From Geobacter sp. DSM 9736 (lineage in GTDB: Bacteria; Desulfobacterota; Desulfuromonadia; Geobacterales; Geobacteraceae): a DNA stretch of 64,000 nucleotides. Of this stretch, positions 1-64,000 are shown one piece after another. The notes under the pieces are model-generated. The model ran no database searches and was not told where the DNA came from. It saw only the letters and a list, made by a program, of their open reading frames with translations. Where the stretch lies: assembly GCF_900187405.1 (NCBI RefSeq), contig NZ_LT896716.1:434001-498000 (forward strand), read 5' to 3'. The position numbers were made by a program, and so were the translations under genes. Within the stretch, counting starts at the first letter, position 1, and each line of letters begins with the position of its first letter.

Positions 1-1
1 G

Positions 2-355
2 AAGACCAAGGATATCGCCATACTCAAGTCTATGGGTGCCACCGGCACGAGCATCATGAAGATTTTCGTCATAGAGGGGCTGATCATAGGTATTTTCGGT
101 ACTCTCATCGGCGTGCTGGGGGGGCTGCTCGTTGCCACGAACCTGGAGCCTATCATTACCGTGGTTCAACACGTGACGGGTTTTGAGCTGTTCAGCAAGG
201 ATGTCTACTACCTTGACCATTTCCCTTCACGGGTCGTTCCCTCCGATGTGCTGCTCATTTCAGTCACTGCGGTTCTGATCTCGTTCCTGGCCACTCTCTA
301 CCCCTCCTGGCAGGCATCGCGGCTTTCCCCTGCGGAGGCTCTTAGATATGAATAG
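2..355 (+). CDS. lolE: LolC/LolE-type lipoprotein-releasing ABC transporter permease, C-terminal part
   Basis: This is the last 117 residues of an inner-membrane permease of the LolCDE complex, which extracts lipoproteins from the inner membrane and passes them to the periplasmic carrier LolA. The frame is open from the window edge, so the start lies upstream. Visible features are the FtsX/MacB-type motif around DIAILKSMGAT, a hydrophobic segment at about residues 20-45, a periplasmic loop, and a last hydrophobic segment followed by a short tail ending ALRYE. The next gene is the ATPase LolD, which supports the call. LolC and LolE cannot be told apart from this fragment. Confidence 0.85.
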   Translation, partial: KTKDIAILKSMGATGTSIMKIFVIEGLIIGIFGTLIGVLGGLLVATNLEPIITVVQHVTGFELFSKDVYYLDHFPSRVVPSDVLLISVTAVLISFLATLYPSWQASRLSPAEALRYE

Positions 356-415
356 GCCGAGGTTTTTAGCAGCACCAACAGGTTCAGGCACAGGCTCGAT
401 CCTTAACCTCGGCCT
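354..415. repeat. 11-bp perfect inverted repeat between lolE and lolD
   Basis: AGGCCGAGGTT at 354-364 pairs exactly with AACCTCGGCCT at 405-415, around a 40-base loop. The left arm begins inside the lolE stop codon. No T-run follows the right arm, so a standard intrinsic terminator is unlikely. It could form an mRNA stem that tunes or protects the lolE-lolD junction. Confidence 0.5.
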
Positions 416-441
416 TGAGCTGATCTCGGGTGTCGCCGTCT

Positions 442-1113
442 ATGGCTGAGCTCCTCGATACAGTTGATCTGCGCAAGTCGTACGGATCCGGAGAAGGTAA
501 GGTCGAAGTCCTCAAGGGAGTGACCCTTCAGGTTGAGGCAGGTGCCACTGTTGCCCTCGTCGGTGCTTCGGGAGCCGGGAAGAGCACGCTTCTCCACCTT
601 CTCGGAGCCCTTGACCGCCCCAGTTCGGGCACCGTCAAGTTCCGGGGGGAAGACATTTTTCGCCAGAGCGATTCTGCTCTCGCGCTGTTCCGCAACAGGT
701 CCATCGGTTTCGTGTTCCAGTTTCACCATCTCCTTCCCGAGTTCACCGCGCTCGAAAACTCGATGATGCCGCTGCTGATTTCAGGAATGAAGAGGGACGA
801 GGCGGCAGTCATCGCTGAGGAGATGCTTTCCAACGTCGGATTGTCGCACCGCCTCACTCACAAGCCGGGGGAGCTTTCGGGAGGGGAGCAGCAGCGGGTG
901 GCCATTGCCCGGTCACTGGTCCTGTCTCCGCAACTGCTCCTGGCCGACGAGCCGACCGGAAACCTGGACATGAAGACCAGTGAGGGTATTCACGACCTTC
1001 TGTCCGAGATTAACGGCAGGACTGGTATAACCATAATCATAGTAACCCATAACGAACTCCTGGCAGCCCGCATGGGAAGGACCATACGGCTCGTCGACGG
1101 CCGGCTGGACTAG
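442..1113 (+). CDS. lolD: LolD, ATPase of the lipoprotein-releasing transporter
   Basis: This is the ATP-binding subunit that powers LolCDE lipoprotein release at the inner membrane. From the ATG at 442 it is 223 residues, the normal family length. Walker A is GASGAGKST (residues 41-49), the ABC signature LSGGEQ is at 145-150, and Walker B LLLADEP is at 165-171. An in-frame GTG at 430 would add four residues. Neither start has a strong ribosome-binding site; 442 is preferred because family members begin about eight residues before the first conserved strand. The gene lies directly downstream of the permease. Confidence 0.93.
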
Positions 1114-1144
1114 AGGACAGGTGTGACATGAAGGTGAGGGTTTC

Positions 1145-3454
1145 TTGCTGAACAGACTGTTCCTCCTACTGCTTCTCTTGATACTCGCCATCCCCGCGGC
1201 TCATGCCGACGACGAGAGGGTCGTCGAAGTGCTCGTGAAGGGCAACCGGCGCATTGAGGCCGCCGCTATTGCAAATGTGCTGAAGACCACTGCCGGCAGC
1301 TATCTTTTTCCGGAGCAGGTGGACGAAGATGTCCGCGCCATCTTCCGGCTCGGCCATTTCCAGGACGTAAAGGCCGAGATCAGCCGGGGGGACAAAGGGA
1401 CTGTCCTTACCTTCCTAGTCACCGAGAAGCCGGTCGTTCGTGAGATCCGCATTGAGGGAAACAAGGAAGTCTCTACGGAAAAAATCAGGGAAGTGCTGGA
1501 GATCAGGACCAATACCATCTACTCCCCCAATGATGTCGCTAAGAGCATCAAGAAGGTCAAGAAGCTCTATGCAGACGACGGTTACTACCTTGCGGAGATC
1601 GACACCCGCACGGAGAAGCGGTCCGCCAACGAGGTGAGGGTTCTGCTGACTGTAAAGGAGGGGGACAAGGTCCTCATCCGGAAGATACTCTTCGAGGGAA
1701 ACAGGGCCTTTTCCGATCGCAAGCTGAAGAAGGTTATGGAAACCAACGAGAAAGGCTGGTTTTCATGGCTTACCAGTTCGGGTACCTATAAGGAAGAAGT
1801 ACTGAAAAACGACGCGAACCTGATTGCCGACCTCTACTACAACAACGGGTATGTCAACGTGAAGGTGGGCGAGCCGGTCGTGACGGTAATGCCCGACAAG
1901 CGGGGCCTTGAAGTCCGCATCGGCATCACCGAGGGTGAGCAGTTCAGTGTAGGCGCTCTCGGCTTCAAGGGTGACCTTCTCGAATCCGAAGCAGAACTGG
2001 CCAAGCAACTGAAGCTTAAGACGGGGGAGATATTCAGCAGGGGAACGCTCCGTGGCGATGTATTTACCCTTACCGATATCTACGCCGACAAAGGCTACGC
2101 ATTCGCCAACATAACGCCACTTTCCAAAGCCGATGCAGAGCGCAAGATCATCGACGTGACCTTCGACCTGGAGAAGGGGGAGAAGGTCTACATAGACCGC
2201 ATTAACATCGGCGGCAACGTCAAGACCAGGGACAAGGTCATTCGCCGCGAGATAAAACTGGCCGAAGGGGAACTTTACAGTGCTACGGCACTTAAACGAA
2301 GCAAGCAGAACCTGATGAACCTCGGGTTCTTCGAGGAGGCGAATCTAGCCACCGCCCGGGGACGTGCCGACAACAAGCTGAATCTGAACGTCGACGTGAA
2401 GGAGAAGCCGACGGGAACCTTCAGTATCGGAGGCGGCTACAGCTCTCTCGACGGCATAATCGGCCAGGGTTCGATCCAGCAGGCGAACTTCCTCGGCCTC
2501 GGCCTCAAGCTCAACGCTGCCGCCTCCATCGGTGGGAAATCCCAGACATACAACCTCGGCCTGACCGATCCCTACTTCCTCGATACCCGCTGGACACTCG
2601 GGGCGGACCTTTACCGTACCGAACGGGATTACCTCGACTTCACCCGCCGCGTCACCGGCGGCGACATAAAGGCCGGCTATCCCCTTTCCGATACGGTCAG
2701 CACCTTCTGGGTCTATAAATTCGAGGACAAGAAGGTGTACAATCTATCGGCCGCTCTCGAAAACAACATACTGACGGGGCAGGCACAACCGGTCGAGACT
2801 TCAGCCACCACGAGTTCCGTCACCGGCAGCATCACGCGTAATACGACCGACTACAGGCTCGATCCTTCTAGAGGGATGGTGAACAACCTGTCGGTCGAGG
2901 TGGCCGGGCTGGGAGGTACGAGCCGCTATGCCCGCTACATCGGCAATACTACCGTTTTCTTCCCTGCGTGGTGGGGCACGGTGTTTTCGCTTCGCGGTGA
3001 GGTCGGGCACATTCAGGGGATCGGAAAGCAGGTGCCCATCGACGAAAAGTTCTTCCTGGGGGGCATCAACACAATCCGCGGCTATGCTGGAAGGACCGTC
3101 AGTCCGGTAAACACCAACCGCCCGTTCTTGCCCGTCGATTCATCAGGTGAAGCTGCAAGGTCCCTTAACGAGGTATATCTGGGGGGGGACACGGAAGCAT
3201 TTTTCAATGCCGAGTACCAGTTTCCCCTCATCAAGGATGCAGGGCTGAAAGGCGTTCTCTTCTTCGATACGGGGAACTCCTTCGACAGCAAAGCAGCCGT
3301 CTTTGACCGATTCCTTTCGAGCTACGGTTTCGGGATCAGGTGGTTTTCTCCCATGGGGCCGCTGCGTCTGGAGTACGGCATACCGCTTAACCCCCGCGCC
3401 GAGATCGACCAGTCGGGGGGAAGGCTCGAATTTTCCATCGGCGGCTTTTTCTGA
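1145..3454 (+). CDS. bamA: BamA outer-membrane protein assembly factor
   Basis: BamA is the central beta-barrel of the BAM complex and inserts barrel proteins into the outer membrane. The 769-residue product opens with a signal peptide (about residues 1-21, ending AAHA before DDE), followed by repeated POTRA domains to about residue 400 and then a C-terminal 16-strand Omp85 barrel. IRGY near residue 643 matches the conserved loop-6 (V/I)RG(F/Y) motif, and the protein ends in Phe as barrel proteins usually do. The only start preceding the signal peptide is TTG at 1145, with the purine-rich AAGGTGAGGG just upstream. The adjacent skp-like chaperone supplies its substrates. Confidence 0.95.
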   Translation: MLNRLFLLLLLLILAIPAAHADDERVVEVLVKGNRRIEAAAIANVLKTTAGSYLFPEQVDEDVRAIFRLGHFQDVKAEISRGDKGTVLTFLVTEKPVVREIRIEGNKEVSTEKIREVLEIRTNTIYSPNDVAKSIKKVKKLYADDGYYLAEIDTRTEKRSANEVRVLLTVKEGDKVLIRKILFEGNRAFSDRKLKKVMETNEKGWFSWLTSSGTYKEEVLKNDANLIADLYYNNGYVNVKVGEPVVTVMPDKRGLEVRIGITEGEQFSVGALGFKGDLLESEAELAKQLKLKTGEIFSRGTLRGDVFTLTDIYADKGYAFANITPLSKADAERKIIDVTFDLEKGEKVYIDRINIGGNVKTRDKVIRREIKLAEGELYSATALKRSKQNLMNLGFFEEANLATARGRADNKLNLNVDVKEKPTGTFSIGGGYSSLDGIIGQGSIQQANFLGLGLKLNAAASIGGKSQTYNLGLTDPYFLDTRWTLGADLYRTERDYLDFTRRVTGGDIKAGYPLSDTVSTFWVYKFEDKKVYNLSAALENNILTGQAQPVETSATTSSVTGSITRNTTDYRLDPSRGMVNNLSVEVAGLGGTSRYARYIGNTTVFFPAWWGTVFSLRGEVGHIQGIGKQVPIDEKFFLGGINTIRGYAGRTVSPVNTNRPFLPVDSSGEAARSLNEVYLGGDTEAFFNAEYQFPLIKDAGLKGVLFFDTGNSFDSKAAVFDRFLSSYGFGIRWFSPMGPLRLEYGIPLNPRAEIDQSGGRLEFSIGGFF

Positions 3455-3502
3455 CACGCAGTATAAACGCAAGAAGACAAACTCAACCTGAAGGAGATGA
3501 AC

Positions 3503-4021
3503 ATGAAAAGAGCCATTACCGCATCCGTTCTTCTGCTTTGCCTTGCATTCGCCGCTCCCGTCCTTGCAGAGGGGGGGAAGATCGGTTCCGTGGATGTCCA
3601 GAAAGTCCTCCTCTTTTCGGAGTCCGGAAAGGGTGCCAAGGAGCAACTCGCCCAGAAGGCGAACAAGTACGAACTCGACAAGAACACCAAGGAAGAAGAG
3701 CTCAAGAAGCTGAAGGCTGAACTTGAGAAGCAGAGCGTCCTTCTTTCCGAGTCTGCTCGTATCACCAAGGAGAAGGACTATCAGCAGAAGCTCAAGGAGT
3801 ACCAGCGTTTTCTCAAGGACGCGCAGGATGATCTTCAGGCGAAGAATGACGAGCTGACGAGCCGGATCGTCGACGAGATAGTCAAGGTCGTTCAGGACTA
3901 CGGCCGCAAGAACAAGTACACCTTCATCTTCGTAAAGAACGAAGGAATGATTTATCAGGACGAGACTGCTGACGTGACGGATGACATCCTCAAGCAGTTC
4001 AACGCTTCGAAGAAAAAGTAG
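3503..4021 (+). CDS. skp: OmpH/Skp-family periplasmic chaperone
   Basis: A small periplasmic chaperone that holds unfolded outer-membrane proteins on their way to BamA. The product is 172 residues: a signal peptide (about 1-21, ending PVLA) and a highly charged Lys/Glu-rich middle that should form the long helical tentacles of the Skp trimer. Two ATGs lie at 3497 and 3503. AAGGAG ends at 3496, leaving no spacing for the first and six bases for the second, so 3503 is chosen. Its position between bamA and lpxD is the widespread arrangement. Confidence 0.9.
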
Positions 4022-4044
4022 CCCGGAGCGGCAGGAGCGGAAAC

Positions 4045-5088
4045 GTGGAAAAAACTCTCAACGAACTGGCCCAATATCTGGGCGGCACACTCGTCGGCGA
4101 CGGGGAGGCCAGGATCACAGGACTTGCCGGGCTCGACGAAGCCGTGGAAGGCCAGATTACCTTCCTCGCCAATCCGAAGTATGCCGGGAAGGTATCGGAC
4201 ACCCGCGCTTCCGCCGTTGTCCTCCCTCCCGGAGCCGAAAGATACGGTCGCAACGCGATTCAGGTCGCCAATCCCTACCTGGCTTTCGCCAAGCTCCTGA
4301 CACTTTTCCATGTACGGTCTCTGCCGGTGAAGGGGGTATGCGAAGGGGCCGTTGTGGGCAGCGGCGTCATTATGGGAACCGATGTGACGGTCCATCCTGG
4401 AGCGTGCATAATGGATGGTGTGAAGCTTGGTAACCGTGCGACGGTTTTCCCGGGGGCCGTGCTTTATGAAGGTGTGGAAATCGGCGACGATACCGTGATC
4501 CATGCCAACGTGACTATAAGGGAGCGGTGCCGGATCGGCAGCAGGGTTATCGTCCACAGTGGCACAGTCATCGGCAGCGACGGCTTCGGTTATGCTCCCG
4601 ACGACGCCTCCTGGTACAAGATTCCCCAGATCGGCATAGTCGTTATAGAGGATGACGTGGAGGTCGGCGCCAATGTCGCCATCGACCGCGCCGCGCTTAA
4701 CGTGACACTCATCAGGCGCGGGACCAAGATAGACAATCTGACCCAGATAGCTCACAACTGCGTCATCGGTGAGAACTGCATGATTGTCTCCCAGGTCGGC
4801 ATCTCCGGGAGCACCACCATCGGTTCCCATGTTACCCTTGCAGGGCAGGTCGGCGTGGCGGGGCACATTCACATCGGTGACAATACGATGATAGGGGGCA
4901 AGTCCGGAGTAACCGGCAGTATCCCTGCCAACGGAATGTTCAGCGGCATTCCCGCTATTCCGCACAGGGAATGGCTGCGGGCGATGGGTACCGTGCCCAG
5001 GCTTCCGGAAATGAAGAAAAACATCAGCGCCCTTGAAAAGAGAATTCAGGAGCTGGAGGAAAAGCTGGAGCAGTTAAGTTCGAAGTAA
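4045..5088 (+). CDS. lpxD: LpxD, UDP-3-O-(3-hydroxyacyl)glucosamine N-acyltransferase
   Basis: LpxD adds the N-linked hydroxyacyl chain at the third step of lipid A synthesis in the cytoplasm. The 347-residue protein has an N-terminal uridine-binding domain (about 1-100), a left-handed beta-helix of hexapeptide repeats (about 105-310) and a Leu/Glu-rich C-terminal helix. His at about residue 236 in AHNCVIG corresponds to the catalytic His239 of the E. coli enzyme. It starts with GTG at 4045 behind an AGGAG-like site (GCAGGAGCGG). If lipid A here is made from a 3-amino sugar, its substrate would carry an amide rather than an ester at C3. Confidence 0.95.
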
Positions 5089-5119
5089 TTGATCTACTGA
5101 AATACAGGGAGGACGAATC

Positions 5120-5554
5120 ATGCTTGACGTAAACCAGATCATGGAGATACTGCCCCACCGGTATCCGTTTCTGATGGTGGACAGGATTCTTGAGGTCGAG
5201 CCGGGGAAACGGATCGTCGGGATCAAGAATGTAACCATCAACGAACCCTTCTTTCCGGGGCACTTTCCTGGGCACCCCGTCATGCCGGGAGTGCTTATCA
5301 TAGAGGCCATGGCTCAGATAGCAGGCATCATGGCATACCTTGCGTCCAGTGAAGCGGATCGGGAAAAGGTCACCTATTTCATGGCGATCGATAACGCAAG
5401 GTTCAGAAAGCCGGTCAAGCCCGGGGACCAGCTGCGAATCGAGGCGGAAACAATCTATACCAAGCGGGGTATCTGGAGCATGGCCTGTAAGGCATATGTA
5501 GAAGATACACTCGTGACCGAAGCGGAGTTGAAGGCTACCTTCGCAGACAAATAA
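5120..5554 (+). CDS. fabZ: FabZ, 3-hydroxyacyl-ACP dehydratase
   Basis: FabZ removes water from 3-hydroxyacyl-ACP in fatty acid elongation, competing with LpxA and LpxD for hydroxyacyl chains; this explains its usual place between their genes. The 144-residue hot-dog protein has the catalytic His48 in [11 protein letters not shown] and Glu62 in IEAMAQ. ATG at 5120 follows GGGAGGA. The gap to lpxA (126 bases) is among the longest in the lipid A section and holds a structured sequence described separately. Confidence 0.96.
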
Positions 5555-5560
5555 CAAAAC

Positions 5561-5667
5561 AGCGGTCGGGCTTCGGGTGCTGGCGCTGTCGGCTTCGGCC
5601 TGAAAATCGCGCAAGACCGGCGTCGCTTCGGTGATACCAGGCTGGCGGGTCTTGCACCTCGACCGCT
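5561..5667. repeat. Nested inverted repeats with UUCG hairpins between fabZ and lpxA
   Basis: The gap can fold as an RNA with an outer 8-bp stem, AGCGGTCG (5561-5568) with CGACCGCT (5660-5667). It encloses a second 8-bp stem, GCAAGACC (5611-5618) with GGTCTTGC (5648-5655). Small hairpins closed by TTCG loops sit inside, for example GGC-TTCG-GCC at about 5591-5600 and TCGC-TTCG-GTGA at about 5623-5634. There is no T-run, so it is not an obvious terminator. A dispersed palindromic element or a structured leader for lpxA are both possible. Confidence 0.5.
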
Positions 5668-5680
5668 TCAGGAGAGAATA

Positions 5681-6466
5681 ATGATACATTCTACCGCGGT
5701 GATACACCCCACCGCAGAGCTGGCTGAAAATGTTGAGGTCGGACCGTACGTCGTGATCGGTCCCCATGTCAGGGTGGGGCAGGGGACGAAGATAGGCGCG
5801 CATACGGTTATCGAGTCGTGGACCGAACTGGGGGAGGAGAACATCATTTCCCATATGGCTTCCATAGGCGCTCCTCCCCAGGACCTGAAGTACAGGGGGG
5901 AGGAGACCTGGCTCAAGATCGGCGACCGCAACATAATCCGTGAGTTTTCCACCCTTCATCGGGCCACCACCGCCAAGGAATGCGTAACCAGCATCGGAAG
6001 CAACAACATGTTCATGGCTTACTCTCACGTCGCCCATGACTGCAAGGTCGGGAGCAATGTTATCATGGCCAACTGTGCGACTCTCGCCGGTCACGTTACC
6101 ATCGAAGACTCCGTTACCTTTGGCGGCCTTACCGCCGTTCACCAGTTCACACGGATCGGTTCTCACGTCATGGTCGGCGGCGGGACGCTCGTAGGGACTG
6201 ATGTCCCCCCGTATACGATCGCTACCGGGGGGGACCGGCGCGACGCGCAGCTGAGAGGCCTCAACCTCATCGGCCTCAAACGGCGCGGTTTCCCCGATGA
6301 AGTCATTGCGAGCCTGAAAACAGCCTACAAGATACTTGTCCTTTCCCAGTTGAAGCTTGCCGATGCCATCGAGCGGATCAAGCAGGAGGTCCCTGCTTCG
6401 CCGGAAGTGAATCACTTCATCGAGTTCATCGAGCACCCTTCGCAACGGGGGATTTGCAGGCGATGA
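5681..6466 (+). CDS. lpxA: LpxA, UDP-N-acetylglucosamine (or 3-amino analogue) acyltransferase
   Basis: LpxA transfers the first 3-hydroxyacyl chain to position 3 of the UDP-sugar. The 261-residue hexapeptide-repeat protein keeps His116 and His119 in SHVAHDC, equivalent to E. coli His122 and catalytic His125. The start at 5681 follows AGGAGAG. Because gnnA and gnnB follow immediately, this LpxA probably acylates an amine at C3 of UDP-GlcNAc3N, as the Acidithiobacillus and Leptospira enzymes do; selectivity cannot be read from the sequence alone. The stop overlaps the gnnA start in an ATGA. Confidence 0.95.
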   Translation: MIHSTAVIHPTAELAENVEVGPYVVIGPHVRVGQGTKIGAHTVIESWTELGEENIISHMASIGAPPQDLKYRGEETWLKIGDRNIIREFSTLHRATTAKECVTSIGSNNMFMAYSHVAHDCKVGSNVIMANCATLAGHVTIEDSVTFGGLTAVHQFTRIGSHVMVGGGTLVGTDVPPYTIATGGDRRDAQLRGLNLIGLKRRGFPDEVIASLKTAYKILVLSQLKLADAIERIKQEVPASPEVNHFIEFIEHPSQRGICRR

Positions 6467-7392
6467 AAAGGATACGGACGGCGGTCATAGGTGTCGGATA
6501 CCTCGGGCGATTCCACGCGCAGAAATATGCTGCCATAGAGCACTCGGACCTCGTCGCGGTGGTCGATCTTGACCCGCAGCAGGGGGGGCGGGTGGCAGAG
6601 GAGGTCGGCACCAGGTACTGTGGCGATTACCGAGAGATAGCTGACCAAGTGGATGCGGTCAGCATCGTCGTGCCGACCAATTACCATCATGAGGTAGCGA
6701 AGTTTTTCCTGGAGCGGGGGAAGCATGTTCTCCTCGAAAAGCCTATCACTCGGACGCTGGAGGAAGCTGACGAGCTGATCCGCATTGCTGCGGCCAAGGG
6801 TGCTGTTTTTCAGGTGGGGCATCTGGAGCGGTTCAATCCGGCCATGGCGGCGCTCGGGGGCGTGCTCAAGGAGCCCAGGTTCATCGATGCCACACGGATA
6901 GGGCCGTTCAAGGCACGGGGGACCGACGTCAACATCGTCCTCGACCTGATGATACACGATATCGAAATCATCCAGCACCTGGTAGGAAGCAACGTGGCCC
7001 GGATCGATGCGGTCGGTGCACCGGTTTTCACCGCCGGAGAGGATATCGCAAACGCCAGGATTGTCTTCGAGAATGGCTGTGTTGCCAACGTGACCGCCAG
7101 CCGGGTGAGTTTCACCAGTGAGCGGAAAATGCGTATCTTCCAGCCCGATTCCTACGTCGTTCTGGACTTTCAGAACAGGAAATTGGCGGTGCTCCGGAAG
7201 GGAGATGGAGAATCGGCACCGGGCGTTCCTGCTGTGGACGTCAGTGAACAGAGTTTCGAACAGGTGGATGCGCTGAGGCTTGAGATCGAGGCATTTCTCG
7301 AATCCATCGCAACAGGGAAGGCTCCCGTCGTTACAGGGGAGGATGGAAGGAAGGCGCTGGAGATTGCCCTCCTCATCAACAAGCAGCTTTAA
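6463..7392 (+). CDS. gnnA: GnnA-like UDP-GlcNAc 3-oxidase (Gfo/Idh/MocA family)
   Basis: A 309-residue Gfo/Idh/MocA oxidoreductase with an N-terminal Rossmann motif (VIGVGYLGRFH) and the family EKP motif (LLEKPITR). Lying between lpxA and lpxB with a DegT-type aminotransferase next, it matches the lpxA-gnnA-gnnB-lpxB arrangement described in Acidithiobacillus ferrooxidans. There GnnA oxidises the C3 hydroxyl of UDP-GlcNAc with NAD. ATG 6463 overlaps the lpxA stop and is preferred to an in-frame TTG at 6454. Function rests on family plus context; WlbA/WbpB-type enzymes (see 45812) belong to the same superfamily. Confidence 0.82.
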   Translation: MKRIRTAVIGVGYLGRFHAQKYAAIEHSDLVAVVDLDPQQGGRVAEEVGTRYCGDYREIADQVDAVSIVVPTNYHHEVAKFFLERGKHVLLEKPITRTLEEADELIRIAAAKGAVFQVGHLERFNPAMAALGGVLKEPRFIDATRIGPFKARGTDVNIVLDLMIHDIEIIQHLVGSNVARIDAVGAPVFTAGEDIANARIVFENGCVANVTASRVSFTSERKMRIFQPDSYVVLDFQNRKLAVLRKGDGESAPGVPAVDVSEQSFEQVDALRLEIEAFLESIATGKAPVVTGEDGRKALEIALLINKQL

Positions 7393-7515
7393 CAGCTTGT
7401 TGAAAAACAGCCATCTCGCCGCGGTCGTCGAAAGCCGCCGTGTGCGGCGTAGCGCAGCTATGCCTCCGTGGGGCTTTCTGCGGGTGCGGCGATCTGACTG
7501 TTTTTGAACAACCTG
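7393..7515. repeat. Long interrupted palindrome, probable dispersed repeat (REP/MITE-like)
   Basis: Left arm 7399-7422 (GTTGAAAAACAG then CATCTCGCCGC) and right arm 7486-7512 are imperfect reverse complements. The middle adds paired AAAGCC/GGCTTT and a 7-bp hairpin GCGTAGC-GCA-GCTATGC at about 7446-7462. The whole about 120 bases could fold as one long stem. It starts right after the gnnA stop, carries no reading frame of its own, and separates gnnA from gnnB. From memory, similar palindromes are scattered through Geobacter genomes; copy number was not checked. Confidence 0.65.
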
Positions 7516-7604
7516 CCTGATTCAACAGTCTGGTTATTACTAAATCTCGCGCTGCCGAATGCCTCTTGGTTCGGGCCGAGGCAGAGCGATCCCGAGGTGA
7601 GAAC

Positions 7605-8693
7605 ATGATTCCGATGGTTGATCTGAGAACACAGTACCTGAGCATCAAAGAGGAAATCGATAAGGGCATTCTTGAGGCGCTGGACAAGACCCAGTTCATT
7701 CTCGGTCCCAATGTTGCCGCATTCGAGCAGGAGGCTGCGGCCTATCTCGGTGTGCCTAATGCCGTTGCGGTTGCTTCAGGAACCGACGCCCTGCATCTGG
7801 CGCTAGCCGCAGCCGGCATCACGGTCGGGGACGAGGTAATCACCTCCCCCTTCACCTTCATAGCCACCGCTGAAGCAATACGGTACGTCGGTGCTACTCC
7901 CGTTTTTGTCGATATCGATCCGAAGACATTCAACATCGATCCGTCGAAAATCGAAGCTGCGGTAACGAGCAGGACTCGCGCGATACTTCCGGTGCACCTG
8001 TTCGGACAGCCGGCAGACATGGCTCCCATCGAGGAGATCTGCAAGCGGCACAATCTTCTCCTCGTCGAGGATTGCGCCCAGTCCTTCGGCGCTTCCATCA
8101 ACGGAAAGATGACCGGGGCCATTGGTGCCCTCGGCTGCTTCAGCTTCTTCCCAAGCAAAAACCTCGGCTGTTACGGTGACGGCGGGATGATTACCGCCAC
8201 CTCCGCGGAACTGGCAGAGAAGGTGAAAATTCTGCGCAACCATGGCAGCAAGGTTCGATATCATCACTCCGTAATCGGTTACAACAGTCGCCTCGACGAA
8301 ATCCAGGCGGTCATTCTTAGAGCAAAACTAAAGCGGATATCGGCATATAACGAGGGACGCCGCCGCGTCGCTCACCGGTACAGCTCACTTCTTGCCGGCT
8401 CCCAGGTCACTCCCCCCTTCGAAGATGGCCTTGGCGTCCACGTTTACCATCAGTACACGGTGCTGACCGATTCCCGCGATGCCATCATGCAGGCCCTAAC
8501 CGCAGCGCAGATAGCTTCGGCCGTGTATTACCCCATTCCGCTACACCGCCAGGAGGTCTTCGCGGCAGAATATGGCAATGTTTCGCTGCCGGTGGCTGAA
8601 GAAGTGGCTTCACGCTGCATGTCGCTCCCCATCTTCCCCGAAATGACCGACGAGCAGGTGGAGGAAGTGGTACGGGTTATCAAGGGTTGCTGA
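7605..8693 (+). CDS. gnnB: GnnB-like UDP-3-keto-GlcNAc aminotransferase (DegT/DnrJ/EryC1 family)
   Basis: A PLP-dependent sugar aminotransferase of 362 residues. Lys185 in FFPSKNLG is the predicted Schiff-base lysine and Asp156 in VEDCAQ the residue contacting the pyridine nitrogen. With GnnA it would turn UDP-GlcNAc into UDP-2-acetamido-3-amino-2,3-dideoxyglucose, the precursor of lipid A with four amide-linked chains. ATG 7605 follows GAGGTGAG; an upstream in-frame start at 7566 lacks conserved sequence. Its end overlaps the lpxB start. The DegT family makes many amino sugars, so the lipid A role comes from context. Confidence 0.82.
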   Translation: MIPMVDLRTQYLSIKEEIDKGILEALDKTQFILGPNVAAFEQEAAAYLGVPNAVAVASGTDALHLALAAAGITVGDEVITSPFTFIATAEAIRYVGATPVFVDIDPKTFNIDPSKIEAAVTSRTRAILPVHLFGQPADMAPIEEICKRHNLLLVEDCAQSFGASINGKMTGAIGALGCFSFFPSKNLGCYGDGGMITATSAELAEKVKILRNHGSKVRYHHSVIGYNSRLDEIQAVILRAKLKRISAYNEGRRRVAHRYSSLLAGSQVTPPFEDGLGVHVYHQYTVLTDSRDAIMQALTAAQIASAVYYPIPLHRQEVFAAEYGNVSLPVAEEVASRCMSLPIFPEMTDEQVEEVVRVIKGC

Positions 8694-9823
8694 AGAAGCG
8701 TGTAATGATCGTCGCCGGAGAGGCTTCCGGCGACCTGCATGGGGCGGGCCTTATAAGAGAGGCCCGGCGCATGGACGAGCAGGTAACCTTCTTCGGGATC
8801 GGTGGCGCGAGGATGCGGGAGGCGGGAGCCGAGACTCTCGTCGATGCGTCCGACATGGCGGTCGTGGGCCTTTTCGAGGTGGCGGCTCATTTCGACGTCA
8901 TCTACAGGGCCTATGCCACGCTTCGGGATATCCTCCGAAAAGATCCTCCTGATCTTCTTATCCTCATCGACTACCCCGATTTCAATCTGCGGCTGGCGAA
9001 AGTGGCGAAACGGGCGGGTGTCCGCGTCCTATACTATATCAGTCCGCAGGTCTGGGCCTGGCGGGTGGGGCGGGTGAAGAAGATCGCCCGGCTCGTGGAT
9101 CGGATGGCGGTAGTTTTTCCCTTCGAGGTTCCTTTTTACGAGAAGGAGGGTGTGCCGGTGAGTTTCGTAGGGCACCCCCTGCTCGATGTAGTTCACCCTA
9201 CGATGTCGCCTGAGGAAGCCCGCGCTTTTTTCGGTCTCGACTCCACTAAGCGGACAGTCGGTCTTTTTCCGGGGAGCCGACGGGGGGAGATCAAGAGGCT
9301 CCTCCCGGTGATCCTCGAAACGGCCCTCCTGCTACGCGGACGTTTTCCGGACCTTCAGTTCGTTCTGCCCCTTGCTTCCAGCCTTAACCGCCAAGACCTC
9401 GCTCCACATCTGGAAGGATCGGGGCTGAACATAACTGTCGTGGAGGGGAAAGGGTACGACGTCATGCAGGTGTGTGACGCCATTATCTCCGTATCAGGCA
9501 CCGTCACCCTCGAAATCGCCCTCATTGGAACCCCGATGGTGATCATCTACCGGGTGTCCCCCTTCACGTACCAAGTGGCAAAGCGCCTCGTCCGTGTCGA
9601 TCACATCGGCCTCTGTAACATAGTGGCGGGGGAACGGGCGGTGCGGGAACTCGTTCAGGATGAAGCGCGGCCTGAAATTATTGCCGACGAAATAACGCGG
9701 ATACTTACCGATGATGAATATGCAGCGAGCATACGTAGCAAGCTGGTTGCTGTGCGCGGAAAACTTGGTTGCGGCGGCTGTTCTGCGCAAGTCGCCCGAC
9801 TTGCTCTCGACATGTTGGCCTGA
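8687..9823 (+). CDS. lpxB: LpxB, lipid A disaccharide synthase
   Basis: LpxB (GT19) joins UDP-2,3-diacyl-sugar to lipid X to make the lipid A disaccharide at the inner membrane face. The 378-residue protein shows VAGEASGDLHGA near the N terminus, YISPQVWAW and FVGHPLLD, all family hallmarks. TTG 8687 overlaps the gnnB stop by seven bases; the next candidate, ATG 8705, would remove six residues just before the conserved first strand, so the exact start is uncertain. Confidence 0.94.
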   Translation: MLKKRVMIVAGEASGDLHGAGLIREARRMDEQVTFFGIGGARMREAGAETLVDASDMAVVGLFEVAAHFDVIYRAYATLRDILRKDPPDLLILIDYPDFNLRLAKVAKRAGVRVLYYISPQVWAWRVGRVKKIARLVDRMAVVFPFEVPFYEKEGVPVSFVGHPLLDVVHPTMSPEEARAFFGLDSTKRTVGLFPGSRRGEIKRLLPVILETALLLRGRFPDLQFVLPLASSLNRQDLAPHLEGSGLNITVVEGKGYDVMQVCDAIISVSGTVTLEIALIGTPMVIIYRVSPFTYQVAKRLVRVDHIGLCNIVAGERAVRELVQDEARPEIIADEITRILTDDEYAASIRSKLVAVRGKLGCGGCSAQVARLALDMLA

Positions 9824-9831
9824 AAAAACAC

Positions 9832-11556
9832 ATGGACACCTTTAAAAGAATTCTTCGATACAGCAAACCCTATTGGTGGCGCATCGTCATTTCGGCGATC
9901 TTCTCAATGGTAGTGGGAGGGATGGACGGGCTGTTCGCCTACCTTACGGGACCGCTCCTGAAGCAGATCTTTTCGGGGAAGGATCAGCGTATCCTTCTTC
10001 TTCTCCCCCTGGCCGTCATTGGGATCTTCTTTGTCCGCGGGATGGGACGGTACATCAACGAATACTTCATCAGGACTGCTGGGCAGCTGGCGGTACAGAA
10101 TATCCGCAACGACGTCTACCGCAACGGGATGTTTCTTGGCTTGCGCTTTTTCCACGCGCACCCCACGGGAACGCTCATGTCGCGGGTACTCAACGATGTG
10201 AATGCAATGCAGGAGGGGGTTGGAAACGTTATCACCGGCCTCTTCAGGGACGGTTTTGGCGCACTCTTCCTCCTGGGCATGATTTTCTACCTCAACTGGA
10301 AGCTTGCGATCATCGCATTTCTTGTAATTCCGCTCACTGTAGTACCGGCGCAGAAGATCGGCAGGCGGATCAAATCTCTTTCCTCCGCCAGCCAGGGAAA
10401 GATGGGGGACATATCCAGCATACTGCAGGAAACCTTTTCCGGTATCAAGGTGATCAAGGCCTTCGGTCTGGAGGAGCGGGAGATCGGGAAGTTTCACGCA
10501 AAGAACCTCGAGTACTACCGGTTTATGCGCAAATCCATCAAGTACGAGGGCCTCTCCGTACCGGTAATGGAACTCCTGACATCGCTCGGGATAGCCGCGG
10601 TCATCTGGTACGGAGGGTATCAGGTCATCAACGGCAGTATGAAGCCTGATGCGTTCCTGTCGTTTATCGCGGCCATGATCCTCCTCTACAACCCCATCAA
10701 GAAGCTGAACAGTGCCTACAATGTCGCTCAGCGAGCGATCGGTGCAGCAGTGCGCGTCTTTGAAATGATAGACGAACCGCGCGACATCGTAGATCATCCG
10801 GATGCGGTGTCCGCAGGACGTGTGAAGGGAGAGGTCAGGTTCGACAAGGTTTCCTTCAGGTACGGAGAAGACGATGAGCCCGTTCTTCGTGAGGTTGACC
10901 TCACAGCCGGCAAAGGGGAGATTATCGCTCTGGTCGGTCCTTCCGGCAGCGGCAAGACTACGTTTGTCTCGCTCATTCCCAGATTTTATGACGTTACCGA
11001 AGGTGGCGTCACAATTGACGGGATTGATGTGCGGCGGATCAGACTTCGGGATCTCATGCGCCAGATCGCACTGGTCGATCAGGAGACGGTCCTTTTCAAC
11101 GATACCATCGCCAACAACATCAGGTACGGGAAGAGCGATGCCACTGATGCCGAGGTGGAGGCAGCGGCAAGGGCAGCCTACGCCCATGACTTCATCCTCG
11201 ACATGCCGGAAGGATACGAAACCAACATCGGTGACCGTGGTGTGCGTCTCTCTGGTGGGCAGCGGCAGCGCCTATGCATTGCACGGGCGATTCTCAAGGA
11301 CGCCCCGATCCTCATCCTCGACGAAGCTACAAGCGCACTCGATACCGAAAGCGAGCAGATGGTTCAGGAAGCCCTGAACAACCTGATGGCGAACCGGACG
11401 ACTTTTGTCATTGCCCACCGGCTATCGACCGTTCTGCATGCAGACAGGATCGTAGTACTGGAAAACGGCAGAATCGTCGAATCCGGGCGCCATGACCAAC
11501 TGGTTGCTCAGGCTGGCCTCTACCAGAAACTCTACGCAATGCAGTTCCAAACCTGA
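9832..11556 (+). CDS. msbA: MsbA-type lipid A flippase, ABC exporter
   Basis: A 574-residue half-transporter that would flip lipid A-core across the inner membrane as a homodimer. Residues about 1-310 hold six membrane segments; the ATPase domain carries Walker A GPSGSGKTT (about 369-377), signature LSGGQRQR and Walker B ILILDEATSALD. ATG 9832 lies nine bases after the lpxB stop. An upstream in-frame start at 9769 would lie inside lpxB and add unconserved residues. The stop shares one base with the next gene (TGATG). Confidence 0.93.
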   Translation: MDTFKRILRYSKPYWWRIVISAIFSMVVGGMDGLFAYLTGPLLKQIFSGKDQRILLLLPLAVIGIFFVRGMGRYINEYFIRTAGQLAVQNIRNDVYRNGMFLGLRFFHAHPTGTLMSRVLNDVNAMQEGVGNVITGLFRDGFGALFLLGMIFYLNWKLAIIAFLVIPLTVVPAQKIGRRIKSLSSASQGKMGDISSILQETFSGIKVIKAFGLEEREIGKFHAKNLEYYRFMRKSIKYEGLSVPVMELLTSLGIAAVIWYGGYQVINGSMKPDAFLSFIAAMILLYNPIKKLNSAYNVAQRAIGAAVRVFEMIDEPRDIVDHPDAVSAGRVKGEVRFDKVSFRYGEDDEPVLREVDLTAGKGEIIALVGPSGSGKTTFVSLIPRFYDVTEGGVTIDGIDVRRIRLRDLMRQIALVDQETVLFNDTIANNIRYGKSDATDAEVEAAARAAYAHDFILDMPEGYETNIGDRGVRLSGGQRQRLCIARAILKDAPILILDEATSALDTESEQMVQEALNNLMANRTTFVIAHRLSTVLHADRIVVLENGRIVESGRHDQLVAQAGLYQKLYAMQFQT

Positions 11557-12215
11557 TGAAAAACCTTCTCCTTACATTAAAGAAACGGTTCCCGAGCGTT
11601 CTCCCCTGGCTCGCTTATTCGGTACTACGGATGCTCTTCACCACCCTCCGGGTGCGACTCGTGAACGTGGAGATTCCCCGGGGGTACCATGAGAGAGGGG
11701 AAGGGATAATTCAGGTGATGTGGCATAGCAGGCTGTGTGTAAGCCCCTTTGCCTATCAAGGCAACAAAGGGCATATCCTCATCAGCAGCCACGGGGACGG
11801 AGAGATCATTGCAAGAATCACCGCGCTTTTCGGGTTTGAGCACATACGCGGTTCATCATCCAAAGGGGCCGATAAGGCGCTCAAGCAGATGCTGAGGCTT
11901 GCGAGGCGGAATGAAGACCTCATAGTCACCCCCGACGGGCCTCGGGGGCCGGCCGAGGTCGTTAAGCCGGGTGTAGCACAGATCGCCAAGCTCACCGGGT
12001 TACCGGTGCTCCCTTTTGCCATTTCGGCTTCCAGGAAAGTGCGTCTAAAGAGCTGGGACAGGTTCATGATCCCTCTTCCCTTTACAAAATGCTTCTTCGT
12101 CTGGGGGGAGCCGCTGCGCTGCGGCGTGGAGGAGGAGATCGAGCAGTTCCGCCAGCGGGTCGAGGGTGCCCTCTGCAAGGTCACGGCTGAAGCCGACGGG
12201 ATGGCGGCAGCATGA
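11556..12215 (+). CDS. DUF374 / lysophospholipid acyltransferase-like protein
   Basis: A 219-residue protein resembling the DUF374 branch of the LPLAT acyltransferases, often encoded beside msbA and waaA in this kind of bacterium. Recognisable stretches are MWHSRL, an HGDGEIIAR segment, GSSSKGADKAL and TPDGPRGP, with a hydrophobic N terminus that may anchor it. It may add a secondary acyl chain to lipid A in place of a classical LpxL, which is not seen here. That role is inferred; biochemical function is not settled for the family. Confidence 0.8.
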   Translation: MKNLLLTLKKRFPSVLPWLAYSVLRMLFTTLRVRLVNVEIPRGYHERGEGIIQVMWHSRLCVSPFAYQGNKGHILISSHGDGEIIARITALFGFEHIRGSSSKGADKALKQMLRLARRNEDLIVTPDGPRGPAEVVKPGVAQIAKLTGLPVLPFAISASRKVRLKSWDRFMIPLPFTKCFFVWGEPLRCGVEEEIEQFRQRVEGALCKVTAEADGMAAA

Positions 12216-13549
12216 CCAACGTTATCTACACCCTCCTCCTGTGGGTGGCATTGCCGGTTGTAATTGCGTACCATTGCTTCCGATCTGTCAGCAGAGGCCG
12301 CCCGGCGGCGCTGGCCGAGCGGTTCGGGTTTGTCCCGCAGGATGAGCTCAAAGGTCTTTCCGGTGCCGAGGTGATATGGGTCCATGCCGTCTCCGTCGGT
12401 GAAACGATGGCCGTAGTTCCTCTCCTCAAGGCGCTGAAAAGACGCTGGCCGGAGCGCAAGATCCTTCTCAGCAATACGACGGAGACGGGTCGTGAGGTAT
12501 CCGGCACCATCGCAGAAGTTGACTGTCGCTGCTACTTTCCTTTCGATTACCCGTTTGCGGTTTCCCGCTTGCTGCGGCGCGTGCGGCCCTCCCTGATCGT
12601 GGTAGTCGAAACTGAGATCTGGCCGAATTTTCTTCGCACAGCCCGATGCATGGGGGTACCGGTTGCGATGGTCAACGGTCGTATATCGGACCGCTCCTTC
12701 GGGAGGTACCTGAAGCTTAAGCGGTTCTTTCAGCCGGTGCTGGGCTGCTTTTCCGCCTTCTGCATGCAGAGTGACGAAGACGCCAGACGGATAGGGGAGA
12801 TCGGTGCAGACCCGGTCAAGGTGCATAGTGTGGGGAACCTGAAGTACGATGTTCCTGGCGCATTGCCTTCGCCGGACGTACGCCGCGAACTGCGGCGAAG
12901 CTACCAGATCCCCGAGAACTGCATCGTCTTCACTGCCGGGAGCACCCATCAGGGTGAAGATGAGGTGGTTATTGGTGCTTTCAGAAAGGTTTCTGCCGAG
13001 ATTACGGCTATGAACCTCGTGCTCGTACCTCGTCATCCGGAACGCGCTGCCGCGGTAGGTGAGCTTCTGAGCACTCTCGAAATTCCGTTCGTTCTGCGTT
13101 CTCAGCTCCACCTGCGGGAGAAGCCATTGTCGGCAGGGGAGGTGCTGCTTGTCGACAGGGTTGGGGAGCTGAACCGGTTGTATTCATTATCCGACATCGC
13201 TTTCGTCGGCGGCAGCCTGGTCCCGACCGGCGGACACAACGTCCTGGAGCCAGCAGCATGTGGTGTCCCTGTGCTGTTCGGACCTCATATGTCCAACTTT
13301 CGCGAGATAGCAGCGGATATCCTCAAGTCAGGCGGCGCCATTCGGGTGGAAGACGGCGCAGTCATGGAGGAATCTCTTCGATCTCTCTGTATGGACCCGG
13401 CTCTCCGGCAGGAGATGGGGCAACGGGGCCTGAGCTGGTTGCAGGTTTCGGGAGGAGCGGTGGATCGGCATATCGAGGTGCTTGCGCGTTTGCAGGGGCG
13501 AGAAAAATCAGAGTCCAGTCTGAATGAGTGCAGCAGTGGCAAACGTTGA
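12212..13549 (+). CDS. waaA: WaaA (KdtA), Kdo transferase
   Basis: WaaA adds one or more Kdo residues from CMP-Kdo to lipid IVA on the cytoplasmic face of the inner membrane. The 445-residue GT30 enzyme has an N-terminal membrane anchor (TLLLWVALPVVIAY), the conserved WVHAVSVGE stretch containing the catalytic glutamate, and GSTHQGEDE in the second Rossmann domain. It starts in an ATGA overlap with the DUF374 gene and ends 26 bases inside lpxK. How many Kdo residues it adds cannot be told. Confidence 0.94.
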   Translation: MTNVIYTLLLWVALPVVIAYHCFRSVSRGRPAALAERFGFVPQDELKGLSGAEVIWVHAVSVGETMAVVPLLKALKRRWPERKILLSNTTETGREVSGTIAEVDCRCYFPFDYPFAVSRLLRRVRPSLIVVVETEIWPNFLRTARCMGVPVAMVNGRISDRSFGRYLKLKRFFQPVLGCFSAFCMQSDEDARRIGEIGADPVKVHSVGNLKYDVPGALPSPDVRRELRRSYQIPENCIVFTAGSTHQGEDEVVIGAFRKVSAEITAMNLVLVPRHPERAAAVGELLSTLEIPFVLRSQLHLREKPLSAGEVLLVDRVGELNRLYSLSDIAFVGGSLVPTGGHNVLEPAACGVPVLFGPHMSNFREIAADILKSGGAIRVEDGAVMEESLRSLCMDPALRQEMGQRGLSWLQVSGGAVDRHIEVLARLQGREKSESSLNECSSGKR

Positions 13550-14606
13550 GCTATACTTCAGAGAGCTGATAGAGGGAAAACGGCAATCTGTGCGGGATCG
13601 CCTCGTCCTGGCACTCCTTGTAGCAGCCACCTTTCCGTATGGCCTCATCATGCGCTTTCGTGCCTGCCTCTATGCTTTCGGTCTCCTCCGCTCATATAGG
13701 CTTTCGAAACCGGTGGTGTCGGTTGGAAATCTTACTGTGGGCGGCACCGGCAAGACTCCCTCAGTGGCCTGGATCGCGCGCTTTTTTCTTCAGCAGGGCA
13801 AACGCGTAGCCGTTCTCTCCCGTGGTTATGGCGGCACCAGTCACGGGACTACAAAGATCGTGAGCGACGGAAAGGATATTTTTCTCTCGGCTTCCGAAGC
13901 GGGAGACGAACCTTACATGCTGGCGGCTACGGTTCCCGGTCTCATGGTTGTCATCGGTCCGGATCGATACCGTGCCGGAAGGCTTGCAGAGGAAAAGCTC
14001 AACCCCGACATTTTCATTCTTGATGACGGGTTCCAGCACCAGCGCCTAAGGCGGGACTTCGACATCCTTCTCATGGACTGCACGCGACCTTACGGTAATG
14101 GACGTTTGTTGCCTGCCGGTATGCTGCGGGAGAATCCTTCGGCGGCGAAGCGGGCGGATATGGTGATTTACACGAGATGTGGCAATGGGTCAGCGCCGAC
14201 ACTTCATTCCGATCTCGCTTCATGTCGTGCCGGACACGGTCTGACAGGTATTGTTGCATTTGGCGAGAACGAACTGCAGCCCTTCAACGTGCTGGAGGGT
14301 TCCCGGGTGATGGCCTTCGCCGGCATTGCCGACCCCGCTTCCTTTTTCGATGCCCTGGAAGAAGCGGGTGTCCGCCTCATCACAACTCTTGCATTTCCTG
14401 ACCATGCCACGTACGGTGATGAGGAGCTTGCAGCACTGGTCCGGTTGCGAGATGCATCCCGCTCACAATATCTTCTGACGACGGAAAAAGATGCGGTGAA
14501 GCTCGTAGGCATGCAGGAAAAACTTGGCGAGACGTTTGCCGTGCGGCTGGAGATGCGGTTCGAAGATGATACCCAGCTGCGGGCGTATCTTCAGAAATTT
14601 CTTTAG
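13524..14606 (+). CDS. lpxK: LpxK, tetraacyldisaccharide 4'-kinase
   Basis: LpxK phosphorylates the 4' position of the lipid A disaccharide. The 360-residue product has an N-terminal membrane-associated helix, then a P-loop GNLTVGGTGKTPS (about residues 68-80), and ILDDGFQHQRLRRD, the DDGFQH motif typical of the family. The ATG at 13524 overlaps waaA by 26 bases; a GTG at 13536 is an alternative. Placing the kinase after the Kdo transferase is common in this gene order. Confidence 0.94.
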   Translation: MSAAVANVELYFRELIEGKRQSVRDRLVLALLVAATFPYGLIMRFRACLYAFGLLRSYRLSKPVVSVGNLTVGGTGKTPSVAWIARFFLQQGKRVAVLSRGYGGTSHGTTKIVSDGKDIFLSASEAGDEPYMLAATVPGLMVVIGPDRYRAGRLAEEKLNPDIFILDDGFQHQRLRRDFDILLMDCTRPYGNGRLLPAGMLRENPSAAKRADMVIYTRCGNGSAPTLHSDLASCRAGHGLTGIVAFGENELQPFNVLEGSRVMAFAGIADPASFFDALEEAGVRLITTLAFPDHATYGDEELAALVRLRDASRSQYLLTTEKDAVKLVGMQEKLGETFAVRLEMRFEDDTQLRAYLQKFL

Positions 14607-14620
14607 GTAGAGGTGTCTCT

Positions 14621-14797
14621 ATGGCATTATCGCAGGAACTGCTCGATATCCTGGTGTGCCCCCAGTGCAAGGGTGAACTTGAGCTTTTAGGAAATAGTGC
14701 TGCACTTCTCTGCAGTCCCTGTCGTCTCAAGTATCCGATACGGGACGACATCCCGGTCATGCTCGTTGATGAAGCGGAGAAAATAGGGCAGGATTGA
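14621..14797 (+). CDS. Trm112-family small zinc-ribbon protein
   Basis: A 58-residue frame starting MALSQELLDILVCPQCK and carrying two CxxC pairs (CPQCK and CSPCR) about 18 residues apart. This is the Trm112/YcaR pattern. It sits in its usual place next to lpxK, with GTAGAGGTG as ribosome-binding site. In other bacteria relatives are suspected partners of methyltransferases or of lipid A/Kdo enzymes, but the bacterial function is not established. Confidence 0.88.
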   Translation: MALSQELLDILVCPQCKGELELLGNSAALLCSPCRLKYPIRDDIPVMLVDEAEKIGQD

Positions 14798-14819
14798 AGG
14801 GTGAAGATTGAAGGTTGAA
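14792..14819 (+). repeat. 14-bp tandem duplication spanning the trm112 stop and waaF start
   Basis: GATTGAAGGGTGAA (14792-14805) is followed directly by GATTGAAGGTTGAA (14806-14819), one mismatch apart. The first copy contains the Trm112 stop and the second supplies the TTG used as the start of the next gene. The duplication may have created the present start region. Confidence 0.7.
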
Positions 14820-15887
14820 GCAAAAAAAAGAATCCTCGTTCTGCGGTACCGGTTCATCGGGGACACCATTCTTACCGTTCCTTTCCTGCGAAACCTGCGT
14901 CGGGCCGAACCCGATGCGTTCATTGCATGGGTGGTTGCTCCAGGCTCCGCCGAGGTGGTGCAGGGAATTCCCTATGTTGATGAACTGATCTTCTGGGACC
15001 CTCCCACTATCCACGCCGACAGCCGCTCCACCCATCGGACCTTTCGGGACAAGGTTTCCTTTATTCGGGAGTTGCGGGCGAGAAAGTTCGACAAGGTCTA
15101 TGTGCTGAAACGCTCCCTTTCCAGCGCCATCATGGCGATTCTTTCAGGGGCTCGGGAAAGGGTCGGGTTCGATACCGAAGGGCGCGGATTTCTCCTTACG
15201 AAACGTGTACCTTACAGGCACGATCAGCACGAGGTGCAGAATTTCCTGGACGTTCTGCGGGCTGACGGGGTGAAGGTCGAAGACGACCATCTTGAAGCAT
15301 GGCTTACGGAGGAGGAACGACAGTTCACCGAGGATTATTTTTTGCGCGCAGGGGTAGCAGCAGATGAGCCCATTGTAGGCATCCATCCTTTTTCTGCCAA
15401 TCCTCCCCGAGCGTGGCATATCGATAACTTCATCGAAGTGGCCAGACGGCTTCAGGAAAACTACGGCGCGCGGATTCTGTTCTTCGGCGGTCCCAGAGAC
15501 GAGGAAGCACTTCCCGCTCTCCGTGCAGGGCTGACTACCCCACCCCTTTTTGCGGTCGGGAAGACAACGCTCCGCCAGACCATGGCACTCCTTTCTCGCT
15601 GCAAGCTTCTCGTCTGCAATGACAGCGGAATCATGCACCTAGCAGCATCGATGCAGGTGCCACTAGTTGCGATTTTTGGACCGCAGTCGCCGGTTAAGTT
15701 CGGGCCGTGGGGAGAGAATAGCCGCGTCGTGTACAGTGCTTTTCAGTGCTCTCCGTGCCGGCAAAAATTTTTTAAGGAGTGCGAGCCGACCGAGCGCGGG
15801 AGGCCTGAATGCGTCGAAGCCATCGACGTCGATGCCGTCTTCACTCAATGCACGACGCTCCTCGATTCCCGGAGGGAGAGAGGATGA
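14808..15887 (+). CDS. waaF: GT9 heptosyltransferase (WaaF-like)
   Basis: A 359-residue family 9 glycosyltransferase, the group that transfers heptose from ADP-heptose to the LPS inner core. The N terminus has the family pattern ILVLRYRFIGDTILTVPFL; the C-terminal domain has LLVCNDSGIMHLAASM and ALFGPQSPVKFGPWG-like sequence (written AIFGPQSPVKFGPWG), which binds the nucleotide sugar. The only usable start is TTG 14808 inside a tandem repeat. Whether it is heptosyltransferase II, as neighbours suggest, or another GT9 enzyme is open; two more GT9 genes lie at 23616 and 25260. Confidence 0.8.
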   Translation: MKVEAKKRILVLRYRFIGDTILTVPFLRNLRRAEPDAFIAWVVAPGSAEVVQGIPYVDELIFWDPPTIHADSRSTHRTFRDKVSFIRELRARKFDKVYVLKRSLSSAIMAILSGARERVGFDTEGRGFLLTKRVPYRHDQHEVQNFLDVLRADGVKVEDDHLEAWLTEEERQFTEDYFLRAGVAADEPIVGIHPFSANPPRAWHIDNFIEVARRLQENYGARILFFGGPRDEEALPALRAGLTTPPLFAVGKTTLRQTMALLSRCKLLVCNDSGIMHLAASMQVPLVAIFGPQSPVKFGPWGENSRVVYSAFQCSPCRQKFFKECEPTERGRPECVEAIDVDAVFTQCTTLLDSRRERG

Positions 15888-16663
15888 CACTGATTGAGCG
15901 TCCGCGCCTGTCCGCTTTTGTCATCACTAAGAATGAGGGCGCAAAGATCCTGGAGTGTCTTGGATCCCTGCAGTGGGTGGATGAGGTGGTCGTGGTGGAT
16001 GACTACAGCACTGACGACACGGTCCCAAAATGCTCCAACTTCGCTAACGTTCGAGTAGTGCACCATCCGTTCGCCAGTTTCAGGGACCAGAAGAGTCATG
16101 CCATGTCATTGACTAGCAATGAGTGGGTCCTTGAGATTGATGCGGACGAGCGCGTTTCCAACGAGATGAAAAGCGCTGTACTTGCGCTTTCACAGGCTGA
16201 CTTTTCCGAATTCGACGCGTTTGCCTTCCGCCGCCTCACGAACTTCTGGGGTAAGTGGATCAGGCACGGCTCCTTCTATCCCGATTACAAGGTGCGGCTG
16301 TACAACAAGCGAAACGGAGCCTGGAGCGACAGTACAATTCATGAACGTTTCGTGCCCCGGGGGAAGATCAAGCGGATTGCAGCCGATATCATCCATGATC
16401 AGGACCTCGACCTGACTGCCTACTTCCAACGGACCACCAGGTACTCCGAACTTTCAGCCCTCGATTACCACAGCCGAGGAAAACGTTCTAAGTGGCACCA
16501 CTATACCCTGCGACCCGTTTATACATTCTTCTACCGCTACCTCTTCCGGCTTGGTTGTCTGGATGGCGTGCAAGGTTTCGTTGTTTCCGCGATGGGCGCT
16601 ATAGGTACATTTCAGAAGTACATGCGGCTGTTTGAGTTGCAGAAGGGCCGTCGGAGGGTTTGA
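15884..16663 (+). CDS. GT2 core glycosyltransferase, WaaE/KdtX-like
   Basis: A 259-residue GT-A glycosyltransferase with LSAFVITKNEGAKI at its start, WVDEVVVVDDYSTDDT for nucleotide binding and the metal-binding IDADERVS. This pattern is typical of the LPS core beta-1,4-glucosyltransferases of the WaaE type. The ATG at 15884 overlaps the stop of the GT9 gene (ATGA) behind GGGAGAGAGG; a longer frame from 15809 lies wholly within that gene and is not used. The sugar transferred is unproven. Confidence 0.78.
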   Translation: MTLIERPRLSAFVITKNEGAKILECLGSLQWVDEVVVVDDYSTDDTVPKCSNFANVRVVHHPFASFRDQKSHAMSLTSNEWVLEIDADERVSNEMKSAVLALSQADFSEFDAFAFRRLTNFWGKWIRHGSFYPDYKVRLYNKRNGAWSDSTIHERFVPRGKIKRIAADIIHDQDLDLTAYFQRTTRYSELSALDYHSRGKRSKWHHYTLRPVYTFFYRYLFRLGCLDGVQGFVVSAMGAIGTFQKYMRLFELQKGRRRV

Positions 16664-17436
16664 TGGATACGGGTGGATCAACCGGACAATCATGTGCCGG
16701 TAGTGCCCCATTGGTTACAGTCATCACGGTAGTCCGTAATGGCGCAACAGTTGCTGAACGAACTCTGAAGAGTGTAATCAGCCAGCGGGACCAGCACCTG
16801 GAGTACATAGTCATAGATGGAGGGTCGACAGACGGCACTGTTGATCTGCTGAGAGAGAACGACCATGCTATTGACTACTGGATAAGCGAGTCCGATGACG
16901 GCATTTACGATGCCATGAACAAAGGCATAGCTCATAGCAGCGGTGACTACCTGCTCTTTCTCAATGCTGGAGACGAATTGGTTGTTAACCTCAAGGAGAT
17001 TGAGGATTACTTCAAAGCAGGTTATGTGATTGTCTATGGCAAAGCCAGCATGCTGGAGAATGATGGGAGATTCGTATATACGAAAGGCAAAAAACTAAGA
17101 AGCCCGAACAAAATGATTACAGGCATGCGACTGTGCCACCAGGCCATCTTCTACCGTAGAGATGCGATAGGGGGGGGGTATGACGCCGGATATCGCATCT
17201 TGGCGGACAGGGTCCTTACCCATGAGCTGATGAAAAAGCATGGTATCAACAGAACTTTGTTCATCGACAAAGTAATCTGCACCTATTACGAAGGTGGATT
17301 CAGCAGGCAGAATCCCGAGCAATGGAAGGTGGAAGAAATACGATTTTTACGATCCAATGGCAGGTATTTGTATGCCGAATATCGAAGGCTAAGCTGGTTC
17401 TGGAAAAAAATGAAAAGAGCTGCACGTGATGTCTAG
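16663..17436 (+). CDS. GT2 glycosyltransferase, WcaA-like
   Basis: A 257-residue glycosyltransferase with VTVITVVRNGATVAERTL, DGGSTDGT, SDDGIYDAMNKGI and FLNAGDE. These are the conserved stretches of the GT2 group related to colanic-acid WcaA/WcaE enzymes. ATG 16663 overlaps the preceding stop by one base. Donor and acceptor are unknown; it lies between the core genes and the tyvelose genes and could add to either structure. Confidence 0.75.
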   Translation: MDTGGSTGQSCAGSAPLVTVITVVRNGATVAERTLKSVISQRDQHLEYIVIDGGSTDGTVDLLRENDHAIDYWISESDDGIYDAMNKGIAHSSGDYLLFLNAGDELVVNLKEIEDYFKAGYVIVYGKASMLENDGRFVYTKGKKLRSPNKMITGMRLCHQAIFYRRDAIGGGYDAGYRILADRVLTHELMKKHGINRTLFIDKVICTYYEGGFSRQNPEQWKVEEIRFLRSNGRYLYAEYRRLSWFWKKMKRAARDV

Positions 17437-18418
17437 AGAAAAACTACCACTGGTCAGCATACTGGTCCCGGTCTACAACAGGGAAGCGCTGGTACAGGTA
17501 TGTATCGAGTCGGCCCTTGTTCAGACAGTGTCAAATATCGAAGTTGTTGTTGTCGATAACGCCAGCACTGACGGCACCTTCGAGGTGTGCACGGAGCTGG
17601 CTGCACGAGATCCGCGGGTTCGGGTCTTTCGAAACGCCAGTAACATCGGACCTGTTCGAAACTGGATTCGATGCATCGAGGAGGCCCGGGGGGCATACGG
17701 GAAGGTATTGTTTTCCGATGATCTCATGGCTCCCGATTACCTGGAGAAGACGCTCCCATTTATGGAAATCAATGAAGTGGGTTTTGTCTTTACTCCGGCT
17801 TTTGTCGGTCCCGAGCCCTTCAGTGGCAACATTTCCTACCAGTTCACCGGGCGGACCGGCACCTTCCCTTCTTCCCGCTTCATCAGTACCGGCCTCTTCA
17901 ATGGAGATGTTCCATTTTCACCCGGCGGTGCGCTTTTTCGGATGAACGACCTGCGTAAGAATCTGCTCCGTGAGATTCCTTCACCAACGATTAATGATTT
18001 TCTGGACCATGGAGCCGGGCCTGATTTTCTTCTCTACCTTTTAACTGCCGCACAATATCCGAAGGTGGCTTATCTACACGAACCGCTTTCTTACTTCCGC
18101 GCCCACGGCGGGTCTATAACTATGAGTTCAGTCAAACCGTATATTGCCCAGTGTTACCGGCAGGCGCGGCTTTGGTTTGCCGAGCAGTATTTGACTGATA
18201 GGTGGTTGAAGATGCTGTACGTTTATGAATGGAAACGGGAGACGAATGAAAAGGGAAAAAGGGAGTCGGTTGACCAGTTTGTCAGGCAATTCACTTTGAG
18301 TGGTCTTACGATTTCCATTCCGAGTATAGTTTACGGACTCGCCTTCTCTAAATTATTCAAAAAAGGTGTCCTGACACTGCCAGGAGGGAAGGGGAGGATA
18401 AAGGTGGCGAGTATATGA
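17429..18418 (+). CDS. GT2 glycosyltransferase
   Basis: A 329-residue GT-A enzyme: [15 protein letters not shown] at the N terminus, [10 protein letters not shown] and [10 protein letters not shown] in the metal-binding position. The C-terminal third is less conserved and may fix the acceptor. It can start at ATG 17429 or GTG 17426, both just inside the end of the previous gene. Its stop overlaps rfbF, so it is probably co-translated with the CDP-tyvelose genes and is a candidate for transferring that sugar; this is inference from position. Confidence 0.72.
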
Positions 18419-19230
18419 AAGTTGTCATTCTAGCGGGAGGGCTCGGCACTCGCTTAAGCGAGGAAACGGTCCTCAGGCCCAAGCCTATGGTTGAGATAGG
18501 TGGTAAGCCGATTTTATGGCATATTATGAAGATATACTCCTACTATGGATTCAACGAATTTATCGTATGTCTCGGCTTCAAGGGGTATGTGATCAAGGAA
18601 TACTTCTCCAACTACTTCCTGCATATGAGCGATGTGACCTTCGACATGGCAAACAACTCGATGACTGTGCATGAACGGTATGCCGAGCCTTGGAAGGTGA
18701 CGCTTGTTGATACCGGTATGGACTCCATGACCGGAGGGCGGGTCAAACGAATCGAGCCTTATATCAATAATGAAACTTTCATGCTTACGTATGGGGATGG
18801 AGTGGCTGATGTGGATATCCCTGCATTGCTTGCTTTTCATAAGAGACAGGGGAGGCTCGCTACCGTCACCACCACGCAGCCTGCCGGCAGGTTCGGCGCG
18901 TTAAGCCTTACTTCCGATAACAGGGTCGCTTCTTTCCATGAGAAACCGGCAGGGGATGGTGCGTGGATAAATGGTGGATTTTTCGTATTGGAACCCGGCG
19001 TCATGGAATTGATCGCTGGTGATTCTACGGTATTCGAAAAGGAACCGCTTGAACGCCTTGCCGCAGAAGGTGAACTCGCAGCGTTCAGGCACTCAGGTTT
19101 CTGGCAACCGATGGACACCCTGCGCGATAAGACTCATCTGGAAGATCTTTGGAATTCGGGGACCGCGCCCTGGAAAGTATGGGGGCAGCGGGCAGAAAAC
19201 GATGCCAAGGGCGAGAATAATGCTGGATAA
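18415..19230 (+). CDS. rfbF: RfbF, glucose-1-phosphate cytidylyltransferase
   Basis: This enzyme makes CDP-glucose from CTP and glucose-1-phosphate, the first step to 3,6-dideoxyhexoses. The 271-residue protein starts with the nucleotidyltransferase signature [11 protein letters not shown], followed by [18 protein letters not shown], and has YGDGVADVD. Length and sequence fit the RfbF/AscA family. Translation is coupled to the preceding glycosyltransferase by a 4-base overlap, and rfbG starts 11 bases before its end. Confidence 0.94.
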
Positions 19231-20290
19231 AGCTTTCTGGAACAACAGGAAGGTGTTTGTCACCGGCCACACCGGGTTCAAAGGCGCCTGGCTCAGTCTC
19301 TGGCTGCATCGAATGGGAGCGGTCGTAACGGGCTACGCTCTTCACCCGCCAACGAATCCCAACCTCTTTGAACTGGCCCGAGTAGGAGAGGTAGTGGATT
19401 CTGTCATTGCCGATGTGCGTGATGGCGAAGCGGTGGGCAAAGCCATGATCTCGGCTGCACCGGATGTTGTCATTCATATGGCGGCTCAGCCCCTTGTCCG
19501 TGACTCGTATGTTAATCCTGCTGAAACCTATGCTATCAACGTAATGGGCACGGTCAATGTGTTCGAGGCGGTCCGCCGATGCCGAAGCGTGAAAGCCATC
19601 ATAAATGTGACAACTGACAAGTGTTACGAAAACCGGGAGTGGGTCTGGGGCTACCGGGAGAACGAACCAATGGGGGGGTATGACCCCTATTCGAGCAGCA
19701 AAGCCTGTTCCGAGCTGGTTACAGCTGCTTACAGAAATTCCTTCTTTAATCCGCGAGACTTCTCTTCGCACGGCGTTGCTGTCGCTTCGGCACGGGCAGG
19801 CAATGTCATAGGAGGTGGCGACTGGGCTGCCGACCGGCTGGTCCCAGACTGTGTCAGGGCCCTCTTACAGGGGGAGAAACTAGTGCTCAGGAATCCTGAG
19901 GCAGTCAGACCCTGGCAGCATGTCCTGGAGCCGCTGAGTGGTTATCTCCTGCTGGCTCAGCACCTAGTCGAGGGCGGCGCTCGCTATGGAGAGGCATGGA
20001 ACTTCGGACCCCGTGACGAAGATGCGAGGCCGGTGGAATGGATTGCGCAGACTCTCTGTGCGTCTTGGGGGAATGGCGCAACCTATGAGGTTGACAGCGG
20101 TCAGCACCCGCACGAGGCGCATTACCTCAAGCTCGATTGCTCGAAGGCTGGGGGCAAATTGGGGTGGAACCCCAGATGGGATCTGGCGAAATCACTCGAC
20201 CTGATCGTGGACTGGACGAAGGCTTACCAGAGAAACGAAGATATGAGAGATGTCTGCCTGAGGCAGATCAGCGAGTACGACGCAGAATGA
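19220..20290 (+). CDS. rfbG: RfbG, CDP-glucose 4,6-dehydratase
   Basis: Second enzyme of the CDP-dideoxyhexose route: it forms CDP-4-keto-6-deoxyglucose. The 356-residue short-chain dehydrogenase has [11 protein letters not shown] for NAD binding and YSSSK as the catalytic Tyr-Lys pair ([12 protein letters not shown]). The start at 19220 follows an AGGGCGAG site inside the end of rfbF. An earlier in-frame start at 19019 falls deep within rfbF and would add a non-homologous leader; it was not used. Confidence 0.93.
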
Positions 20291-20326
20291 CCGAATTTCT
20301 TGTCTTACGATGCATAGGAGTATCCG

Positions 20327-21676
20327 ATGGACATAACAGCCGAAACTGAAAAAGAGCTTCGCGACCGAGCAATAGCCGCTGCTATAGAGTATTACCAGTT
20401 TAAACATGCGGGCCGAAAGCCGTTCACACCGGGGGACCGAATCCCGTATGCCGGACGGGTGTTCGATGAGCAGGAAATTGCGGCTCTTGTAGATTCTTCT
20501 CTCGAGTTCTGGCTGACGACCGGAAGGTATGCTGAGAGGTTTGAGAAGGAACTCGGAAGTTTCCTCGGAGTTCAACACTGCTCCCTCACCAATTCCGGAT
20601 CTTCTGCCAATCTTCTGGCATTCATGTCGCTGACATCCCCCAGGCTCGGGGACAGGAGAGTGAAACGCGGCGATGAGATTATAACCGTGGCTGCCGGGTT
20701 CCCCACCACTGTGGCCCCGATCATTCAATACGGCGCTGTCCCGGTTTTTGTCGACGTTACACTTCCGACTTACAACATAGATTGCACGCAGCTTGAGCAG
20801 GCACTATCGGAGAAAACAAAGGGGGTGATGGTTGCACACACCCTCGGGAATCCGTTTGATCTGCACGCCGTACGGGAGTTTTGCGACCGGCACTCTCTCT
20901 GGCTGATAGAAGACAACTGCGATGCTCTAGACTCACGTTTCTTTTTCCGCGGTGAGTGGCGGTATACCGGGACTATGGGTGACCTCGGCACATCGAGCTT
21001 TTATCCCCCACATCACATGACCATGGGAGAGGGTGGTGCAGTTTATACGGACAATACTACTCTTGCGCGACTGGTGGAATCTTTTCGTGATTGGGGCAGG
21101 GACTGCTGGTGCTCATCGGGACGCGACAATACTTGTGGCAAGCGCTTCACGCAGCAATTTGGCGAACTTCCATACGGCTATGATCACAAATATGTTTACT
21201 CCCACTTCGGCTATAACCTGAAAGTTACCGATATGCAGGCCGCGATAGGGTGCGCTCAGCTAGGTAAACTGGCGGCCTTCTCTGAAGCAAGGAGAAGCAA
21301 CTGGCGCAAGTATCGTGAAGGGCTGTCCAATCTGGGCGATCGATTTGTTCTGCCTGAACCGACTGCGGGTTCGGATCCGTCGTGGTTCGGTTTCCTGCTA
21401 ACGGTCAGGGAAGGCTGTGGTTTTACACGTGACAGAATCGTCGCTCACCTTGAGTCGAAAGGAGTTCAGACGAGGATGCTCTTCGCAGGGAACCTGACGA
21501 AGCATCCGTGTTTCGACGAGATGAGGGAGAGTGGTGAGGGTTTCCGAATCGCCGGAGAACTGCTGAATACGGACCGGATAATGAATGACTCATTCTGGGT
21601 CGGCGTATATCCGGGTCTCACGGACTCGATGAGCGACTTCGTTATTGAGAAGATCCGGGAGTTTTGCAGCAGATGA
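20327..21676 (+). CDS. rfbH: RfbH, CDP-6-deoxy-4-hexulose-3-dehydrase (E1)
   Basis: E1 removes the C3 hydroxyl, creating the 3,6-dideoxy skeleton, using pyridoxamine phosphate and a [2Fe-2S] cluster. The 449-residue protein shows both diagnostic features. The usual PLP lysine is replaced by His (His229 in FYPPHHMTMG), and cluster cysteines are present as Cys198, Cys260-X-Cys262-X7-Cys270, with about four extra residues between the first and second compared with the Yersinia enzyme as remembered. TAGGAG six bases before ATG 20327 is a good ribosome-binding site. The partner reductase E3 is not encoded in this window. Confidence 0.94.
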   Translation: MDITAETEKELRDRAIAAAIEYYQFKHAGRKPFTPGDRIPYAGRVFDEQEIAALVDSSLEFWLTTGRYAERFEKELGSFLGVQHCSLTNSGSSANLLAFMSLTSPRLGDRRVKRGDEIITVAAGFPTTVAPIIQYGAVPVFVDVTLPTYNIDCTQLEQALSEKTKGVMVAHTLGNPFDLHAVREFCDRHSLWLIEDNCDALDSRFFFRGEWRYTGTMGDLGTSSFYPPHHMTMGEGGAVYTDNTTLARLVESFRDWGRDCWCSSGRDNTCGKRFTQQFGELPYGYDHKYVYSHFGYNLKVTDMQAAIGCAQLGKLAAFSEARRSNWRKYREGLSNLGDRFVLPEPTAGSDPSWFGFLLTVREGCGFTRDRIVAHLESKGVQTRMLFAGNLTKHPCFDEMRESGEGFRIAGELLNTDRIMNDSFWVGVYPGLTDSMSDFVIEKIREFCSR

Positions 21677-22551
21677 AGATTGTTGTAACGGGAGCAACGG
21701 GGTTTTTGGGGAGCCGTCTCGTAAGGGCGCTGCTGAAAAGCGGTCATACCCCCGTGGTGCTAAAACGGAGCTTTTCCGATCTTGGACGGATCCGTGATCT
21801 ATTGCCTGCCCTCATGGCCTACGACATTGATCTCTGCGGTCTACAGTTCCCGTTTAGAGAAGTTGGCAGCATCGAAGCAGTGATTCATTGCGCAACTTGC
21901 TACGGGCGTAAGGGAGAAAGCGCTTCGGAGGTGCTTGAATCCAACCTTCTTTTCCCGTTACGGCTTATGGAAGCCGCAATAGAATCGGGCGTTCCTCACT
22001 TTATCAACACCGACACGTGCCTCGACAGGAGCATAAGCGCCTATGCTCTGGGTAAGAAGCAATTCAGTGAATGGGGGCAGCATTTCTCGGAGCTTCAGAG
22101 AATCCGGTTCGTAAACATCATGCTCGAGCATTTCTATGGACCGGGGGACGATCCCTCCAAATTCACGTCACATGTAATAAGGAGCTGTATCAGGAACATC
22201 TCGGAGCTGAAGCTGACGAAGGGGGATCAGAAGCGGGATTTCGTCTATATTGATGACGTGGTCGCCGCTTATCTGGTGCTCCTGGGTGCACTGCCGGTGA
22301 GTAACGAAACGTACCAGGAATACCCCCTTGGATCCGGGGTTTCAGTTTCAGTCAGGGATTTCGTTCAAACAGTTTATGCGATTACCGGCTCCACAACTGA
22401 GCTGAAATTCGGAGCAGTGCCGTACAGGCAGAACGAACTGATGGATTCATGTGCCGATATCAGGCGCCTTGCCGCTCTCGGGTGGCTTCCACGGGTATCG
22501 CTTGTGGAAGGTGTCGCGGCAACAGTATCGTATGAAATGGCTCACGTCTGA
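21673..22551 (+). CDS. rfbS: CDP-paratose synthase-like reductase (RfbS/Prt)
   Basis: An SDR protein of about 292 residues that would reduce the 4-keto group of CDP-3,6-dideoxy-4-hexulose to give CDP-paratose. GATGFLGSRLV is the NAD(P)-binding loop and YALGK the catalytic Tyr-Lys. Being followed by a tyvelose epimerase argues for paratose rather than abequose synthase, but these are close relatives. The ATG at 21673 overlaps the rfbH stop; an in-frame TTG lies at 21664. Confidence 0.85.
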   Translation: MKIVVTGATGFLGSRLVRALLKSGHTPVVLKRSFSDLGRIRDLLPALMAYDIDLCGLQFPFREVGSIEAVIHCATCYGRKGESASEVLESNLLFPLRLMEAAIESGVPHFINTDTCLDRSISAYALGKKQFSEWGQHFSELQRIRFVNIMLEHFYGPGDDPSKFTSHVIRSCIRNISELKLTKGDQKRDFVYIDDVVAAYLVLLGALPVSNETYQEYPLGSGVSVSVRDFVQTVYAITGSTTELKFGAVPYRQNELMDSCADIRRLAALGWLPRVSLVEGVAATVSYEMAHV

Positions 22552-22582
22552 TGATTCCTTCGAGAGCCTTGGGAGATAAGTA

Positions 22583-23632
22583 ATGAAACTATTGATTACT
22601 GGTGGCTGCGGCTTCCTCGGAAGCAATCTTGCTTCGCATGCACTTCGCAGCGGCGACGAACTCGTAGTCTTCGACTCACTCTGCCGGAAAGGTTCAGCTG
22701 AAAACCTCCTTTGGTTAAAGGATCAGGGAGAAATGAGATTTGTGCATGGCGACATCCGGATCGAAAACGACATAAACCGGCTCGTGCAGGAGTTCAGGCC
22801 CGAGGCAGTGTTTCATCTGGCGGGACAGGTGGCCATGACGACCTCTATTGCCAACCCCCGTCTCGACTTCGAAGTTAACGTGCTGGGCACGCATAATCTT
22901 CTGGAAGCAGTTCGCCTGCATGCCTCTGAAGCAACAGTCATATATTCTTCGACAAACAAGGTATACGGAGATCTGGAGCAGTACAGGTATAATGAGACTG
23001 AAACCCGATTTGTCTGCTCAGACAAACCGAGGGGATTCGATGAAACGACCCCGCTGGAATTCCATTCTCCGTATGGCTGCTCGAAGGGGGCTGCAGACCA
23101 GTACATGCTCGATTACGCCCGTATCTTCGGCCTTAATACAATAGTATTCAGGCACTCTAGCATGTATGGCGGACGGCAGTTTGCCACCTATGACCAGGGC
23201 TGGATCGGGTGGTTCTGCCAGGTGGCAGAGGAGACTAGACGTGGTCACCTGAAAGAGCCTTTTACAATTTCAGGTACCGGCAAGCAGGTGCGGGATGTTC
23301 TCCATGCCGACGACATGATCGCCCTGTATTTTTCGGCTGTTGAGCGGCATAGGGACATAAGGGGTGAAGTGTTCAATATTGGCGGCGGCATGGAAAACAG
23401 CTTGTCACTACTGGAATTGTTCCAGCTTCTTGAGGAAAATACCGGGGCCTCTTTGAACTACACCCGACTACCTCCGCGAGGCAGCGACCAGCGCGTGTTT
23501 GTTGCGGATATATCGAAGGCAGAACAGCGCATCGGCTGGAAGCCTGGCGTCACCGCTCGATCGGGTATTCGGAGGATGCTGGACTGGACCAGTGAGTTCA
23601 TCGGTCGTGAAGAAAATGGCTGCAGAGTTTAA
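22583..23632 (+). CDS. rfbE: RfbE, CDP-paratose 2-epimerase (CDP-tyvelose synthesis)
   Basis: A 349-residue extended SDR that inverts C2 of CDP-paratose to yield CDP-tyvelose. Diagnostic stretches are [55 protein letters not shown] and [18 protein letters not shown], which I recognise as very close to the Salmonella and Yersinia enzyme. This is the strongest evidence that the dideoxy sugar here is tyvelose. ATG 22583 follows a purine-rich GGGAGATAAG. The next gene starts 17 bases before its stop. Confidence 0.93.
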
Positions 23633-24641
23633 ATCAATCCTTATCATCAAACCCGGTGCCATTGGCGATGTTCTGCACATGACCCCGGTAGTGAGAGCGC
23701 TGAAGGATCGATATCCAGAGAGCAGGATCAGCTTTATCGTGAGCTCGCCTGTTACCGCATCCCTTTTTTCAGGTAATCCTCTCGTGGACGAGGTAATCGT
23801 CTTCGACAAGAAGGGAGCCCACAAGTCCCTCTCCGGATTCCTCTCGCTGTGGCGGCAGTTAAGAAGCAGGCGTTTCGATCTCGTCCTCAACTACCAGCGC
23901 AGCAATATCAAGGGATGGCTGTTGGCCTCGGCTGCCTTTCCAAGCACCGTCGTCGTCTATCACAAAACACGTGGAACGGTTGTGCATGCCATTGCCGATC
24001 ACCTCAGCCCGTTGATGAAAATCGGGATCGATGCGCAGCGGGCGAGCCACCGCCTCGATTTTTTTCCTTCCGGGAAAGATAGTGAGTTCGCCGATGATTT
24101 TCTGGCAGCAGAAGGCCTTGCCGGGAAGCCGTTGATAGCCTTTAATCCGGGCACCAGCCACGCATGCAAGTGCTGGCCGATAGAGCGCTTCGCCGAGCTT
24201 GGGGACAGGCTCGTGGATGAGCTGGGGGTGGAGATCCTTATTCTCGGCAGCAGGGACGAAAAAAAGCTTGCGGATGAGATCCGGAACCGGATGACCCGAT
24301 CAAGCCATGATCTTACCGGCTGCTCTCTGGGTGAACTGGGAGCAGTACTCCAGCGGGTTCAACTTCTGGTAACCGGTGATACCGGGCCGATGCACATAGC
24401 CGCAGCTGTAGGGACCAGGGTCGTGGCGCTCTATGGCCCCATCAGCCCGGTAAGGAGCGGACCGGTGGGAGAGGGGCATCGCATTCTGATCCATGAAGAA
24501 CTGGAATGCTGCCCCTGCAACAGCTTCGACTGCAAGAATCCCGCGTTCCGGGAGTGCATGGAAATGATTTCCGTTCAGGAGGCCTTTGATGCCTGCGCGG
24601 AGATGTCGCAAAACAGTTCTGTCCAAGGGAGAGCAGTGTAA
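23616..24641 (+). CDS. GT9 family (heptosyltransferase-like) glycosyltransferase
   Basis: A 341-residue GT9 protein beginning [20 protein letters not shown], the family N-terminal pattern. The nucleotide-binding half has [17 protein letters not shown] and [13 protein letters not shown], and a Cys-rich stretch ([10 protein letters not shown]) lies near the C terminus. The start at 23616 overlaps rfbE; an earlier in-frame start at 23499 lies within rfbE. It may be a further heptosyltransferase of the core, but GT9 enzymes outside the core are known too. Confidence 0.8.
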
Positions 24642-25252
24642 TGATGCAGGAACTCGAACTGGTTGATCTGCCTGAGGCCTTCGATGAGTGCATAGCTTGC
24701 TGGCACAAGGATGCCTCGCGCTCCGACGGTGTGGTGGTTGCGATCAATCCGATTGCCATCGAACTGGCTTATCGAAATTTCATGCTCTGGCATGAGGAGG
24801 ACAAGGCTCGCAGGACCGATGTTGCCGATAGCGAAATCGCCCAGGTGAAGCGCAACATTGACCGTTATAACCAGCAGCGCAACGACCTGATCGAGAAGCT
24901 GGATGAGGCCATACTGAGCCGGCTGCTGAGCCAGGGCGAGATGAATCCCCGGCTTCCGATCAATTCCGAGACCCCGGGCAGCATTGTGGACAGAATCTCC
25001 ATACTGTCGCTAAAGGTCTGCCACATGGAGGAGGATACTCTCCGGGACGATGTTTCGGAGGAGCATCGGGAGCGTTCGCGCGCCCGGCTGGCGATCCTCC
25101 GGGAGCAGCGTTCCGATCTCGCCACAGCCCTTGCTCTCCTGATAGATGAATACCGGCTGGGTAAGAAGCAGATGAAGCTCTACCGGCAGTTCAAGATGTA
25201 CAATGATCCTTCCCTCAATCCGGAGATCTATAGAAGATCGAACAAGCAGTAA
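24641..25252 (+). CDS. DUF4254 family protein
   Basis: A 203-residue soluble protein rich in Glu, Arg and Leu and predicted to be mostly helical. It resembles DUF4254 proteins, which recur beside LPS glycosyltransferase genes (FMLWHEEDKAR and SETPGSIVDRISILSLKV are typical stretches). No catalytic motif or signal peptide is visible. Its position between two GT9 genes suggests a role in core sugar assembly, possibly as a scaffold or regulator. It can start at ATG 24641 or ATG 24644, overlapping the preceding stop. Confidence 0.75.
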   Translation: MMQELELVDLPEAFDECIACWHKDASRSDGVVVAINPIAIELAYRNFMLWHEEDKARRTDVADSEIAQVKRNIDRYNQQRNDLIEKLDEAILSRLLSQGEMNPRLPINSETPGSIVDRISILSLKVCHMEEDTLRDDVSEEHRERSRARLAILREQRSDLATALALLIDEYRLGKKQMKLYRQFKMYNDPSLNPEIYRRSNKQ

Positions 25253-25259
25253 CGGCAGA

Positions 25260-26312
25260 ATGAAAATACTGATCGTTAAAATGAGCGCGCTGGGGGATAT
25301 CATCCACGCATTGCCTGTGCTGGATTACCTGCATAGGGTCTCCCCCGGAATCGAAATAGACTGGGTAGTCGAGGAGCCGTTCCGGGAGGTGCTGGAAGGC
25401 AATCCGCTCGTGCGGCGGCTTTATACTGTGCGGACGAAGGTGTGGAGGAAAAAGCCCTTCGCTTCCGCTACGAGACGGGAAATCGGCGAACTCAAGGCGT
25501 CATTGCGGGAGCACCAGTACGATTTCGTTTTCGACATACAGGGCAATCTGAAGAGCGGTCTCGTCTGCTGGCTGAGCGGAGTGGAGCACCGGATCGGGTT
25601 CGAGAAGGATGCTCTTCAGGAGAGCGTAAACCTTCTGTTTACTACACGTCAGGTTCCGTTGCGTATGATTGATCGCCATATCACCGATCAATATCTGCGG
25701 CTGGTGAGCGTTCCGTTCGGCAAAGATTTCCGGGAGTTCTCCCTCATAACTGATATCTGGACTTCCGCGGAGGACGATGCTGCCGCGGAAGCGCTGCTGG
25801 CTACGCTGGACGACGGGCTCGTTTTCCTGTTCCACCAGGGGACGACGTGGCAGACGAAGTTGTGGAAGCAGGAGGGGTGGGCAGAGCTGGGAGCGGATCT
25901 GCTCCGGCGGCATCCGCATTCGAGCATTCTACTCTCATGGGGAAATGAGGATGAGCGCAGGGCGGTTGTGGACATCGCATCCGCGATTGGAAGTGGTGCC
26001 CGTGTAGTCGACCGCTATTCTTTGAAAGGCTTTGCTGCTCTGTTGAAGAAAGTCGATGTTGTCGTCGGCGGCGATACCGGTCCTGTTCATCTCGCTGCTG
26101 CCGTCGGCACCCCGACCGTTTCGTTCTATCGCGCCAGTGACGGCATGCGCAGCGGTCCACGTGGCAGCCAGCATGTCGTGATACAGGCTCAGCTTCCCTG
26201 CACCGGCTGCTTTAAAACTTCCTGCGACAAGGATGCTGCTTGCAGGGACAGCATAACTGTGGAGGCACTTACTGCCGGTATCGACAAGGTGCTTTCCCAT
26301 CACTGCGCGTAG
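25260..26312 (+). CDS. waaC: WaaC-like heptosyltransferase I (GT9)
   Basis: A 350-residue GT9 enzyme starting [20 protein letters not shown], the pattern of WaaC, which attaches the first heptose to Kdo. [21 protein letters not shown] marks the donor site. The ATG at 25260 comes seven bases after the DUF4254 stop; an in-frame start at 25203 lies inside that gene. The following hldE makes its donor ADP-heptose. Of the three GT9 genes in the window this is the closest to classical WaaC by its N terminus. Confidence 0.84.
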
Positions 26313-26332
26313 AAACAACATTGGAGGCCGTA

Positions 26333-27808
26333 ATGCAACGTAAGGACGCGGAATCGCTTTTTGCCAAGGCTCGAAATGTTCGCGCACTGGTGATTGGCGA
26401 TCTGATGCTCGACGAGTATCTGTGGGGGAAAGCCGAACGCATCTCTCCCGAAGCGCCTGTTCAGGTGGTCGATATCATCCGTGAGGATCTGCGCCTCGGG
26501 GGGGCGGGCAATGTGGTGAACAACCTGGCCGCGCTGGGGTGCAGCGTCTCGATCTGCAGCGTCATAGGCGCGGACGAGAACGGCACAACCCTGCAGCATG
26601 TCTTTACGGGCAAGGGAGTGGATGTCGCCGGAGTATTCGAAGACCCTCTTCGCACCACCAGCAAGAAGACCCGCGTGGTGGCGGCCAATCAGCAGATCGT
26701 TCGTATGGACCGGGAAACGAAGGAGCCGCTGCGCCCTGAACTGGAGGCTCAGGTTATCGAGTACGTGGAGCGTCATGCAGATGAGTTCCAGGTGCTTCTC
26801 CTGTCCGACTATCTCAAGGGGGTCCTCACCGAGAGGGTAGTTCAGGCGGCAGTAGAGGCAGGCAGGAAACGAGGCATTCCAGTAGTGATCGATCCGAAGG
26901 GGAGCGATTACAGCAAATACCGCGGTGCGACAATTCTTACGCCGAATCGGAAGGAAGCAGAGCAGGCTGCCGGGATGCCGATCGCCAACGAAGATGATCT
27001 GGGTCGCGCTGCCGAACGCATACTTCGGGAGTGCGAACTGGATGCGCTCCTCATCACCCGAAGCGAACAGGGGATGTCCCTCTTCGGGAGCGGAGGATGG
27101 CTGACCCACATTCCCACCTTCGCCCGGGAAGTTTACGATGTCACGGGTGCAGGCGATACCGTGCTAGCTGTTATGGGGGTCGCGCTCGCCTGCGGTATAG
27201 GCTATGAGGATGCCGCTAGGGTCGCCAATGTGGCGGCTGGTATTGCCGTCGGCAAGGTAGGGACTTCCACCGTGACGCCTTCCGAGGTCATCGGCCTCAT
27301 CGGTCACGGACATGCCGACAGTGACGCCAAGATCAAGAACCTGGACGTCCTGGTTGAGGTGATCGAGAAGGAGAAAGGGCGGGGGAAGCAAGTTGTGTTC
27401 ACCAACGGTTGTTTCGACCTCCTTCACGTGGGGCATGTGAAATACCTGCAGAAGGCGCGCTCTTTTGGTGACCTTCTCGTCCTGGGCCTCAACAGTGATG
27501 CTTCTGTCAGGCGGCTCAAGGGAGATAAGCGGCCACTCATCCCGCAGGAAGAGCGTGCCCATCTCCTCGCAGCCTTGAACTGTGTCGACTACGTGGTATT
27601 CTTTGACGACGATACGCCGCTTGCTCTCATTGAAACACTCAAACCAATGGTGCTCGTGAAAGGGGGGGATTACACGCCGGATACGGTAGTGGGCCGGGAT
27701 GTAGTGGAATCTTGCGGAGGGCGCGTGGAATTGGTGGAATTTGTGGATGGTAAATCGACAACCAACATCATCGAGAAGATTCTGACCAGTTACGGAGAAG
27801 GGCAGTAA
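26333..27808 (+). CDS. hldE: HldE (RfaE), bifunctional heptose kinase/adenylyltransferase
   Basis: HldE phosphorylates heptose-7-phosphate at C1 and later transfers AMP to make ADP-heptose for the inner core. The 491-residue protein has an N-terminal PfkB-type kinase ([14 protein letters not shown] early, catalytic DVTGAGDTV near residue 273). The C-terminal nucleotidyltransferase has [17 protein letters not shown], with His365-x-Gly-His368. ATG 26333 follows TTGGAGG; a longer frame from 26240 runs back into waaC and is rejected. The phosphatase GmhB and epimerase HldD are not in the window. Confidence 0.95.
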
Positions 27809-27814
27809 AACAGG

Positions 27815-27843
27815 TTGAAAAGAGGAAGAAGCTCGTATATAGT
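27815..27843 (+). promoter_or_regulatory. Possible sigma-70 promoter before gmd
   Basis: TTGAAA at 27815-27820 and TATAGT at 27838-27843 are separated by 17 bases, a good housekeeping-type spacing. They lie in a 71-base gap after hldE, 37 bases before the gmd start. It is one of few gaps where a new transcript could begin for the O-antigen section. Short AT-rich matches are common by chance. Confidence 0.35.
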
Positions 27844-27879
27844 TCAAATTTTTTGAGGGTCATTCTGAAAGGAGGGTTA

Positions 27880-28932
27880 ATGAAGAAAGCGCTGATCACC
27901 GGGATCACCGGCCAGGACGGCTCCTACCTCGCCGAATTCCTCGAGAAAAAAGGGTACGAAGTTCACGGCATCATCCGCCGTTCATCTTCTTTCAATACCG
28001 GCAGGATCAATCATATCTACCGGGACCCCCATGAAACGGGAGTCCGCCTTTTTCTCCATTACGGAGACCTCAATGACGCCAGCTCCATCAACAAGGTGCT
28101 GCGCGATGTTCGCCCCAACGAAATCTATAATCTCGGTGCCCAAAGTCATGTGCGCGTCTCCTTCGATGTGCCGGAGTACACCGGAGAAGTTGACGCACTC
28201 GGTGCCGTGCGAATCCTCGAAGCGATCCGCGAGACAGAGCTGAACACGAAGTTTTACCAGGCGTCCTCCTCGGAGCTTTACGGAAAAGTCGTTGAGACTC
28301 CGCAGAAGGAAACCACCCCTTTCTATCCCCGCTCCCCCTATGCGTGCGCAAAGGCGTACTCATACTACATCACCGTCAACTATCGTGAGAGTTACAATCT
28401 CTTCGCCTGCAACGGAATACTTTTCAATCACGAGTCGCCGCGGCGCGGCGAGACCTTCGTTACCCGCAAGATCACGCGTGCTGCCGCACGGATCAAGCTA
28501 GGGCTGCAGGAGTGCCTCTATCTTGGAAACCTGGACGCCAAGCGCGACTGGGGTTTTGCCGGCGACTACGTGGAGGCAATGTGGCTCATGCTCCAGCAGA
28601 CGGAGCCGGATGATTACGTCGTCGCCACCGGCGAAACCCATGCCGTACGGGAGTTCGCAGAGAAAGTTTTTGCACGGCTCGACATGCCGCTGGAATGGAA
28701 GGGGAGCGGCGTGCACGAGAAAGGGATCGATTCGAAAACGGGCAAGATCGTCATCGAGATAGATCCGAAGTATTTCCGGCCCGCAGAGGTGGACCTGCTT
28801 CTCGGGGACCCGGCGAAGGCAAGGCGACAACTAAAGTGGGAGCCGCGGGTCGATTTCGACGGGCTGGTCAACATGATGGTGGATTCCGACCTGAAGCTCG
28901 CCGAGCGCGAAAAGCGGGCGAACGGGTGCTGA
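27880..28932 (+). CDS. gmd: Gmd, GDP-mannose 4,6-dehydratase
   Basis: Gmd converts GDP-D-mannose to GDP-4-keto-6-deoxymannose, precursor of GDP-L-fucose, GDP-D-rhamnose or GDP-perosamine. The 350-residue SDR has [12 protein letters not shown] (cofactor loop), [12 protein letters not shown] (catalytic Tyr and Lys) and [12 protein letters not shown], all conserved in the family. The start at 27880 follows a strong AAAGGAGG site; an in-frame start at 27853 is weaker. No GMER, Rmd or PerA gene lies next to it, so its end product is unknown. Confidence 0.95.
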
Positions 28933-29031
28933 AATAGAGGTGGAGAATGAGATATTTTTTGCTTTTACTGCCGGAAGTGATGTTGTAGGATTCGGCAGCT
29001 GCATCATGAAAGGAAGCAGGACGTAGGCGGT

Positions 29032-30036
29032 ATGAGCATCTTGGTTACCGGGGCAGCCGGTTTTATCGGATTTCACCTCACCAGAAGACTGTTGGATCAA
29101 GGCGCAGAAGTTGTCGGTTTTGATAATCTGAATGATTACTACGACGTCAACCTGAAGTTAGCCCGCCTGCAACAGCTCGACGATGAGCATTTCACATTTG
29201 TGAAAGGTGATCTCGCGGACAGGAAGGCGGTCGCCGACCTGTTCGCGGAAAACCGTTTCGACATAGTTGTAAATCTCGCTGCCCAGGCCGGCGTCAGATA
29301 TTCCCTTCAAAATCCCTACTTATATATCGACAGTAACATTTCCGGATTCATCAACGTCCTCGAGGGGTGCCGGCATAATGGTGTCCGGCACCTGGTTTAC
29401 GCCTCTTCCAGCTCCGTCTATGGTGCCAACACCAAGATGCCCTTCTCAGTTCGTCATAATGTGGACCATCCCGTTTCTCTATATGCCGCAACCAAGAAAG
29501 CCAACGAGCTGATGGCGCACACGTACTCCCATCTCTACGGGCTGCCAACTACGGGCCTGCGGTTTTTCACTGTCTACGGACCATGGGGGCGGCCAGACAT
29601 GGCACTCTTCCTCTTTACGAAAGCCATTCTTGAGGGAAAATCGATCGACGTCTTCGATAACGGCAAAATGCAGCGGGATTTTACCTACATCGACGACATC
29701 GTCGAGGGTGTGCACCGTGCGATGTACAACACGCCCAAGCCGAACCTTGCCTGGAGTGGTGACACCCCCGATCCCAGCACGAGCCGCGCTCCTTACCGTA
29801 TCTACAACATTGGTAACAACAATCCGGTGGAACTGTTGCATTTTATCGAGGTGCTGGAGGAGTGTCTCGGGAAGAAGGCGGAGAAGAATTTCCTTCCTAT
29901 CCAGGCAGGTGACATGCCGGCTACTTATGCAGATGTCGATGACCTGATGAAGGATGTCGGGTTCAAGCCGGCGACGTCCATCGAACAAGGCGTCGGGAAG
30001 TTCGTCGAGTGGTATCGCCGGTATTTCAATTGCTGA
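29032..30036 (+). CDS. UDP-glucuronate 4-epimerase-like SDR (LspL/CapI type)
   Basis: A 334-residue extended SDR likely to interconvert UDP-glucuronate and UDP-galacturonate for the surface glycan. It carries [36 protein letters not shown] and YAATKKANE (Tyr-x-x-x-Lys); the '[13 protein letters not shown]' and 'PMPF/KMPF' stretches are typical of the CapI/LspL group. ATG 29032 is preceded by a 99-base gap with no convincing gene. The matching UDP-glucose dehydrogenase is not in the window. Confidence 0.85.
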
Positions 30037-30050
30037 AGGAGAGCCATCCG

Positions 30051-30383
30051 TTGGAAGAGCACCAGAGGAAGGTTTCGGTCATAGGCCTTGCGGTTGCTGT
30101 TGCTTTCGGTAAAGAAAAAGAAACCATTCGGGTTCGACATCAATGAAGCACGCATAGCTGAACTTCAGCAGGGGCACGATCGAACGGGAGAGGTGGGTCC
30201 CGAAGATCTACGTGCCACCAACATCTCTGCTCTGATCATTGCTGTAGCCCACAATTTTTATCGCGAAATGACATTGGATTCCTGTGTAAAGCTGCTAAAA
30301 AGAATTCGGTCTTCGCGGATGTCAAAGGTATATTCGATCCGGAACACGTGAGACTCAAAGAAATGCGTCTTTGGCGCCTGTAA
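30051..30383 (+). pseudogene. Remnant of a UDP-HexNAc 6-dehydrogenase (WbpA/WbpO/TviB type)
   Basis: Both ends of a nucleotide-sugar dehydrogenase survive without the middle. From TTG 30051 the frame reads KVSVIGL then AVAVAFGK, having lost the Gly-rich GYVGLP-like segment. A shift near 30115 moves to the frame of GFDINEARIAELQQGHDRTGE; about 300 residues are then missing. SALIIAVAHNFYREMTL, near the C terminus of such enzymes, follows directly. A second shift near 30300 leads to the last stretch, SVFADVKGIFDPEHV...RLWRL, and a TAA. An intact enzyme would be about 425 residues. It cannot be functional. Confidence 0.85.
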
Positions 30384-30429
30384 GAATCAGGTGGACGTTT
30401 TCGGGCGATTTCCCAATAGAAAGCCAGCC

Positions 30430-31440
30430 ATGGAACTTAAAAACAGAAAAATTCTAGTCACCGGTGCAGATGGTTTCATCGGGTCTCATCTTATCGAGGA
30501 ACTTGTAAGGCGGGGTTGCGATGTCCGTGCTTTTGTTCTCTACAACTCTTTCAACTCTTGGGGATGGTTGGATCACTCAGAGGTGGAGATCAGAAAGAGC
30601 CTGGACGTTTTTTCGGGGGACATTCGTGATCCTCACGGGATAAAGGAAGCCATGAAAGGCTGTGATGTGGTGCTGCACTTGGCTGCGCTGATAGCCATTC
30701 CCTACTCCTACCATTCTCCTGATACCTACGTGGACACTAACGTCAAAGGCACATTGAATGTCATTCAGGCCGCCCGTGAACTCGGGGTGGAGAAGGTTGT
30801 ACATACTTCAACCAGCGAAGTTTATGGAACCGCTCGGTTCGTACCGATAACGGAAGAACACCCCTTGCAGGGGCAGTCACCGTACTCTGCGTCAAAGATC
30901 GGCGCGGACCACATTGCCATGTCATTCCATACATCCTTTGGGACGCCAGTGTCGATCATTCGTCCCTTCAATACTTATGGTCCCCGGCAGTCGGCACGTG
31001 CGGTTATTCCGACCATAATTTCTCAGATCGCCAGCGGGAGCAGAAAGATCAAGCTCGGGTCCCTTCACCCGACACGGGATTTCAATTACATCAACGATAC
31101 GGTGGAAGGATTCATCGCCATTGCGGAATCGGACCGGTCCGTGGGCGAGGTGATCAACGTGGGGAGCAACTTCGAGGTTTCCATCGGCGATACCGTCCGG
31201 ACGATTGCGGATATAATGGATGTCAGCATAGAGATAGAGACCGACGACGTGAGGCTTCGCCCAGAGAGGAGTGAGGTTGAGAGGCTCTGGGCCGATAATC
31301 GGAAAGCGCTGGAGGTAACCGGCTGGCAGCCATCGTATGCTGGGTTGTCCGGGCTTAGGCGGGGGTTAACCGAAACTGTGGACTGGTTCTGCAAACCCGA
31401 GAATCTCAGACGATACAAGGCGGACCGGTACAATATATGA
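30430..31440 (+). CDS. legB: LegB-type NDP-HexNAc 4,6-dehydratase
   Basis: First committed enzyme of the legionaminic acid route: a 336-residue SDR that forms the 4-keto-6-deoxy HexNAc (GDP-linked in Campylobacter). Features are GADGFIGSHLIEEL, FVLYNSFNSWGWLDH (a stretch I recognise from LegB), HLAALIAIPYSYHSP and YSASK. ATG 30430 is preferred because the conserved strand begins six residues later; GTG 30391 is an in-frame alternative with no homology in the extension. It lies just after the dehydrogenase remnant and overlaps legC by ATGA. Confidence 0.9.
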   Translation: MELKNRKILVTGADGFIGSHLIEELVRRGCDVRAFVLYNSFNSWGWLDHSEVEIRKSLDVFSGDIRDPHGIKEAMKGCDVVLHLAALIAIPYSYHSPDTYVDTNVKGTLNVIQAARELGVEKVVHTSTSEVYGTARFVPITEEHPLQGQSPYSASKIGADHIAMSFHTSFGTPVSIIRPFNTYGPRQSARAVIPTIISQIASGSRKIKLGSLHPTRDFNYINDTVEGFIAIAESDRSVGEVINVGSNFEVSIGDTVRTIADIMDVSIEIETDDVRLRPERSEVERLWADNRKALEVTGWQPSYAGLSGLRRGLTETVDWFCKPENLRRYKADRYNI

Positions 31441-32612
31441 GGAAATCGATTGTCGAACCGCTAGTCGAGGCACTTCGGACCGTTTTGCCGCCGGTGGGTG
31501 CGGTCAGTCTGCATGAACCGTGTTTCACCGGCAATGAGTGGAACTATGTCAAGGAATGCCTTGATACCGGCTGGGTTTCTTCAGTCGGCAAATTCGTGGA
31601 TCGTTTTGAGGAGGAACTTGCCTCTTTTACCGGTGCCAACTGTGCCATCGCGGTTGTGAACGGTACCGCCGCCTTGCATGTCTGTCTGCTATTGGCAGGT
31701 GTCCTCCCTGGCGATGAGGTGCTCATACCTTCACTGACCTTTATTGCCACGGCTAACGCAGTTTCCTACTGTGGTGCAGTTCCTCATTTTGTAGATAGCA
31801 ACGAGAGGACCCTGGGGCTTGATCCTGTGAAGTTGGAGCAGTACCTAGCGGAGATTGTCGATCTGCAGGCTGGGAGCTGTTACAACCGCAAGACCGGGCG
31901 GAGGATCAGGGCAGTTGTACCTATGCACACTTTTGGACATCCCGTCGATCTGGATGCGCTCGTTGATGTATGTGAGCGTTTTTGTGTGGAATTGGTCGAA
32001 GATGCAGCTGAATCCATCGGGTCGTACTACAAGGGAAAGCATACCGGCAACCATGGCCGTCTCGCTGCGCTGAGCTTCAATGGCAACAAGACAATAACAA
32101 CCGGCGGCGGTGGCGCTGTGATCACCAATGACGAGGAGTTGGGCCGACTGGCGAAACACCTGACAACGACGGCAAAGGTTCCTCATCCCTGGAAGTTCAA
32201 CCATGACATGGTAGGTTTCAACTACCGCCTTCCAAATTTGAATGCAGCTCTGGGGTGCGCGCAGTTGGAGCAGCTCCCGCGCTTTCTGGCGGCAAAGCGC
32301 CAGCTTTTCGAAACGTACCATGGAGTGCTGAGAGGATTTGAGGGCGTCAGGCTGATGTCCGAGCCGGAGTTCACCCGGAGCAATTATTGGTTGCAAGCGA
32401 TTATACTCGACGAATGTATTGCCGATCAGCGTGACATCATTCTTGAGAGGACAAATGCCAGAGGTATAATGACTCGCCCCTGTTGGACTCTGATGCAGAA
32501 CCAGCCGATGTTTACGGAGTGCCCGAGGATGGAAACCCCGGTAGCGCAAAGTCTTGAGCGGCGGCTGATCAACATTCCGAGCAGCGCTATCCTTACAGAC
32601 GTGGCAAGGTAA
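31437..32612 (+). CDS. legC: LegC-type PLP aminotransferase
   Basis: LegC aminates C4 of the keto sugar made by LegB. The 391-residue DegT/DnrJ-type protein has GWVSSVGKFVDRFE, VNGTAALHV, LVEDAAES and the PLP lysine Lys218 in SFNGNKTITTGGGG. The inserted segment CYNRKTGRRIRAVVPMHTFG is characteristic of LegC. It is translationally coupled to legB. Confidence 0.9.
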   Translation: MRKSIVEPLVEALRTVLPPVGAVSLHEPCFTGNEWNYVKECLDTGWVSSVGKFVDRFEEELASFTGANCAIAVVNGTAALHVCLLLAGVLPGDEVLIPSLTFIATANAVSYCGAVPHFVDSNERTLGLDPVKLEQYLAEIVDLQAGSCYNRKTGRRIRAVVPMHTFGHPVDLDALVDVCERFCVELVEDAAESIGSYYKGKHTGNHGRLAALSFNGNKTITTGGGGAVITNDEELGRLAKHLTTTAKVPHPWKFNHDMVGFNYRLPNLNAALGCAQLEQLPRFLAAKRQLFETYHGVLRGFEGVRLMSEPEFTRSNYWLQAIILDECIADQRDIILERTNARGIMTRPCWTLMQNQPMFTECPRMETPVAQSLERRLINIPSSAILTDVAR

Positions 32613-32628
32613 GTCATAGGAGGGGGCC

Positions 32629-33219
32629 ATGACGAGAGAGCCACTAATACTGGTTGGCGGCGGCGGCCATTGCAAATCGTGCATCGACGTCATCGAACTT
32701 GAGGCGAATTTTGAGATCGTAGGCATTCTTGACCTTCCTGAAAATGTGGGGCAGCAGATCCTCGGTTACCCGGTGATGGGTACCGACGCCGACATTGGAG
32801 GTTTGGCCAAAGAGGTCCGGAATTTTTGTATCACACTCGGTCAGATAAGGAGCCCAGAGAGAAGAATATCCCTCTACCAGCAGCTGAAGATGTACCGATC
32901 ACGGTTGCCGGCGATTATTTCACCATTGGCTCATGTTTCAAGACATGCCATTGTGGGGGAGGGAACGATTGTCATGCACCAGGCAGTGATCAATGCGGGC
33001 GCGCAGGTCGGGATCAACTGTATCATCAATACCAAAGCACTCATTGAGCATGATGCTGTTATCGGTAATCACTGTCATATTTCCACCGCCTCGGTGGTGA
33101 ACGGCGGAGTGACGGTAGGCACTGGGACATTCTATGGCAGCGGTGCTGTCAGCAAACAAGGAATTACCATTGCAGAGAAAAGTTTTGTGAAAGCGAACAG
33201 CCTTGTGACGGGGATTTAA
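32629..33219 (+). CDS. legH: LegH-type sugar N-acetyltransferase (NeuD/PglD family)
   Basis: A 196-residue left-handed beta-helix acetyltransferase that would acetylate the C4 amine formed by LegC. LILVGGGGHCKSCID is the nucleotide-binding start of the NeuD/PglD family. HAIVGEGTIVMHQAVINAGA and NTKALIEHDAVIG lie in the repeats, with His in IEHDAVIG in the usual catalytic-base position. An AGGAGGGG site precedes ATG 32629. It was assigned to the Leg route because it lies between legC and legI. Confidence 0.82.
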   Translation: MTREPLILVGGGGHCKSCIDVIELEANFEIVGILDLPENVGQQILGYPVMGTDADIGGLAKEVRNFCITLGQIRSPERRISLYQQLKMYRSRLPAIISPLAHVSRHAIVGEGTIVMHQAVINAGAQVGINCIINTKALIEHDAVIGNHCHISTASVVNGGVTVGTGTFYGSGAVSKQGITIAEKSFVKANSLVTGI

Positions 33220-33225
33220 ATAGAG

Positions 33226-34140
33226 ATGGTCACGCATCCCTTAGCCGTCGCCGGAGTCATCTATCCTGGAGTTGAGTCTTTTCTCGAGGACTTCCTCGAC
33301 TCTCTCAGAGCTCAGACCTACACTGCCTTCGACCTCCTCATATTCAATGATGGCGTCGATCAAGGGGTGAAGGCGCTCTTTCCCCCGCAAACCGTGTGGC
33401 TTGAGAGCGAGACCCAGATGAGCGTGGCTGAAATCAGGGACTACCTGATCGGCTGCGCACGAAAAAAGTATCTTCAGCTGATCTTCGCGGATTCGGACGA
33501 TTATTTCTCGCCGAACCGGGTTGCGGAATCAGTGCGATGGCTTTCCACCTACGATTTTGTCTATAACGAGGTTTCGCTGGTAGACAAGGGGGGAGGGATC
33601 CAGAAGCCGGAGTATTTCTCATCCATTGGGGTAGCGGAAGAGTTGACACATCCGGCCCAGGTGGAGCATAGCAACATTATTGGTCTGTCGAATTCCGCGG
33701 TGAACCTAGCGCGCCTCCCGGAAGTTGCTATCCCTGCTGATTTGATAGCAGTGGACTGGTGGATCTATACAGTTTCCCTGATTAATGGCCTCAGAGGCCG
33801 GTTCCTGCGGGATGCCATAACCTTTTACCGGCAGTACGACGCGAACACCATTGGGATGAAGGAAGGCCTTACAGAAGAAAAGCTCAGGCTTGGGTTGAAG
33901 GTCAAGAAACTGCACTACGGGAACCTCGTTTGTTACTGCACATCAAGTGGCCGTGTGTCGCTCGCTGAGAGATTCCACAAAAAGTTGGACGAAATTGCGC
34001 GGTTGGAAATGCTGGTAGCTGATCAGTCTGTGTGCCGGCAGTACCTGGATAGGGTGAATGCTGATTACATCAGAATCAACGACGGCTGGTGGAGTGAAAT
34101 AATTTCACTGGATAGGTTGGAGTGTCATGACGTCAAATAG
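33226..34140 (+). CDS. GT2-like glycosyltransferase embedded in the leg genes
   Basis: A 304-residue protein with a GT-A-like beginning (LAVAGVIYPGVESFLEDFLDSLRAQ, split here as a start near residue 5) and FADSDDYFSPNR, a DxD-type metal site. The rest is not close to any family I recognise. It occupies the place between legH and legI where the hydrolysing 2-epimerase LegG is often found, but shows none of that family's motifs. It may transfer the nonulosonate or a neighbouring sugar. It overlaps legI by 14 bases. Confidence 0.6.
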   Translation: MVTHPLAVAGVIYPGVESFLEDFLDSLRAQTYTAFDLLIFNDGVDQGVKALFPPQTVWLESETQMSVAEIRDYLIGCARKKYLQLIFADSDDYFSPNRVAESVRWLSTYDFVYNEVSLVDKGGGIQKPEYFSSIGVAEELTHPAQVEHSNIIGLSNSAVNLARLPEVAIPADLIAVDWWIYTVSLINGLRGRFLRDAITFYRQYDANTIGMKEGLTEEKLRLGLKVKKLHYGNLVCYCTSSGRVSLAERFHKKLDEIARLEMLVADQSVCRQYLDRVNADYIRINDGWWSEIISLDRLECHDVK

Positions 34141-35179
34141 TTTTTACCAGAAAGTATTGACCGGAAAATACCCGTATGTGATCGCCGAGATCGGCTCGAA
34201 CCACAATGGCGACATTGCTCTGGCAAAGGAGATGATCCGCTCGGCGGCTGGTTGCGGGTGCGATGCAGTCAAGTTTCAGTCGTGGACCCCATCCTCATTG
34301 ATCTGCCAGGCGGAGTATGACTGCAATCAGAGCTATGACGACTCTCCCAAAAAGCACTTCGGGTCGCTGCGAGATATGGTAGAGCGTTACTATTTGAGAG
34401 AAGAGCAGCATTTCGAACTGAAGGAGTTTTGCGATCAGATCGGTGTCGACTTTTGCTCTTCCCCTTTTGCCCCTGAGGAGGTCGACCTGTTGTGCAGGAT
34501 CGACGTGCCGTTCATCAAGGTAGCATCAATGGATATCAATAACGACGCGTTACTAAGACACATTGCAGGAAAGGGAAAGCCGGTGGTGCTGTCTACGGGG
34601 ATGGCGTCCATGGCTGAAATCGACAACGCAATAAAGACAATTGAAACTACCGGCAACAACGAAATCGTATTACTGCATTGCATTTCCATCTATCCGCCAG
34701 TTAATGACGACATCAACCTGCGAAACATAGTAATGCTGCAGCAGAGCTTTGGATATCCAGTCGGCTTTTCCGACCATTCCCTAGGGGTTAGTATCCCACT
34801 CGCGTCAGTCGTGCTCGGTGCCAAAGTAATAGAGAAGCATTTCACCACGGATAAAGACCTGCCGGGGTGGGACCATGAAATCTCTGCTGACCCCGGAGAG
34901 ATGAAGAGCATCGTGGTGGAGTCGCATAAGATTTGCGATGCCCTTGGATCGTATAAGAGAATTGTTTCCGGGGCGGAGGAGCAGAAGAAGTCCAAGTTTC
35001 GCAGGAGCATCGTTCTGAAAAAAAATCTAGTAGCCGGCGAGGTAATCGGGCACGAGGATCTTGACTTTAAGCGGCCAGGAACGGGAATACATCCGGACGA
35101 GGTCCGCTATGTTGTTGGCAGAAAGGTGAACCGAAGCATTAATGCTGACGAATTATTGAAATGGAACGATCTTCTTTAG
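34127..35179 (+). CDS. legI: LegI-type nonulosonic acid synthase (NeuB family)
   Basis: It condenses a 6-carbon diamino-trideoxy sugar with phosphoenolpyruvate to make the nine-carbon legionaminic acid. The 350-residue protein has the TIM barrel with VIAEIGSNHNGD, KFQSW, GFSDHS and EKHFTTD (metal-binding His217 and His238), and a C-terminal SAF/antifreeze-like domain (FRRSIVLKKNLVAGEVI). The assignment to Leg rather than Neu or Pse comes from legB, legC and legH upstream and ptmE downstream. Confidence 0.88.
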   Translation: MTSNSFYQKVLTGKYPYVIAEIGSNHNGDIALAKEMIRSAAGCGCDAVKFQSWTPSSLICQAEYDCNQSYDDSPKKHFGSLRDMVERYYLREEQHFELKEFCDQIGVDFCSSPFAPEEVDLLCRIDVPFIKVASMDINNDALLRHIAGKGKPVVLSTGMASMAEIDNAIKTIETTGNNEIVLLHCISIYPPVNDDINLRNIVMLQQSFGYPVGFSDHSLGVSIPLASVVLGAKVIEKHFTTDKDLPGWDHEISADPGEMKSIVVESHKICDALGSYKRIVSGAEEQKKSKFRRSIVLKKNLVAGEVIGHEDLDFKRPGTGIHPDEVRYVVGRKVNRSINADELLKWNDLL

Positions 35180-36246
35180 GCCAGAGTATGCGCGAATACA
35201 GCAAGGTTAAGATCAGTCACAAGTTGGACATCCGTTCTGCTGTGAAAAGTATCAATGAGACGGGAATTGGGTTTGCTGTCATAGTTGACGATGATGATCT
35301 TGTCGTTGGTATCCTGACTGACGGTGATTTTAGAAGAGCTGTCTTGAAAGGTTTGGACCTTAACGACAACGTGCTCAAGATCACCAACCGGGACTTCCGA
35401 TCTTTGCAGTCTGGGTTCTCACAAGAGGAAGCCATTTGTCTGCTGAAAAGTGGAAATTTCACATTTTTACCGGTAATTCAGGACGGTAGACTGATCGGGA
35501 TTCTTTCTGAGAATGACTTGCAACAGCCCGAGATTGGGGCGCTGAATAAGAAACTGCAGTCTGAGGTGGTAATTATGGCGGGTGGTAAGGGGACAAGAAT
35601 GGAACCCTTTACGAAAATACTCCCGAAACCATTGATCCCCATCGGGGACAGGACGATGCTCGAAGTTATTATGGATGAGTATGCGAAATACGGAATCAAA
35701 GATTTTCATATCTCAGTTTGTCATAAAGCAAAAATGATCAAGGCGTACTTTGAGTACATCGAGAATGGGTACAATATTCATTACATCAACGAGGATTCTC
35801 CCCGGGGTACGTGTGGTGCACTGAAGCTGGCCGAGGGGAAGTTCAATGGTCCTTTCTTCGTCTCAAATTGCGACATTATCATCAAAAGTGACTACTCAAA
35901 AATCTTCGAGTATCATCAGTCTCAAGATTTCATGCTCACTATAGTGACATCCATACAGCACATGGTGATCCCTTATGGCGTCTGCGAGTTAAATGATGTA
36001 GGTGGATTAAGCCGGATAAACGAAAAGCCCAAATTCGACTATCTGATAAATACGGGTATGTACGTCCTGAACCCTGAAGTACTTCAATACATTCCGACGG
36101 ATACCTTTTTTGACATTACTGACCTGATTAAGAAGCTTCTCGACCTTAATTTAAAAGTTGGTGTTTATCCGGTTCCCGAACAGTCATATGTGGATGTCGG
36201 TCAGTGGGCAGAGTATAAAAAAGCAATAAACATTTTGACAGTTTAG
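35161..36246 (+). CDS. ptmE: PtmE-like CBS-domain nucleotidyltransferase
   Basis: A 361-residue fusion: two CBS repeats (about residues 10-125; GILTDGDFRRAVLKG and GILSENDLQQ) and a sugar-1-phosphate nucleotidyltransferase (VIMAGGKGTRM at about 137-147, KPLIPIGDRTML). The same architecture in Campylobacter PtmE activates GlcN-1-P with GTP, feeding a GDP-linked Leg pathway, so GDP-sugar intermediates are expected here. ATG 35161 overlaps legI; ATG 35188, nine bases after the legI stop, is a possible later start. The gene is AT-richer than its downstream neighbours. Confidence 0.85.
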   Translation: MERSSLGQSMREYSKVKISHKLDIRSAVKSINETGIGFAVIVDDDDLVVGILTDGDFRRAVLKGLDLNDNVLKITNRDFRSLQSGFSQEEAICLLKSGNFTFLPVIQDGRLIGILSENDLQQPEIGALNKKLQSEVVIMAGGKGTRMEPFTKILPKPLIPIGDRTMLEVIMDEYAKYGIKDFHISVCHKAKMIKAYFEYIENGYNIHYINEDSPRGTCGALKLAEGKFNGPFFVSNCDIIIKSDYSKIFEYHQSQDFMLTIVTSIQHMVIPYGVCELNDVGGLSRINEKPKFDYLINTGMYVLNPEVLQYIPTDTFFDITDLIKKLLDLNLKVGVYPVPEQSYVDVGQWAEYKKAINILTV

Positions 36247-36390
36247 TCTCTGACCCAATACGTAAAAATGTCGAGAAATCAGACTGCAAGCGAAGCTACT
36301 AATTTCACGAAGCAGATACTCGGGTAGTACCGAAGATGTTGCAGTTCTGCCGCGGATGGAAGAGAACCAGGAAACGAACAGAGGGCGAAA

Positions 36391-37419
36391 GTGGCTGAAA
36401 CGATTAAGATAGGGAACCAGGAAGTAGGAGGGGAAGCGCTCTTCTTCACTATAGAGGAGGGGATGGCGAATCTCGGGAACCTCGATAAGGCCCGCCAGAT
36501 GGTGGATGTCGCTGCCGGCACCGGTGCTGATGCCATCGAGTTCCAAATGGTGGTGGCAAGTGATCTGTACACCGCGGGCTCGCCCGGACACGAATTCTGC
36601 CTCAAGTGCGAGTTCAGTGACACCCAGATTACAGAGCTTGTGCGCTATGTGAAAGGGAGCGGATTAGAGTGTCTGGTGGCACCTCTGAGCCACCGTTTGG
36701 TTGAGGTGCTGGTCGCAGCCGGCTGTTCCGGGTTCAACATTAATGCTTCGGACATCAACAATCCGCTGATCATCGACGCCGTTGCTTCCAGCGGAATTCC
36801 ATTCTTCCTGAGCACACTGCTGGCTACGGAGCAGGAAATTGACTGGGCGGTGAGGCGAATTTTACAGCGGGGTGCATCTCGCTTCTCCCTTTTGCATGGC
36901 CAGCACACCATGATGTCTAGCGGCAACGGCGTCCAACCCGCCCAAACGGCGATTGGCTTCGTGACCACTCTAAAAGAGAGGTATGACGTGCCGGTCGGCT
37001 TCATCGACCATACCCCCTACACCTGGATGCCTGCTGCCGCCGTCTCAGCCGGCGCCGACGTGGTCACCAAGCACATGGCCTTGTCACGGGCAGACCACGG
37101 GCCGGACTGGCAGGTCTGCCTTGAGCCGGAAGAGATGGCGGATGCAGTTGCCTGGGCCCGCGGAATGCGCGTGAGTGTGAAGCGGACTGAGAAGAGGCTT
37201 GCCGATGGGGAGGAATTGGATCGCGGGAAGATGAGGAGGAGCATTGTCTCCGCAAAGCCTCTTGCAGCTGGGAGCGTGATCGGTGCCAATGATCTTGTGT
37301 TCAAGAGACCGGGTAGCGGAGTAGAGCCCCCGAGATTCACGGAGATGATAGGTAAAGTGCTTTTGCGGGACGTCGAGGAGGACGAACAGGTTTATTTTGC
37401 GGATTTTAAGGAGGAATGA
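36391..37419 (+). CDS. Second NeuB/SpsE-family synthase, divergent N terminus
   Basis: A 342-residue paralogue of the nonulosonate synthases, starting at GTG 36391 behind GAGGGCGAAA. The predicted metal ligands remain (His207 in GFIDHTPYT, His228 in VTKHMALS), as does a C-terminal SAF domain (MRRSIVSAKPLAAGSVI). The usual EIGxNHxGD loop is replaced by IEEGMANLGN and the segment around residues 50-75 differs from LegI. It may condense a different sugar, or make a sugar acid distinct from legionaminic acid. A gap of 144 bases with nothing recognisable precedes it. Confidence 0.75.
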   Translation: MAETIKIGNQEVGGEALFFTIEEGMANLGNLDKARQMVDVAAGTGADAIEFQMVVASDLYTAGSPGHEFCLKCEFSDTQITELVRYVKGSGLECLVAPLSHRLVEVLVAAGCSGFNINASDINNPLIIDAVASSGIPFFLSTLLATEQEIDWAVRRILQRGASRFSLLHGQHTMMSSGNGVQPAQTAIGFVTTLKERYDVPVGFIDHTPYTWMPAAAVSAGADVVTKHMALSRADHGPDWQVCLEPEEMADAVAWARGMRVSVKRTEKRLADGEELDRGKMRRSIVSAKPLAAGSVIGANDLVFKRPGSGVEPPRFTEMIGKVLLRDVEEDEQVYFADFKEE

Positions 37420-38213
37420 CAGTGGAACTGGGACTCAAGGGGAGATGCGCGCTGGTTGGCGGGGGGAGCAAAGGGCTCGGCAAAGCCTGCGCCATGCAGC
37501 TTGCACGGGAAGGGGTTAACGTTGCCATCTGTGCGAGGAGCCCGCAAATACTTGAGTCGGCGGCAGCTGAGATCAGGGCGGCGTCCGGTGCGAAGATACT
37601 CCCGATACAGGCCGACCTCTCCAACCTTGAGGACGTGAACCGAACAGTAGCGCAGACACTGGAGGAATTTGGCAGAGTCGACGTGCTCATCGTGAATTCT
37701 GGAGGGCCCCGCCCGGGGAAGTTTGGTGACCTCTCCCGTGAAGACTGGGACGCTGCTTACCGCTCGGTCCTCTACTACGCGGTGGAGTTGTACCGGCTGG
37801 TCATCCCGCAGATGAGGGAGAATAAGTGGGGGAGGATCATCAACATCGCGTCGGCCACTGTGAAGGAGCCTTCCGAGACCCTGCTTCTCTCCAACGTGTT
37901 CCGCACCGGGCTGGTAAGCCTGGCAAAGACTCTGTCGAGGGACCTAATCAAGGATAACGTCACCATCAACACCATCTGCCCCGCCGCGTTCAGGACAGAT
38001 CGGGCCATTCAGCTCATGACTGAGCAGGCGAACAGTCAGGGGATTAGCATTCAAGAGGTGGAGCAAAAGATTGTGGAGGGACTGCCTCTCCAGAGGTTCA
38101 ATGCTCCGGAGGAACTCGCGAACCTCGCCCTGTACCTATGCTCGAATCTTGCCCTGGGTATCACGGGGACAACGATTCAAGTTGATGGCGGGTTGCAGAA
38201 GTTCATCTTCTGA
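37416..38213 (+). CDS. SDR-family protein lacking the catalytic Tyr/Lys
   Basis: A 265-residue Rossmann protein of the FabG-like SDR group. VGGGSKGLG (14-22) binds the cofactor and IINIASAT carries Ser146. Where YxxxK should lie, the sequence is Ser159-Asn-Val-Phe-Arg163, so both Tyr and Lys are replaced. A subgroup of FabG-like SDRs with this loss is known. A PtmA-like position in the nonulosonate operon suggests sugar oxidation or reduction, but the missing residues make that uncertain. It overlaps the NeuB paralogue by ATGA. Confidence 0.72.
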   Translation: MTVELGLKGRCALVGGGSKGLGKACAMQLAREGVNVAICARSPQILESAAAEIRAASGAKILPIQADLSNLEDVNRTVAQTLEEFGRVDVLIVNSGGPRPGKFGDLSREDWDAAYRSVLYYAVELYRLVIPQMRENKWGRIINIASATVKEPSETLLLSNVFRTGLVSLAKTLSRDLIKDNVTINTICPAAFRTDRAIQLMTEQANSQGISIQEVEQKIVEGLPLQRFNAPEELANLALYLCSNLALGITGTTIQVDGGLQKFIF

Positions 38214-38230
38214 GATAGGAAGCAGTTGAA

Positions 38231-39025
38231 ATGAAAATAACCGCGCTGATACAGGTAAGAATGAAATCCGAACGGCTTCCGGGTAAGGCGCTTCTTCCGG
38301 TGGACGGCACTCCGGTCATTGGGCACGTCGTGGAAAACCTCAGGGAGTCAAGGTACCTGGACGACATCGTCATCTGCACCACCCGGGAAAAAGATGACGA
38401 CGCTTTGGAGGCCTTCGCGGTCGACAAGGGAGTCGCAGTGTACCGCGGCGACGTCGAGGACGTAATCAAGAGGTTCCACGGCGCGGCGCTGTGCCATGGC
38501 GGCGACGTCATCGTCCGCATCGCCGGCGACTGCCCGATCGTGAGCGTGGACGCGGTGGACCTTCTGGTGGAAAACCATTTGGCCGCGGGGGTAGATTATA
38601 CCTCGATAGAGCCGGATGCGACACCGATAGGGTCCTTCCCGCAGGTATTCTCCTTCCAGGCGCTGGACCGGCTGACTCGCTACCCGCTCGACTTCAACTA
38701 CAGTGAGTACATGCTTTACTACTTCACGAACAATCCTGAAGTGTTCTCGCTGAACACTGTCCCGGTACCGGCACAGTACCGCTACCCGCAGTACCGCCTG
38801 ACCCTCGACTACGAGGAGGACCTGAGGATGTTCGAGGCACTCTTCAAAAAGCTACGCGAGTATCGTCTGTCTTTCAGCCTTAAGAACGTTCTGCTCGTGC
38901 TGCAGCGCCACCCGGCGATCGCTGAGCTCAACTCGCACTTGATCCCCAAATACAAGAACATCTACGACGGCCTGATGGACGCCATACACCGCGCGACCAC
39001 CATCACTTCGCCGCTTCCGAGGTGA
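38231..39025 (+). CDS. SpsF-like cytidylyltransferase
   Basis: A 264-residue nucleotidyltransferase with ALIQVRMKSERLPGKAL and VIVRIAGDCPIVS, the marks of the CMP-sugar synthetase relatives called SpsF. It probably activates the nonulosonic acid (or related 2-keto acid) with CTP, replacing the NeuA/LegF-type enzyme that is otherwise absent. SpsF and SpsE (NeuB-like) genes occur together in Bacillus spore-coat clusters, so this gene and 36391 may form a pair. AGGAAG precedes the ATG. Confidence 0.78.
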   Translation: MKITALIQVRMKSERLPGKALLPVDGTPVIGHVVENLRESRYLDDIVICTTREKDDDALEAFAVDKGVAVYRGDVEDVIKRFHGAALCHGGDVIVRIAGDCPIVSVDAVDLLVENHLAAGVDYTSIEPDATPIGSFPQVFSFQALDRLTRYPLDFNYSEYMLYYFTNNPEVFSLNTVPVPAQYRYPQYRLTLDYEEDLRMFEALFKKLREYRLSFSLKNVLLVLQRHPAIAELNSHLIPKYKNIYDGLMDAIHRATTITSPLPR

Positions 39026-39029
39026 AGAA

Positions 39030-40163
39030 GTGATTTACTGTAAGAAATGCCTGCAGCCTAACACCCGCCCGAACATAAAGTTCAACGAGGAAGGCGTCTG
39101 CCCGGGGTGCCTCTACGCCGCCACCCTCGTCGATGTTGATTGGGCCAGCCGCCAAAGCATCCTCAAGGAGATCTGCGAGTTCGGCAGGGCGCACAACTCT
39201 TCGGGTTATGATTGCATCATAGGGGTGAGTGGGGGGAAGGATAGCACACGCCAAGCGCTTTATGTGAAGCATGTACTGAAGCTGAAGCCCCTGCTGGTTT
39301 CCTGCATTTTCCCCCCGGAGCAGATCACTCACCGCGGCGCGTACAACGTCGAGAACATGATCAAGCACGGCTTCGATACCGTGACCATCGGCCCCGCCCC
39401 TGGGATCTGGCGCGAGAACATGAGGCACGGCTTCTTCAAATATGGCAATTGGCAGAAATCGACGGAACTCGCACTTTTCAGCACGGTGCCAAGGCTCGCC
39501 ACCGCATACCAGATTCCCCTAATTTTTTGGGGGGAGAACCCGGCGCTCACACTGGGGGAACTCGGGACCAACTCCTTGGACTATGAGGGGAACCAGATGA
39601 AGCACGGAAACACTCTGGCGGGGGGGGATCCCTCCTGGATGTTCTCGGACAACATAAAGCTCAGGGACCTGCTCTGCTACAGCTACCCCTCCGACGAAGA
39701 CATGGAGCGGGCCAAACTGCGCATCATCTACCTCGGCTATTTCTGGAAGATCTGGTCCAAGAAGGACAACGGCTCCTTTTCCTGCCTGCATGGCCTCGAC
39801 ATCCGCGACGACCGCCCGGAGGATATGGGGGACATCATGGGAGTGGACGCTCTGGACGAAGACTGGATGAACATGAATCAGATGATCAAGTACAGGAAGT
39901 TCGGCTTCGGGCGTGTTACCGAGTTCGTCAACGAGGAGATCAGGTTTGGCCGGATGACCAGGGAGGAGGGGATCAACCTGGTTACCCGTTACGACGGTAA
40001 AATATCTGAAAAGATTATCGCAGATTACTGCAGATACCTCGAGATTTCGGTCGAGGAGTTCCACCGCGTGGTAGATTCTTTCACCAATGAGGAGATATTC
40101 CAACGGGATGCCCGGGGGGAGTGGAAGCTCAGATATCCGATCGGTGGTACCCATGCGCAATAA
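39030..40163 (+). CDS. N-acetyl sugar amidotransferase, WbpG/PseA family (copy A)
   Basis: A 377-residue PP-loop ATP pyrophosphatase-type enzyme that turns an acetamido group into an acetamidino group with ammonia from HisH. Zinc-ribbon cysteines are Cys4, Cys7, Cys24 and Cys27; the PP-loop is SGGKDS (67-72). It starts at GTG 39030 after GAGGTGAAG. The following HisH/HisF pair is the expected partner, and the nonulosonate genes upstream suggest the substrate is a Leg- or Pse-like acid or its precursor. Confidence 0.85.
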   Translation: MIYCKKCLQPNTRPNIKFNEEGVCPGCLYAATLVDVDWASRQSILKEICEFGRAHNSSGYDCIIGVSGGKDSTRQALYVKHVLKLKPLLVSCIFPPEQITHRGAYNVENMIKHGFDTVTIGPAPGIWRENMRHGFFKYGNWQKSTELALFSTVPRLATAYQIPLIFWGENPALTLGELGTNSLDYEGNQMKHGNTLAGGDPSWMFSDNIKLRDLLCYSYPSDEDMERAKLRIIYLGYFWKIWSKKDNGSFSCLHGLDIRDDRPEDMGDIMGVDALDEDWMNMNQMIKYRKFGFGRVTEFVNEEIRFGRMTREEGINLVTRYDGKISEKIIADYCRYLEISVEEFHRVVDSFTNEEIFQRDARGEWKLRYPIGGTHAQ

Positions 40164-40785
40164 GATTGTGATAATTGACTATGGGGTAGGGAACGTGCAC
40201 TCGGTGGCCCACGCCCTGAAGTTCCTCGGGTACCGCAATGTGGTCTCGAGGGAACCTGAGGTGATCGCGCAGTCCGATGCCTTCGTTCTCCCGGGGGTGG
40301 GGGCCTATAGTGAGGCGGCCGTGAACTTGGAGCGCTATAACCTCGTCGAGGTGCTGAATCGCGAGGTGGTGGAAAGGGAGAAGCCACTTCTTGGAATCTG
40401 CCTTGGCATGCAGATACTTGGGAACTGCTCGCAGGAGTCCCCCGGCTACCGCGGCCTTGGCTGGATCGACTTCGACGTGGTGGAGATACCCGCTGGGCAG
40501 GATCTTAAGGTTCCGCATGTGGGATGGAACACGGTCACGGCCCGGGAAGAGCACTTCCTCCTCAGGAACCTCGAGGAGGAACCCCACTTCTACTTTGACC
40601 ACAGCTATTACGCCCATGCCAAGAAAGCCGCTGTTGCCGCCTACTGCGACTACGGCAGCCAGCTTCCCGCCATAGTCACCAGCGGCAACGTGGTCGGCGT
40701 ACAGTTCCATCCGGAGAAGAGCCAGAACAACGGCCTGAAGCTTTTCAGAAACTTCTTCAATTATTTCGGGGTGAAGCCTTGCTAA
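40153..40785 (+). CDS. hisH: HisH-like glutamine amidotransferase for sugar amidination
   Basis: A 210-residue class I glutaminase, cutting glutamine to release ammonia for the partner synthase. Cys83 in GICLGMQ and His186/Glu188 in FHPEK form the triad, so the glutaminase looks intact. Lying among amidotransferase genes and not in a his operon, it belongs to the WbpG/HisH2/HisF2 type of system. ATG 40153 overlaps the previous gene by 11 bases; the frame is open back to 40087 but only within that gene. Confidence 0.88.
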   Translation: MRNKIVIIDYGVGNVHSVAHALKFLGYRNVVSREPEVIAQSDAFVLPGVGAYSEAAVNLERYNLVEVLNREVVEREKPLLGICLGMQILGNCSQESPGYRGLGWIDFDVVEIPAGQDLKVPHVGWNTVTAREEHFLLRNLEEEPHFYFDHSYYAHAKKAAVAAYCDYGSQLPAIVTSGNVVGVQFHPEKSQNNGLKLFRNFFNYFGVKPC

Positions 40786-41651
40786 AGAAACGGATCATTG
40801 CGACCCTCATCGTTCGTGAGGGGATCGTAGTGCAGAGCATCAACTTCCGCAAGTATCTTCCGGTAGGGAAGCCGGAAATAGCCATCGAATTCCTGAACTC
40901 CTGGGGAGTTGACGAGATCGTTGTGGTCGACATCACGGCTAGTAAGGACAGGGGGCGCAAGGACTACCGCTTCGTGAACGGCATCACCCGTTCCTGCTTC
41001 GTCCCGCTTACCGTCGGCGGCGGCATCGACTGCATTGAGGACATCCGCTCGCTGCTTAACTTAGGTGCCGACAAGATCTGCATCAACTCCCATTGCCTTG
41101 GCTCCCCAGAGTTCATCACTGAGGCAGCCGACATCTTCGGGAGCCAATGCATCGTGGTCTCTATCGACGTGGCGGGAAATTGCGAAAGCGACTATTTCGT
41201 CTACGATGCGTCGCGCGGGGTGGTGACCGACCTGCGGCCGCTAGAGTGGGCGAAGGAGGTGCAGAAACGGGGTGCCGGCGAGATCTACCTCACCTCCGTG
41301 GAGCGAGACGGGAGCAAGGCGGGCTATGACCTGAAGCTTGTTGACACGATCGCCAGCGGAGTCGAGATTCCGGTGATCGCAAGCGGCGGTGCGGGAAACG
41401 CAGGCGACATCCACGAAGTCTTCTCCAAGACCGGCGCCAGCGCGGCCTCTGCGGCCAATTTCTTTCACTTCTTCGAACACAGCGTCATAACCACCAAGGC
41501 GGCCCTTACCAGGTCCCACGACGCCATCAGGCTCAACACGCATGCCAGCTACGCCAAGGCCGACTTCGACGGCGACTTCAGGCTAAGGAAGCTGGCCGAT
41601 GAGTACCTTCGTGACCTGCTGTTCGAAAGGATCCAGAAGGAAGTGATATGA
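40779..41651 (+). CDS. hisF: HisF-like protein without catalytic Asp11 (sugar amidination)
   Basis: A 290-residue (beta-alpha)8 barrel related to imidazole glycerol phosphate synthase. Residue 11, an essential Asp in true HisF, is Ile (RIIATLIVREG), while Asp130 is retained (VVSIDVAG). The C terminus is about 40 residues longer than normal. It probably serves as an ammonia channel or scaffold between HisH and the PP-loop enzymes and not as a cyclase. TTG 40779 overlaps the hisH stop. Confidence 0.85.
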   Translation: MLKKRIIATLIVREGIVVQSINFRKYLPVGKPEIAIEFLNSWGVDEIVVVDITASKDRGRKDYRFVNGITRSCFVPLTVGGGIDCIEDIRSLLNLGADKICINSHCLGSPEFITEAADIFGSQCIVVSIDVAGNCESDYFVYDASRGVVTDLRPLEWAKEVQKRGAGEIYLTSVERDGSKAGYDLKLVDTIASGVEIPVIASGGAGNAGDIHEVFSKTGASAASAANFFHFFEHSVITTKAALTRSHDAIRLNTHASYAKADFDGDFRLRKLADEYLRDLLFERIQKEVI

Positions 41652-42898
41652 ACTACTGCAAGCGCTGTCTCTACCCCTCCAATCACCCACTGTACCTTAC
41701 TTTCGATAACGAGGGGGTCTGCTCCGGGTGTCGAGTGCACGAGGAGAAGGACATCCTGGACTGGAACGAGCGGGCCCGAAAGCTGGCCCGCATCTTCGAC
41801 GAGTACCGCAACCGATCGGGCGCCAACTACGACTGCATCATACCGGTGAGCGGCGCAAAGGACTCCTACTTCATCGTGCACACGGTGAAGAACGTCTTCA
41901 AAATGAACCCGCTGCTGGTCTCGTACAACAAGCAGTACAACACAGAGATCGGCATCAGGAACCTCGCCTACCTGAGGACCAGCTTCGACTGTGACTTCTA
42001 TCAAATGACAGTCTCACCGGAAACGGTGAAGAAGGTAACCCGTGCGACCCTGAGGAAGAGGGGGAGCATCTATTGGCACTGCATCGCCGGACAAACTGTC
42101 TATCCGGTCCAGATGGCGGCTAAATTCAAGATCCCTCTGATTGTCTGGGGTGCGCACCAAGGGGTAGACCAGGTCGGAATGTTCTCACATCTGGACGAAG
42201 TAGAGATGACCCGCAAGTACCGCAAAGAGCACGACCTGATGGGGCTTGAGGCGGAGGACCTGGTGGACGACTTTGACTTCCTCGGCGAGCAAGACCTGGC
42301 CCCGTTTTTCTACCCGGATGATAAGGAGTTGGAAAGCGTCGGGGTGCGTGGTATCTACCTGAACAACTACATTCGCTGGGACAGCAAACAGCAGCATGAA
42401 GAGATGATACGGCTCTATGGCTACGAGACGGCCGACCAGACAAGGACTTTCGACCGCTACAACGATATTGATTGCTTTAACTATTCTGATTTGCACGATT
42501 ACATCAAGTTCCTGAAATGGGGTTACGGGAAGGTGAACGACCATGTGGCCCGGGAGATACGATTGAAAAGGCTCACCGCAAACCAAGGGGCGGAGCTGAT
42601 ACAGCAATATCTTTACCGAAAGCCACAACACTTGGCAAAGTTCCTGGAGTGGATCGGGATGTCGGAGCGCGGCTTCAATTTCATCATCGACCAGCACCGC
42701 AGCTCCCAGGTCTGGGAACGGGACGGCGATTGGAATTGGCAACGTAAAGCTGCTTTCGATCAATCTCTGATTGATGATTCCTTTGATGCAGTAGCGCTTG
42801 AAAAGAAAGGAGCTTGCGAGTTCGTCCTAACCCCGAGCAGGAACCCCGCTCATAAAGAAGACCGATATGTCCTAGTCGGTAAGGGCTATGTTGATTGA
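41648..42898 (+). CDS. N-acetyl sugar amidotransferase, WbpG/PseA family (copy B)
   Basis: A second 416-residue PP-loop enzyme placed after the same HisH/HisF pair. Cys4, Cys7, Cys25 and Cys28 are kept; the PP-loop reads SGAKDS (68-73) with Ala for the second Gly. It has an extra C-terminal tail of about 40 residues compared with copy A (377 residues). It could amidinate another position or sugar, or work with copy A as a heteromer. It starts in an ATGA overlap with hisF. Confidence 0.8.
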   Translation: MNYCKRCLYPSNHPLYLTFDNEGVCSGCRVHEEKDILDWNERARKLARIFDEYRNRSGANYDCIIPVSGAKDSYFIVHTVKNVFKMNPLLVSYNKQYNTEIGIRNLAYLRTSFDCDFYQMTVSPETVKKVTRATLRKRGSIYWHCIAGQTVYPVQMAAKFKIPLIVWGAHQGVDQVGMFSHLDEVEMTRKYRKEHDLMGLEAEDLVDDFDFLGEQDLAPFFYPDDKELESVGVRGIYLNNYIRWDSKQQHEEMIRLYGYETADQTRTFDRYNDIDCFNYSDLHDYIKFLKWGYGKVNDHVAREIRLKRLTANQGAELIQQYLYRKPQHLAKFLEWIGMSERGFNFIIDQHRSSQVWERDGDWNWQRKAAFDQSLIDDSFDAVALEKKGACEFVLTPSRNPAHKEDRYVLVGKGYVD

Positions 42899-42980
42899 CC
42901 TGCCATGGTTACGGAATAGTCGATCATCCCTGTACTGCATATGCAGCCTGACTGTTCCAGTTGGTTTCAGGAGTAATAAA

Positions 42981-43046
42981 ATGCTTAAGCAGCCTGTCAT
43001 GGAGAGGATTATTACCCAGCATGATCAAATCCGTCCTTTCCTCTGA
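42981..43046 (+). CDS. Possible 21-codon leader ORF overlapping the wzx start
   Basis: AGGAG then ATG at 42981 opens a 21-codon frame (starting MLKQPVMERI) that stops at 43046, inside wzx. Its ribosome-binding site is much better than that of wzx itself. It could couple translation to wzx, or be the remnant of a gene replaced when this block was acquired. No homology is recognised. Confidence 0.3.
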   Translation: MLKQPVMERIITQHDQIRPFL

Positions 43047-44298
43047 GCTGTGCAAATCTGCCAGCATCTATACATTATCTCGAATCATTAATGCCGCTAT
43101 ACCGTTTTTGATTATGCCCGTGCTGACGAGGTACTTGACACCAACCGACTATGGCATCGTTGCCATGTTCGGAATTCTGGTCGGCATAGTAAGTCCTTTT
43201 GTGGGGTTAAGCCTTCATGGAGCCGTGAGCGTCAAATATTTCGACAATACTGAATTGAATCTCCCGAAATATATCGGCAACTGTGTTTTTGTACTGCTGG
43301 CGAGTACGGTTCTTGTTTCAGGTGTGATGTGGCTTTTTTCAGAACCAATCGCCAAACTCTCGTCTTTTCCCACTGAGTGGCTATGGGCGGTAGTTCTTGT
43401 TGCCTTTGCACAATTTATTTCGCTTATAGCTCTAACGATATGGCAGGTTGAGAACAAACCGGCACGGTTTGGAGCATTTCAGAATCTGCAAGTGCTTGTA
43501 AATGTCGGTCTCAGTGTCTTTTTTGTTGTAGTAATGGGCAGGGGGTGGCAGGGGCGGCTTGAGGGGCAGATAGTAACGCTCGTCTTTTTTGCGGCTATTG
43601 CACTTGTTCTCCTGCGAAAAAATGGTTGGCTAAAGTACGATTTCGACAGAGGAGCTATCAGGCATGCCTTAGCTTTCGGCGTACCTCTTATACCTCATGC
43701 ACTCGGTGTTCTGCTCATAATGCAAACTGATAGGATTTTTTTGACCAACATGGCGGGCATAGCAACAGCGGGAATCTATTCCGTCGCGTACCAGTTTGGT
43801 AGCATTATTGACCTGGGTGCTTCCTCTTTTAATCAGGCTTATGCGCCTTGGTTGTATCGCCAGTTGCCCGAAATCAATGATGAAGGAAAAAGGCGCATTG
43901 TGAGGATGACGTACGCCTATTTCGTTTTTGTATTTTTTGCGGCAATTCTTCTTTCTACTGTTGTGCCGTTTTTTCTTTCCTTTTACGTCGGTAAAGATTT
44001 TATTGGTGCACAGGCATATATTTTTTGGATTTGTCTGGGTTTTTCCTTCAGCGCGATGTATTACATGGTAACCAACTACATCTTTTTCGCAGGTAAAACA
44101 GGTATTCTGGCATGGGTCACTTTTATTTCCGCCATGCTGAACATCGGTTTCAACTACCTGTTTATCAAATTAAATGGTCCAGTCGGTGCTGCTCAAGCTT
44201 CAGCGCTAACTTTTTCTATTTCTTTTGTCCTTACCTGGATATTAAGCGCTAAAGTGTATCCCATGCCTTGGAATCTGTTCAAGAGAGCAGCATGCTGA
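43021..44298 (+). CDS. wzx: Wzx-type polysaccharide flippase
   Basis: A 425-residue protein with about 12-14 hydrophobic segments, of the MATE/MVF-like polysaccharide transport family that flips undecaprenyl-linked repeat units. Its N-terminal stretch (SIYTLSRIINAAIPFLIMPVL) and TYGIVAM-like segment (here TDYGIVAMFG) are typical. The start is uncertain: ATG 43021 is chosen because the first helix begins soon after; TTG 42961 is in frame. Codons are visibly AT-richer than the genes upstream, and the paired wzy at 50971 supports a Wzx/Wzy-dependent pathway. Confidence 0.85.
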   Translation: MIKSVLSSELCKSASIYTLSRIINAAIPFLIMPVLTRYLTPTDYGIVAMFGILVGIVSPFVGLSLHGAVSVKYFDNTELNLPKYIGNCVFVLLASTVLVSGVMWLFSEPIAKLSSFPTEWLWAVVLVAFAQFISLIALTIWQVENKPARFGAFQNLQVLVNVGLSVFFVVVMGRGWQGRLEGQIVTLVFFAAIALVLLRKNGWLKYDFDRGAIRHALAFGVPLIPHALGVLLIMQTDRIFLTNMAGIATAGIYSVAYQFGSIIDLGASSFNQAYAPWLYRQLPEINDEGKRRIVRMTYAYFVFVFFAAILLSTVVPFFLSFYVGKDFIGAQAYIFWICLGFSFSAMYYMVTNYIFFAGKTGILAWVTFISAMLNIGFNYLFIKLNGPVGAAQASALTFSISFVLTWILSAKVYPMPWNLFKRAAC

Positions 44299-45821
44299 CA
44301 TCAAAAATAATGGATTTCATAAACGAGGTAGAAGGAGTTTTTCCCGTAGACCGCTGGGAGGTCGATGGCTTGAAAGTCTGGCCTCTAATTCGTATCCACC
44401 TTTATTTTTCACTTTTTGCTCATCACCATGTAAAAGTCACTACACGACCTAGACGCAATAAATATGTTGCGGCTGTCAATAACATTGTCACCGATATTTT
44501 CAAATTTGCTTATGCGAACTACAAAGACGAGAAAAAATGCGCTGCTCTCAAGGAATCAGATGTATTGTTTTTAAGTGACGGGATATCATTTGCTAGTGTG
44601 GATGGATATTGGTATGAGAAATTTTGCGATCCTTTGATAAGCGCCTTAAGCGACAAGGAACTCTCTTCCTTGTTGATTACTCCTTCAAGCCGTTATCTTG
44701 TTCCGAGAAATACATCTTCCAAATTTATTCAGCCGGGCCTTAGCCTTGCTAAGATACAAGGAGTTCTGCATTCTAAACTCAAGCCAGCATTACGTTGTGA
44801 TTTGCCGGAATTTCAAGAGTTCATCAATTTTGTAAATGATGCAGATGTGGGCATTTCTGTTCCGAACCTTGATGAGCTAACTCGATTGATATCGTGTCTC
44901 AATCAATATGTTATCTATTATGACAAGATTCTGGACAATGTCAGGCCACAAATAGCTGGTATTGTTTGCTATTACAACATTGAGGGCTTGGCTTTTTGTC
45001 TGGCGTGCAGAAAAAACGACATTCCATGTTTTGACCTCCAGCATGGATTGCAAGGACCTTTGCATGTGGCTTACGGGCGATGGAACAAGGTGCCACAGGA
45101 TGGGTATGAAATGCTTCCTTCTTTGTTCTGGTGCTGGAGCGAATCAGAAGCTTCCGCTATCAGGCAATGGAGCCATGCCGCTGATAGCTATCATCACCCG
45201 ATAGTGGGTGGGAACCCGTGGCTGAATTTGTGGAAACGAAACGCCAGTGAGTTGACAACCAAATACGACAAAATTATCACTAATTCCAGCAAAATGGGCT
45301 GGCAACAAAAGAGAGTAATTATCTCTCTGCAATTTGGTGTTGATGATAAAGAAACACTTCAGCCAATACTGGATACAGTAGCTGGCTCTGACTCTTCATA
45401 TTTCTGGTGGATACGGCTTCACCCGTGTATGCTCGAAAAAAGAAGTGTTGTCAAAGAAATGTTTGACACTTGTGGAAACACAAACATTAATATTGATGAG
45501 GCTACCGATTTGCCTCTTTATGCTTTGCTACGCCATGCAGACCTCCATGTTACCCATAGTTCCTCAACTGTGATAGAAGCGGAAAGCTTCGGCGTTCCTT
45601 CCATAATTACAAGTGAGTATGGCGCAGAGTTTTTTCCGGATCAGATAGCTTCTGGGTGGGCTGTTTTGGCTTTAAAGAAAGATGTCATTTATGAGGCTAT
45701 TGCCCGGCAAATACAGCGTTATCCCAAACGTCCGGTGGTCGATGATATAAATGAATCACCTGCCATGGAATACATGGTGGAAGTCGCTAAAAACAAACGG
45801 AAGGTAATGAAATGTCAGTAA
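44292..45821 (+). CDS. Unidentified GT-B-like protein, candidate nonulosonate/sialyl-type transferase
   Basis: A 509-residue soluble protein I do not recognise. The C-terminal half reads like a GT-B transferase: QHGLQGP near the middle, WWIRLHPCML and later HVTHSSSTVIEAESFGVPSI (here given in part as HSSSTVIEAESFGVPS). The His-Pro and Ser-Ser pair recalls the HP and S/SS motifs of bacterial sialyl- and polysialyltransferases. AT-rich codon use matches wzx. With two nonulosonate synthases nearby, a role in transferring that sugar is reasonable but untested. ATG 44292 overlaps wzx by seven bases. Confidence 0.5.
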   Translation: MLTSKIMDFINEVEGVFPVDRWEVDGLKVWPLIRIHLYFSLFAHHHVKVTTRPRRNKYVAAVNNIVTDIFKFAYANYKDEKKCAALKESDVLFLSDGISFASVDGYWYEKFCDPLISALSDKELSSLLITPSSRYLVPRNTSSKFIQPGLSLAKIQGVLHSKLKPALRCDLPEFQEFINFVNDADVGISVPNLDELTRLISCLNQYVIYYDKILDNVRPQIAGIVCYYNIEGLAFCLACRKNDIPCFDLQHGLQGPLHVAYGRWNKVPQDGYEMLPSLFWCWSESEASAIRQWSHAADSYHHPIVGGNPWLNLWKRNASELTTKYDKIITNSSKMGWQQKRVIISLQFGVDDKETLQPILDTVAGSDSSYFWWIRLHPCMLEKRSVVKEMFDTCGNTNINIDEATDLPLYALLRHADLHVTHSSSTVIEAESFGVPSIITSEYGAEFFPDQIASGWAVLALKKDVIYEAIARQIQRYPKRPVVDDINESPAMEYMVEVAKNKRKVMKCQ

Positions 45822-46828
45822 AATTCGCAATTGTAGGTTGTGGCGCGATAGGTTCACGCCATGCTGCTGTCATCGATGCTGAAGCCAGAGGCAGTATAGT
45901 TACGTTCTGCGATACAGTCTCAGAGAAAGCTCGTCTGCTTTCCGAGAAGTATGGCAATGATATAACATGCTACACTGATTACGATGAGATGCTGGCATCG
46001 ACAGATGCTACGGTAGTCAATATATGTACCCCTCATGGTCTGCATGCTGAAATGGCTATCAAAGCAGCAAATGCTGGCAAGCATATTCTTGTTGAAAAAC
46101 CAATGGCTTTAACGGTAGCAGATTCCATGGCTATGATTAAAGCCGCCGAAGAGAACTCTGTTCATTTGATGGTAGTAAAACAAAACCGTTTTAATGTGCC
46201 TATTGCCTTAACAAAACAGGCCATTGATAGTGGTAAACTCGGAAGAGTTTTTATGGCTCAATGTGATGTTTTGTGGAACAGGCATGACGGCTACTATGCC
46301 GAATCCAACTGGAGGGGGAGCAAGACACTGGAAGGGGGTGCTCTCTATACTCAGGCGAGTCACTTCATCGATCTCCTTAACTGGTGGTTTGGTGATGTGG
46401 TCGCGGTTCAGGCTGAGATCGCCACCCGGAACCACTCCATCGAAATTGAGGATTGCGGTAACGCTCTGCTGACTTTCGATTCCGGGGTCATGGGGAGCCT
46501 CACCTGGACTACGTGCGTCTACAACAAAAACTACGAAGGAAGCATTACCATTATTGCAGAGAATGGCACCATCAAGATCGGAGGGCCGTATCTTAACAAG
46601 ATCGAATATTGGGATGTCAAGGCCATGCCGCTGCAGGATGACATCATCTTTGTAGATAAGCCGAACGCCTATGGAAAATACCAGGGAACCAGTTCGAATC
46701 ATGACAAGGTAGTTGCCAATGTCGTCTCAAAGCTCTTGAATGAGCGACATCACGTAGTTGAAGGCGATGAGGGAATCATGTCCATAAGGGCCATCGAGAT
46801 GATTTATAAACATGCACGGATGGTGTGA
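45812..46828 (+). CDS. wbpB: WbpB/WlbA-like UDP-GlcNAcA 3-dehydrogenase
   Basis: A 338-residue Gfo/Idh/MocA oxidoreductase with FAIVGCGAIGSRHA and Glu95-Lys96-Pro97 (LVEKPMAL). In Pseudomonas WbpB oxidises C3 of UDP-GlcNAcA; the acetyltransferase, aminotransferase, HisH, HisF and WbpG genes that follow fit the acetamidino-uronic acid route. Codon composition changes within the gene: AT-rich to about position 46290, then GC-rich. The functional WbpA substrate supplier is not in the window. Confidence 0.85.
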   Translation: MSVKFAIVGCGAIGSRHAAVIDAEARGSIVTFCDTVSEKARLLSEKYGNDITCYTDYDEMLASTDATVVNICTPHGLHAEMAIKAANAGKHILVEKPMALTVADSMAMIKAAEENSVHLMVVKQNRFNVPIALTKQAIDSGKLGRVFMAQCDVLWNRHDGYYAESNWRGSKTLEGGALYTQASHFIDLLNWWFGDVVAVQAEIATRNHSIEIEDCGNALLTFDSGVMGSLTWTTCVYNKNYEGSITIIAENGTIKIGGPYLNKIEYWDVKAMPLQDDIIFVDKPNAYGKYQGTSSNHDKVVANVVSKLLNERHHVVEGDEGIMSIRAIEMIYKHARMV

Positions 46829-46837
46829 GGAGATACG

Positions 46838-47314
46838 ATGCACGAGCCGATCATAAAGGAATCAGCAATCAGGGATGTAGAATTCGGTGAAAATGTAGTA
46901 GTCGTAATCCCTGTCAACATGTATGAATGCAGCATCGGTGACAATTCATTTGTCGGTCCTTTTGTAGAGATCCAAAAAGGGGTTCGCATAGGACATCGCT
47001 GCAAGATTCAGTCGCATGCTTTCATATGCGAGTTGGTGACGATCGGAGACGACTGTTTCATCTCCCATGGTGCCATGTTCATCAACGATACCTTTGCTGG
47101 CGGCGGCCCGGCCAGAGGGCGGAAAGAATTATGGAGATCCACTTCGATAGGGAACAACGTATCGATAGGGACTAATGCGACCATCCTGCCGGTGAAGATC
47201 TGCGACAATGTCGTGATCGGCGCAGGTGCGGTTGTCACGAAGGATATTGCCGAGCCGGGTATATACGCGGGGAACCCGGCCCGGAAAATTGGGGGCTGTG
47301 AACGATGCCGGTAA
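46838..47314 (+). CDS. wbpD: WbpD/WlbB-like 3-amino-uronate N-acetyltransferase
   Basis: A 158-residue hexapeptide-repeat acetyltransferase (VFGPFVEIQ-type turns; [18 protein letters not shown] here) ending in [10 protein letters not shown]. It would acetylate the 3-amine of UDP-GlcNAc3NA after WbpE. A short family length and its place between wbpB and wbpE make the call firm. Start ATG 46838 follows GAGGAGA. Confidence 0.86.
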
Positions 47315-48408
47315 AATTCCTCGATCTACAATCCCAGTACCATACAATCAAGCCCGACATCGATGCAGCAATCGAGTCGGTGATACGCGAGTCTTCGTTC
47401 ATAGGTGGGAAACATGTTGCTGCGTTCGAGGAGCGTTTTGCAGAGTACCACCATGTGAACCATTGCATCGGGGTGGGGAACGGGACCGACGCCCTCGAAA
47501 TCGCTATCGAAGCCTGCAGCCTTCCTCCAGGCTCCGAGATCATCGTGCCCGGAAACAGTTTCATCGCTACGGCAGAGGCCGTGACCAGGGCAGGCCACAG
47601 AGTGGTATTCGCCGATGTCGATCCCGGGTGCTACACACTGACGGCAAATACGGTGCTCCAGAAGGTGACTGCGAGGACCGCAGCCATTATCGCCGTCCAC
47701 CTCTACGGGCACCCGTGCGACATGGGACCGCTCACGGAGTTCTGCTCCGACCGGAACCTCGTTCTGATCGAGGACTGCGCTCAGGCCCATGGCGCCGAGT
47801 ACTGCGGCCGCAGGATCGGTGGGATCGGCCACATCGCCGCCTTCAGCTTTTACCCGGGGAAAAACCTCGGTGCCTACGGCGACGGCGGAGCTGTCACTAC
47901 ACAGGACGAGGAACTCGCCCGACGTGCGCGAATGATTGCGAATCACGGTCGCCTTGCAAAATACGACCACGAGTTCGAGGGGCGGAATTCTCGCCTGGAC
48001 GGTCTCCAGGCGGCAATTCTCAACGTCAAGCTTTCCAGCCTCGACGCATGGACACGGCACAGGATAGAAGTCGCTGATGTTTACCTTCGTGAGCTCGCAG
48101 ACCTCGATGGGCTCACTCTGCCGGTGCGAAATGATTGGGCGCGGCAGGTTTATCATCTTTTCGTTGTTCGAAGCCAGCGGAGGGATGCGTTAAAAACCTT
48201 CCTGGCGGGAAAGGGGATCGAGACCGGCATTCATTATCCGATAGCTCTCGCCAAACTGAGGGCGTATGCTTATCTGGGGGCGCCGGACATGTCGGCATTC
48301 TGTAACACAGCCGACTCTACACTGCTCAGCCTGCCGATCGGGGAGCACATGTCGCGGGAGCACGTCGATGAAGTTTCGTCCGCGGTGAGAGAATTCTTCG
48401 GGCGCTGA
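47305..48408 (+). CDS. wbpE: WbpE/WlbC-like UDP-3-keto-GlcNAcA aminotransferase
   Basis: A 367-residue DegT-type PLP enzyme; the lysine is Lys186 in [11 protein letters not shown], with [10 protein letters not shown] for PLP binding. With wbpB it turns UDP-GlcNAcA into its 3-amino derivative. It overlaps wbpD by ten bases. The wbpB/wbpE pair is the uronate counterpart of gnnA/gnnB in the lipid A section: the same two-enzyme chemistry appears twice in this window. Confidence 0.88.
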
Positions 48409-48409
48409 C

Positions 48410-49024
48410 ATGATCACTATCATCGATTACGGCATGGGGAACCTCGGTTCCATACGGAACATGCTCAAGAAGATAGGTGCCGAGTCGCGAATATCCGGAG
48501 ACCCATCCGTCGTTGCGGAATCGGACAAGCTGATCCTCCCAGGCGTCGGATCCTTCGACGCGGGGATCAGAAACCTCTCCAATTCCGGGCTGATGCAAGT
48601 GCTCAGCGAGCGGGTCACCGAGAGGAAGGTTCCGGTACTGGGAATTTGTCTCGGTATGCAGCTCATGACCAGGAAAAGCGAAGAGGGGACTCTGCCGGGG
48701 CTGGGCTGGGTCGATGCCGAGACCGTCCGATTCAGTCCTCCTGCAGGCTCTACGCTGAAAGTTCCTCACATGGGTTGGAATACCGTGACTGCGGCGAAGG
48801 AATCGCCGCTTTTCAGCGGTGCGGAGCCGGAAGAGCGTTTCTATTTCGTTCACTCCTACTACGTGCGATGCCTGAACCGTGAGGATGTTCTCCTCACGGC
48901 GGAACATGGACAAGAATTCGATGCGGGATTCTGCTGCGGCAACGTAGCCGGTGTTCAATTCCATCCCGAGAAGAGTCACAAGTTCGGCATGCGTTTCCTG
49001 CGCAACTTCGTGGAGGTCTTCTAA
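48410..49024 (+). CDS. hisH: Second HisH-like glutamine amidotransferase
   Basis: A 204-residue class I glutaminase with Cys80 in GICLGMQ and His185/Glu187 in FHPEK, so the catalytic triad is intact. It is the ammonia supplier for the WbpG-type enzyme encoded at 49781. It starts one base after the wbpE stop. The gene is not part of a his operon. Confidence 0.9.
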   Translation: MITIIDYGMGNLGSIRNMLKKIGAESRISGDPSVVAESDKLILPGVGSFDAGIRNLSNSGLMQVLSERVTERKVPVLGICLGMQLMTRKSEEGTLPGLGWVDAETVRFSPPAGSTLKVPHMGWNTVTAAKESPLFSGAEPEERFYFVHSYYVRCLNREDVLLTAEHGQEFDAGFCCGNVAGVQFHPEKSHKFGMRFLRNFVEVF

Positions 49025-49025
49025 C

Positions 49026-49784
49026 ATGCTTCGCACCCGCGTCATACCGTGCCTCCTCCTGAAGGGGCAGGGGCTAGTGAAAACCCAGAAATTCAAGGAT
49101 CCAAAGTATGTTGGCGATCCGATCAATGCCATAAAGATCTTCAACGAAAAAGAGGTGGACGAACTCGTGCTGCTCGACATTGCAGCTTCGGTGGAGGAGC
49201 GCGAACCCAACTTCAAGATCATCGAAGAAGTGGCCAGCGAATGTTTCATGCCCCTCGGTTACGGCGGCGGCATCAGGTCGCTCGAGCAGATAAAGACGAT
49301 CTTTTCCCTGGGGGTCGAAAAGGTGATCATTAATACCTCGGCCCACGACAGCCCCGATCTTGTCAGGGCTGCCTCAGACACCTTCGGCAGTCAGAGCATT
49401 GTCGTATCCATCGACGTGAAGAAGAATTTCTTCGGGAAATACGAGGTGCATACCCTGTCTGGATCGAGGAACACGAAACAGGATCCGGTTCAGTATGCCC
49501 TTGAAATGGAGCAGCGCGGCGCCGGAGAGCTGATTTTGAATTCAGTTGATCGGGACGGGATGATGGCAGGCTATGATCTGCAGCTCGTCTGCAGGGTTGC
49601 CGGGGCCGTAGGTGTTCCCGTCATTGCCTGCGGAGGTGCCGGAAACGTCGCACACCTTGCCGAAGCTGCTGCGCGGGGTGCATCGGCCCTTGCCGCCGGA
49701 AGCATGTTCGTCTTCCAAGGGAAGCACCGTGCGGTACTGATCAGCTACCCCGAACGCAAGGAACTCGAGCGGTACCTTCAATGA
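49026..49784 (+). CDS. hisF: Second HisF-like protein without catalytic Asp11
   Basis: A 252-residue TIM barrel of the HisF family. Residue 11 is Leu in place of Asp (VIPCLLLKGQG) while Asp130 remains (VVSIDVKK). The two HisF copies in the window have therefore lost the same residue but with different substitutions. Probably it passes ammonia from HisH to WbpG. ATG 49026 follows the hisH stop by one base; the frame open to 48951 lies within hisH. Confidence 0.87.
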   Translation: MLRTRVIPCLLLKGQGLVKTQKFKDPKYVGDPINAIKIFNEKEVDELVLLDIAASVEEREPNFKIIEEVASECFMPLGYGGGIRSLEQIKTIFSLGVEKVIINTSAHDSPDLVRAASDTFGSQSIVVSIDVKKNFFGKYEVHTLSGSRNTKQDPVQYALEMEQRGAGELILNSVDRDGMMAGYDLQLVCRVAGAVGVPVIACGGAGNVAHLAEAAARGASALAAGSMFVFQGKHRAVLISYPERKELERYLQ

Positions 49785-50923
49785 ACGCGAGGAATCAATT
49801 GACCAGGGAATACAGAATTTGCAGCAGATGCGTAATGGACACCTCCGACCGCGGGATTTTGTTTGACGAAAACGGTGTCTGCAACCATTGCCACAATTAT
49901 GAGATTATCTCGAAGAGGGTTCTTCTTCCTCCCGAGATCGCTCAGGAAAAACTGCTACAGATCATCGAGAAGATCAAGAGGGACGGAGAGAAACAGGAAT
50001 ACGACTGCATTATTGGCCTGAGCGGGGGGATCGACAGCTCATACCTTGCTCTGCAGGCTAAAAACTTTGGATTACGTCCCCTAGCGGTACACTTCGACAA
50101 CGGATGGAACTCCGAAATCTCGGTAAAGAACATCGAGAACATCGTCAAGAAGCTCGGCTTCGACCTTTTCACCTATGTCATCGATTGGGAAGAATTCAAA
50201 GATCTGCAACGTTCTTTTTTCAAGGCATCAGTAGTCGACATAGAACTTCTGACCGACAATGCGATATTCACTTCACTATATAAGCTTGCTCGGCAGCATA
50301 AAATCAAGTATTCGCTTGAAGGCCACAACATAGTCACCGAATCGATAATGGGAAAGGATTGGAACTACTGGAAGTTCGATCTGAAAAATATCAAGGCCAT
50401 TCAGAAAGAATTTGGCACGTTGAAAATAAAGAGCTTCCCCACAATGGGGCCATGGAAAAGGCTTTTTTTGCAAGTAATGAAAATAATAGAGCCTGTTTAC
50501 ATCCTCAACTTTCTGGAATATGACAAGAAGAAAGCAATGGAGACGCTTGAGAAGGAACTTGAATGGAAGTACTACGGTGGAAAGCACTACGAGTCGGTAT
50601 TCACCAAGTTCTATCAGGCTTATGTTCTGCCGACAAAATTCGGCATCGATAAGCGCAGGGCCCATCTGTCCAATTTGATCTGTTCGGGGCAGCTGACCCG
50701 TGAAGAGGCCGTGGTTGAACTGGAGAGGGAAATTTACCCGCAGGATGAACTGAGAAAAGACAAGGAATACGTAGTTAAGAAACTTGGTTTCTCCGAAGAG
50801 GAATTCGACGACATCATGCAGCAGTCACCAAAGTCTCACATGGATTATCCGAATGACTGGGAAAGTTACCATAGAATAGTAGATTCGATAAAGAATCTTA
50901 AATGCAGTGTAAGGCGGCGGTAG
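49781..50923 (+). CDS. wbpG: WbpG-like N-acetyl sugar amidotransferase (copy C)
   Basis: A 380-residue PP-loop enzyme with Cys14, Cys17, Cys34 and Cys37 and the PP-loop SGGIDS (81-86). In Pseudomonas WbpG with HisH/HisF makes the 3-acetamidino group of ManNAc3NAmA. Here it follows wbpB, wbpD, wbpE, hisH and hisF, so the same product, or its GlcNAc3NAmA form, is likely. It differs from copies A and B in length and in its PP-loop. ATGA overlap with hisF. Confidence 0.87.
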   Translation: MNARNQLTREYRICSRCVMDTSDRGILFDENGVCNHCHNYEIISKRVLLPPEIAQEKLLQIIEKIKRDGEKQEYDCIIGLSGGIDSSYLALQAKNFGLRPLAVHFDNGWNSEISVKNIENIVKKLGFDLFTYVIDWEEFKDLQRSFFKASVVDIELLTDNAIFTSLYKLARQHKIKYSLEGHNIVTESIMGKDWNYWKFDLKNIKAIQKEFGTLKIKSFPTMGPWKRLFLQVMKIIEPVYILNFLEYDKKKAMETLEKELEWKYYGGKHYESVFTKFYQAYVLPTKFGIDKRRAHLSNLICSGQLTREEAVVELEREIYPQDELRKDKEYVVKKLGFSEEEFDDIMQQSPKSHMDYPNDWESYHRIVDSIKNLKCSVRRR

Positions 50924-50970
50924 GCGTTTAAGCCCTCGCTTACGTCAAAGATGGTCGGGATCGGTTGAAT

Positions 50971-52164
50971 ATGGTAATTAAATTTAACAGCAGCAATGCA
51001 ATATGTAAGCTTGCTCTTATTGACATTTTGTTCTTACCTTTTTTAAGGCCTCTGCCGTTAACAATATCAATGCTACCTGTTACAATTTGGGCGGTACTCC
51101 ATGTCCGTAGGAATACCTATGACAAAGTTCTTATGATGGTTTTTCTGATCCTTTCGCTTCTGAGTCTTGTCTACTCATTTCTTTTTTTCCCTGAGACTTT
51201 TTTTGATGGCGAGGTAGATCTGAATGTTTGGACGCAAAACATTATTTTTTTAGGGCTCATAGTCCTCTTCTTCGCCTATTTCGTTCTTTTCAAAGCACTG
51301 TTACCAAGATTCGGCCCGAAAAAGGTATACCGCTTCGTACTGATCTATTTCCTGTTATTGCTCGGGTTGTCTGTTTGTTTCGTTATTGATTACAAACGTT
51401 ACTTTTCTGTCAGGACATTCTGGACGCTCAGCAGTTCGCCGCTTGACGTAGGGGATTTCTCGTCTCTCGTACGGTACACCGGCATGTTTAGTGATCCTAA
51501 TAATTGTGCCGTCATGGTGGTTGCGCTTTACGCCATTCTGGTGCTTTATGAAACCAGTTCCCTCCTCAAGTTGTTTTTGCTTACTGTCGCCTGCCTCTTT
51601 ATTTTGCTGACAACGATGAGTAGCACCGGTTTTTTATCTTTTTTTGCAGTGATACCTTTTGTCGCGTACTTTTACATAAAAGGTACTCATGATATTTGGA
51701 AAAAAGCGTTGATAGTAGTCTCGATTCTTTTATTCGTTGTGACTCTTCTATCAGTATTGACATATGTACAGAGTACTGATATTGGCAAAGTTGCACTTGA
51801 AAGGCTAAGCGGCAATACCGCGTCGACACGACTGGTTAAATTCGAGCAGATGCTCGGCTATGATGCGATCACGAGGCTGGTTGTTGGTACCGGCGGGACC
51901 GTTATCATAGGAACGGATTTGATAAGGCCGCATGTCGGACATCTGCATTTTTTTTATAACTATGGCCTATGGGCATACGTTGCATTCATGCTTCTGGTAT
52001 TCAGAATAAGGCAGGGGATCCCGCTCGTTTACTACACTCCTCTTATTCCTGTTTTTCTGGGATTCAGCGCCAATACTGGTTTCATAGATTTCAGATTCAG
52101 CGTTGTTGCTTCTTTGGTTCTTGCTTTCTATTCGATAAATCCCCGGAAATTGGACAGTGTCTGA
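50971..52164 (+). CDS. wzy: Wzy-like O-antigen polymerase
   Basis: A 397-residue membrane protein with about 10-11 hydrophobic segments and a larger loop near residues 130-170 ending SSLVRYTGMFSDPNNCAVM, a pattern like that seen in O-antigen polymerases and ligases. Wzy proteins share little sequence, so the call rests on topology and on the nearby flippase. The start may be TTG 50965 or ATG 50971. Base composition is AT-rich as in wzx. Confidence 0.72.
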   Translation: MVIKFNSSNAICKLALIDILFLPFLRPLPLTISMLPVTIWAVLHVRRNTYDKVLMMVFLILSLLSLVYSFLFFPETFFDGEVDLNVWTQNIIFLGLIVLFFAYFVLFKALLPRFGPKKVYRFVLIYFLLLLGLSVCFVIDYKRYFSVRTFWTLSSSPLDVGDFSSLVRYTGMFSDPNNCAVMVVALYAILVLYETSSLLKLFLLTVACLFILLTTMSSTGFLSFFAVIPFVAYFYIKGTHDIWKKALIVVSILLFVVTLLSVLTYVQSTDIGKVALERLSGNTASTRLVKFEQMLGYDAITRLVVGTGGTVIIGTDLIRPHVGHLHFFYNYGLWAYVAFMLLVFRIRQGIPLVYYTPLIPVFLGFSANTGFIDFRFSVVASLVLAFYSINPRKLDSV

Positions 52165-53198
52165 TGAAGGTTCATGTATTCTCCAGATCGAGCTGGTTCG
52201 AGCCGCACAGAATAAGGCAGCAGATGTCCGTTCTTATAAGCACTGCCTATGATGTGGAATACCATTCTCCGGACAAGGGTTCTGCCTCTTCCGGACCATA
52301 CTCCATCGATACGAATATCACTCTCAGGTACTTCAGGTTTTTTGAAGAATTCGCTTCTGTCCCGTTTGTTTCCATCTGGAATGCATTTCGGCTGTTTCTT
52401 TATTTCAAAAGGTGTGTGCGCAGTGATGATGTAGTCATTAATTTCTTACCAGAGTTGACCATTTTCCCTATGTCCCCTAGGGTCAAAATCATTTCTGTCG
52501 TCAACGATGATTTCGCATCGATGGCACCCAGAGTGACTTCCTTGTGGCTCAAGTTTTTGCTGTCTAGGATGACGTCGTCGTCTTACGCCGCTCTGTATGT
52601 TTCCATAGGTCTGATGAAAAAATACCCTTGTGAGAGACAGTTGCTTTTTTATCCATGGTCCGACCAAAAGCGAATGGAACGCGAAGCCCACAAAAAAACC
52701 CTACTTTACTGGGGATACATTTCGGTGGCTGTCAATCTGGCCGAGTTCGACCGGATCGCAACTCAGATAGAGGCCAAATCCTTGGGTTTGCGGATTCTCC
52801 TGGTAGGTCCTGTTGACGACGCAGTGTCGGTCCTCGTTCAAGACCTTGTCGCCAAGCATGAATGCATTTCTTACCACCCGCCTGCAAAGCTTGAGGACCT
52901 CGATCTAAAGGATGTTTTGTTCGGTGTCGAGTTATTGGACCCGGGATTTAAAAACTCACAATTTGTGGAATTTCCTAATAAAGCACCCCGGTTACTTTCA
53001 TACGGAATTCCCTTGGTACACAGTGGCTGTAGGTTATTAGACAAACCTTTCTTTATTGAGTACAAAGGTAATATTGAAGATGTGGTCTCGTTTGTCAGAA
53101 CGTATTCCCCTGAGATCAACTCTGCAATAGACGACTATTTCGAGGAAAACAACTCTGCAGCCCGTTTTATGGCCATCGATGAATTGATAAAGGCATGA
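52164..53198 (+). CDS. Putative glycosyltransferase
   Basis: A 344-residue protein beginning MKVHVFSRSSWFEPHRIR. It has a two-domain look, with short Rossmann-like strands (KIISVVNDDF, LLYWGYISVAVNL, LRILLVGPVDD) as in GT-B enzymes, and the region FPNKAPRLLSYGIPLVHSG resembles their sugar-nucleotide site. I cannot assign a family. ATG 52164 overlaps the wzy stop by one base. It is AT-rich and lies in the same block. Confidence 0.55.
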   Translation: MKVHVFSRSSWFEPHRIRQQMSVLISTAYDVEYHSPDKGSASSGPYSIDTNITLRYFRFFEEFASVPFVSIWNAFRLFLYFKRCVRSDDVVINFLPELTIFPMSPRVKIISVVNDDFASMAPRVTSLWLKFLLSRMTSSSYAALYVSIGLMKKYPCERQLLFYPWSDQKRMEREAHKKTLLYWGYISVAVNLAEFDRIATQIEAKSLGLRILLVGPVDDAVSVLVQDLVAKHECISYHPPAKLEDLDLKDVLFGVELLDPGFKNSQFVEFPNKAPRLLSYGIPLVHSGCRLLDKPFFIEYKGNIEDVVSFVRTYSPEINSAIDDYFEENNSAARFMAIDELIKA

Positions 53199-53226
53199 AT
53201 ATGGCGATAGATTCGGAATCATTGTC

Positions 53227-54414
53227 ATGAAAATACTTATTCTAACAACTAAATTTTGTCATCCTGACGGGTCTCCATGGCTGGTAAGTGAATTAACCGA
53301 TGAATTCACACGGTTGGGGCACCAGGTTACAGTTCTAAATGTCGAGTGGACAAGATCTTCCATTCAGCTTTCGGATAGGCATCAGCAAAATGACAACCTT
53401 GAGGTCAACATCTTTCAAGCCATTCATGCCGAATTGGGTATGCTGTCTGTTGCGATACGGTGGGCCTTGTCGTCATTCAAGGCATTGCCATTTCTATTGA
53501 AGCGTTGCCTAAGCAGAGAGCGCTATGACTTGATGATAGGATTTTCTCCGTGCACGGCCCTCTACGCCATCCTGCCTCTTGCTCGATCGATTTCCCATGA
53601 TTCATGCTTGATCTATTGGGATTTTTTCCCCGTTCACAATCAGGAAATCAGTGGTAAAGCACCAACTTTCTCTCTCCCCATTCTGAAATTCGTTGAGAAC
53701 AAGCTGGTCGGTCTCTTTTCACGGGTCGGGTGCATGAGCGACAAGAATTTGGAGTTCTTTAACCGCTACTTCGGAGCCGTTCAGAAACAGCAGCGCAGCA
53801 TCATACCTATCTGGACCTCCTTTTTCGGTGATGATCCCTCCAGTCGACCGAACCCGAGGTTTGCCCCGGCCTCTCGAAAAGTCGTACTGGTTTTCGGTGG
53901 TCAGCTTGTTGAGGGACGAGGTGTGATCGAGCTTTGCGAAGCCGTGATAATGGCCCATAGGGAAGATCCTGATATCTCGCTTGTCATTTGCGGAGCCGGG
54001 TTTCTGTCGAGCAGGGTCCTCGAGTTGCAGGAGAGGTATCCTGCCGCCATTAGGTACGCAGGGCAGCTTTCGCGGGAAGCCTACTTCGGCATTTTGGGAA
54101 TGTCGCATATCGGTGTCGTGGCAACAGTAAGCAATGTCAGTGTACCAACGTTTCCTTCCAAGAGTCTTGATTATATGGCCTGTGGGCTACCGATTCTGGC
54201 CTCCGTTGAAGCTGCCAGTGATTTCGGTGATTTCGTTGAAAAGAACAATATTGGGAAGGCGTGCCCTGCCGGCGACATTGCGTCCATGAAAGCCGCAATA
54301 CTCGAGATGGCCACCTCCGGAGAGAAGCTGAAGATCATGGGCAATAATGGAAACAGGTATCTGCGGGCGAATCATTCTGTTCAGCACGTTGCACATCTGA
54401 TTATAGGAGACTGA
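53227..54414 (+). CDS. GT4-type glycosyltransferase
   Basis: A 395-residue GT-B transferase. MKILILTTKFCHPDGSPWLVSEL marks the N-terminal domain (start only quoted as MKILILTTKFCHP in family form), and GGQLVEGRGVIELCEA, YAGQLSREAYFGILG and FPSKSLDYMACGLPILAS mark the donor-binding domain with its conserved Glu/Asp region. It belongs near WbuB-like enzymes. It lies next to the L-6-deoxy-HexNAc genes, so that sugar is a candidate donor. ATG 53227 comes after a 28-base gap. Confidence 0.7.
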   Translation: MKILILTTKFCHPDGSPWLVSELTDEFTRLGHQVTVLNVEWTRSSIQLSDRHQQNDNLEVNIFQAIHAELGMLSVAIRWALSSFKALPFLLKRCLSRERYDLMIGFSPCTALYAILPLARSISHDSCLIYWDFFPVHNQEISGKAPTFSLPILKFVENKLVGLFSRVGCMSDKNLEFFNRYFGAVQKQQRSIIPIWTSFFGDDPSSRPNPRFAPASRKVVLVFGGQLVEGRGVIELCEAVIMAHREDPDISLVICGAGFLSSRVLELQERYPAAIRYAGQLSREAYFGILGMSHIGVVATVSNVSVPTFPSKSLDYMACGLPILASVEAASDFGDFVEKNNIGKACPAGDIASMKAAILEMATSGEKLKIMGNNGNRYLRANHSVQHVAHLIIGD

Positions 54415-54417
54415 AAA

Positions 54418-55431
54418 GTGTTCACTGGTAATGTTCTAGTTATTACTGGCGGGACTGGATCATTCGGTAACGCCGTACTGAAGCGCTTTCTTCACACCGA
54501 CATCAAGGAGATCCGGGTATTCAGCCGAGACGAAAAGAAACAGGAGGACATGAGGATCGAGTTGAATTCCTCAAAGGTCAAATTCTACATAGGTGACGTA
54601 CGCAACTACGACAGCGTGTCGTCGGCAATGCAGGGTGCAGATTATGTTTTCCATGCCGCTGCACTCAAACAGGTTCCTTCTTGTGAATTTTATCCGATGG
54701 AAGCAGTCAGAACTAACGTTCTCGGTACCGAAAATGTTCTTAACGCTGCACTGGCAAATAGTTTGAAAAAGGTAATATGTTTAAGCACCGATAAGGCTGT
54801 GTATCCGATCAATGCTATGGGAATCTCCAAAGCCATGATGGAAAAGGTGATGACTGCCAAGTCGAGGACGACTGACATTACCAAAACAGTTCTGTGTGGT
54901 ACCCGATATGGAAATGTCATGGCTTCCCGAGGTTCGGTGATCCCCCTGTTCGTGAAGCAGATTAAGGAAGGAAAGCCTCTTACTGTTACCGATCCCAATA
55001 TGACACGCTACCTCATGTCACTTGAAGATGCGGTGGATCTGGTGATCTTTGCCTTCCAAAATGCCCGGCAAGGCGACATTTTCGTACAGAAAGCTCCCGC
55101 CTCCACCATTCACGATCTCGCCCTGGCGTTGAAGGATTTATTTGATGCAGACAACGCCATCAAGATTATAGGTACTCGCCATGGAGAGAAGCTCTACGAA
55201 ACGCTTCTTACACGGGAAGAACGTGTAAAAGCCGAAGATCTGGGGGGGTACTTCAGGATCGTTCCCGACGATCGTGATTTGAACTATGGTAAGTACTTCA
55301 CCGAAGGGGAAGAAAAGGTTTCACAGGTCGAGGATTACAATTCCCACAATACACAGAGATTGGATATCAATGGGATAAAGGAACTGTTGTTGAAACTTCC
55401 TTTCATCAAGAACGAACTGGAGAAAAAATGA
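54418..55431 (+). CDS. fnlA: FnlA/QnlA-like UDP-GlcNAc 4,6-dehydratase/5-epimerase
   Basis: It converts UDP-GlcNAc to the 4-keto-6-deoxy-L-sugar branch point for L-FucNAc, L-RhaNAc or L-QuiNAc. The 337-residue SDR has VITGGTGSFGNAVL and MGISK at the catalytic site (Met in the Tyr position, as in this group). RYGNVMASRGSVIPLF is typical of WbjB/FnlA/CapE. GTG 54418 follows GGAGA. The fnlC-type epimerase at 57242 and reductase at 56400 complete the set, interrupted by one epimerase gene. Confidence 0.88.
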   Translation: MFTGNVLVITGGTGSFGNAVLKRFLHTDIKEIRVFSRDEKKQEDMRIELNSSKVKFYIGDVRNYDSVSSAMQGADYVFHAAALKQVPSCEFYPMEAVRTNVLGTENVLNAALANSLKKVICLSTDKAVYPINAMGISKAMMEKVMTAKSRTTDITKTVLCGTRYGNVMASRGSVIPLFVKQIKEGKPLTVTDPNMTRYLMSLEDAVDLVIFAFQNARQGDIFVQKAPASTIHDLALALKDLFDADNAIKIIGTRHGEKLYETLLTREERVKAEDLGGYFRIVPDDRDLNYGKYFTEGEEKVSQVEDYNSHNTQRLDINGIKELLLKLPFIKNELEKK

Positions 55432-56369
55432 AGGCCTTGGTAACTGGTGGAGCGGGTTTTATCGGTTCGAACCTTGTCAGGCAGTTGCTGGAAGACCGCC
55501 ACCGCGTCACGGTTCTCGATAACCTCATGTCGGGATATCGCAGCAACCTGGATTCCCTTTCCGATGCCTGCTTCATCGAAGGAGACATCCGCGACGAGGC
55601 TGCTGTAGCCAGGGCGATAGAGGGGTGTGAGGTAGTTTTTCATTTGGCTGCTTCCGTGGGTAACAAGCGCTCCATAGATAATGCGCTGCTGGATGCCGAC
55701 ATCAACGTCATGGGGACGATTAAAGTTCTCGAAGCTGCCCGCAAGGCAGGTGTCCGGAAGATAGTCGCTTCTTCGTCAGCAGGTATTTTCGGGGAATTGA
55801 AGACATTGCCTATCAGGGAAGACCATCCGGTGGAACCTGATACCCCTTATGGCAGCAGCAAGCTATGCATGGAAAAAGAGTGTCTCGCGTACGCTAAACT
55901 GTATGACATCGAAGCGGTTTGCCTGAGGTATTTCAATGTGTACGGTCCCAATCAGCGCTTCGATGCTTATGGAAATGTCATTCCAATTTTTGTTTTCAAG
56001 ATGTTGCGTGGCGAGCCGTTGACCATCTTCGGTGATGGTGAGCAGACGCGCGATTTCATCAATGTCAGGGACGTGGTCCAGGCAAATGTCAAAGCCGCCA
56101 TGAGCCGTGGCGTCTCCGGCGCATTCAATGCCGGCAGCGGAGGCAGGATTACGATCAATAAGCTGGTGGACCTGATCCGGGACGTCTCCAGACTGGAGCC
56201 ACTGGTGGAATACGGTCCGCCGCGCGCCGGCGACGTCCGCCACAGCCTTGCCGACATTTCAGCGGCACGCGACGCTTTCGGCTTTCAACCCACTATCTCC
56301 CTGGAACAAGGGATGGCTGAGTACATGGCCTGGGCCAAGGAGGAGGCGGTCAGGACAGTCGACGTGTAG
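55428..56369 (+). CDS. GalE-like NDP-sugar 4-epimerase
   Basis: A 313-residue extended SDR with GGAGFIGSNLVRQLL and YGSSKLCMEKE (Tyr-x-x-x-Lys) and the sequence RYFNVYGPNQ of the GalE/WbpP group. It could supply UDP-GalNAc, UDP-galactose or a related sugar; the substrate cannot be inferred. It sits within the L-6-deoxy-HexNAc genes and overlaps fnlA by ATGA. Confidence 0.78.
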   Translation: MKALVTGGAGFIGSNLVRQLLEDRHRVTVLDNLMSGYRSNLDSLSDACFIEGDIRDEAAVARAIEGCEVVFHLAASVGNKRSIDNALLDADINVMGTIKVLEAARKAGVRKIVASSSAGIFGELKTLPIREDHPVEPDTPYGSSKLCMEKECLAYAKLYDIEAVCLRYFNVYGPNQRFDAYGNVIPIFVFKMLRGEPLTIFGDGEQTRDFINVRDVVQANVKAAMSRGVSGAFNAGSGGRITINKLVDLIRDVSRLEPLVEYGPPRAGDVRHSLADISAARDAFGFQPTISLEQGMAEYMAWAKEEAVRTVDV

Positions 56370-56399
56370 CGTTCAACATTATGGAGCGAGAGGGATAAG

Positions 56400-57245
56400 A
56401 TGCGTATTTTGATATTGGGTGGGGATGGGATGTTGGGGCACCAACTTCTAGAGCAGTATACTCCTCGCCACGAGGTGAAGGTGACCCTTCGCCAGGACCT
56501 TGGGGCCTACACGCAAAGCAGGTTATTTACTCCGGACAACTCTTATGCTGGTGTTGACGTCCGGTCACTGGAGAGGCTGGTCGAGGTTATGGCTGACTTC
56601 CAACCTGATGCAGTTGTCAACGCGGTTGGGATCGTGAAGCAACGCCCGGATGCTAAGGAGATAATACCCAGTCTGGAGATAAACTCCCTCTTGCCGCACC
56701 GCCTGATGTTGCTCTGTAAGGGGGTCGGGGCAAGACTGGTGCACCTCTCCACCGACTGCGTCTTTTCCGGAAGGAAAGGGAACTACCTGGAGACCGACCC
56801 CTCAGATGCCGAGGACCTCTACGGAAAGACCAAATACTTGGGTGAGGTCCACGACAGCAACGCGCTGACGCTGCGCACCTCAATCATCGGCCGTGAGCTA
56901 TCGCGCCGCACCTCCCTTTTCGAATGGTTCCTGGCCCAAAAGGGCACTGTGAAGGGTTTCACCAAGGCCATTTACACCGGCTTCACTACCATCGAGATGG
57001 GGAGGATCATCGAGAAGATGCTACTGGAATTCCCGCACGCCAGCGGGGTGTACCAGGTCTCCAGTGAGCCGATCAACAAGTACGAGCTCCTGCTTCTTTT
57101 TCGCGAGAAGCTCGGACACAAGATCGAGATTGTCCCGGAGGAAGTCTTCTGTTGCGACCGAAGCCTTGACTCGGCACGCTTCCGTAACGACTTCAACTAT
57201 GCCCCCCCCTCATGGCCGGAGATGATCGAGGAGCTAGCTGTATGA
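56400..57245 (+). CDS. RmlD/QnlB-type NDP-4-keto-sugar reductase
   Basis: A 281-residue SDR of the dTDP-4-dehydrorhamnose reductase group (ILILGGDGMLGHQLL, STDCVFSGRKG, DLYGKTKYLGE). Its size matches the short QnlB/WbvR-type reductase rather than the longer FnlB/WbjC, which carries a cupin domain. This favours UDP-L-RhaNAc, converted by the next gene to UDP-L-QuiNAc, over L-FucNAc. ATG 56400 follows GAGAGGG. Confidence 0.8.
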   Translation: MRILILGGDGMLGHQLLEQYTPRHEVKVTLRQDLGAYTQSRLFTPDNSYAGVDVRSLERLVEVMADFQPDAVVNAVGIVKQRPDAKEIIPSLEINSLLPHRLMLLCKGVGARLVHLSTDCVFSGRKGNYLETDPSDAEDLYGKTKYLGEVHDSNALTLRTSIIGRELSRRTSLFEWFLAQKGTVKGFTKAIYTGFTTIEMGRIIEKMLLEFPHASGVYQVSSEPINKYELLLLFREKLGHKIEIVPEEVFCCDRSLDSARFRNDFNYAPPSWPEMIEELAV

Positions 57246-58369
57246 AAGTCATGACCATTGTCGGGACCCGTCCCGAGATCATCAAGCTGAGTCGAGTAAT
57301 TGCCGAACTTGACCGGCGCGTGAACCATGTCCTGGTGCATTCGGGCCAGAACTACGACTACGAGCTGAACGGGATCTTTTTCTCCGAGATGCAAATCCGC
57401 AAGCCCGACCACTTCCTGAACGCCGTGGGAGAGAGCTTAGCCCACACCATCGGCAACGTCATTGCCAAGGCTGATGATGTGATTGAACAGGAGAAGCCGG
57501 ATGCCCTTCTTCTGCTCGGCGATACGAATAGCTGCCTCGCCGCGATTTCCGCGAAGCGGCGGAAGATACCGATCTTCCACATGGAGGCAGGGAACCGGTG
57601 CTTCGACCTCAGGGTGCCGGAGGAGATCAACCGCAAGATCGTTGACCACATCAGTGACATCAACATGACTTACACAGAGCATGCCCGGCGCTACCTACTT
57701 GCCGAAGGGCTGCGGCCGGAGACGGTCATTAAGACCGGGTCCCCCATGATGGAAGTGCTCAAGCACCACCAGAAGCAGATCGAAGGCTCAGATGTGCTGG
57801 AGCGTCTGGAACTGCGAAGCGGCGAGTATTTCGTGGTGAGCGCACACCGTGAGGAGAACGTGGACAGCGAGACCAACTTTGGAAATCTTTTGCAGTCGCT
57901 TTCAGCCATCGCCGAAAAGTATGACCGCCCCGTGGTTGTCTCCACCCATCCCCGGACCAGAAAGAAACTGGAAGCGATAGGTACCCAGGGTTTAGACCGG
58001 CGCATCCAGTTTATGAGGCCGCTCGGTTTCCCCGATTACGTCAAGCTGCAGATGAACGCCGCCTGCGTCATCTCGGATAGCGGCACCATCACCGAGGAAT
58101 CCTCCATCCTCGGCTTCCCCGCGGTCACCATCCGCCAGGCGCATGAGCGACCGGAAGGGATGGATGAAGGCACCCTGATCATGTGCGGACTAGAATCGAA
58201 GACAGTGCAGGAGGCGGTGGAGGTGGTCATGTCCCAGTTCGCCGAGGAACGCGGGCGCTTCAGGATCGTGTCGGACTACGATACCTGCAATGTCTCCCAT
58301 AAGGTGCTGCGGATCATCCTCAGCTACACGGACTACGTGAACCGGAACGTATGGAAGAAATCCTTGTAG
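57242..58369 (+). CDS. fnlC: FnlC/QnlC-like UDP-HexNAc 2-epimerase
   Basis: A 375-residue member of the non-hydrolysing UDP-GlcNAc 2-epimerase family, close to FnlC/WbjD/QnlC. It has VGTRPEIIKLSRVIAEL, HSGQNYDYELN, GDTNSCLAAI, HMEAGNRCFD, SAHREENVD and SDSGTITEESS. It would invert C2 of the UDP-L-sugar from 56400. It starts by ATGA overlap with that gene. A WbpI-like role in the acetamidino-uronate route is possible but less likely by sequence. Confidence 0.87.
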   Translation: MKVMTIVGTRPEIIKLSRVIAELDRRVNHVLVHSGQNYDYELNGIFFSEMQIRKPDHFLNAVGESLAHTIGNVIAKADDVIEQEKPDALLLLGDTNSCLAAISAKRRKIPIFHMEAGNRCFDLRVPEEINRKIVDHISDINMTYTEHARRYLLAEGLRPETVIKTGSPMMEVLKHHQKQIEGSDVLERLELRSGEYFVVSAHREENVDSETNFGNLLQSLSAIAEKYDRPVVVSTHPRTRKKLEAIGTQGLDRRIQFMRPLGFPDYVKLQMNAACVISDSGTITEESSILGFPAVTIRQAHERPEGMDEGTLIMCGLESKTVQEAVEVVMSQFAEERGRFRIVSDYDTCNVSHKVLRIILSYTDYVNRNVWKKSL

Positions 58370-59608
58370 ATGAAGATTCTCGTCGTAAGCCAGTATTTCT
58401 GGCCTGAAAGCTTTCTTATAAACAACGTAGCCGTCGGACTGGTTGAACGCGGTCATCAGGTGACCGTACTTACGGGGAGCCCCAACTACCCGAAAGGGAG
58501 GTTCTTCGAGGGTTACGGGTTTTTTAACGCACCAGAGGAGTATCAGGGGGTCTATGTGGTCCGCGTTCCCTTGATCCCGAGAGGAAGGGGGGCCGGGGTA
58601 CAGCTTGCCTTGAATTACCTATCCTTTGCAGCATCTGCAAGCATTGCCGGGCCGCTTTTGTGCAGGGGGAAATTCGACCAGATATTTGTTTTCGAACCGT
58701 CCCCGATCACGGTGGGGATACCTGCGCTCGTAATGAAGTCGTTAAAGTCGGCGTCGGTGCTGTTCTGGGTGCAGGATCTCTGGCCGGAAAGCCTCTCGGC
58801 CACTGGCGCGCTAAGCTCGAAAGTAGTACTGGGATGGGTTGGAAAGCTGGTGCGCGCCATTTACCGCAGATGCGACAGGATTCTGATCCAGTCGAGGTCG
58901 TTTGCCGGCTCCGTGATACAGCAGGGGGGCAGCCCGGAACGGATCCGGTATTTCCCCAACTCGGCCGAGAAGGTGTTTACATGCCAATCGGCCTCCGAGG
59001 CGGAAATCCCGGCCCTGCCAACGGGGTTCAGGATCATGTTCGCCGGCAACATAGGTGCCGCGCAGGATTTCGGTAACATCATTGCCACCGCCAAGCTGCT
59101 TAAGGAGTATCGTGACATCCGCTGGATCATTGTCGGCGATGGCCGCATGCGGCAATGGGCGGAAACCGAGATCGCGCGCCAGGGGCTGGGAGAGATTTTC
59201 AGCTTTCTGGGGCGTTATCCCTTGGAAGCCATGCCGGCCTTTTTTGCGCAGGCCGATGCCCTGCTGGTTACCTTGAGAAAAGAAAAGATTTTCGCCATGA
59301 CCATCCCCACTAAGATCCAAGCCTATCTTGCCTGCGGCAGACCGGTGATTGCGGCCATCGATGGCGAAGGCGCCAAGATAATCGAGGAGGCCGGTGCCGG
59401 CTTTACCTGTCCGGCTGAGGATCCCGGCTTATTTGCCCAAGCCGTTTTGAAGATGTACCGGACCTCCTCGGTTGAGCGAGAGAGGATGGCTGCCAGCGGC
59501 AGAAAGTACTACCAACTCAATTTCGACAGCGAAGCCCTGCTTGACAAGCTGGTTTTATGGATGCAGGAATTAACCGATGCCAAGAACTGCCATACCCATG
59601 AACGATAA
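58370..59608 (+). CDS. wbuB: WbuB-like L-6-deoxy-HexNAc transferase (GT4)
   Basis: A 412-residue GT-B enzyme beginning ILVVSQYFWPESFLINN, with WVQDLWPESLSATG, the stretch that marks WbuB, and MFAGNIGAAQDFGNII followed by FTMTIPTKIQAYLACGRP-like donor sequence (AMTIPTKIQAYLACGRP here). WbuB usually transfers L-FucNAc and follows fnlA-fnlB-fnlC, the same order as here. With the RmlD-like reductase in place of FnlB, L-QuiNAc is an equally good donor. ATG 58370 directly follows the preceding stop. Confidence 0.83.
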   Translation: MKILVVSQYFWPESFLINNVAVGLVERGHQVTVLTGSPNYPKGRFFEGYGFFNAPEEYQGVYVVRVPLIPRGRGAGVQLALNYLSFAASASIAGPLLCRGKFDQIFVFEPSPITVGIPALVMKSLKSASVLFWVQDLWPESLSATGALSSKVVLGWVGKLVRAIYRRCDRILIQSRSFAGSVIQQGGSPERIRYFPNSAEKVFTCQSASEAEIPALPTGFRIMFAGNIGAAQDFGNIIATAKLLKEYRDIRWIIVGDGRMRQWAETEIARQGLGEIFSFLGRYPLEAMPAFFAQADALLVTLRKEKIFAMTIPTKIQAYLACGRPVIAAIDGEGAKIIEEAGAGFTCPAEDPGLFAQAVLKMYRTSSVERERMAASGRKYYQLNFDSEALLDKLVLWMQELTDAKNCHTHER

Positions 59609-60563
59609 ACAATCAATGCTTGTAACCGGGGCCACTGGGTTCATCGGCCGTGCTTTTTGTCAATTGCTGATCCAGAAGAGTTACAGTGTTCGGGGCACCA
59701 TGCTCAGTCATGAAGCTTCCACGTCACTTGTTGACGGGGTGGAGCCGGTGCTTGTCGAGCCGCTGGGACCCGAAACCTCATGGAAACAGGCGTTGGTGGG
59801 GATAGATACCGTTGTCCATCTGGCTGCCAGGGTACACATGATGGATGATCCTGCCGCGGATCCCCTAGTTGAGTTTCGCAAGGCAAATGTGGCAGGCACA
59901 CTTAAGCTGGCCTGCGACGCAGCTACACAAGGTGTCAGGAGATTCGTTTTCATCAGCTCGGTAAAAGTAAATGGCGAGGAATCCGCCATTCCGTACAACT
60001 CCGACTCCAGACCGGAGCCCTGTGACCCCTACGGCATCAGCAAATGGGAGGCGGAACAGGAGCTGCGCCGGATTGAAGCTGAAATGGGCATAGAGGTCGT
60101 AATTGTCAGACCGACTCTCGTGTACGGTCCCGCCGTAAAGGCAAATTTTCTGAATATCTTGAAGATAATTTCGAAAGGGGTTCCACTCCCTCTCGCTTCG
60201 GTGAACAACAGGCGCAGCCTGGTATACCTCGGTAACTTGGTGGATGCACTTGCGGTGTGTGCGGTACATCCTGGCGCAGCGGGAAAGACTTATTTGGTCA
60301 GTGATGGAGAGGATGTATCGACACCGGAACTTATTCTCCGAATTGCAAATTCTATGAATACAACTGCACGGTTGTTTCCTTTCCCAGCTGTGTTATTGTT
60401 AGCGGCCGCCAGAATGGTCGGTAAGCGTTCCGTTGTGCAGCGGCTGACTGGTTCCCTTCAGGTTGACAGTTCAAAGATCCGTAAAGACCTGAACTGGGTC
60501 CCTCCCTACACAATGATGCAGGGCCTCCAGGAAACCGGACAGTGGTTCCTGACGGGGAGATAA
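59577..60563 (+). CDS. WbpV/WreQ-like NDP-4-keto-6-deoxy-HexNAc reductase
   Basis: A 328-residue SDR (LVTGATGFIGRAFC, LAARVHMMDD, YGISKWEAE) of the group that reduces the WbpM product to UDP-D-QuiNAc or UDP-D-FucNAc. Such genes normally lie near the initiating transferase and WbpM, as here (61205 and 61814). Start ATG 59577 has AGGA eight bases upstream; ATG 59598 is in frame. It overlaps wbuB. Confidence 0.8.
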   Translation: MPRTAIPMNDKQSMLVTGATGFIGRAFCQLLIQKSYSVRGTMLSHEASTSLVDGVEPVLVEPLGPETSWKQALVGIDTVVHLAARVHMMDDPAADPLVEFRKANVAGTLKLACDAATQGVRRFVFISSVKVNGEESAIPYNSDSRPEPCDPYGISKWEAEQELRRIEAEMGIEVVIVRPTLVYGPAVKANFLNILKIISKGVPLPLASVNNRRSLVYLGNLVDALAVCAVHPGAAGKTYLVSDGEDVSTPELILRIANSMNTTARLFPFPAVLLLAAARMVGKRSVVQRLTGSLQVDSSKIRKDLNWVPPYTMMQGLQETGQWFLTGR

Positions 60564-61208
60564 TGATTGTGTCAGACGCAATTAGCTGTTCCGCCTCGAT
60601 AGTAATTTTTAATAATCCGCCCCATATGATCCTGAATGCTGTGGAAAGCTTTAGCAGTGCCTGTGGCTTCAAGAAGTTGCTCTATGTTATCGCCAACTCA
60701 CCTACTCCAGCGCTTGAACACTTTCTAAAACGGCTCCCGATAACCTGGACCTCAATCCCGACATAGGCATCGTTGCGCCTAAAGTAGTCTACAAGAATGG
60801 GGAGACGCAGTATCTGAATCGACGCCTTCCGACCGTATTGGACCTGGTCTTGAGGAGATTTCTCCCTCATCGACTTCGGTTTCTGTTCCAGGACAGGCTT
60901 GATCGTTACGAGATGAGGGACCTTGGTTACGACCATATCTGCTAGCCTTCTTTTATCTCTGGTGCATCATGCTTTGCCGCACTTCTATCCTGAAAGAAGT
61001 GGGAGGGTTCGACCCTCGTTTTTTCCTTTTCAAAGATGTCGATCTATCGAGGAAGGTTCAGGCAAAAGGGTTCAAAACCCTTTACTACCCATTCGTTACA
61101 GTGACCCACCATTGGGATCGCGCACCTTATTCGAGCACGAAGATGACGCTGGTAATGATTTGGAATGGCATCAAATACTTTAATAAATGGGGATGGAAGT
61201 TTCAATGA
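60563..61208 (+). pseudogene. Broken WbbL-like GT2 rhamnosyltransferase
   Basis: Parts of one GT2 gene appear in order but in different frames. The first is ATG 60563 with ASIVIFNNPPHMILNAVESF, ending at 60766 after a deletion that removes the central GFGxGHN-type segment. Next comes LNPDIGIVAPKVVYKNGE through RYEMRDLGYDHIC (stop near 60944). Then follows SGA with a one-base shift into MLCRTSILKEVGGFDPRFF, and IKYFNKWGWKF with a stop at 61208. An intact relative would be about 280-300 residues. The gene is no longer functional as written. Confidence 0.82.
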
Positions 61209-61768
61209 TGAAGCGGCTGCTCGACCTTTCACTGGGATTGATTCTCGGTATTGTGTTCTTAATCCCAATTCTGTTTGTCGGCTTGTTAGTTCGGCTTACT
61301 TCCCGCGGATCAGCTTTGTACTGGTCAGAACGGGTCGGGAGGGGAAATAGTATCTTCAGGATGCCAAAGTTTCGCACTATGAAGACGAACACTCCTGCCG
61401 TTGCTACACATCTTCTCCATAATGCGGAACAATTTTTGACGCCAATCGGCGGCTTCCTGAGAAAGACCAGTCTCGATGAACTCCCTCAGCTTTTCAGCAT
61501 CATCAAAGGCGACATGAGTTTCGTGGGGCCTCGACCGGCGCTATTTAACCAAGATGACCTCATCAGCTTACGTACACAAAAAGGGGTGCATGTACTGACC
61601 CCGGGGCTTACTGGCTGGGCGCAGATTAACGGCAGGGACGAGCTTCCTATCACTATTAAGGTGAAATACGACGAGTATTATCTTAACAACCAGTCGTTTC
61701 TTCTGGACCTTAAAATCTTATTGTTGACTTTAGTTAAGGTTTTGCGTAGTGAAGGTGTGCAGCACTGA
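61205..61768 (+). CDS. Initiating phosphoglycosyltransferase, PglC/WreU type
   Basis: A 187-residue monotopic sugar-1-phosphate transferase that would put the first sugar, probably D-QuiNAc or D-FucNAc, onto undecaprenyl phosphate. One N-terminal re-entrant hydrophobic helix (LDLSLGLILGIVFLIPIL), KFRTMK, TSLDELPQL, SFVGPRP and PGLTGWAQINGRD are present. It is the short form, lacking the extra membrane domain of WbaP. ATG 61205 and ATG 61208 are adjacent; it overlaps the pseudogene stop. Confidence 0.88.
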   Translation: MMKRLLDLSLGLILGIVFLIPILFVGLLVRLTSRGSALYWSERVGRGNSIFRMPKFRTMKTNTPAVATHLLHNAEQFLTPIGGFLRKTSLDELPQLFSIIKGDMSFVGPRPALFNQDDLISLRTQKGVHVLTPGLTGWAQINGRDELPITIKVKYDEYYLNNQSFLLDLKILLLTLVKVLRSEGVQH

Positions 61769-61813
61769 AATTGGCCTCAGCTTGTTCATTCGGACGTGAT
61801 TTTGGGAGGGGTA

Positions 61814-63742
61814 ATGTTCAACAAAAGGCGGCTTCTCGTATTTTTTGTTGATGTAGGTCTTATAGCTGCTGCGTACGTTCTCGCATTCCTTCTTCGATTC
61901 GACTTTGACCTGCCTCCGGATCAATGGAAGGTGTTCCTCAAGGGGCTCGGGATAGTGCTTTCAATTAAACCCCTAGTTTTTCTTGTTTCCGGCCTTTATC
62001 GCAACCTCTGGCGGTATGCCTCGCTCCACGATGCTATGGAAATATTTAAAGTCATCACGGTTTCCTCTGTCATGACTGTCTTCGCTGTTATGTACGTCCG
62101 GTACTTTGATTCCTTCCCCCGATCGATCTTCATCCTTGACTGGTTTCTCCTTTTTTCCATGGTTTCGTCAAGTCGTCTAGTGTGGCGGATATTCCGCGAG
62201 ATGTATTTCCTTCCTTCACAGCGGCCTCACAGCGGGAAGCGCACTCTAATTTTGGGTGCTGGGGAGGCGGGTAGCATGCTGCTCAAGGAGATACGGAAGC
62301 GGCGCGATTCCGAGTACAACATAATCGGGTTTGTAGATGACGATAGGGAAAAATGTGGAATGCTCCTTCACCGGGTTCCTGTCCTTGGAGACATTGACCA
62401 CCTCCGGGCACTGGTAAGGAAATACAAAATCCAGGAGCTAATTGTTGCTATCCCCTCCGCCCAGGGGAAGATGCTGCGCCGCATTGTGGGATGTTGCGAG
62501 AAGGCCAAGGTAGCGGTGAAGACTATTCCAGGTATCAGCGACATCATCAGCGGTAAGGTGGCTATTTCTCAGATAAAAGATGTGGACATCGAGGACCTGC
62601 TAGGGCGGGATGCGGTAGTTCTCGATGAGCATAGCATCAGCAGCTACCTAACCGGAAAGAAGATCCTAGTAAGCGGCGCGGCGGGCAGCATCGGCAGCGA
62701 GGTCTGCCGGCAGGTCGCCCGTTTCGAACCGACGAAGATCATTCTCGTAGATGCCGCTGAAACCCCGCTTTTTTATATTGAAAAAGAGCTAGCGGAAAAG
62801 CATCCTCAACTTAGAATTATTCCGATCGTGGCAGATATTCGTAACGACGTTCGCATCGAGATGATCTTTGACCAGTTCATGCCGGAGGTTGTCTTCCATG
62901 CTGCTGCATACAAGCATGTGCCGATGATGGAGTACAATCCTGTTGAGGCGGTATCCAACAATATCCTCGGTACGAGAAAGCTTGCCGACGCAGCTCATCG
63001 CTTTGGCGTCAAAAACTTCGTAATGATTTCGACCGATAAGGCGGTGAACCCTACAAATGTGATGGGCGCGAGCAAGCGGGCAGCGGAAATATATGTTCAG
63101 GCTCTTGCCCGAAAGAGTCTGACAAAATTCACCACTGTCCGGTTCGGCAATGTCCTCGGCAGTAACGGCAGCGTAATTCCTGTATTTAAGGAGCAGATTA
63201 GTAGGGGGGGGCCCGTTACGGTTACAGACCCTCAGATCATGCGCTACTTCATGACAATACCAGAGGCGACGCAGCTCGTGTTACAGGCCGGATGCATTGG
63301 CAACGGCGGCGAGATCTTCGTGCTGGACATGGGGGAGCCGGTGCGGATTATTGACCTTGCTGAGGAGCTTATTCGGTTGTCAGGGTTCATCCCTTATGAG
63401 GATATCGATATCGTCATTACAGGGCTGCGGCCGGGGGAGAAGCTTTTTGAAGAATTGCTGATTGAGGGAGAAGGAATAAAGCCAACGAGCCACGAAAAGA
63501 TAAAGATTGCAGCCGCAGTGCCTTCGAATCTGGATACTGCAAACACGGCCCTTGACGAATTGGCCGAACAGGCAGATGTCTCTGATGTGGGAGGAATTAT
63601 GGAGTGCTTGAAAGCGCTGGTACCCGAATTTACTCCTTCATACAAATTCAGTGGAGACCCACCACTGGGAATGCAGAAGTTGCGTCCCGATCTGTTTGTT
63701 GCAAAAACCTCTCAAAGCAAAATCATCTCTCTCAAAAAATAG
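61814..63742 (+). CDS. wbpM: WbpM-like membrane-bound UDP-HexNAc 4,6-dehydratase
   Basis: A 642-residue protein with about four N-terminal membrane segments, a first Rossmann domain (ILGAGEAGSMLLKEI) and a catalytic SDR domain (VSGAAGSIGSEVCRQV, MGASKRAAE). It forms UDP-4-keto-6-deoxy-GlcNAc for the WbpV-like reductase and sugar transferase just upstream. The ATG at 61814 follows GGGAGGGG; GTG 61796 is in frame but unlikely. The gene closes the large operon; the next gene is preceded by an 82-base gap. Confidence 0.93.
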   Translation: MFNKRRLLVFFVDVGLIAAAYVLAFLLRFDFDLPPDQWKVFLKGLGIVLSIKPLVFLVSGLYRNLWRYASLHDAMEIFKVITVSSVMTVFAVMYVRYFDSFPRSIFILDWFLLFSMVSSSRLVWRIFREMYFLPSQRPHSGKRTLILGAGEAGSMLLKEIRKRRDSEYNIIGFVDDDREKCGMLLHRVPVLGDIDHLRALVRKYKIQELIVAIPSAQGKMLRRIVGCCEKAKVAVKTIPGISDIISGKVAISQIKDVDIEDLLGRDAVVLDEHSISSYLTGKKILVSGAAGSIGSEVCRQVARFEPTKIILVDAAETPLFYIEKELAEKHPQLRIIPIVADIRNDVRIEMIFDQFMPEVVFHAAAYKHVPMMEYNPVEAVSNNILGTRKLADAAHRFGVKNFVMISTDKAVNPTNVMGASKRAAEIYVQALARKSLTKFTTVRFGNVLGSNGSVIPVFKEQISRGGPVTVTDPQIMRYFMTIPEATQLVLQAGCIGNGGEIFVLDMGEPVRIIDLAEELIRLSGFIPYEDIDIVITGLRPGEKLFEELLIEGEGIKPTSHEKIKIAAAVPSNLDTANTALDELAEQADVSDVGGIMECLKALVPEFTPSYKFSGDPPLGMQKLRPDLFVAKTSQSKIISLKK

Positions 63743-63824
63743 TTTGAGAATCAGCTAAATATACTGAAGGAGCACAGCGGCGCCGGTTCCGAAGAAGTTG
63801 GAGCAGCGGGTTTTAAGCACACTC

Positions 63825-64000
63825 ATGATTTGCAATAAGCGAACATCCCTTGTCGCCGTCCTTGCCCTCGCTTTTTTCTTCAGTTTCGCGGAGACAAGCT
63901 GGGGGCTCGCCTCCAACAATATTCCTCTCGACAGCCCTATGTACTTCTACCTGGAGAAACTGGCTGGTTTCGGTCTGATCAGAGACGATATCACCGGGTT
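63825..64000 (+). CDS. N-terminal part of a secreted/outer-membrane protein
   Basis: The frame from ATG 63825 reads through to the window edge (58 codons). It begins MICNKRTSLVAVLALAFFF, a signal peptide probably cut before SNNIPLDSP, followed by MYFYLEKLAGFGLIRDD. That short pattern (PLDSP...LEKLAGFGLI) resembles the start of Wzi-like or S-layer-homology outer-membrane proteins found near polysaccharide genes in Geobacter. Too little is visible to decide. Confidence 0.6.
   Translation, partial: MICNKRTSLVAVLALAFFFSFAETSWGLASNNIPLDSPMYFYLEKLAGFGLIRDDITG

Follow-up and report, generated by a model that had tools for sequence, protein, structure and literature searches.

A widely conserved four-gene cassette places two N-acetyl sugar amidotransferase-type proteins around a single HisH/HisF pair

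The 64,000-nucleotide stretch of the Geobacter sp. DSM 9736 genome analyzed here (the window) carries a conserved, mobile four-gene unit in which two N-acetyl sugar amidotransferase-type proteins (NASATs), A and B, flank one predicted ammonia channel. We tentatively favor a model in which the four genes encode a single heteromeric machine that amidinates an N-acetylated nonulosonic acid, with A as the catalytic subunit and B altered, and we judge its chances to fall a little short of even. If B is a pseudo-enzyme, the cassette would illustrate a way for a single HisF to feed a further synthase; with A and B both active, a nonulosonic acid bearing two amidino groups is predicted, of which our literature search found no report. 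In either case the NASAT reaction, about which little is known, becomes open to direct test.

Table 1. The cassette and neighboring nonulosonic acid genes, in window coordinates.
Feature	Position	Strand	Remarks
Legionaminic-type pathway genes	30391-36246	+	LegB, LegC, NeuD-like, NeuB, CBS-nucleotidyltransferase and one further gene
Divergent NeuB paralogue	36391-37419	+	51% relative in the same place in locus L034
SDR oxidoreductase	37416-38213	+	51% relative in the same place in locus L034
SpsF-like cytidylyltransferase	38231-39025	+	PF02348; directly upstream of A
NASAT A	39030-40163	+	GTG start; 377 aa; SGGKDS; four Zn-type cysteines
HisH-like glutaminase	40153-40785	+	inner ATG chosen; Cys in GICLGMQ and FHPEKS motif seen by eye
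HisF-like barrel	40779-41651	+	TTG start
NASAT-like B	41648-42898	+	SGAKDS; 416 aa; C-terminal YVLVGKG end

By NASAT we mean the N-acetyl sugar amidotransferase type, which we take to be the WbpG/PseA-like proteins of TIGR03573 (WbuX). A first-pass annotation of the window had proposed the order WbpG/PseA-type enzyme, HisH, HisF, WbpG/PseA-type enzyme, all overlapping, and profile scores and coordinates bear this out. With the HisH start placed by choice at an inner ATG (the mechanical open reading frame begins at 40087), the A/HisH, HisH/HisF and HisF/B overlaps are 11, 7 and 4 bases. In a profile search A (297.7 bits) and B (337.8 bits), which is 39 residues longer, both score well over the TIGR03573 cut-off of 203.2, and HisH (230.8) is above the TIGR01855 cut-off of 105.4. 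When tested for SGGXDS, the NASAT PP-loop motif (PMC10607449), A passes whereas B fails; A was filed as a NASAT and B, because of this failure and despite its profile score, as a NASAT-like paralogue.

The cassette HisF is HisF-like, under the curated cut-offs for WbuZ (TIGR03572, 259 vs 299.7) and AglZ-HisF2 (NF038364, 226.4 vs 310). It also failed our test for a histidine-pathway HisF, with a TIGR00735 score below the cut-off (238.2 vs 294.55) and, in place of Asp11, an isoleucine at position 11 opposite the aspartate of 4evz; elsewhere in the genome, at 3572258, its own hisF scores 395.2 bits. A C-terminal tail of about 35 residues extends past the barrel. Such tails are long in 24 of 30 cassettes and short in six (L054-L059), and model confidence in the tail is low (60, 66, 66 and 41 for ten-residue blocks from position 251). 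The idea that the long tail is a device holding the second NASAT is unsupported, because the short-tailed loci still have both A and B.

When genomes were searched for the four-gene order, exactly A-HisH-HisF-B was found in 26 of the 30 loci with B, drawn from one archaeon and many phyla of bacteria; four more genomes (G628, G1275, G1323 and G1279) have it too. Carriers range over Omnitrophota, Bacteroidota, Prochlorococcus, Pelagibacteraceae and a Woesearchaeote, and those in culture, of environmental origin, include Flavisolibacter longurius and Sediminibacterium goheungense. The arrangement of two NASATs with a single HisH/HisF pair is a conserved one, and the spread across phyla excludes the concern, raised when the cassette was first noticed, that the order was unique to one decayed cluster. 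The four genes travel together between very distant microbes and form a widely transferred, mobile unit. In the four genome samples examined, 11 genomes carry an A of at least 47% identity; each of them has B as well, and no A this close was seen without B. Only the four genomes named above are independent of the scan for B, because the others are the centers of their samples (G397, G395 and G410, holding L036, L033 and L055), the window's own genome (G000) or genomes already seen (G181, which appears to be the genome of L061, and G490 and G722 of the Bacteroidota sample, probably the genomes of L035 and L052 reached twice). L060 and contig-cut L048 are the only loci where B occurs without A, and two basal A relatives have no B (G1257 and G1283). 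All 30 loci have an open B frame (L052 being cut at a contig end), both frames are kept across local G+C values of 0.25 to 0.70, and conservation is higher for B (median identity 0.595) than for A (0.497). One scan of viral contigs gave no relative, and among 72,556 plasmid records ten match at 1e-30 (best identity 32%), with no close B among them.

The NeuB paralogue and SpsF-like cytidylyltransferase reported upstream of the cassette are both present (Table 1), and one gene of the legionaminic-type stretch is weakly like glycosyltransferase family 2, just below the Pfam cut-off. The proposal that the cassette amidinates a nonulosonic acid agrees with NeuB-like genes near 21 of 30 cassette loci; however, 16 of 20 other NASAT loci have them too, so NeuB proximity is not specific to the cassette.

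Comparison with 44 other NASATs gives 24 columns conserved at 95% or more; A agrees with them at every one, and B deviates at exactly three, each in the PP-loop or at E169. The third PP-loop glycine (the Gly70 position) is present in all A rows (30/30), in the nearest kin of B, here called B-sister NASATs (13/13), in other NASATs (63/63) and in WbpG-like NASATs (12/12), and is lost in 29 of 35 B rows, six keeping it; the PP-loop lysine is kept in four of the 35. Glutamate at 169 is likewise invariant in A (30/30), B-sister (13/13) and other NASATs (63/63) and is found in no B row (0/35), the window's B having alanine. B retains the PP-loop Asp and Ser, the second acid (Asp174 in the window) and four cysteines, the tetracysteine zinc motif being complete in 35/35 B and 30/30 A rows; a WGAHQGxDQVGMFSH-like stretch is mostly kept, and the C terminus of most B rows resembles YxLIGKG. 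The window's A keeps the first acid, E169, and has threonine at 174, and the second acid is found in 0/33 A rows (basal rows included), 12/13 B-sister, 63/63 other and 12/12 WbpG-like NASATs. In a fold comparison run on the B model only, B matches 8WEX with Z 37.8 and rmsd 2.3 over 342 residues; A matches 8WEX by sequence (4e-32).

These residues suggest that the ATP site of B is altered and that B, as a subunit, probably has weak catalysis or none; on the prior question of whether copy B is inactive, they lean toward inactivity. The changes at E169 and the PP-loop lysine need not kill B, because WbpG-like NASATs (12 rows at >33% identity over >250 residues, the window's own included) have neither Glu at 169 (0/12) nor Lys as the fourth PP-loop residue (0/12). 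As proof of a dead B these two losses are thus weakened, and of the three changes only that of the third glycine is general. A strict complementary loss, with A lacking acid 174 and B lacking Gly70 and E169, is kept as a possibility only, because acid 174 is also missing from the two basal A relatives found without B, and because in many A rows an acid stands three residues after it. An altered active site in one of the two proteins suggests that they work as a team.

A recent duplication giving rise to A and B is ruled out by NASAT trees, in which they form two supported clades that are not sisters and that, on this sequence evidence, are old. The first tree used 110 NASAT domains (those of <320 residues already removed), reduced to 102 distinct, plus three window rows. 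For the later tree and the residue counts 42 rows were added, 144 in total, with newer-locus domains taken only at 320 residues or more; these omit the long or odd rows WIN_C, L059 A and L084, and L137-L140 and L181-L184 were not added to the later tree, having been seen through other loci. B-sister NASATs stand behind their own HisH-HisF, and some are naturally fused to HisF (L070, L071, L177 and L179). Over 28 rows, distance correlations are 0.89 for B-HisF and 0.86 for B-HisH vs 0.57 for both A-HisF and A-HisH; in the 20-row long-tail subset A-HisF (0.74) and B-HisF (0.75) are equal.

We picture a mechanism in which HisH hydrolyzes glutamine and the HisF-like barrel, its cyclase role lost, passes the ammonia onward. 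B would descend from a NASAT seated on its own HisF and would now dock on HisF as a partner whose ATP site is degraded. A would come from another NASAT lineage by recruitment and, with its PP-loop kept, would convert the sugar's N-acetyl group to an acetamidino group. A stronger version, in which the heteromer is obligate and the once-catalytic B is a HisF-docked pseudo-enzyme that hands ammonia to A, possibly at a shared or composite active site, is one we entertain with distinct reserve. We found no description of a nitrogen-delivery machine of this kind for glycan amidination. A parallel in working only is Ncs6/Ncs2 in tRNA thiolation, a PP-loop enzyme with a PP-loop-degenerate paralogue, where the chemistry is that of sulfur on tRNA. 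The B rows that keep the third glycine or the lysine argue against a dead B, as do the PP-loop Asp and Ser, the cysteines and the second acid that B retains, and several comparisons count against the heteromer itself: the second acid is missing from A rather than from B; both members of tandem NASATs in another lineage look canonical; basal A relatives occur without B; and A-HisF and B-HisF correlate equally in the long-tail subset.

The first-pass annotation had offered a heteromeric enzyme, a sugar with two amidino groups or two different sugars, and we favor the heteromer because the B site is altered. Two amidino groups remain a strong rival: A and B, both active and fed by one HisH-HisF, would amidinate two specific positions of one nonulosonic acid, which we consider a serious if doubtful possibility. 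Both frames are kept whatever the local G+C, fused or tandem NASATs with two canonical sites exist behind one pair, and described NASATs may differ in position, PseA giving 7Am and PtmG 5Am in a figure legend (PMC13317340). An extra Gfo/Idh (16/30 cassette loci vs 0/20 other NASAT loci) and a GNAT (19/30 vs 4/20) could add a further amide. Yet B is changed at the PP-loop glycine and E169, single amidination would be expected to be common although no close A lacks B and B all but never lacks A (L060 and cut L048 only), and the literature search returned no report of two acetamidino groups.

It is unlikely that B is active with other chemistry on the same sugar, for example with another acceptor or another kind of activation; its catalytic region is altered yet conserved, in the WGAHQGxDQVGMFSH-like stretch and YxLIGKG-like end, but its four cysteines, PP-loop Asp and Ser and overall fold are NASAT-like. 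One ammonia source serving two NASATs, each with its own sugar, may hold for PseA and PtmG of Campylobacter, which has both NASATs and one pair by the gene tags in PMC12102941. For the cassette we think this very improbable: A and B stay adjacent as the pathway changes, from LegB/LegC and a CBS-nucleotidyltransferase in the window to PseF/PseG elsewhere, and one would expect enzymes working independently to come apart. A decaying or redundant B, for which the altered PP-loop alone speaks, is scarcely credible and already contradicted by its conservation, greater than that of A, with an open frame at every locus across phyla.

The earlier premise of one NASAT per HisH/HisF is doubtful, since tandem or fused NASATs stand behind one HisF-HisH elsewhere. 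Loci L174, L175 and L180 resemble the cassette in having one HisF-HisH ahead of two NASATs, within one 831-residue frame in L174, and differ in their HisF-HisH-NASAT-NASAT order, their clades and two canonical sites. In P. aeruginosa, WbpG pairs with HisH2/HisF2. This likeness of NASAT, HisH and HisF (WbpG role: PMC10607449) comes with one NASAT per pair and a uronic acid. LpNASAT (PDB 8WEX) and its kin (the L081, L083 clade) resemble B in fold and tetracysteine site, but LpNASAT has SGGKDS and GENEAEYGN, and its nearest row, L083, falls in a clade other than A or B; a passage of PMC3766260 calls L. pneumophila ORF 28 a PtmG homologue. The premise is also doubtful for Campylobacter, where one region holds two NASATs and one pair, close by the locus tags given in PMC12102941 (PseA Cj1316c, HisH Cj1315c, HisF Cj1314c, PtmG Cj1324). 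This likeness is drawn from tags and annotation, and PtmG lies several genes from the pair by tag. The annotations of PseA and PtmG moreover name two sugars, Pse and Leg, the legend in PMC13317340 giving CMP-Pse5Ac7Am and CMP-Leg5Am7Ac as products; one abstract has the conflicting form Pse5Am7Ac. A third NASAT, WbpG-like in look and with its own HisH/HisF, lies in the same window at 48410-50923.

We tentatively propose, at somewhat less than an even chance, that the cassette formed by one HisH/HisF pair and the two N-acetyl sugar amidotransferase (NASAT)-type genes that flank it, A and B, encodes a heteromer in which ammonia from HisH-HisF serves A and B is docked on HisF. The gene order, conservation, ancestry and altered residues are observed; in the proposed mechanism HisH would release ammonia, the HisF barrel would pass it on, B would dock on HisF, and A would use ATP to convert a sugar N-acetyl group to acetamidino. 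As the first-pass annotation had described, the four genes all overlap, by 11, 7 and 4 bases when HisH is taken from its inner ATG; A and B share 28% identity. The NeuB paralogue and SpsF-like enzyme that it had placed ahead of A are there, together with an SDR. This NeuB-SDR-SpsF-like arrangement is common to the window and L034, a locus from our scans (51%, 51% and 31%), directly upstream of the cassette. The divergent NeuB reads EFQ where the window's other NeuB has KFQ and is possibly a changed synthase; a legionaminic-type LegB/LegC set lies farther upstream in the window.

Coordinates of the cassette and of related genes in the window, elsewhere in the genome and at other scanned loci (L-numbers)
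Feature	Location	Position	Strand	Remarks
Divergent NeuB paralogue	window	36391-37419		TIGR03569 184.8 bits (cut-off 399.65)
NASAT A	window	39030-40163	+	TIGR03573 297.7 bits (cut-off 203.2)
HisH	window	40153-40785	+	above its cut-off; start is inner ATG
HisF	window	40779-41651	+	under cut-offs of TIGR03572, TIGR00735, NF038364
HisF C-terminal tail	window	~41541-41648		~35 extra residues
NASAT-like B	window	41648-42898	+	TIGR03573 337.8 bits (cut-off 203.2)
Separate amidination set	window	45812-50923		
Another hisF	genome	3572258		395.2 bits
HisF-NASAT fusion	L070	8025-10103		B sister group
HisF-NASAT fusion	L071	6697-8757		B sister group
HisF-NASAT fusion	L177	16506-18599		B sister group
HisF-NASAT fusion	L179	505-3018		B sister group
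Double-NASAT frame	L174	7267-9759		831 residues
Two NASATs around HisF-HisH	L080	5983-12574		with gaps
Aminotransferase-HisF frame	L060	6387-7385		
NASAT/HisH/HisF array	L053	4424-11281		

A search with B of genome_contigs, whose description gives 84,980 species genomes, returned 30 loci, and the four-gene order that the first-pass annotation had thought worth seeking recurs exactly in 26 of them, across many phyla. L041 has the order HisH-HisF-B-A, L046 and L048 begin with HisH at the contig start, and L060 is without A and HisH. A partial A (55%) lies on a different contig of the L046 genome; none was found in that of L048. By their labels the loci belong to Omnitrophota, Bacteroidota, Chlorobiota, Cyanobacteriota, Pseudomonadota, Planctomycetota, Nitrospirota (L041), Lentisphaerota, Verrucomicrobiota, Myxococcota and Saganbacteria (L060), to the candidate phyla Curtissbacteria and Staskawiczbacteria, and to one Woesearchaeote; local G+C is 0.25-0.70 and roughly tracks the contig. 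Genomes whose labels are those of abundant marine groups carry the cassette (L042, Prochlorococcus; L059, Pelagibacteraceae), and L048, also Prochlorococcus, carries its HisH-HisF-B part. In L060 an aminotransferase at the start and HisF at the end share one frame directly before an intact B, perhaps a misassembly, or a deletion. L053 lines up three NASATs with two HisH/HisF pairs; the cassette makes up the final four genes, and its B motif is TGCGDS.

With A as query in four phylum samples, close relatives (47% identity or more) were found in 2/395 genomes of its own phylum, 4/395 of that of L036, 1/299 of that of L055 and 4/237 of that of L033. B stands next to a HisH/HisF pair in all 11 (cut by a contig end in G722). 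Four of these genomes (G628, G1275, G1323, G1279) were reached independently of the B scan; the other seven comprise the window's own genome, the centres of samples and genomes found previously. Two genomes of the L033-phylum sample, G1257 and G1283, run against this pairing: each has a 41% relative of A, with no close B and with no HisH/HisF found on the A contig (14.4 or 10.3 kb). Their A genes form a basal branch with that of the rearranged L041.

A tree of 105 NASATs places A and B in one clade each (100/100), in different parts of the tree and not as sisters; a quicker tree of 144 rows, which also gave the basal A branch, concurs. B's closest kin are either NASATs placed after a HisH-HisF pair of their own (L066-L069, L072, L099) or one-frame HisF-NASAT fusions; two of the fusion loci, L070 and L177, carry a further NASAT some kilobases off. 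Path lengths compared across 28 rows, from 27 loci plus the window, correlate at 0.86-0.90 among B, HisF and HisH, and at 0.57 for A with either HisF or HisH. This difference rests on the deeper splits, since the subset of 20 rows with long tails does not show it (0.74 vs 0.75). We infer that HisH-HisF-B is probably the older unit, to which A was added later.

Histidine synthesis does not depend on this pair, because the genome has another hisF. The window's HisF has Ile opposite Asp11 of the solved HisF-LUCA and, at the ammonia gate, which we take to be R5, E46, K99 and E167, it has R5, E46, K99 and E168. Among 33 rows of cassette HisFs, a count that takes in split frames and gaps, these positions hold R in 30, E in 28, K in 24 with R in 6, and E in 31. 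With the gate mostly kept and Asp11 replaced, the protein looks like an ammonia channel that has lost the cyclase step. Its C-terminal tail is found in 24 of 30 cassettes. The structure model gives most of this tail low confidence, and it may need a partner in order to fold.

That A and B instead perform two independent amidinations seems to us rather less probable, and the active sites bear on the choice. Across 44 other NASATs, 24 columns are conserved at 95% or more. A agrees with them at every one; B differs at three: residues 3 and 4 of the PP-loop motif and E169, the first acid. The Gly at the third PP-loop position is present in 30/30 A, 3/3 basal A, 13/13 B-sisters (the NASATs closest to B) and 63/63 others, and in 6/35 B; for E169 the counts are the same except in B (0/35). 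In WbpG-like NASATs (12 rows, the third NASAT of the window among them) both the Gly and the second acid, at 174, are present in 12/12, and E169 and the PP-loop Lys in 0/12, so loss of the Gly is the strongest sign that the ATP site of B is altered. The acid at 174 is the one such feature absent from A (0/30, basal A 0/3; B 35/35, B-sisters 12/13, others 63/63); A has an acid three residues downstream in 27/29 rows of the 24-column alignment and in 1/3 of the later rows L171-L173. Elsewhere B is the better conserved (median identity 0.595 vs 0.497), with a YxLIGKG-like C-terminal end in 27/30 loci, one miss being a contig end. Against the solved LpNASAT structure 8WEX, the B model (pLDDT 89.4) gives Z 37.8 and rmsd 2.3 over 342 residues; residues 172-177, right after position 169, fall below pLDDT 50.

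Two NASATs with one pair also occur elsewhere, and the first-pass statement that described systems have one such enzyme per HisH/HisF is doubtful. One account already lists two for Campylobacter, with PseA, HisH and HisF as Cj1316c-Cj1314c and PtmG as Cj1324 (PMC12102941); PseA and PtmG roles are given in PMC13317340 and PMC3766260, and NASAT chemistry with its SGGXDS and tetracysteine motifs in PMC10607449. L175 and L180 read HisF-HisH-NASAT-NASAT, and L174 has two complete NASATs in one frame after one HisF and HisH; all these NASATs carry SGGKDS, and the A/B cassette is set apart from the three loci by its gene order, its clades and its altered B. The two NASATs around HisF-HisH in L080 come from other clades. 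A literature search, mostly of titles and abstract openings and of few subscription journals, returned no account of the A-HisH-HisF-B order and no report of a sugar with two acetamidino groups.

For the sugar, a NeuB relative is similarly common at cassette loci (21/30) and other NASAT loci (16/20) and thus marks NASATs generally. Gfo/Idh oxidoreductases (16/30 vs 0/20), GNAT acetyltransferases (19/30 vs 4/20) and polysialyltransferase-like genes (9/30 vs 0/20) are commoner at cassette loci, in a comparison that favours cassettes, as the queries came from L036, itself counted; several loci stop at a contig end. L036 reads NeuB, PseF (296.5 bits, cut-off 205.7), Gfo/Idh, DegT aminotransferase, polysialyltransferase-like gene (20.2 bits, under the Pfam cut-off of 23.3), GNAT, A, HisH, HisF, B. 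Oxidation, transamination and acylation would give a nonulosonic acid one further amide. PMC3210612 reports, under the genus Flexibacter, a nonulosonic acid that is 8-amino. The window's separate amidination set runs Gfo/Idh, hexapeptide acetyltransferase, DegT, HisH, HisF (NF038364 383.4 bits, over cut-off) and a third NASAT (SGGIDS). It resembles the WbpB/D/E and WbpG/HisH/HisF genes through which a 3-acetamidino uronic acid is made.
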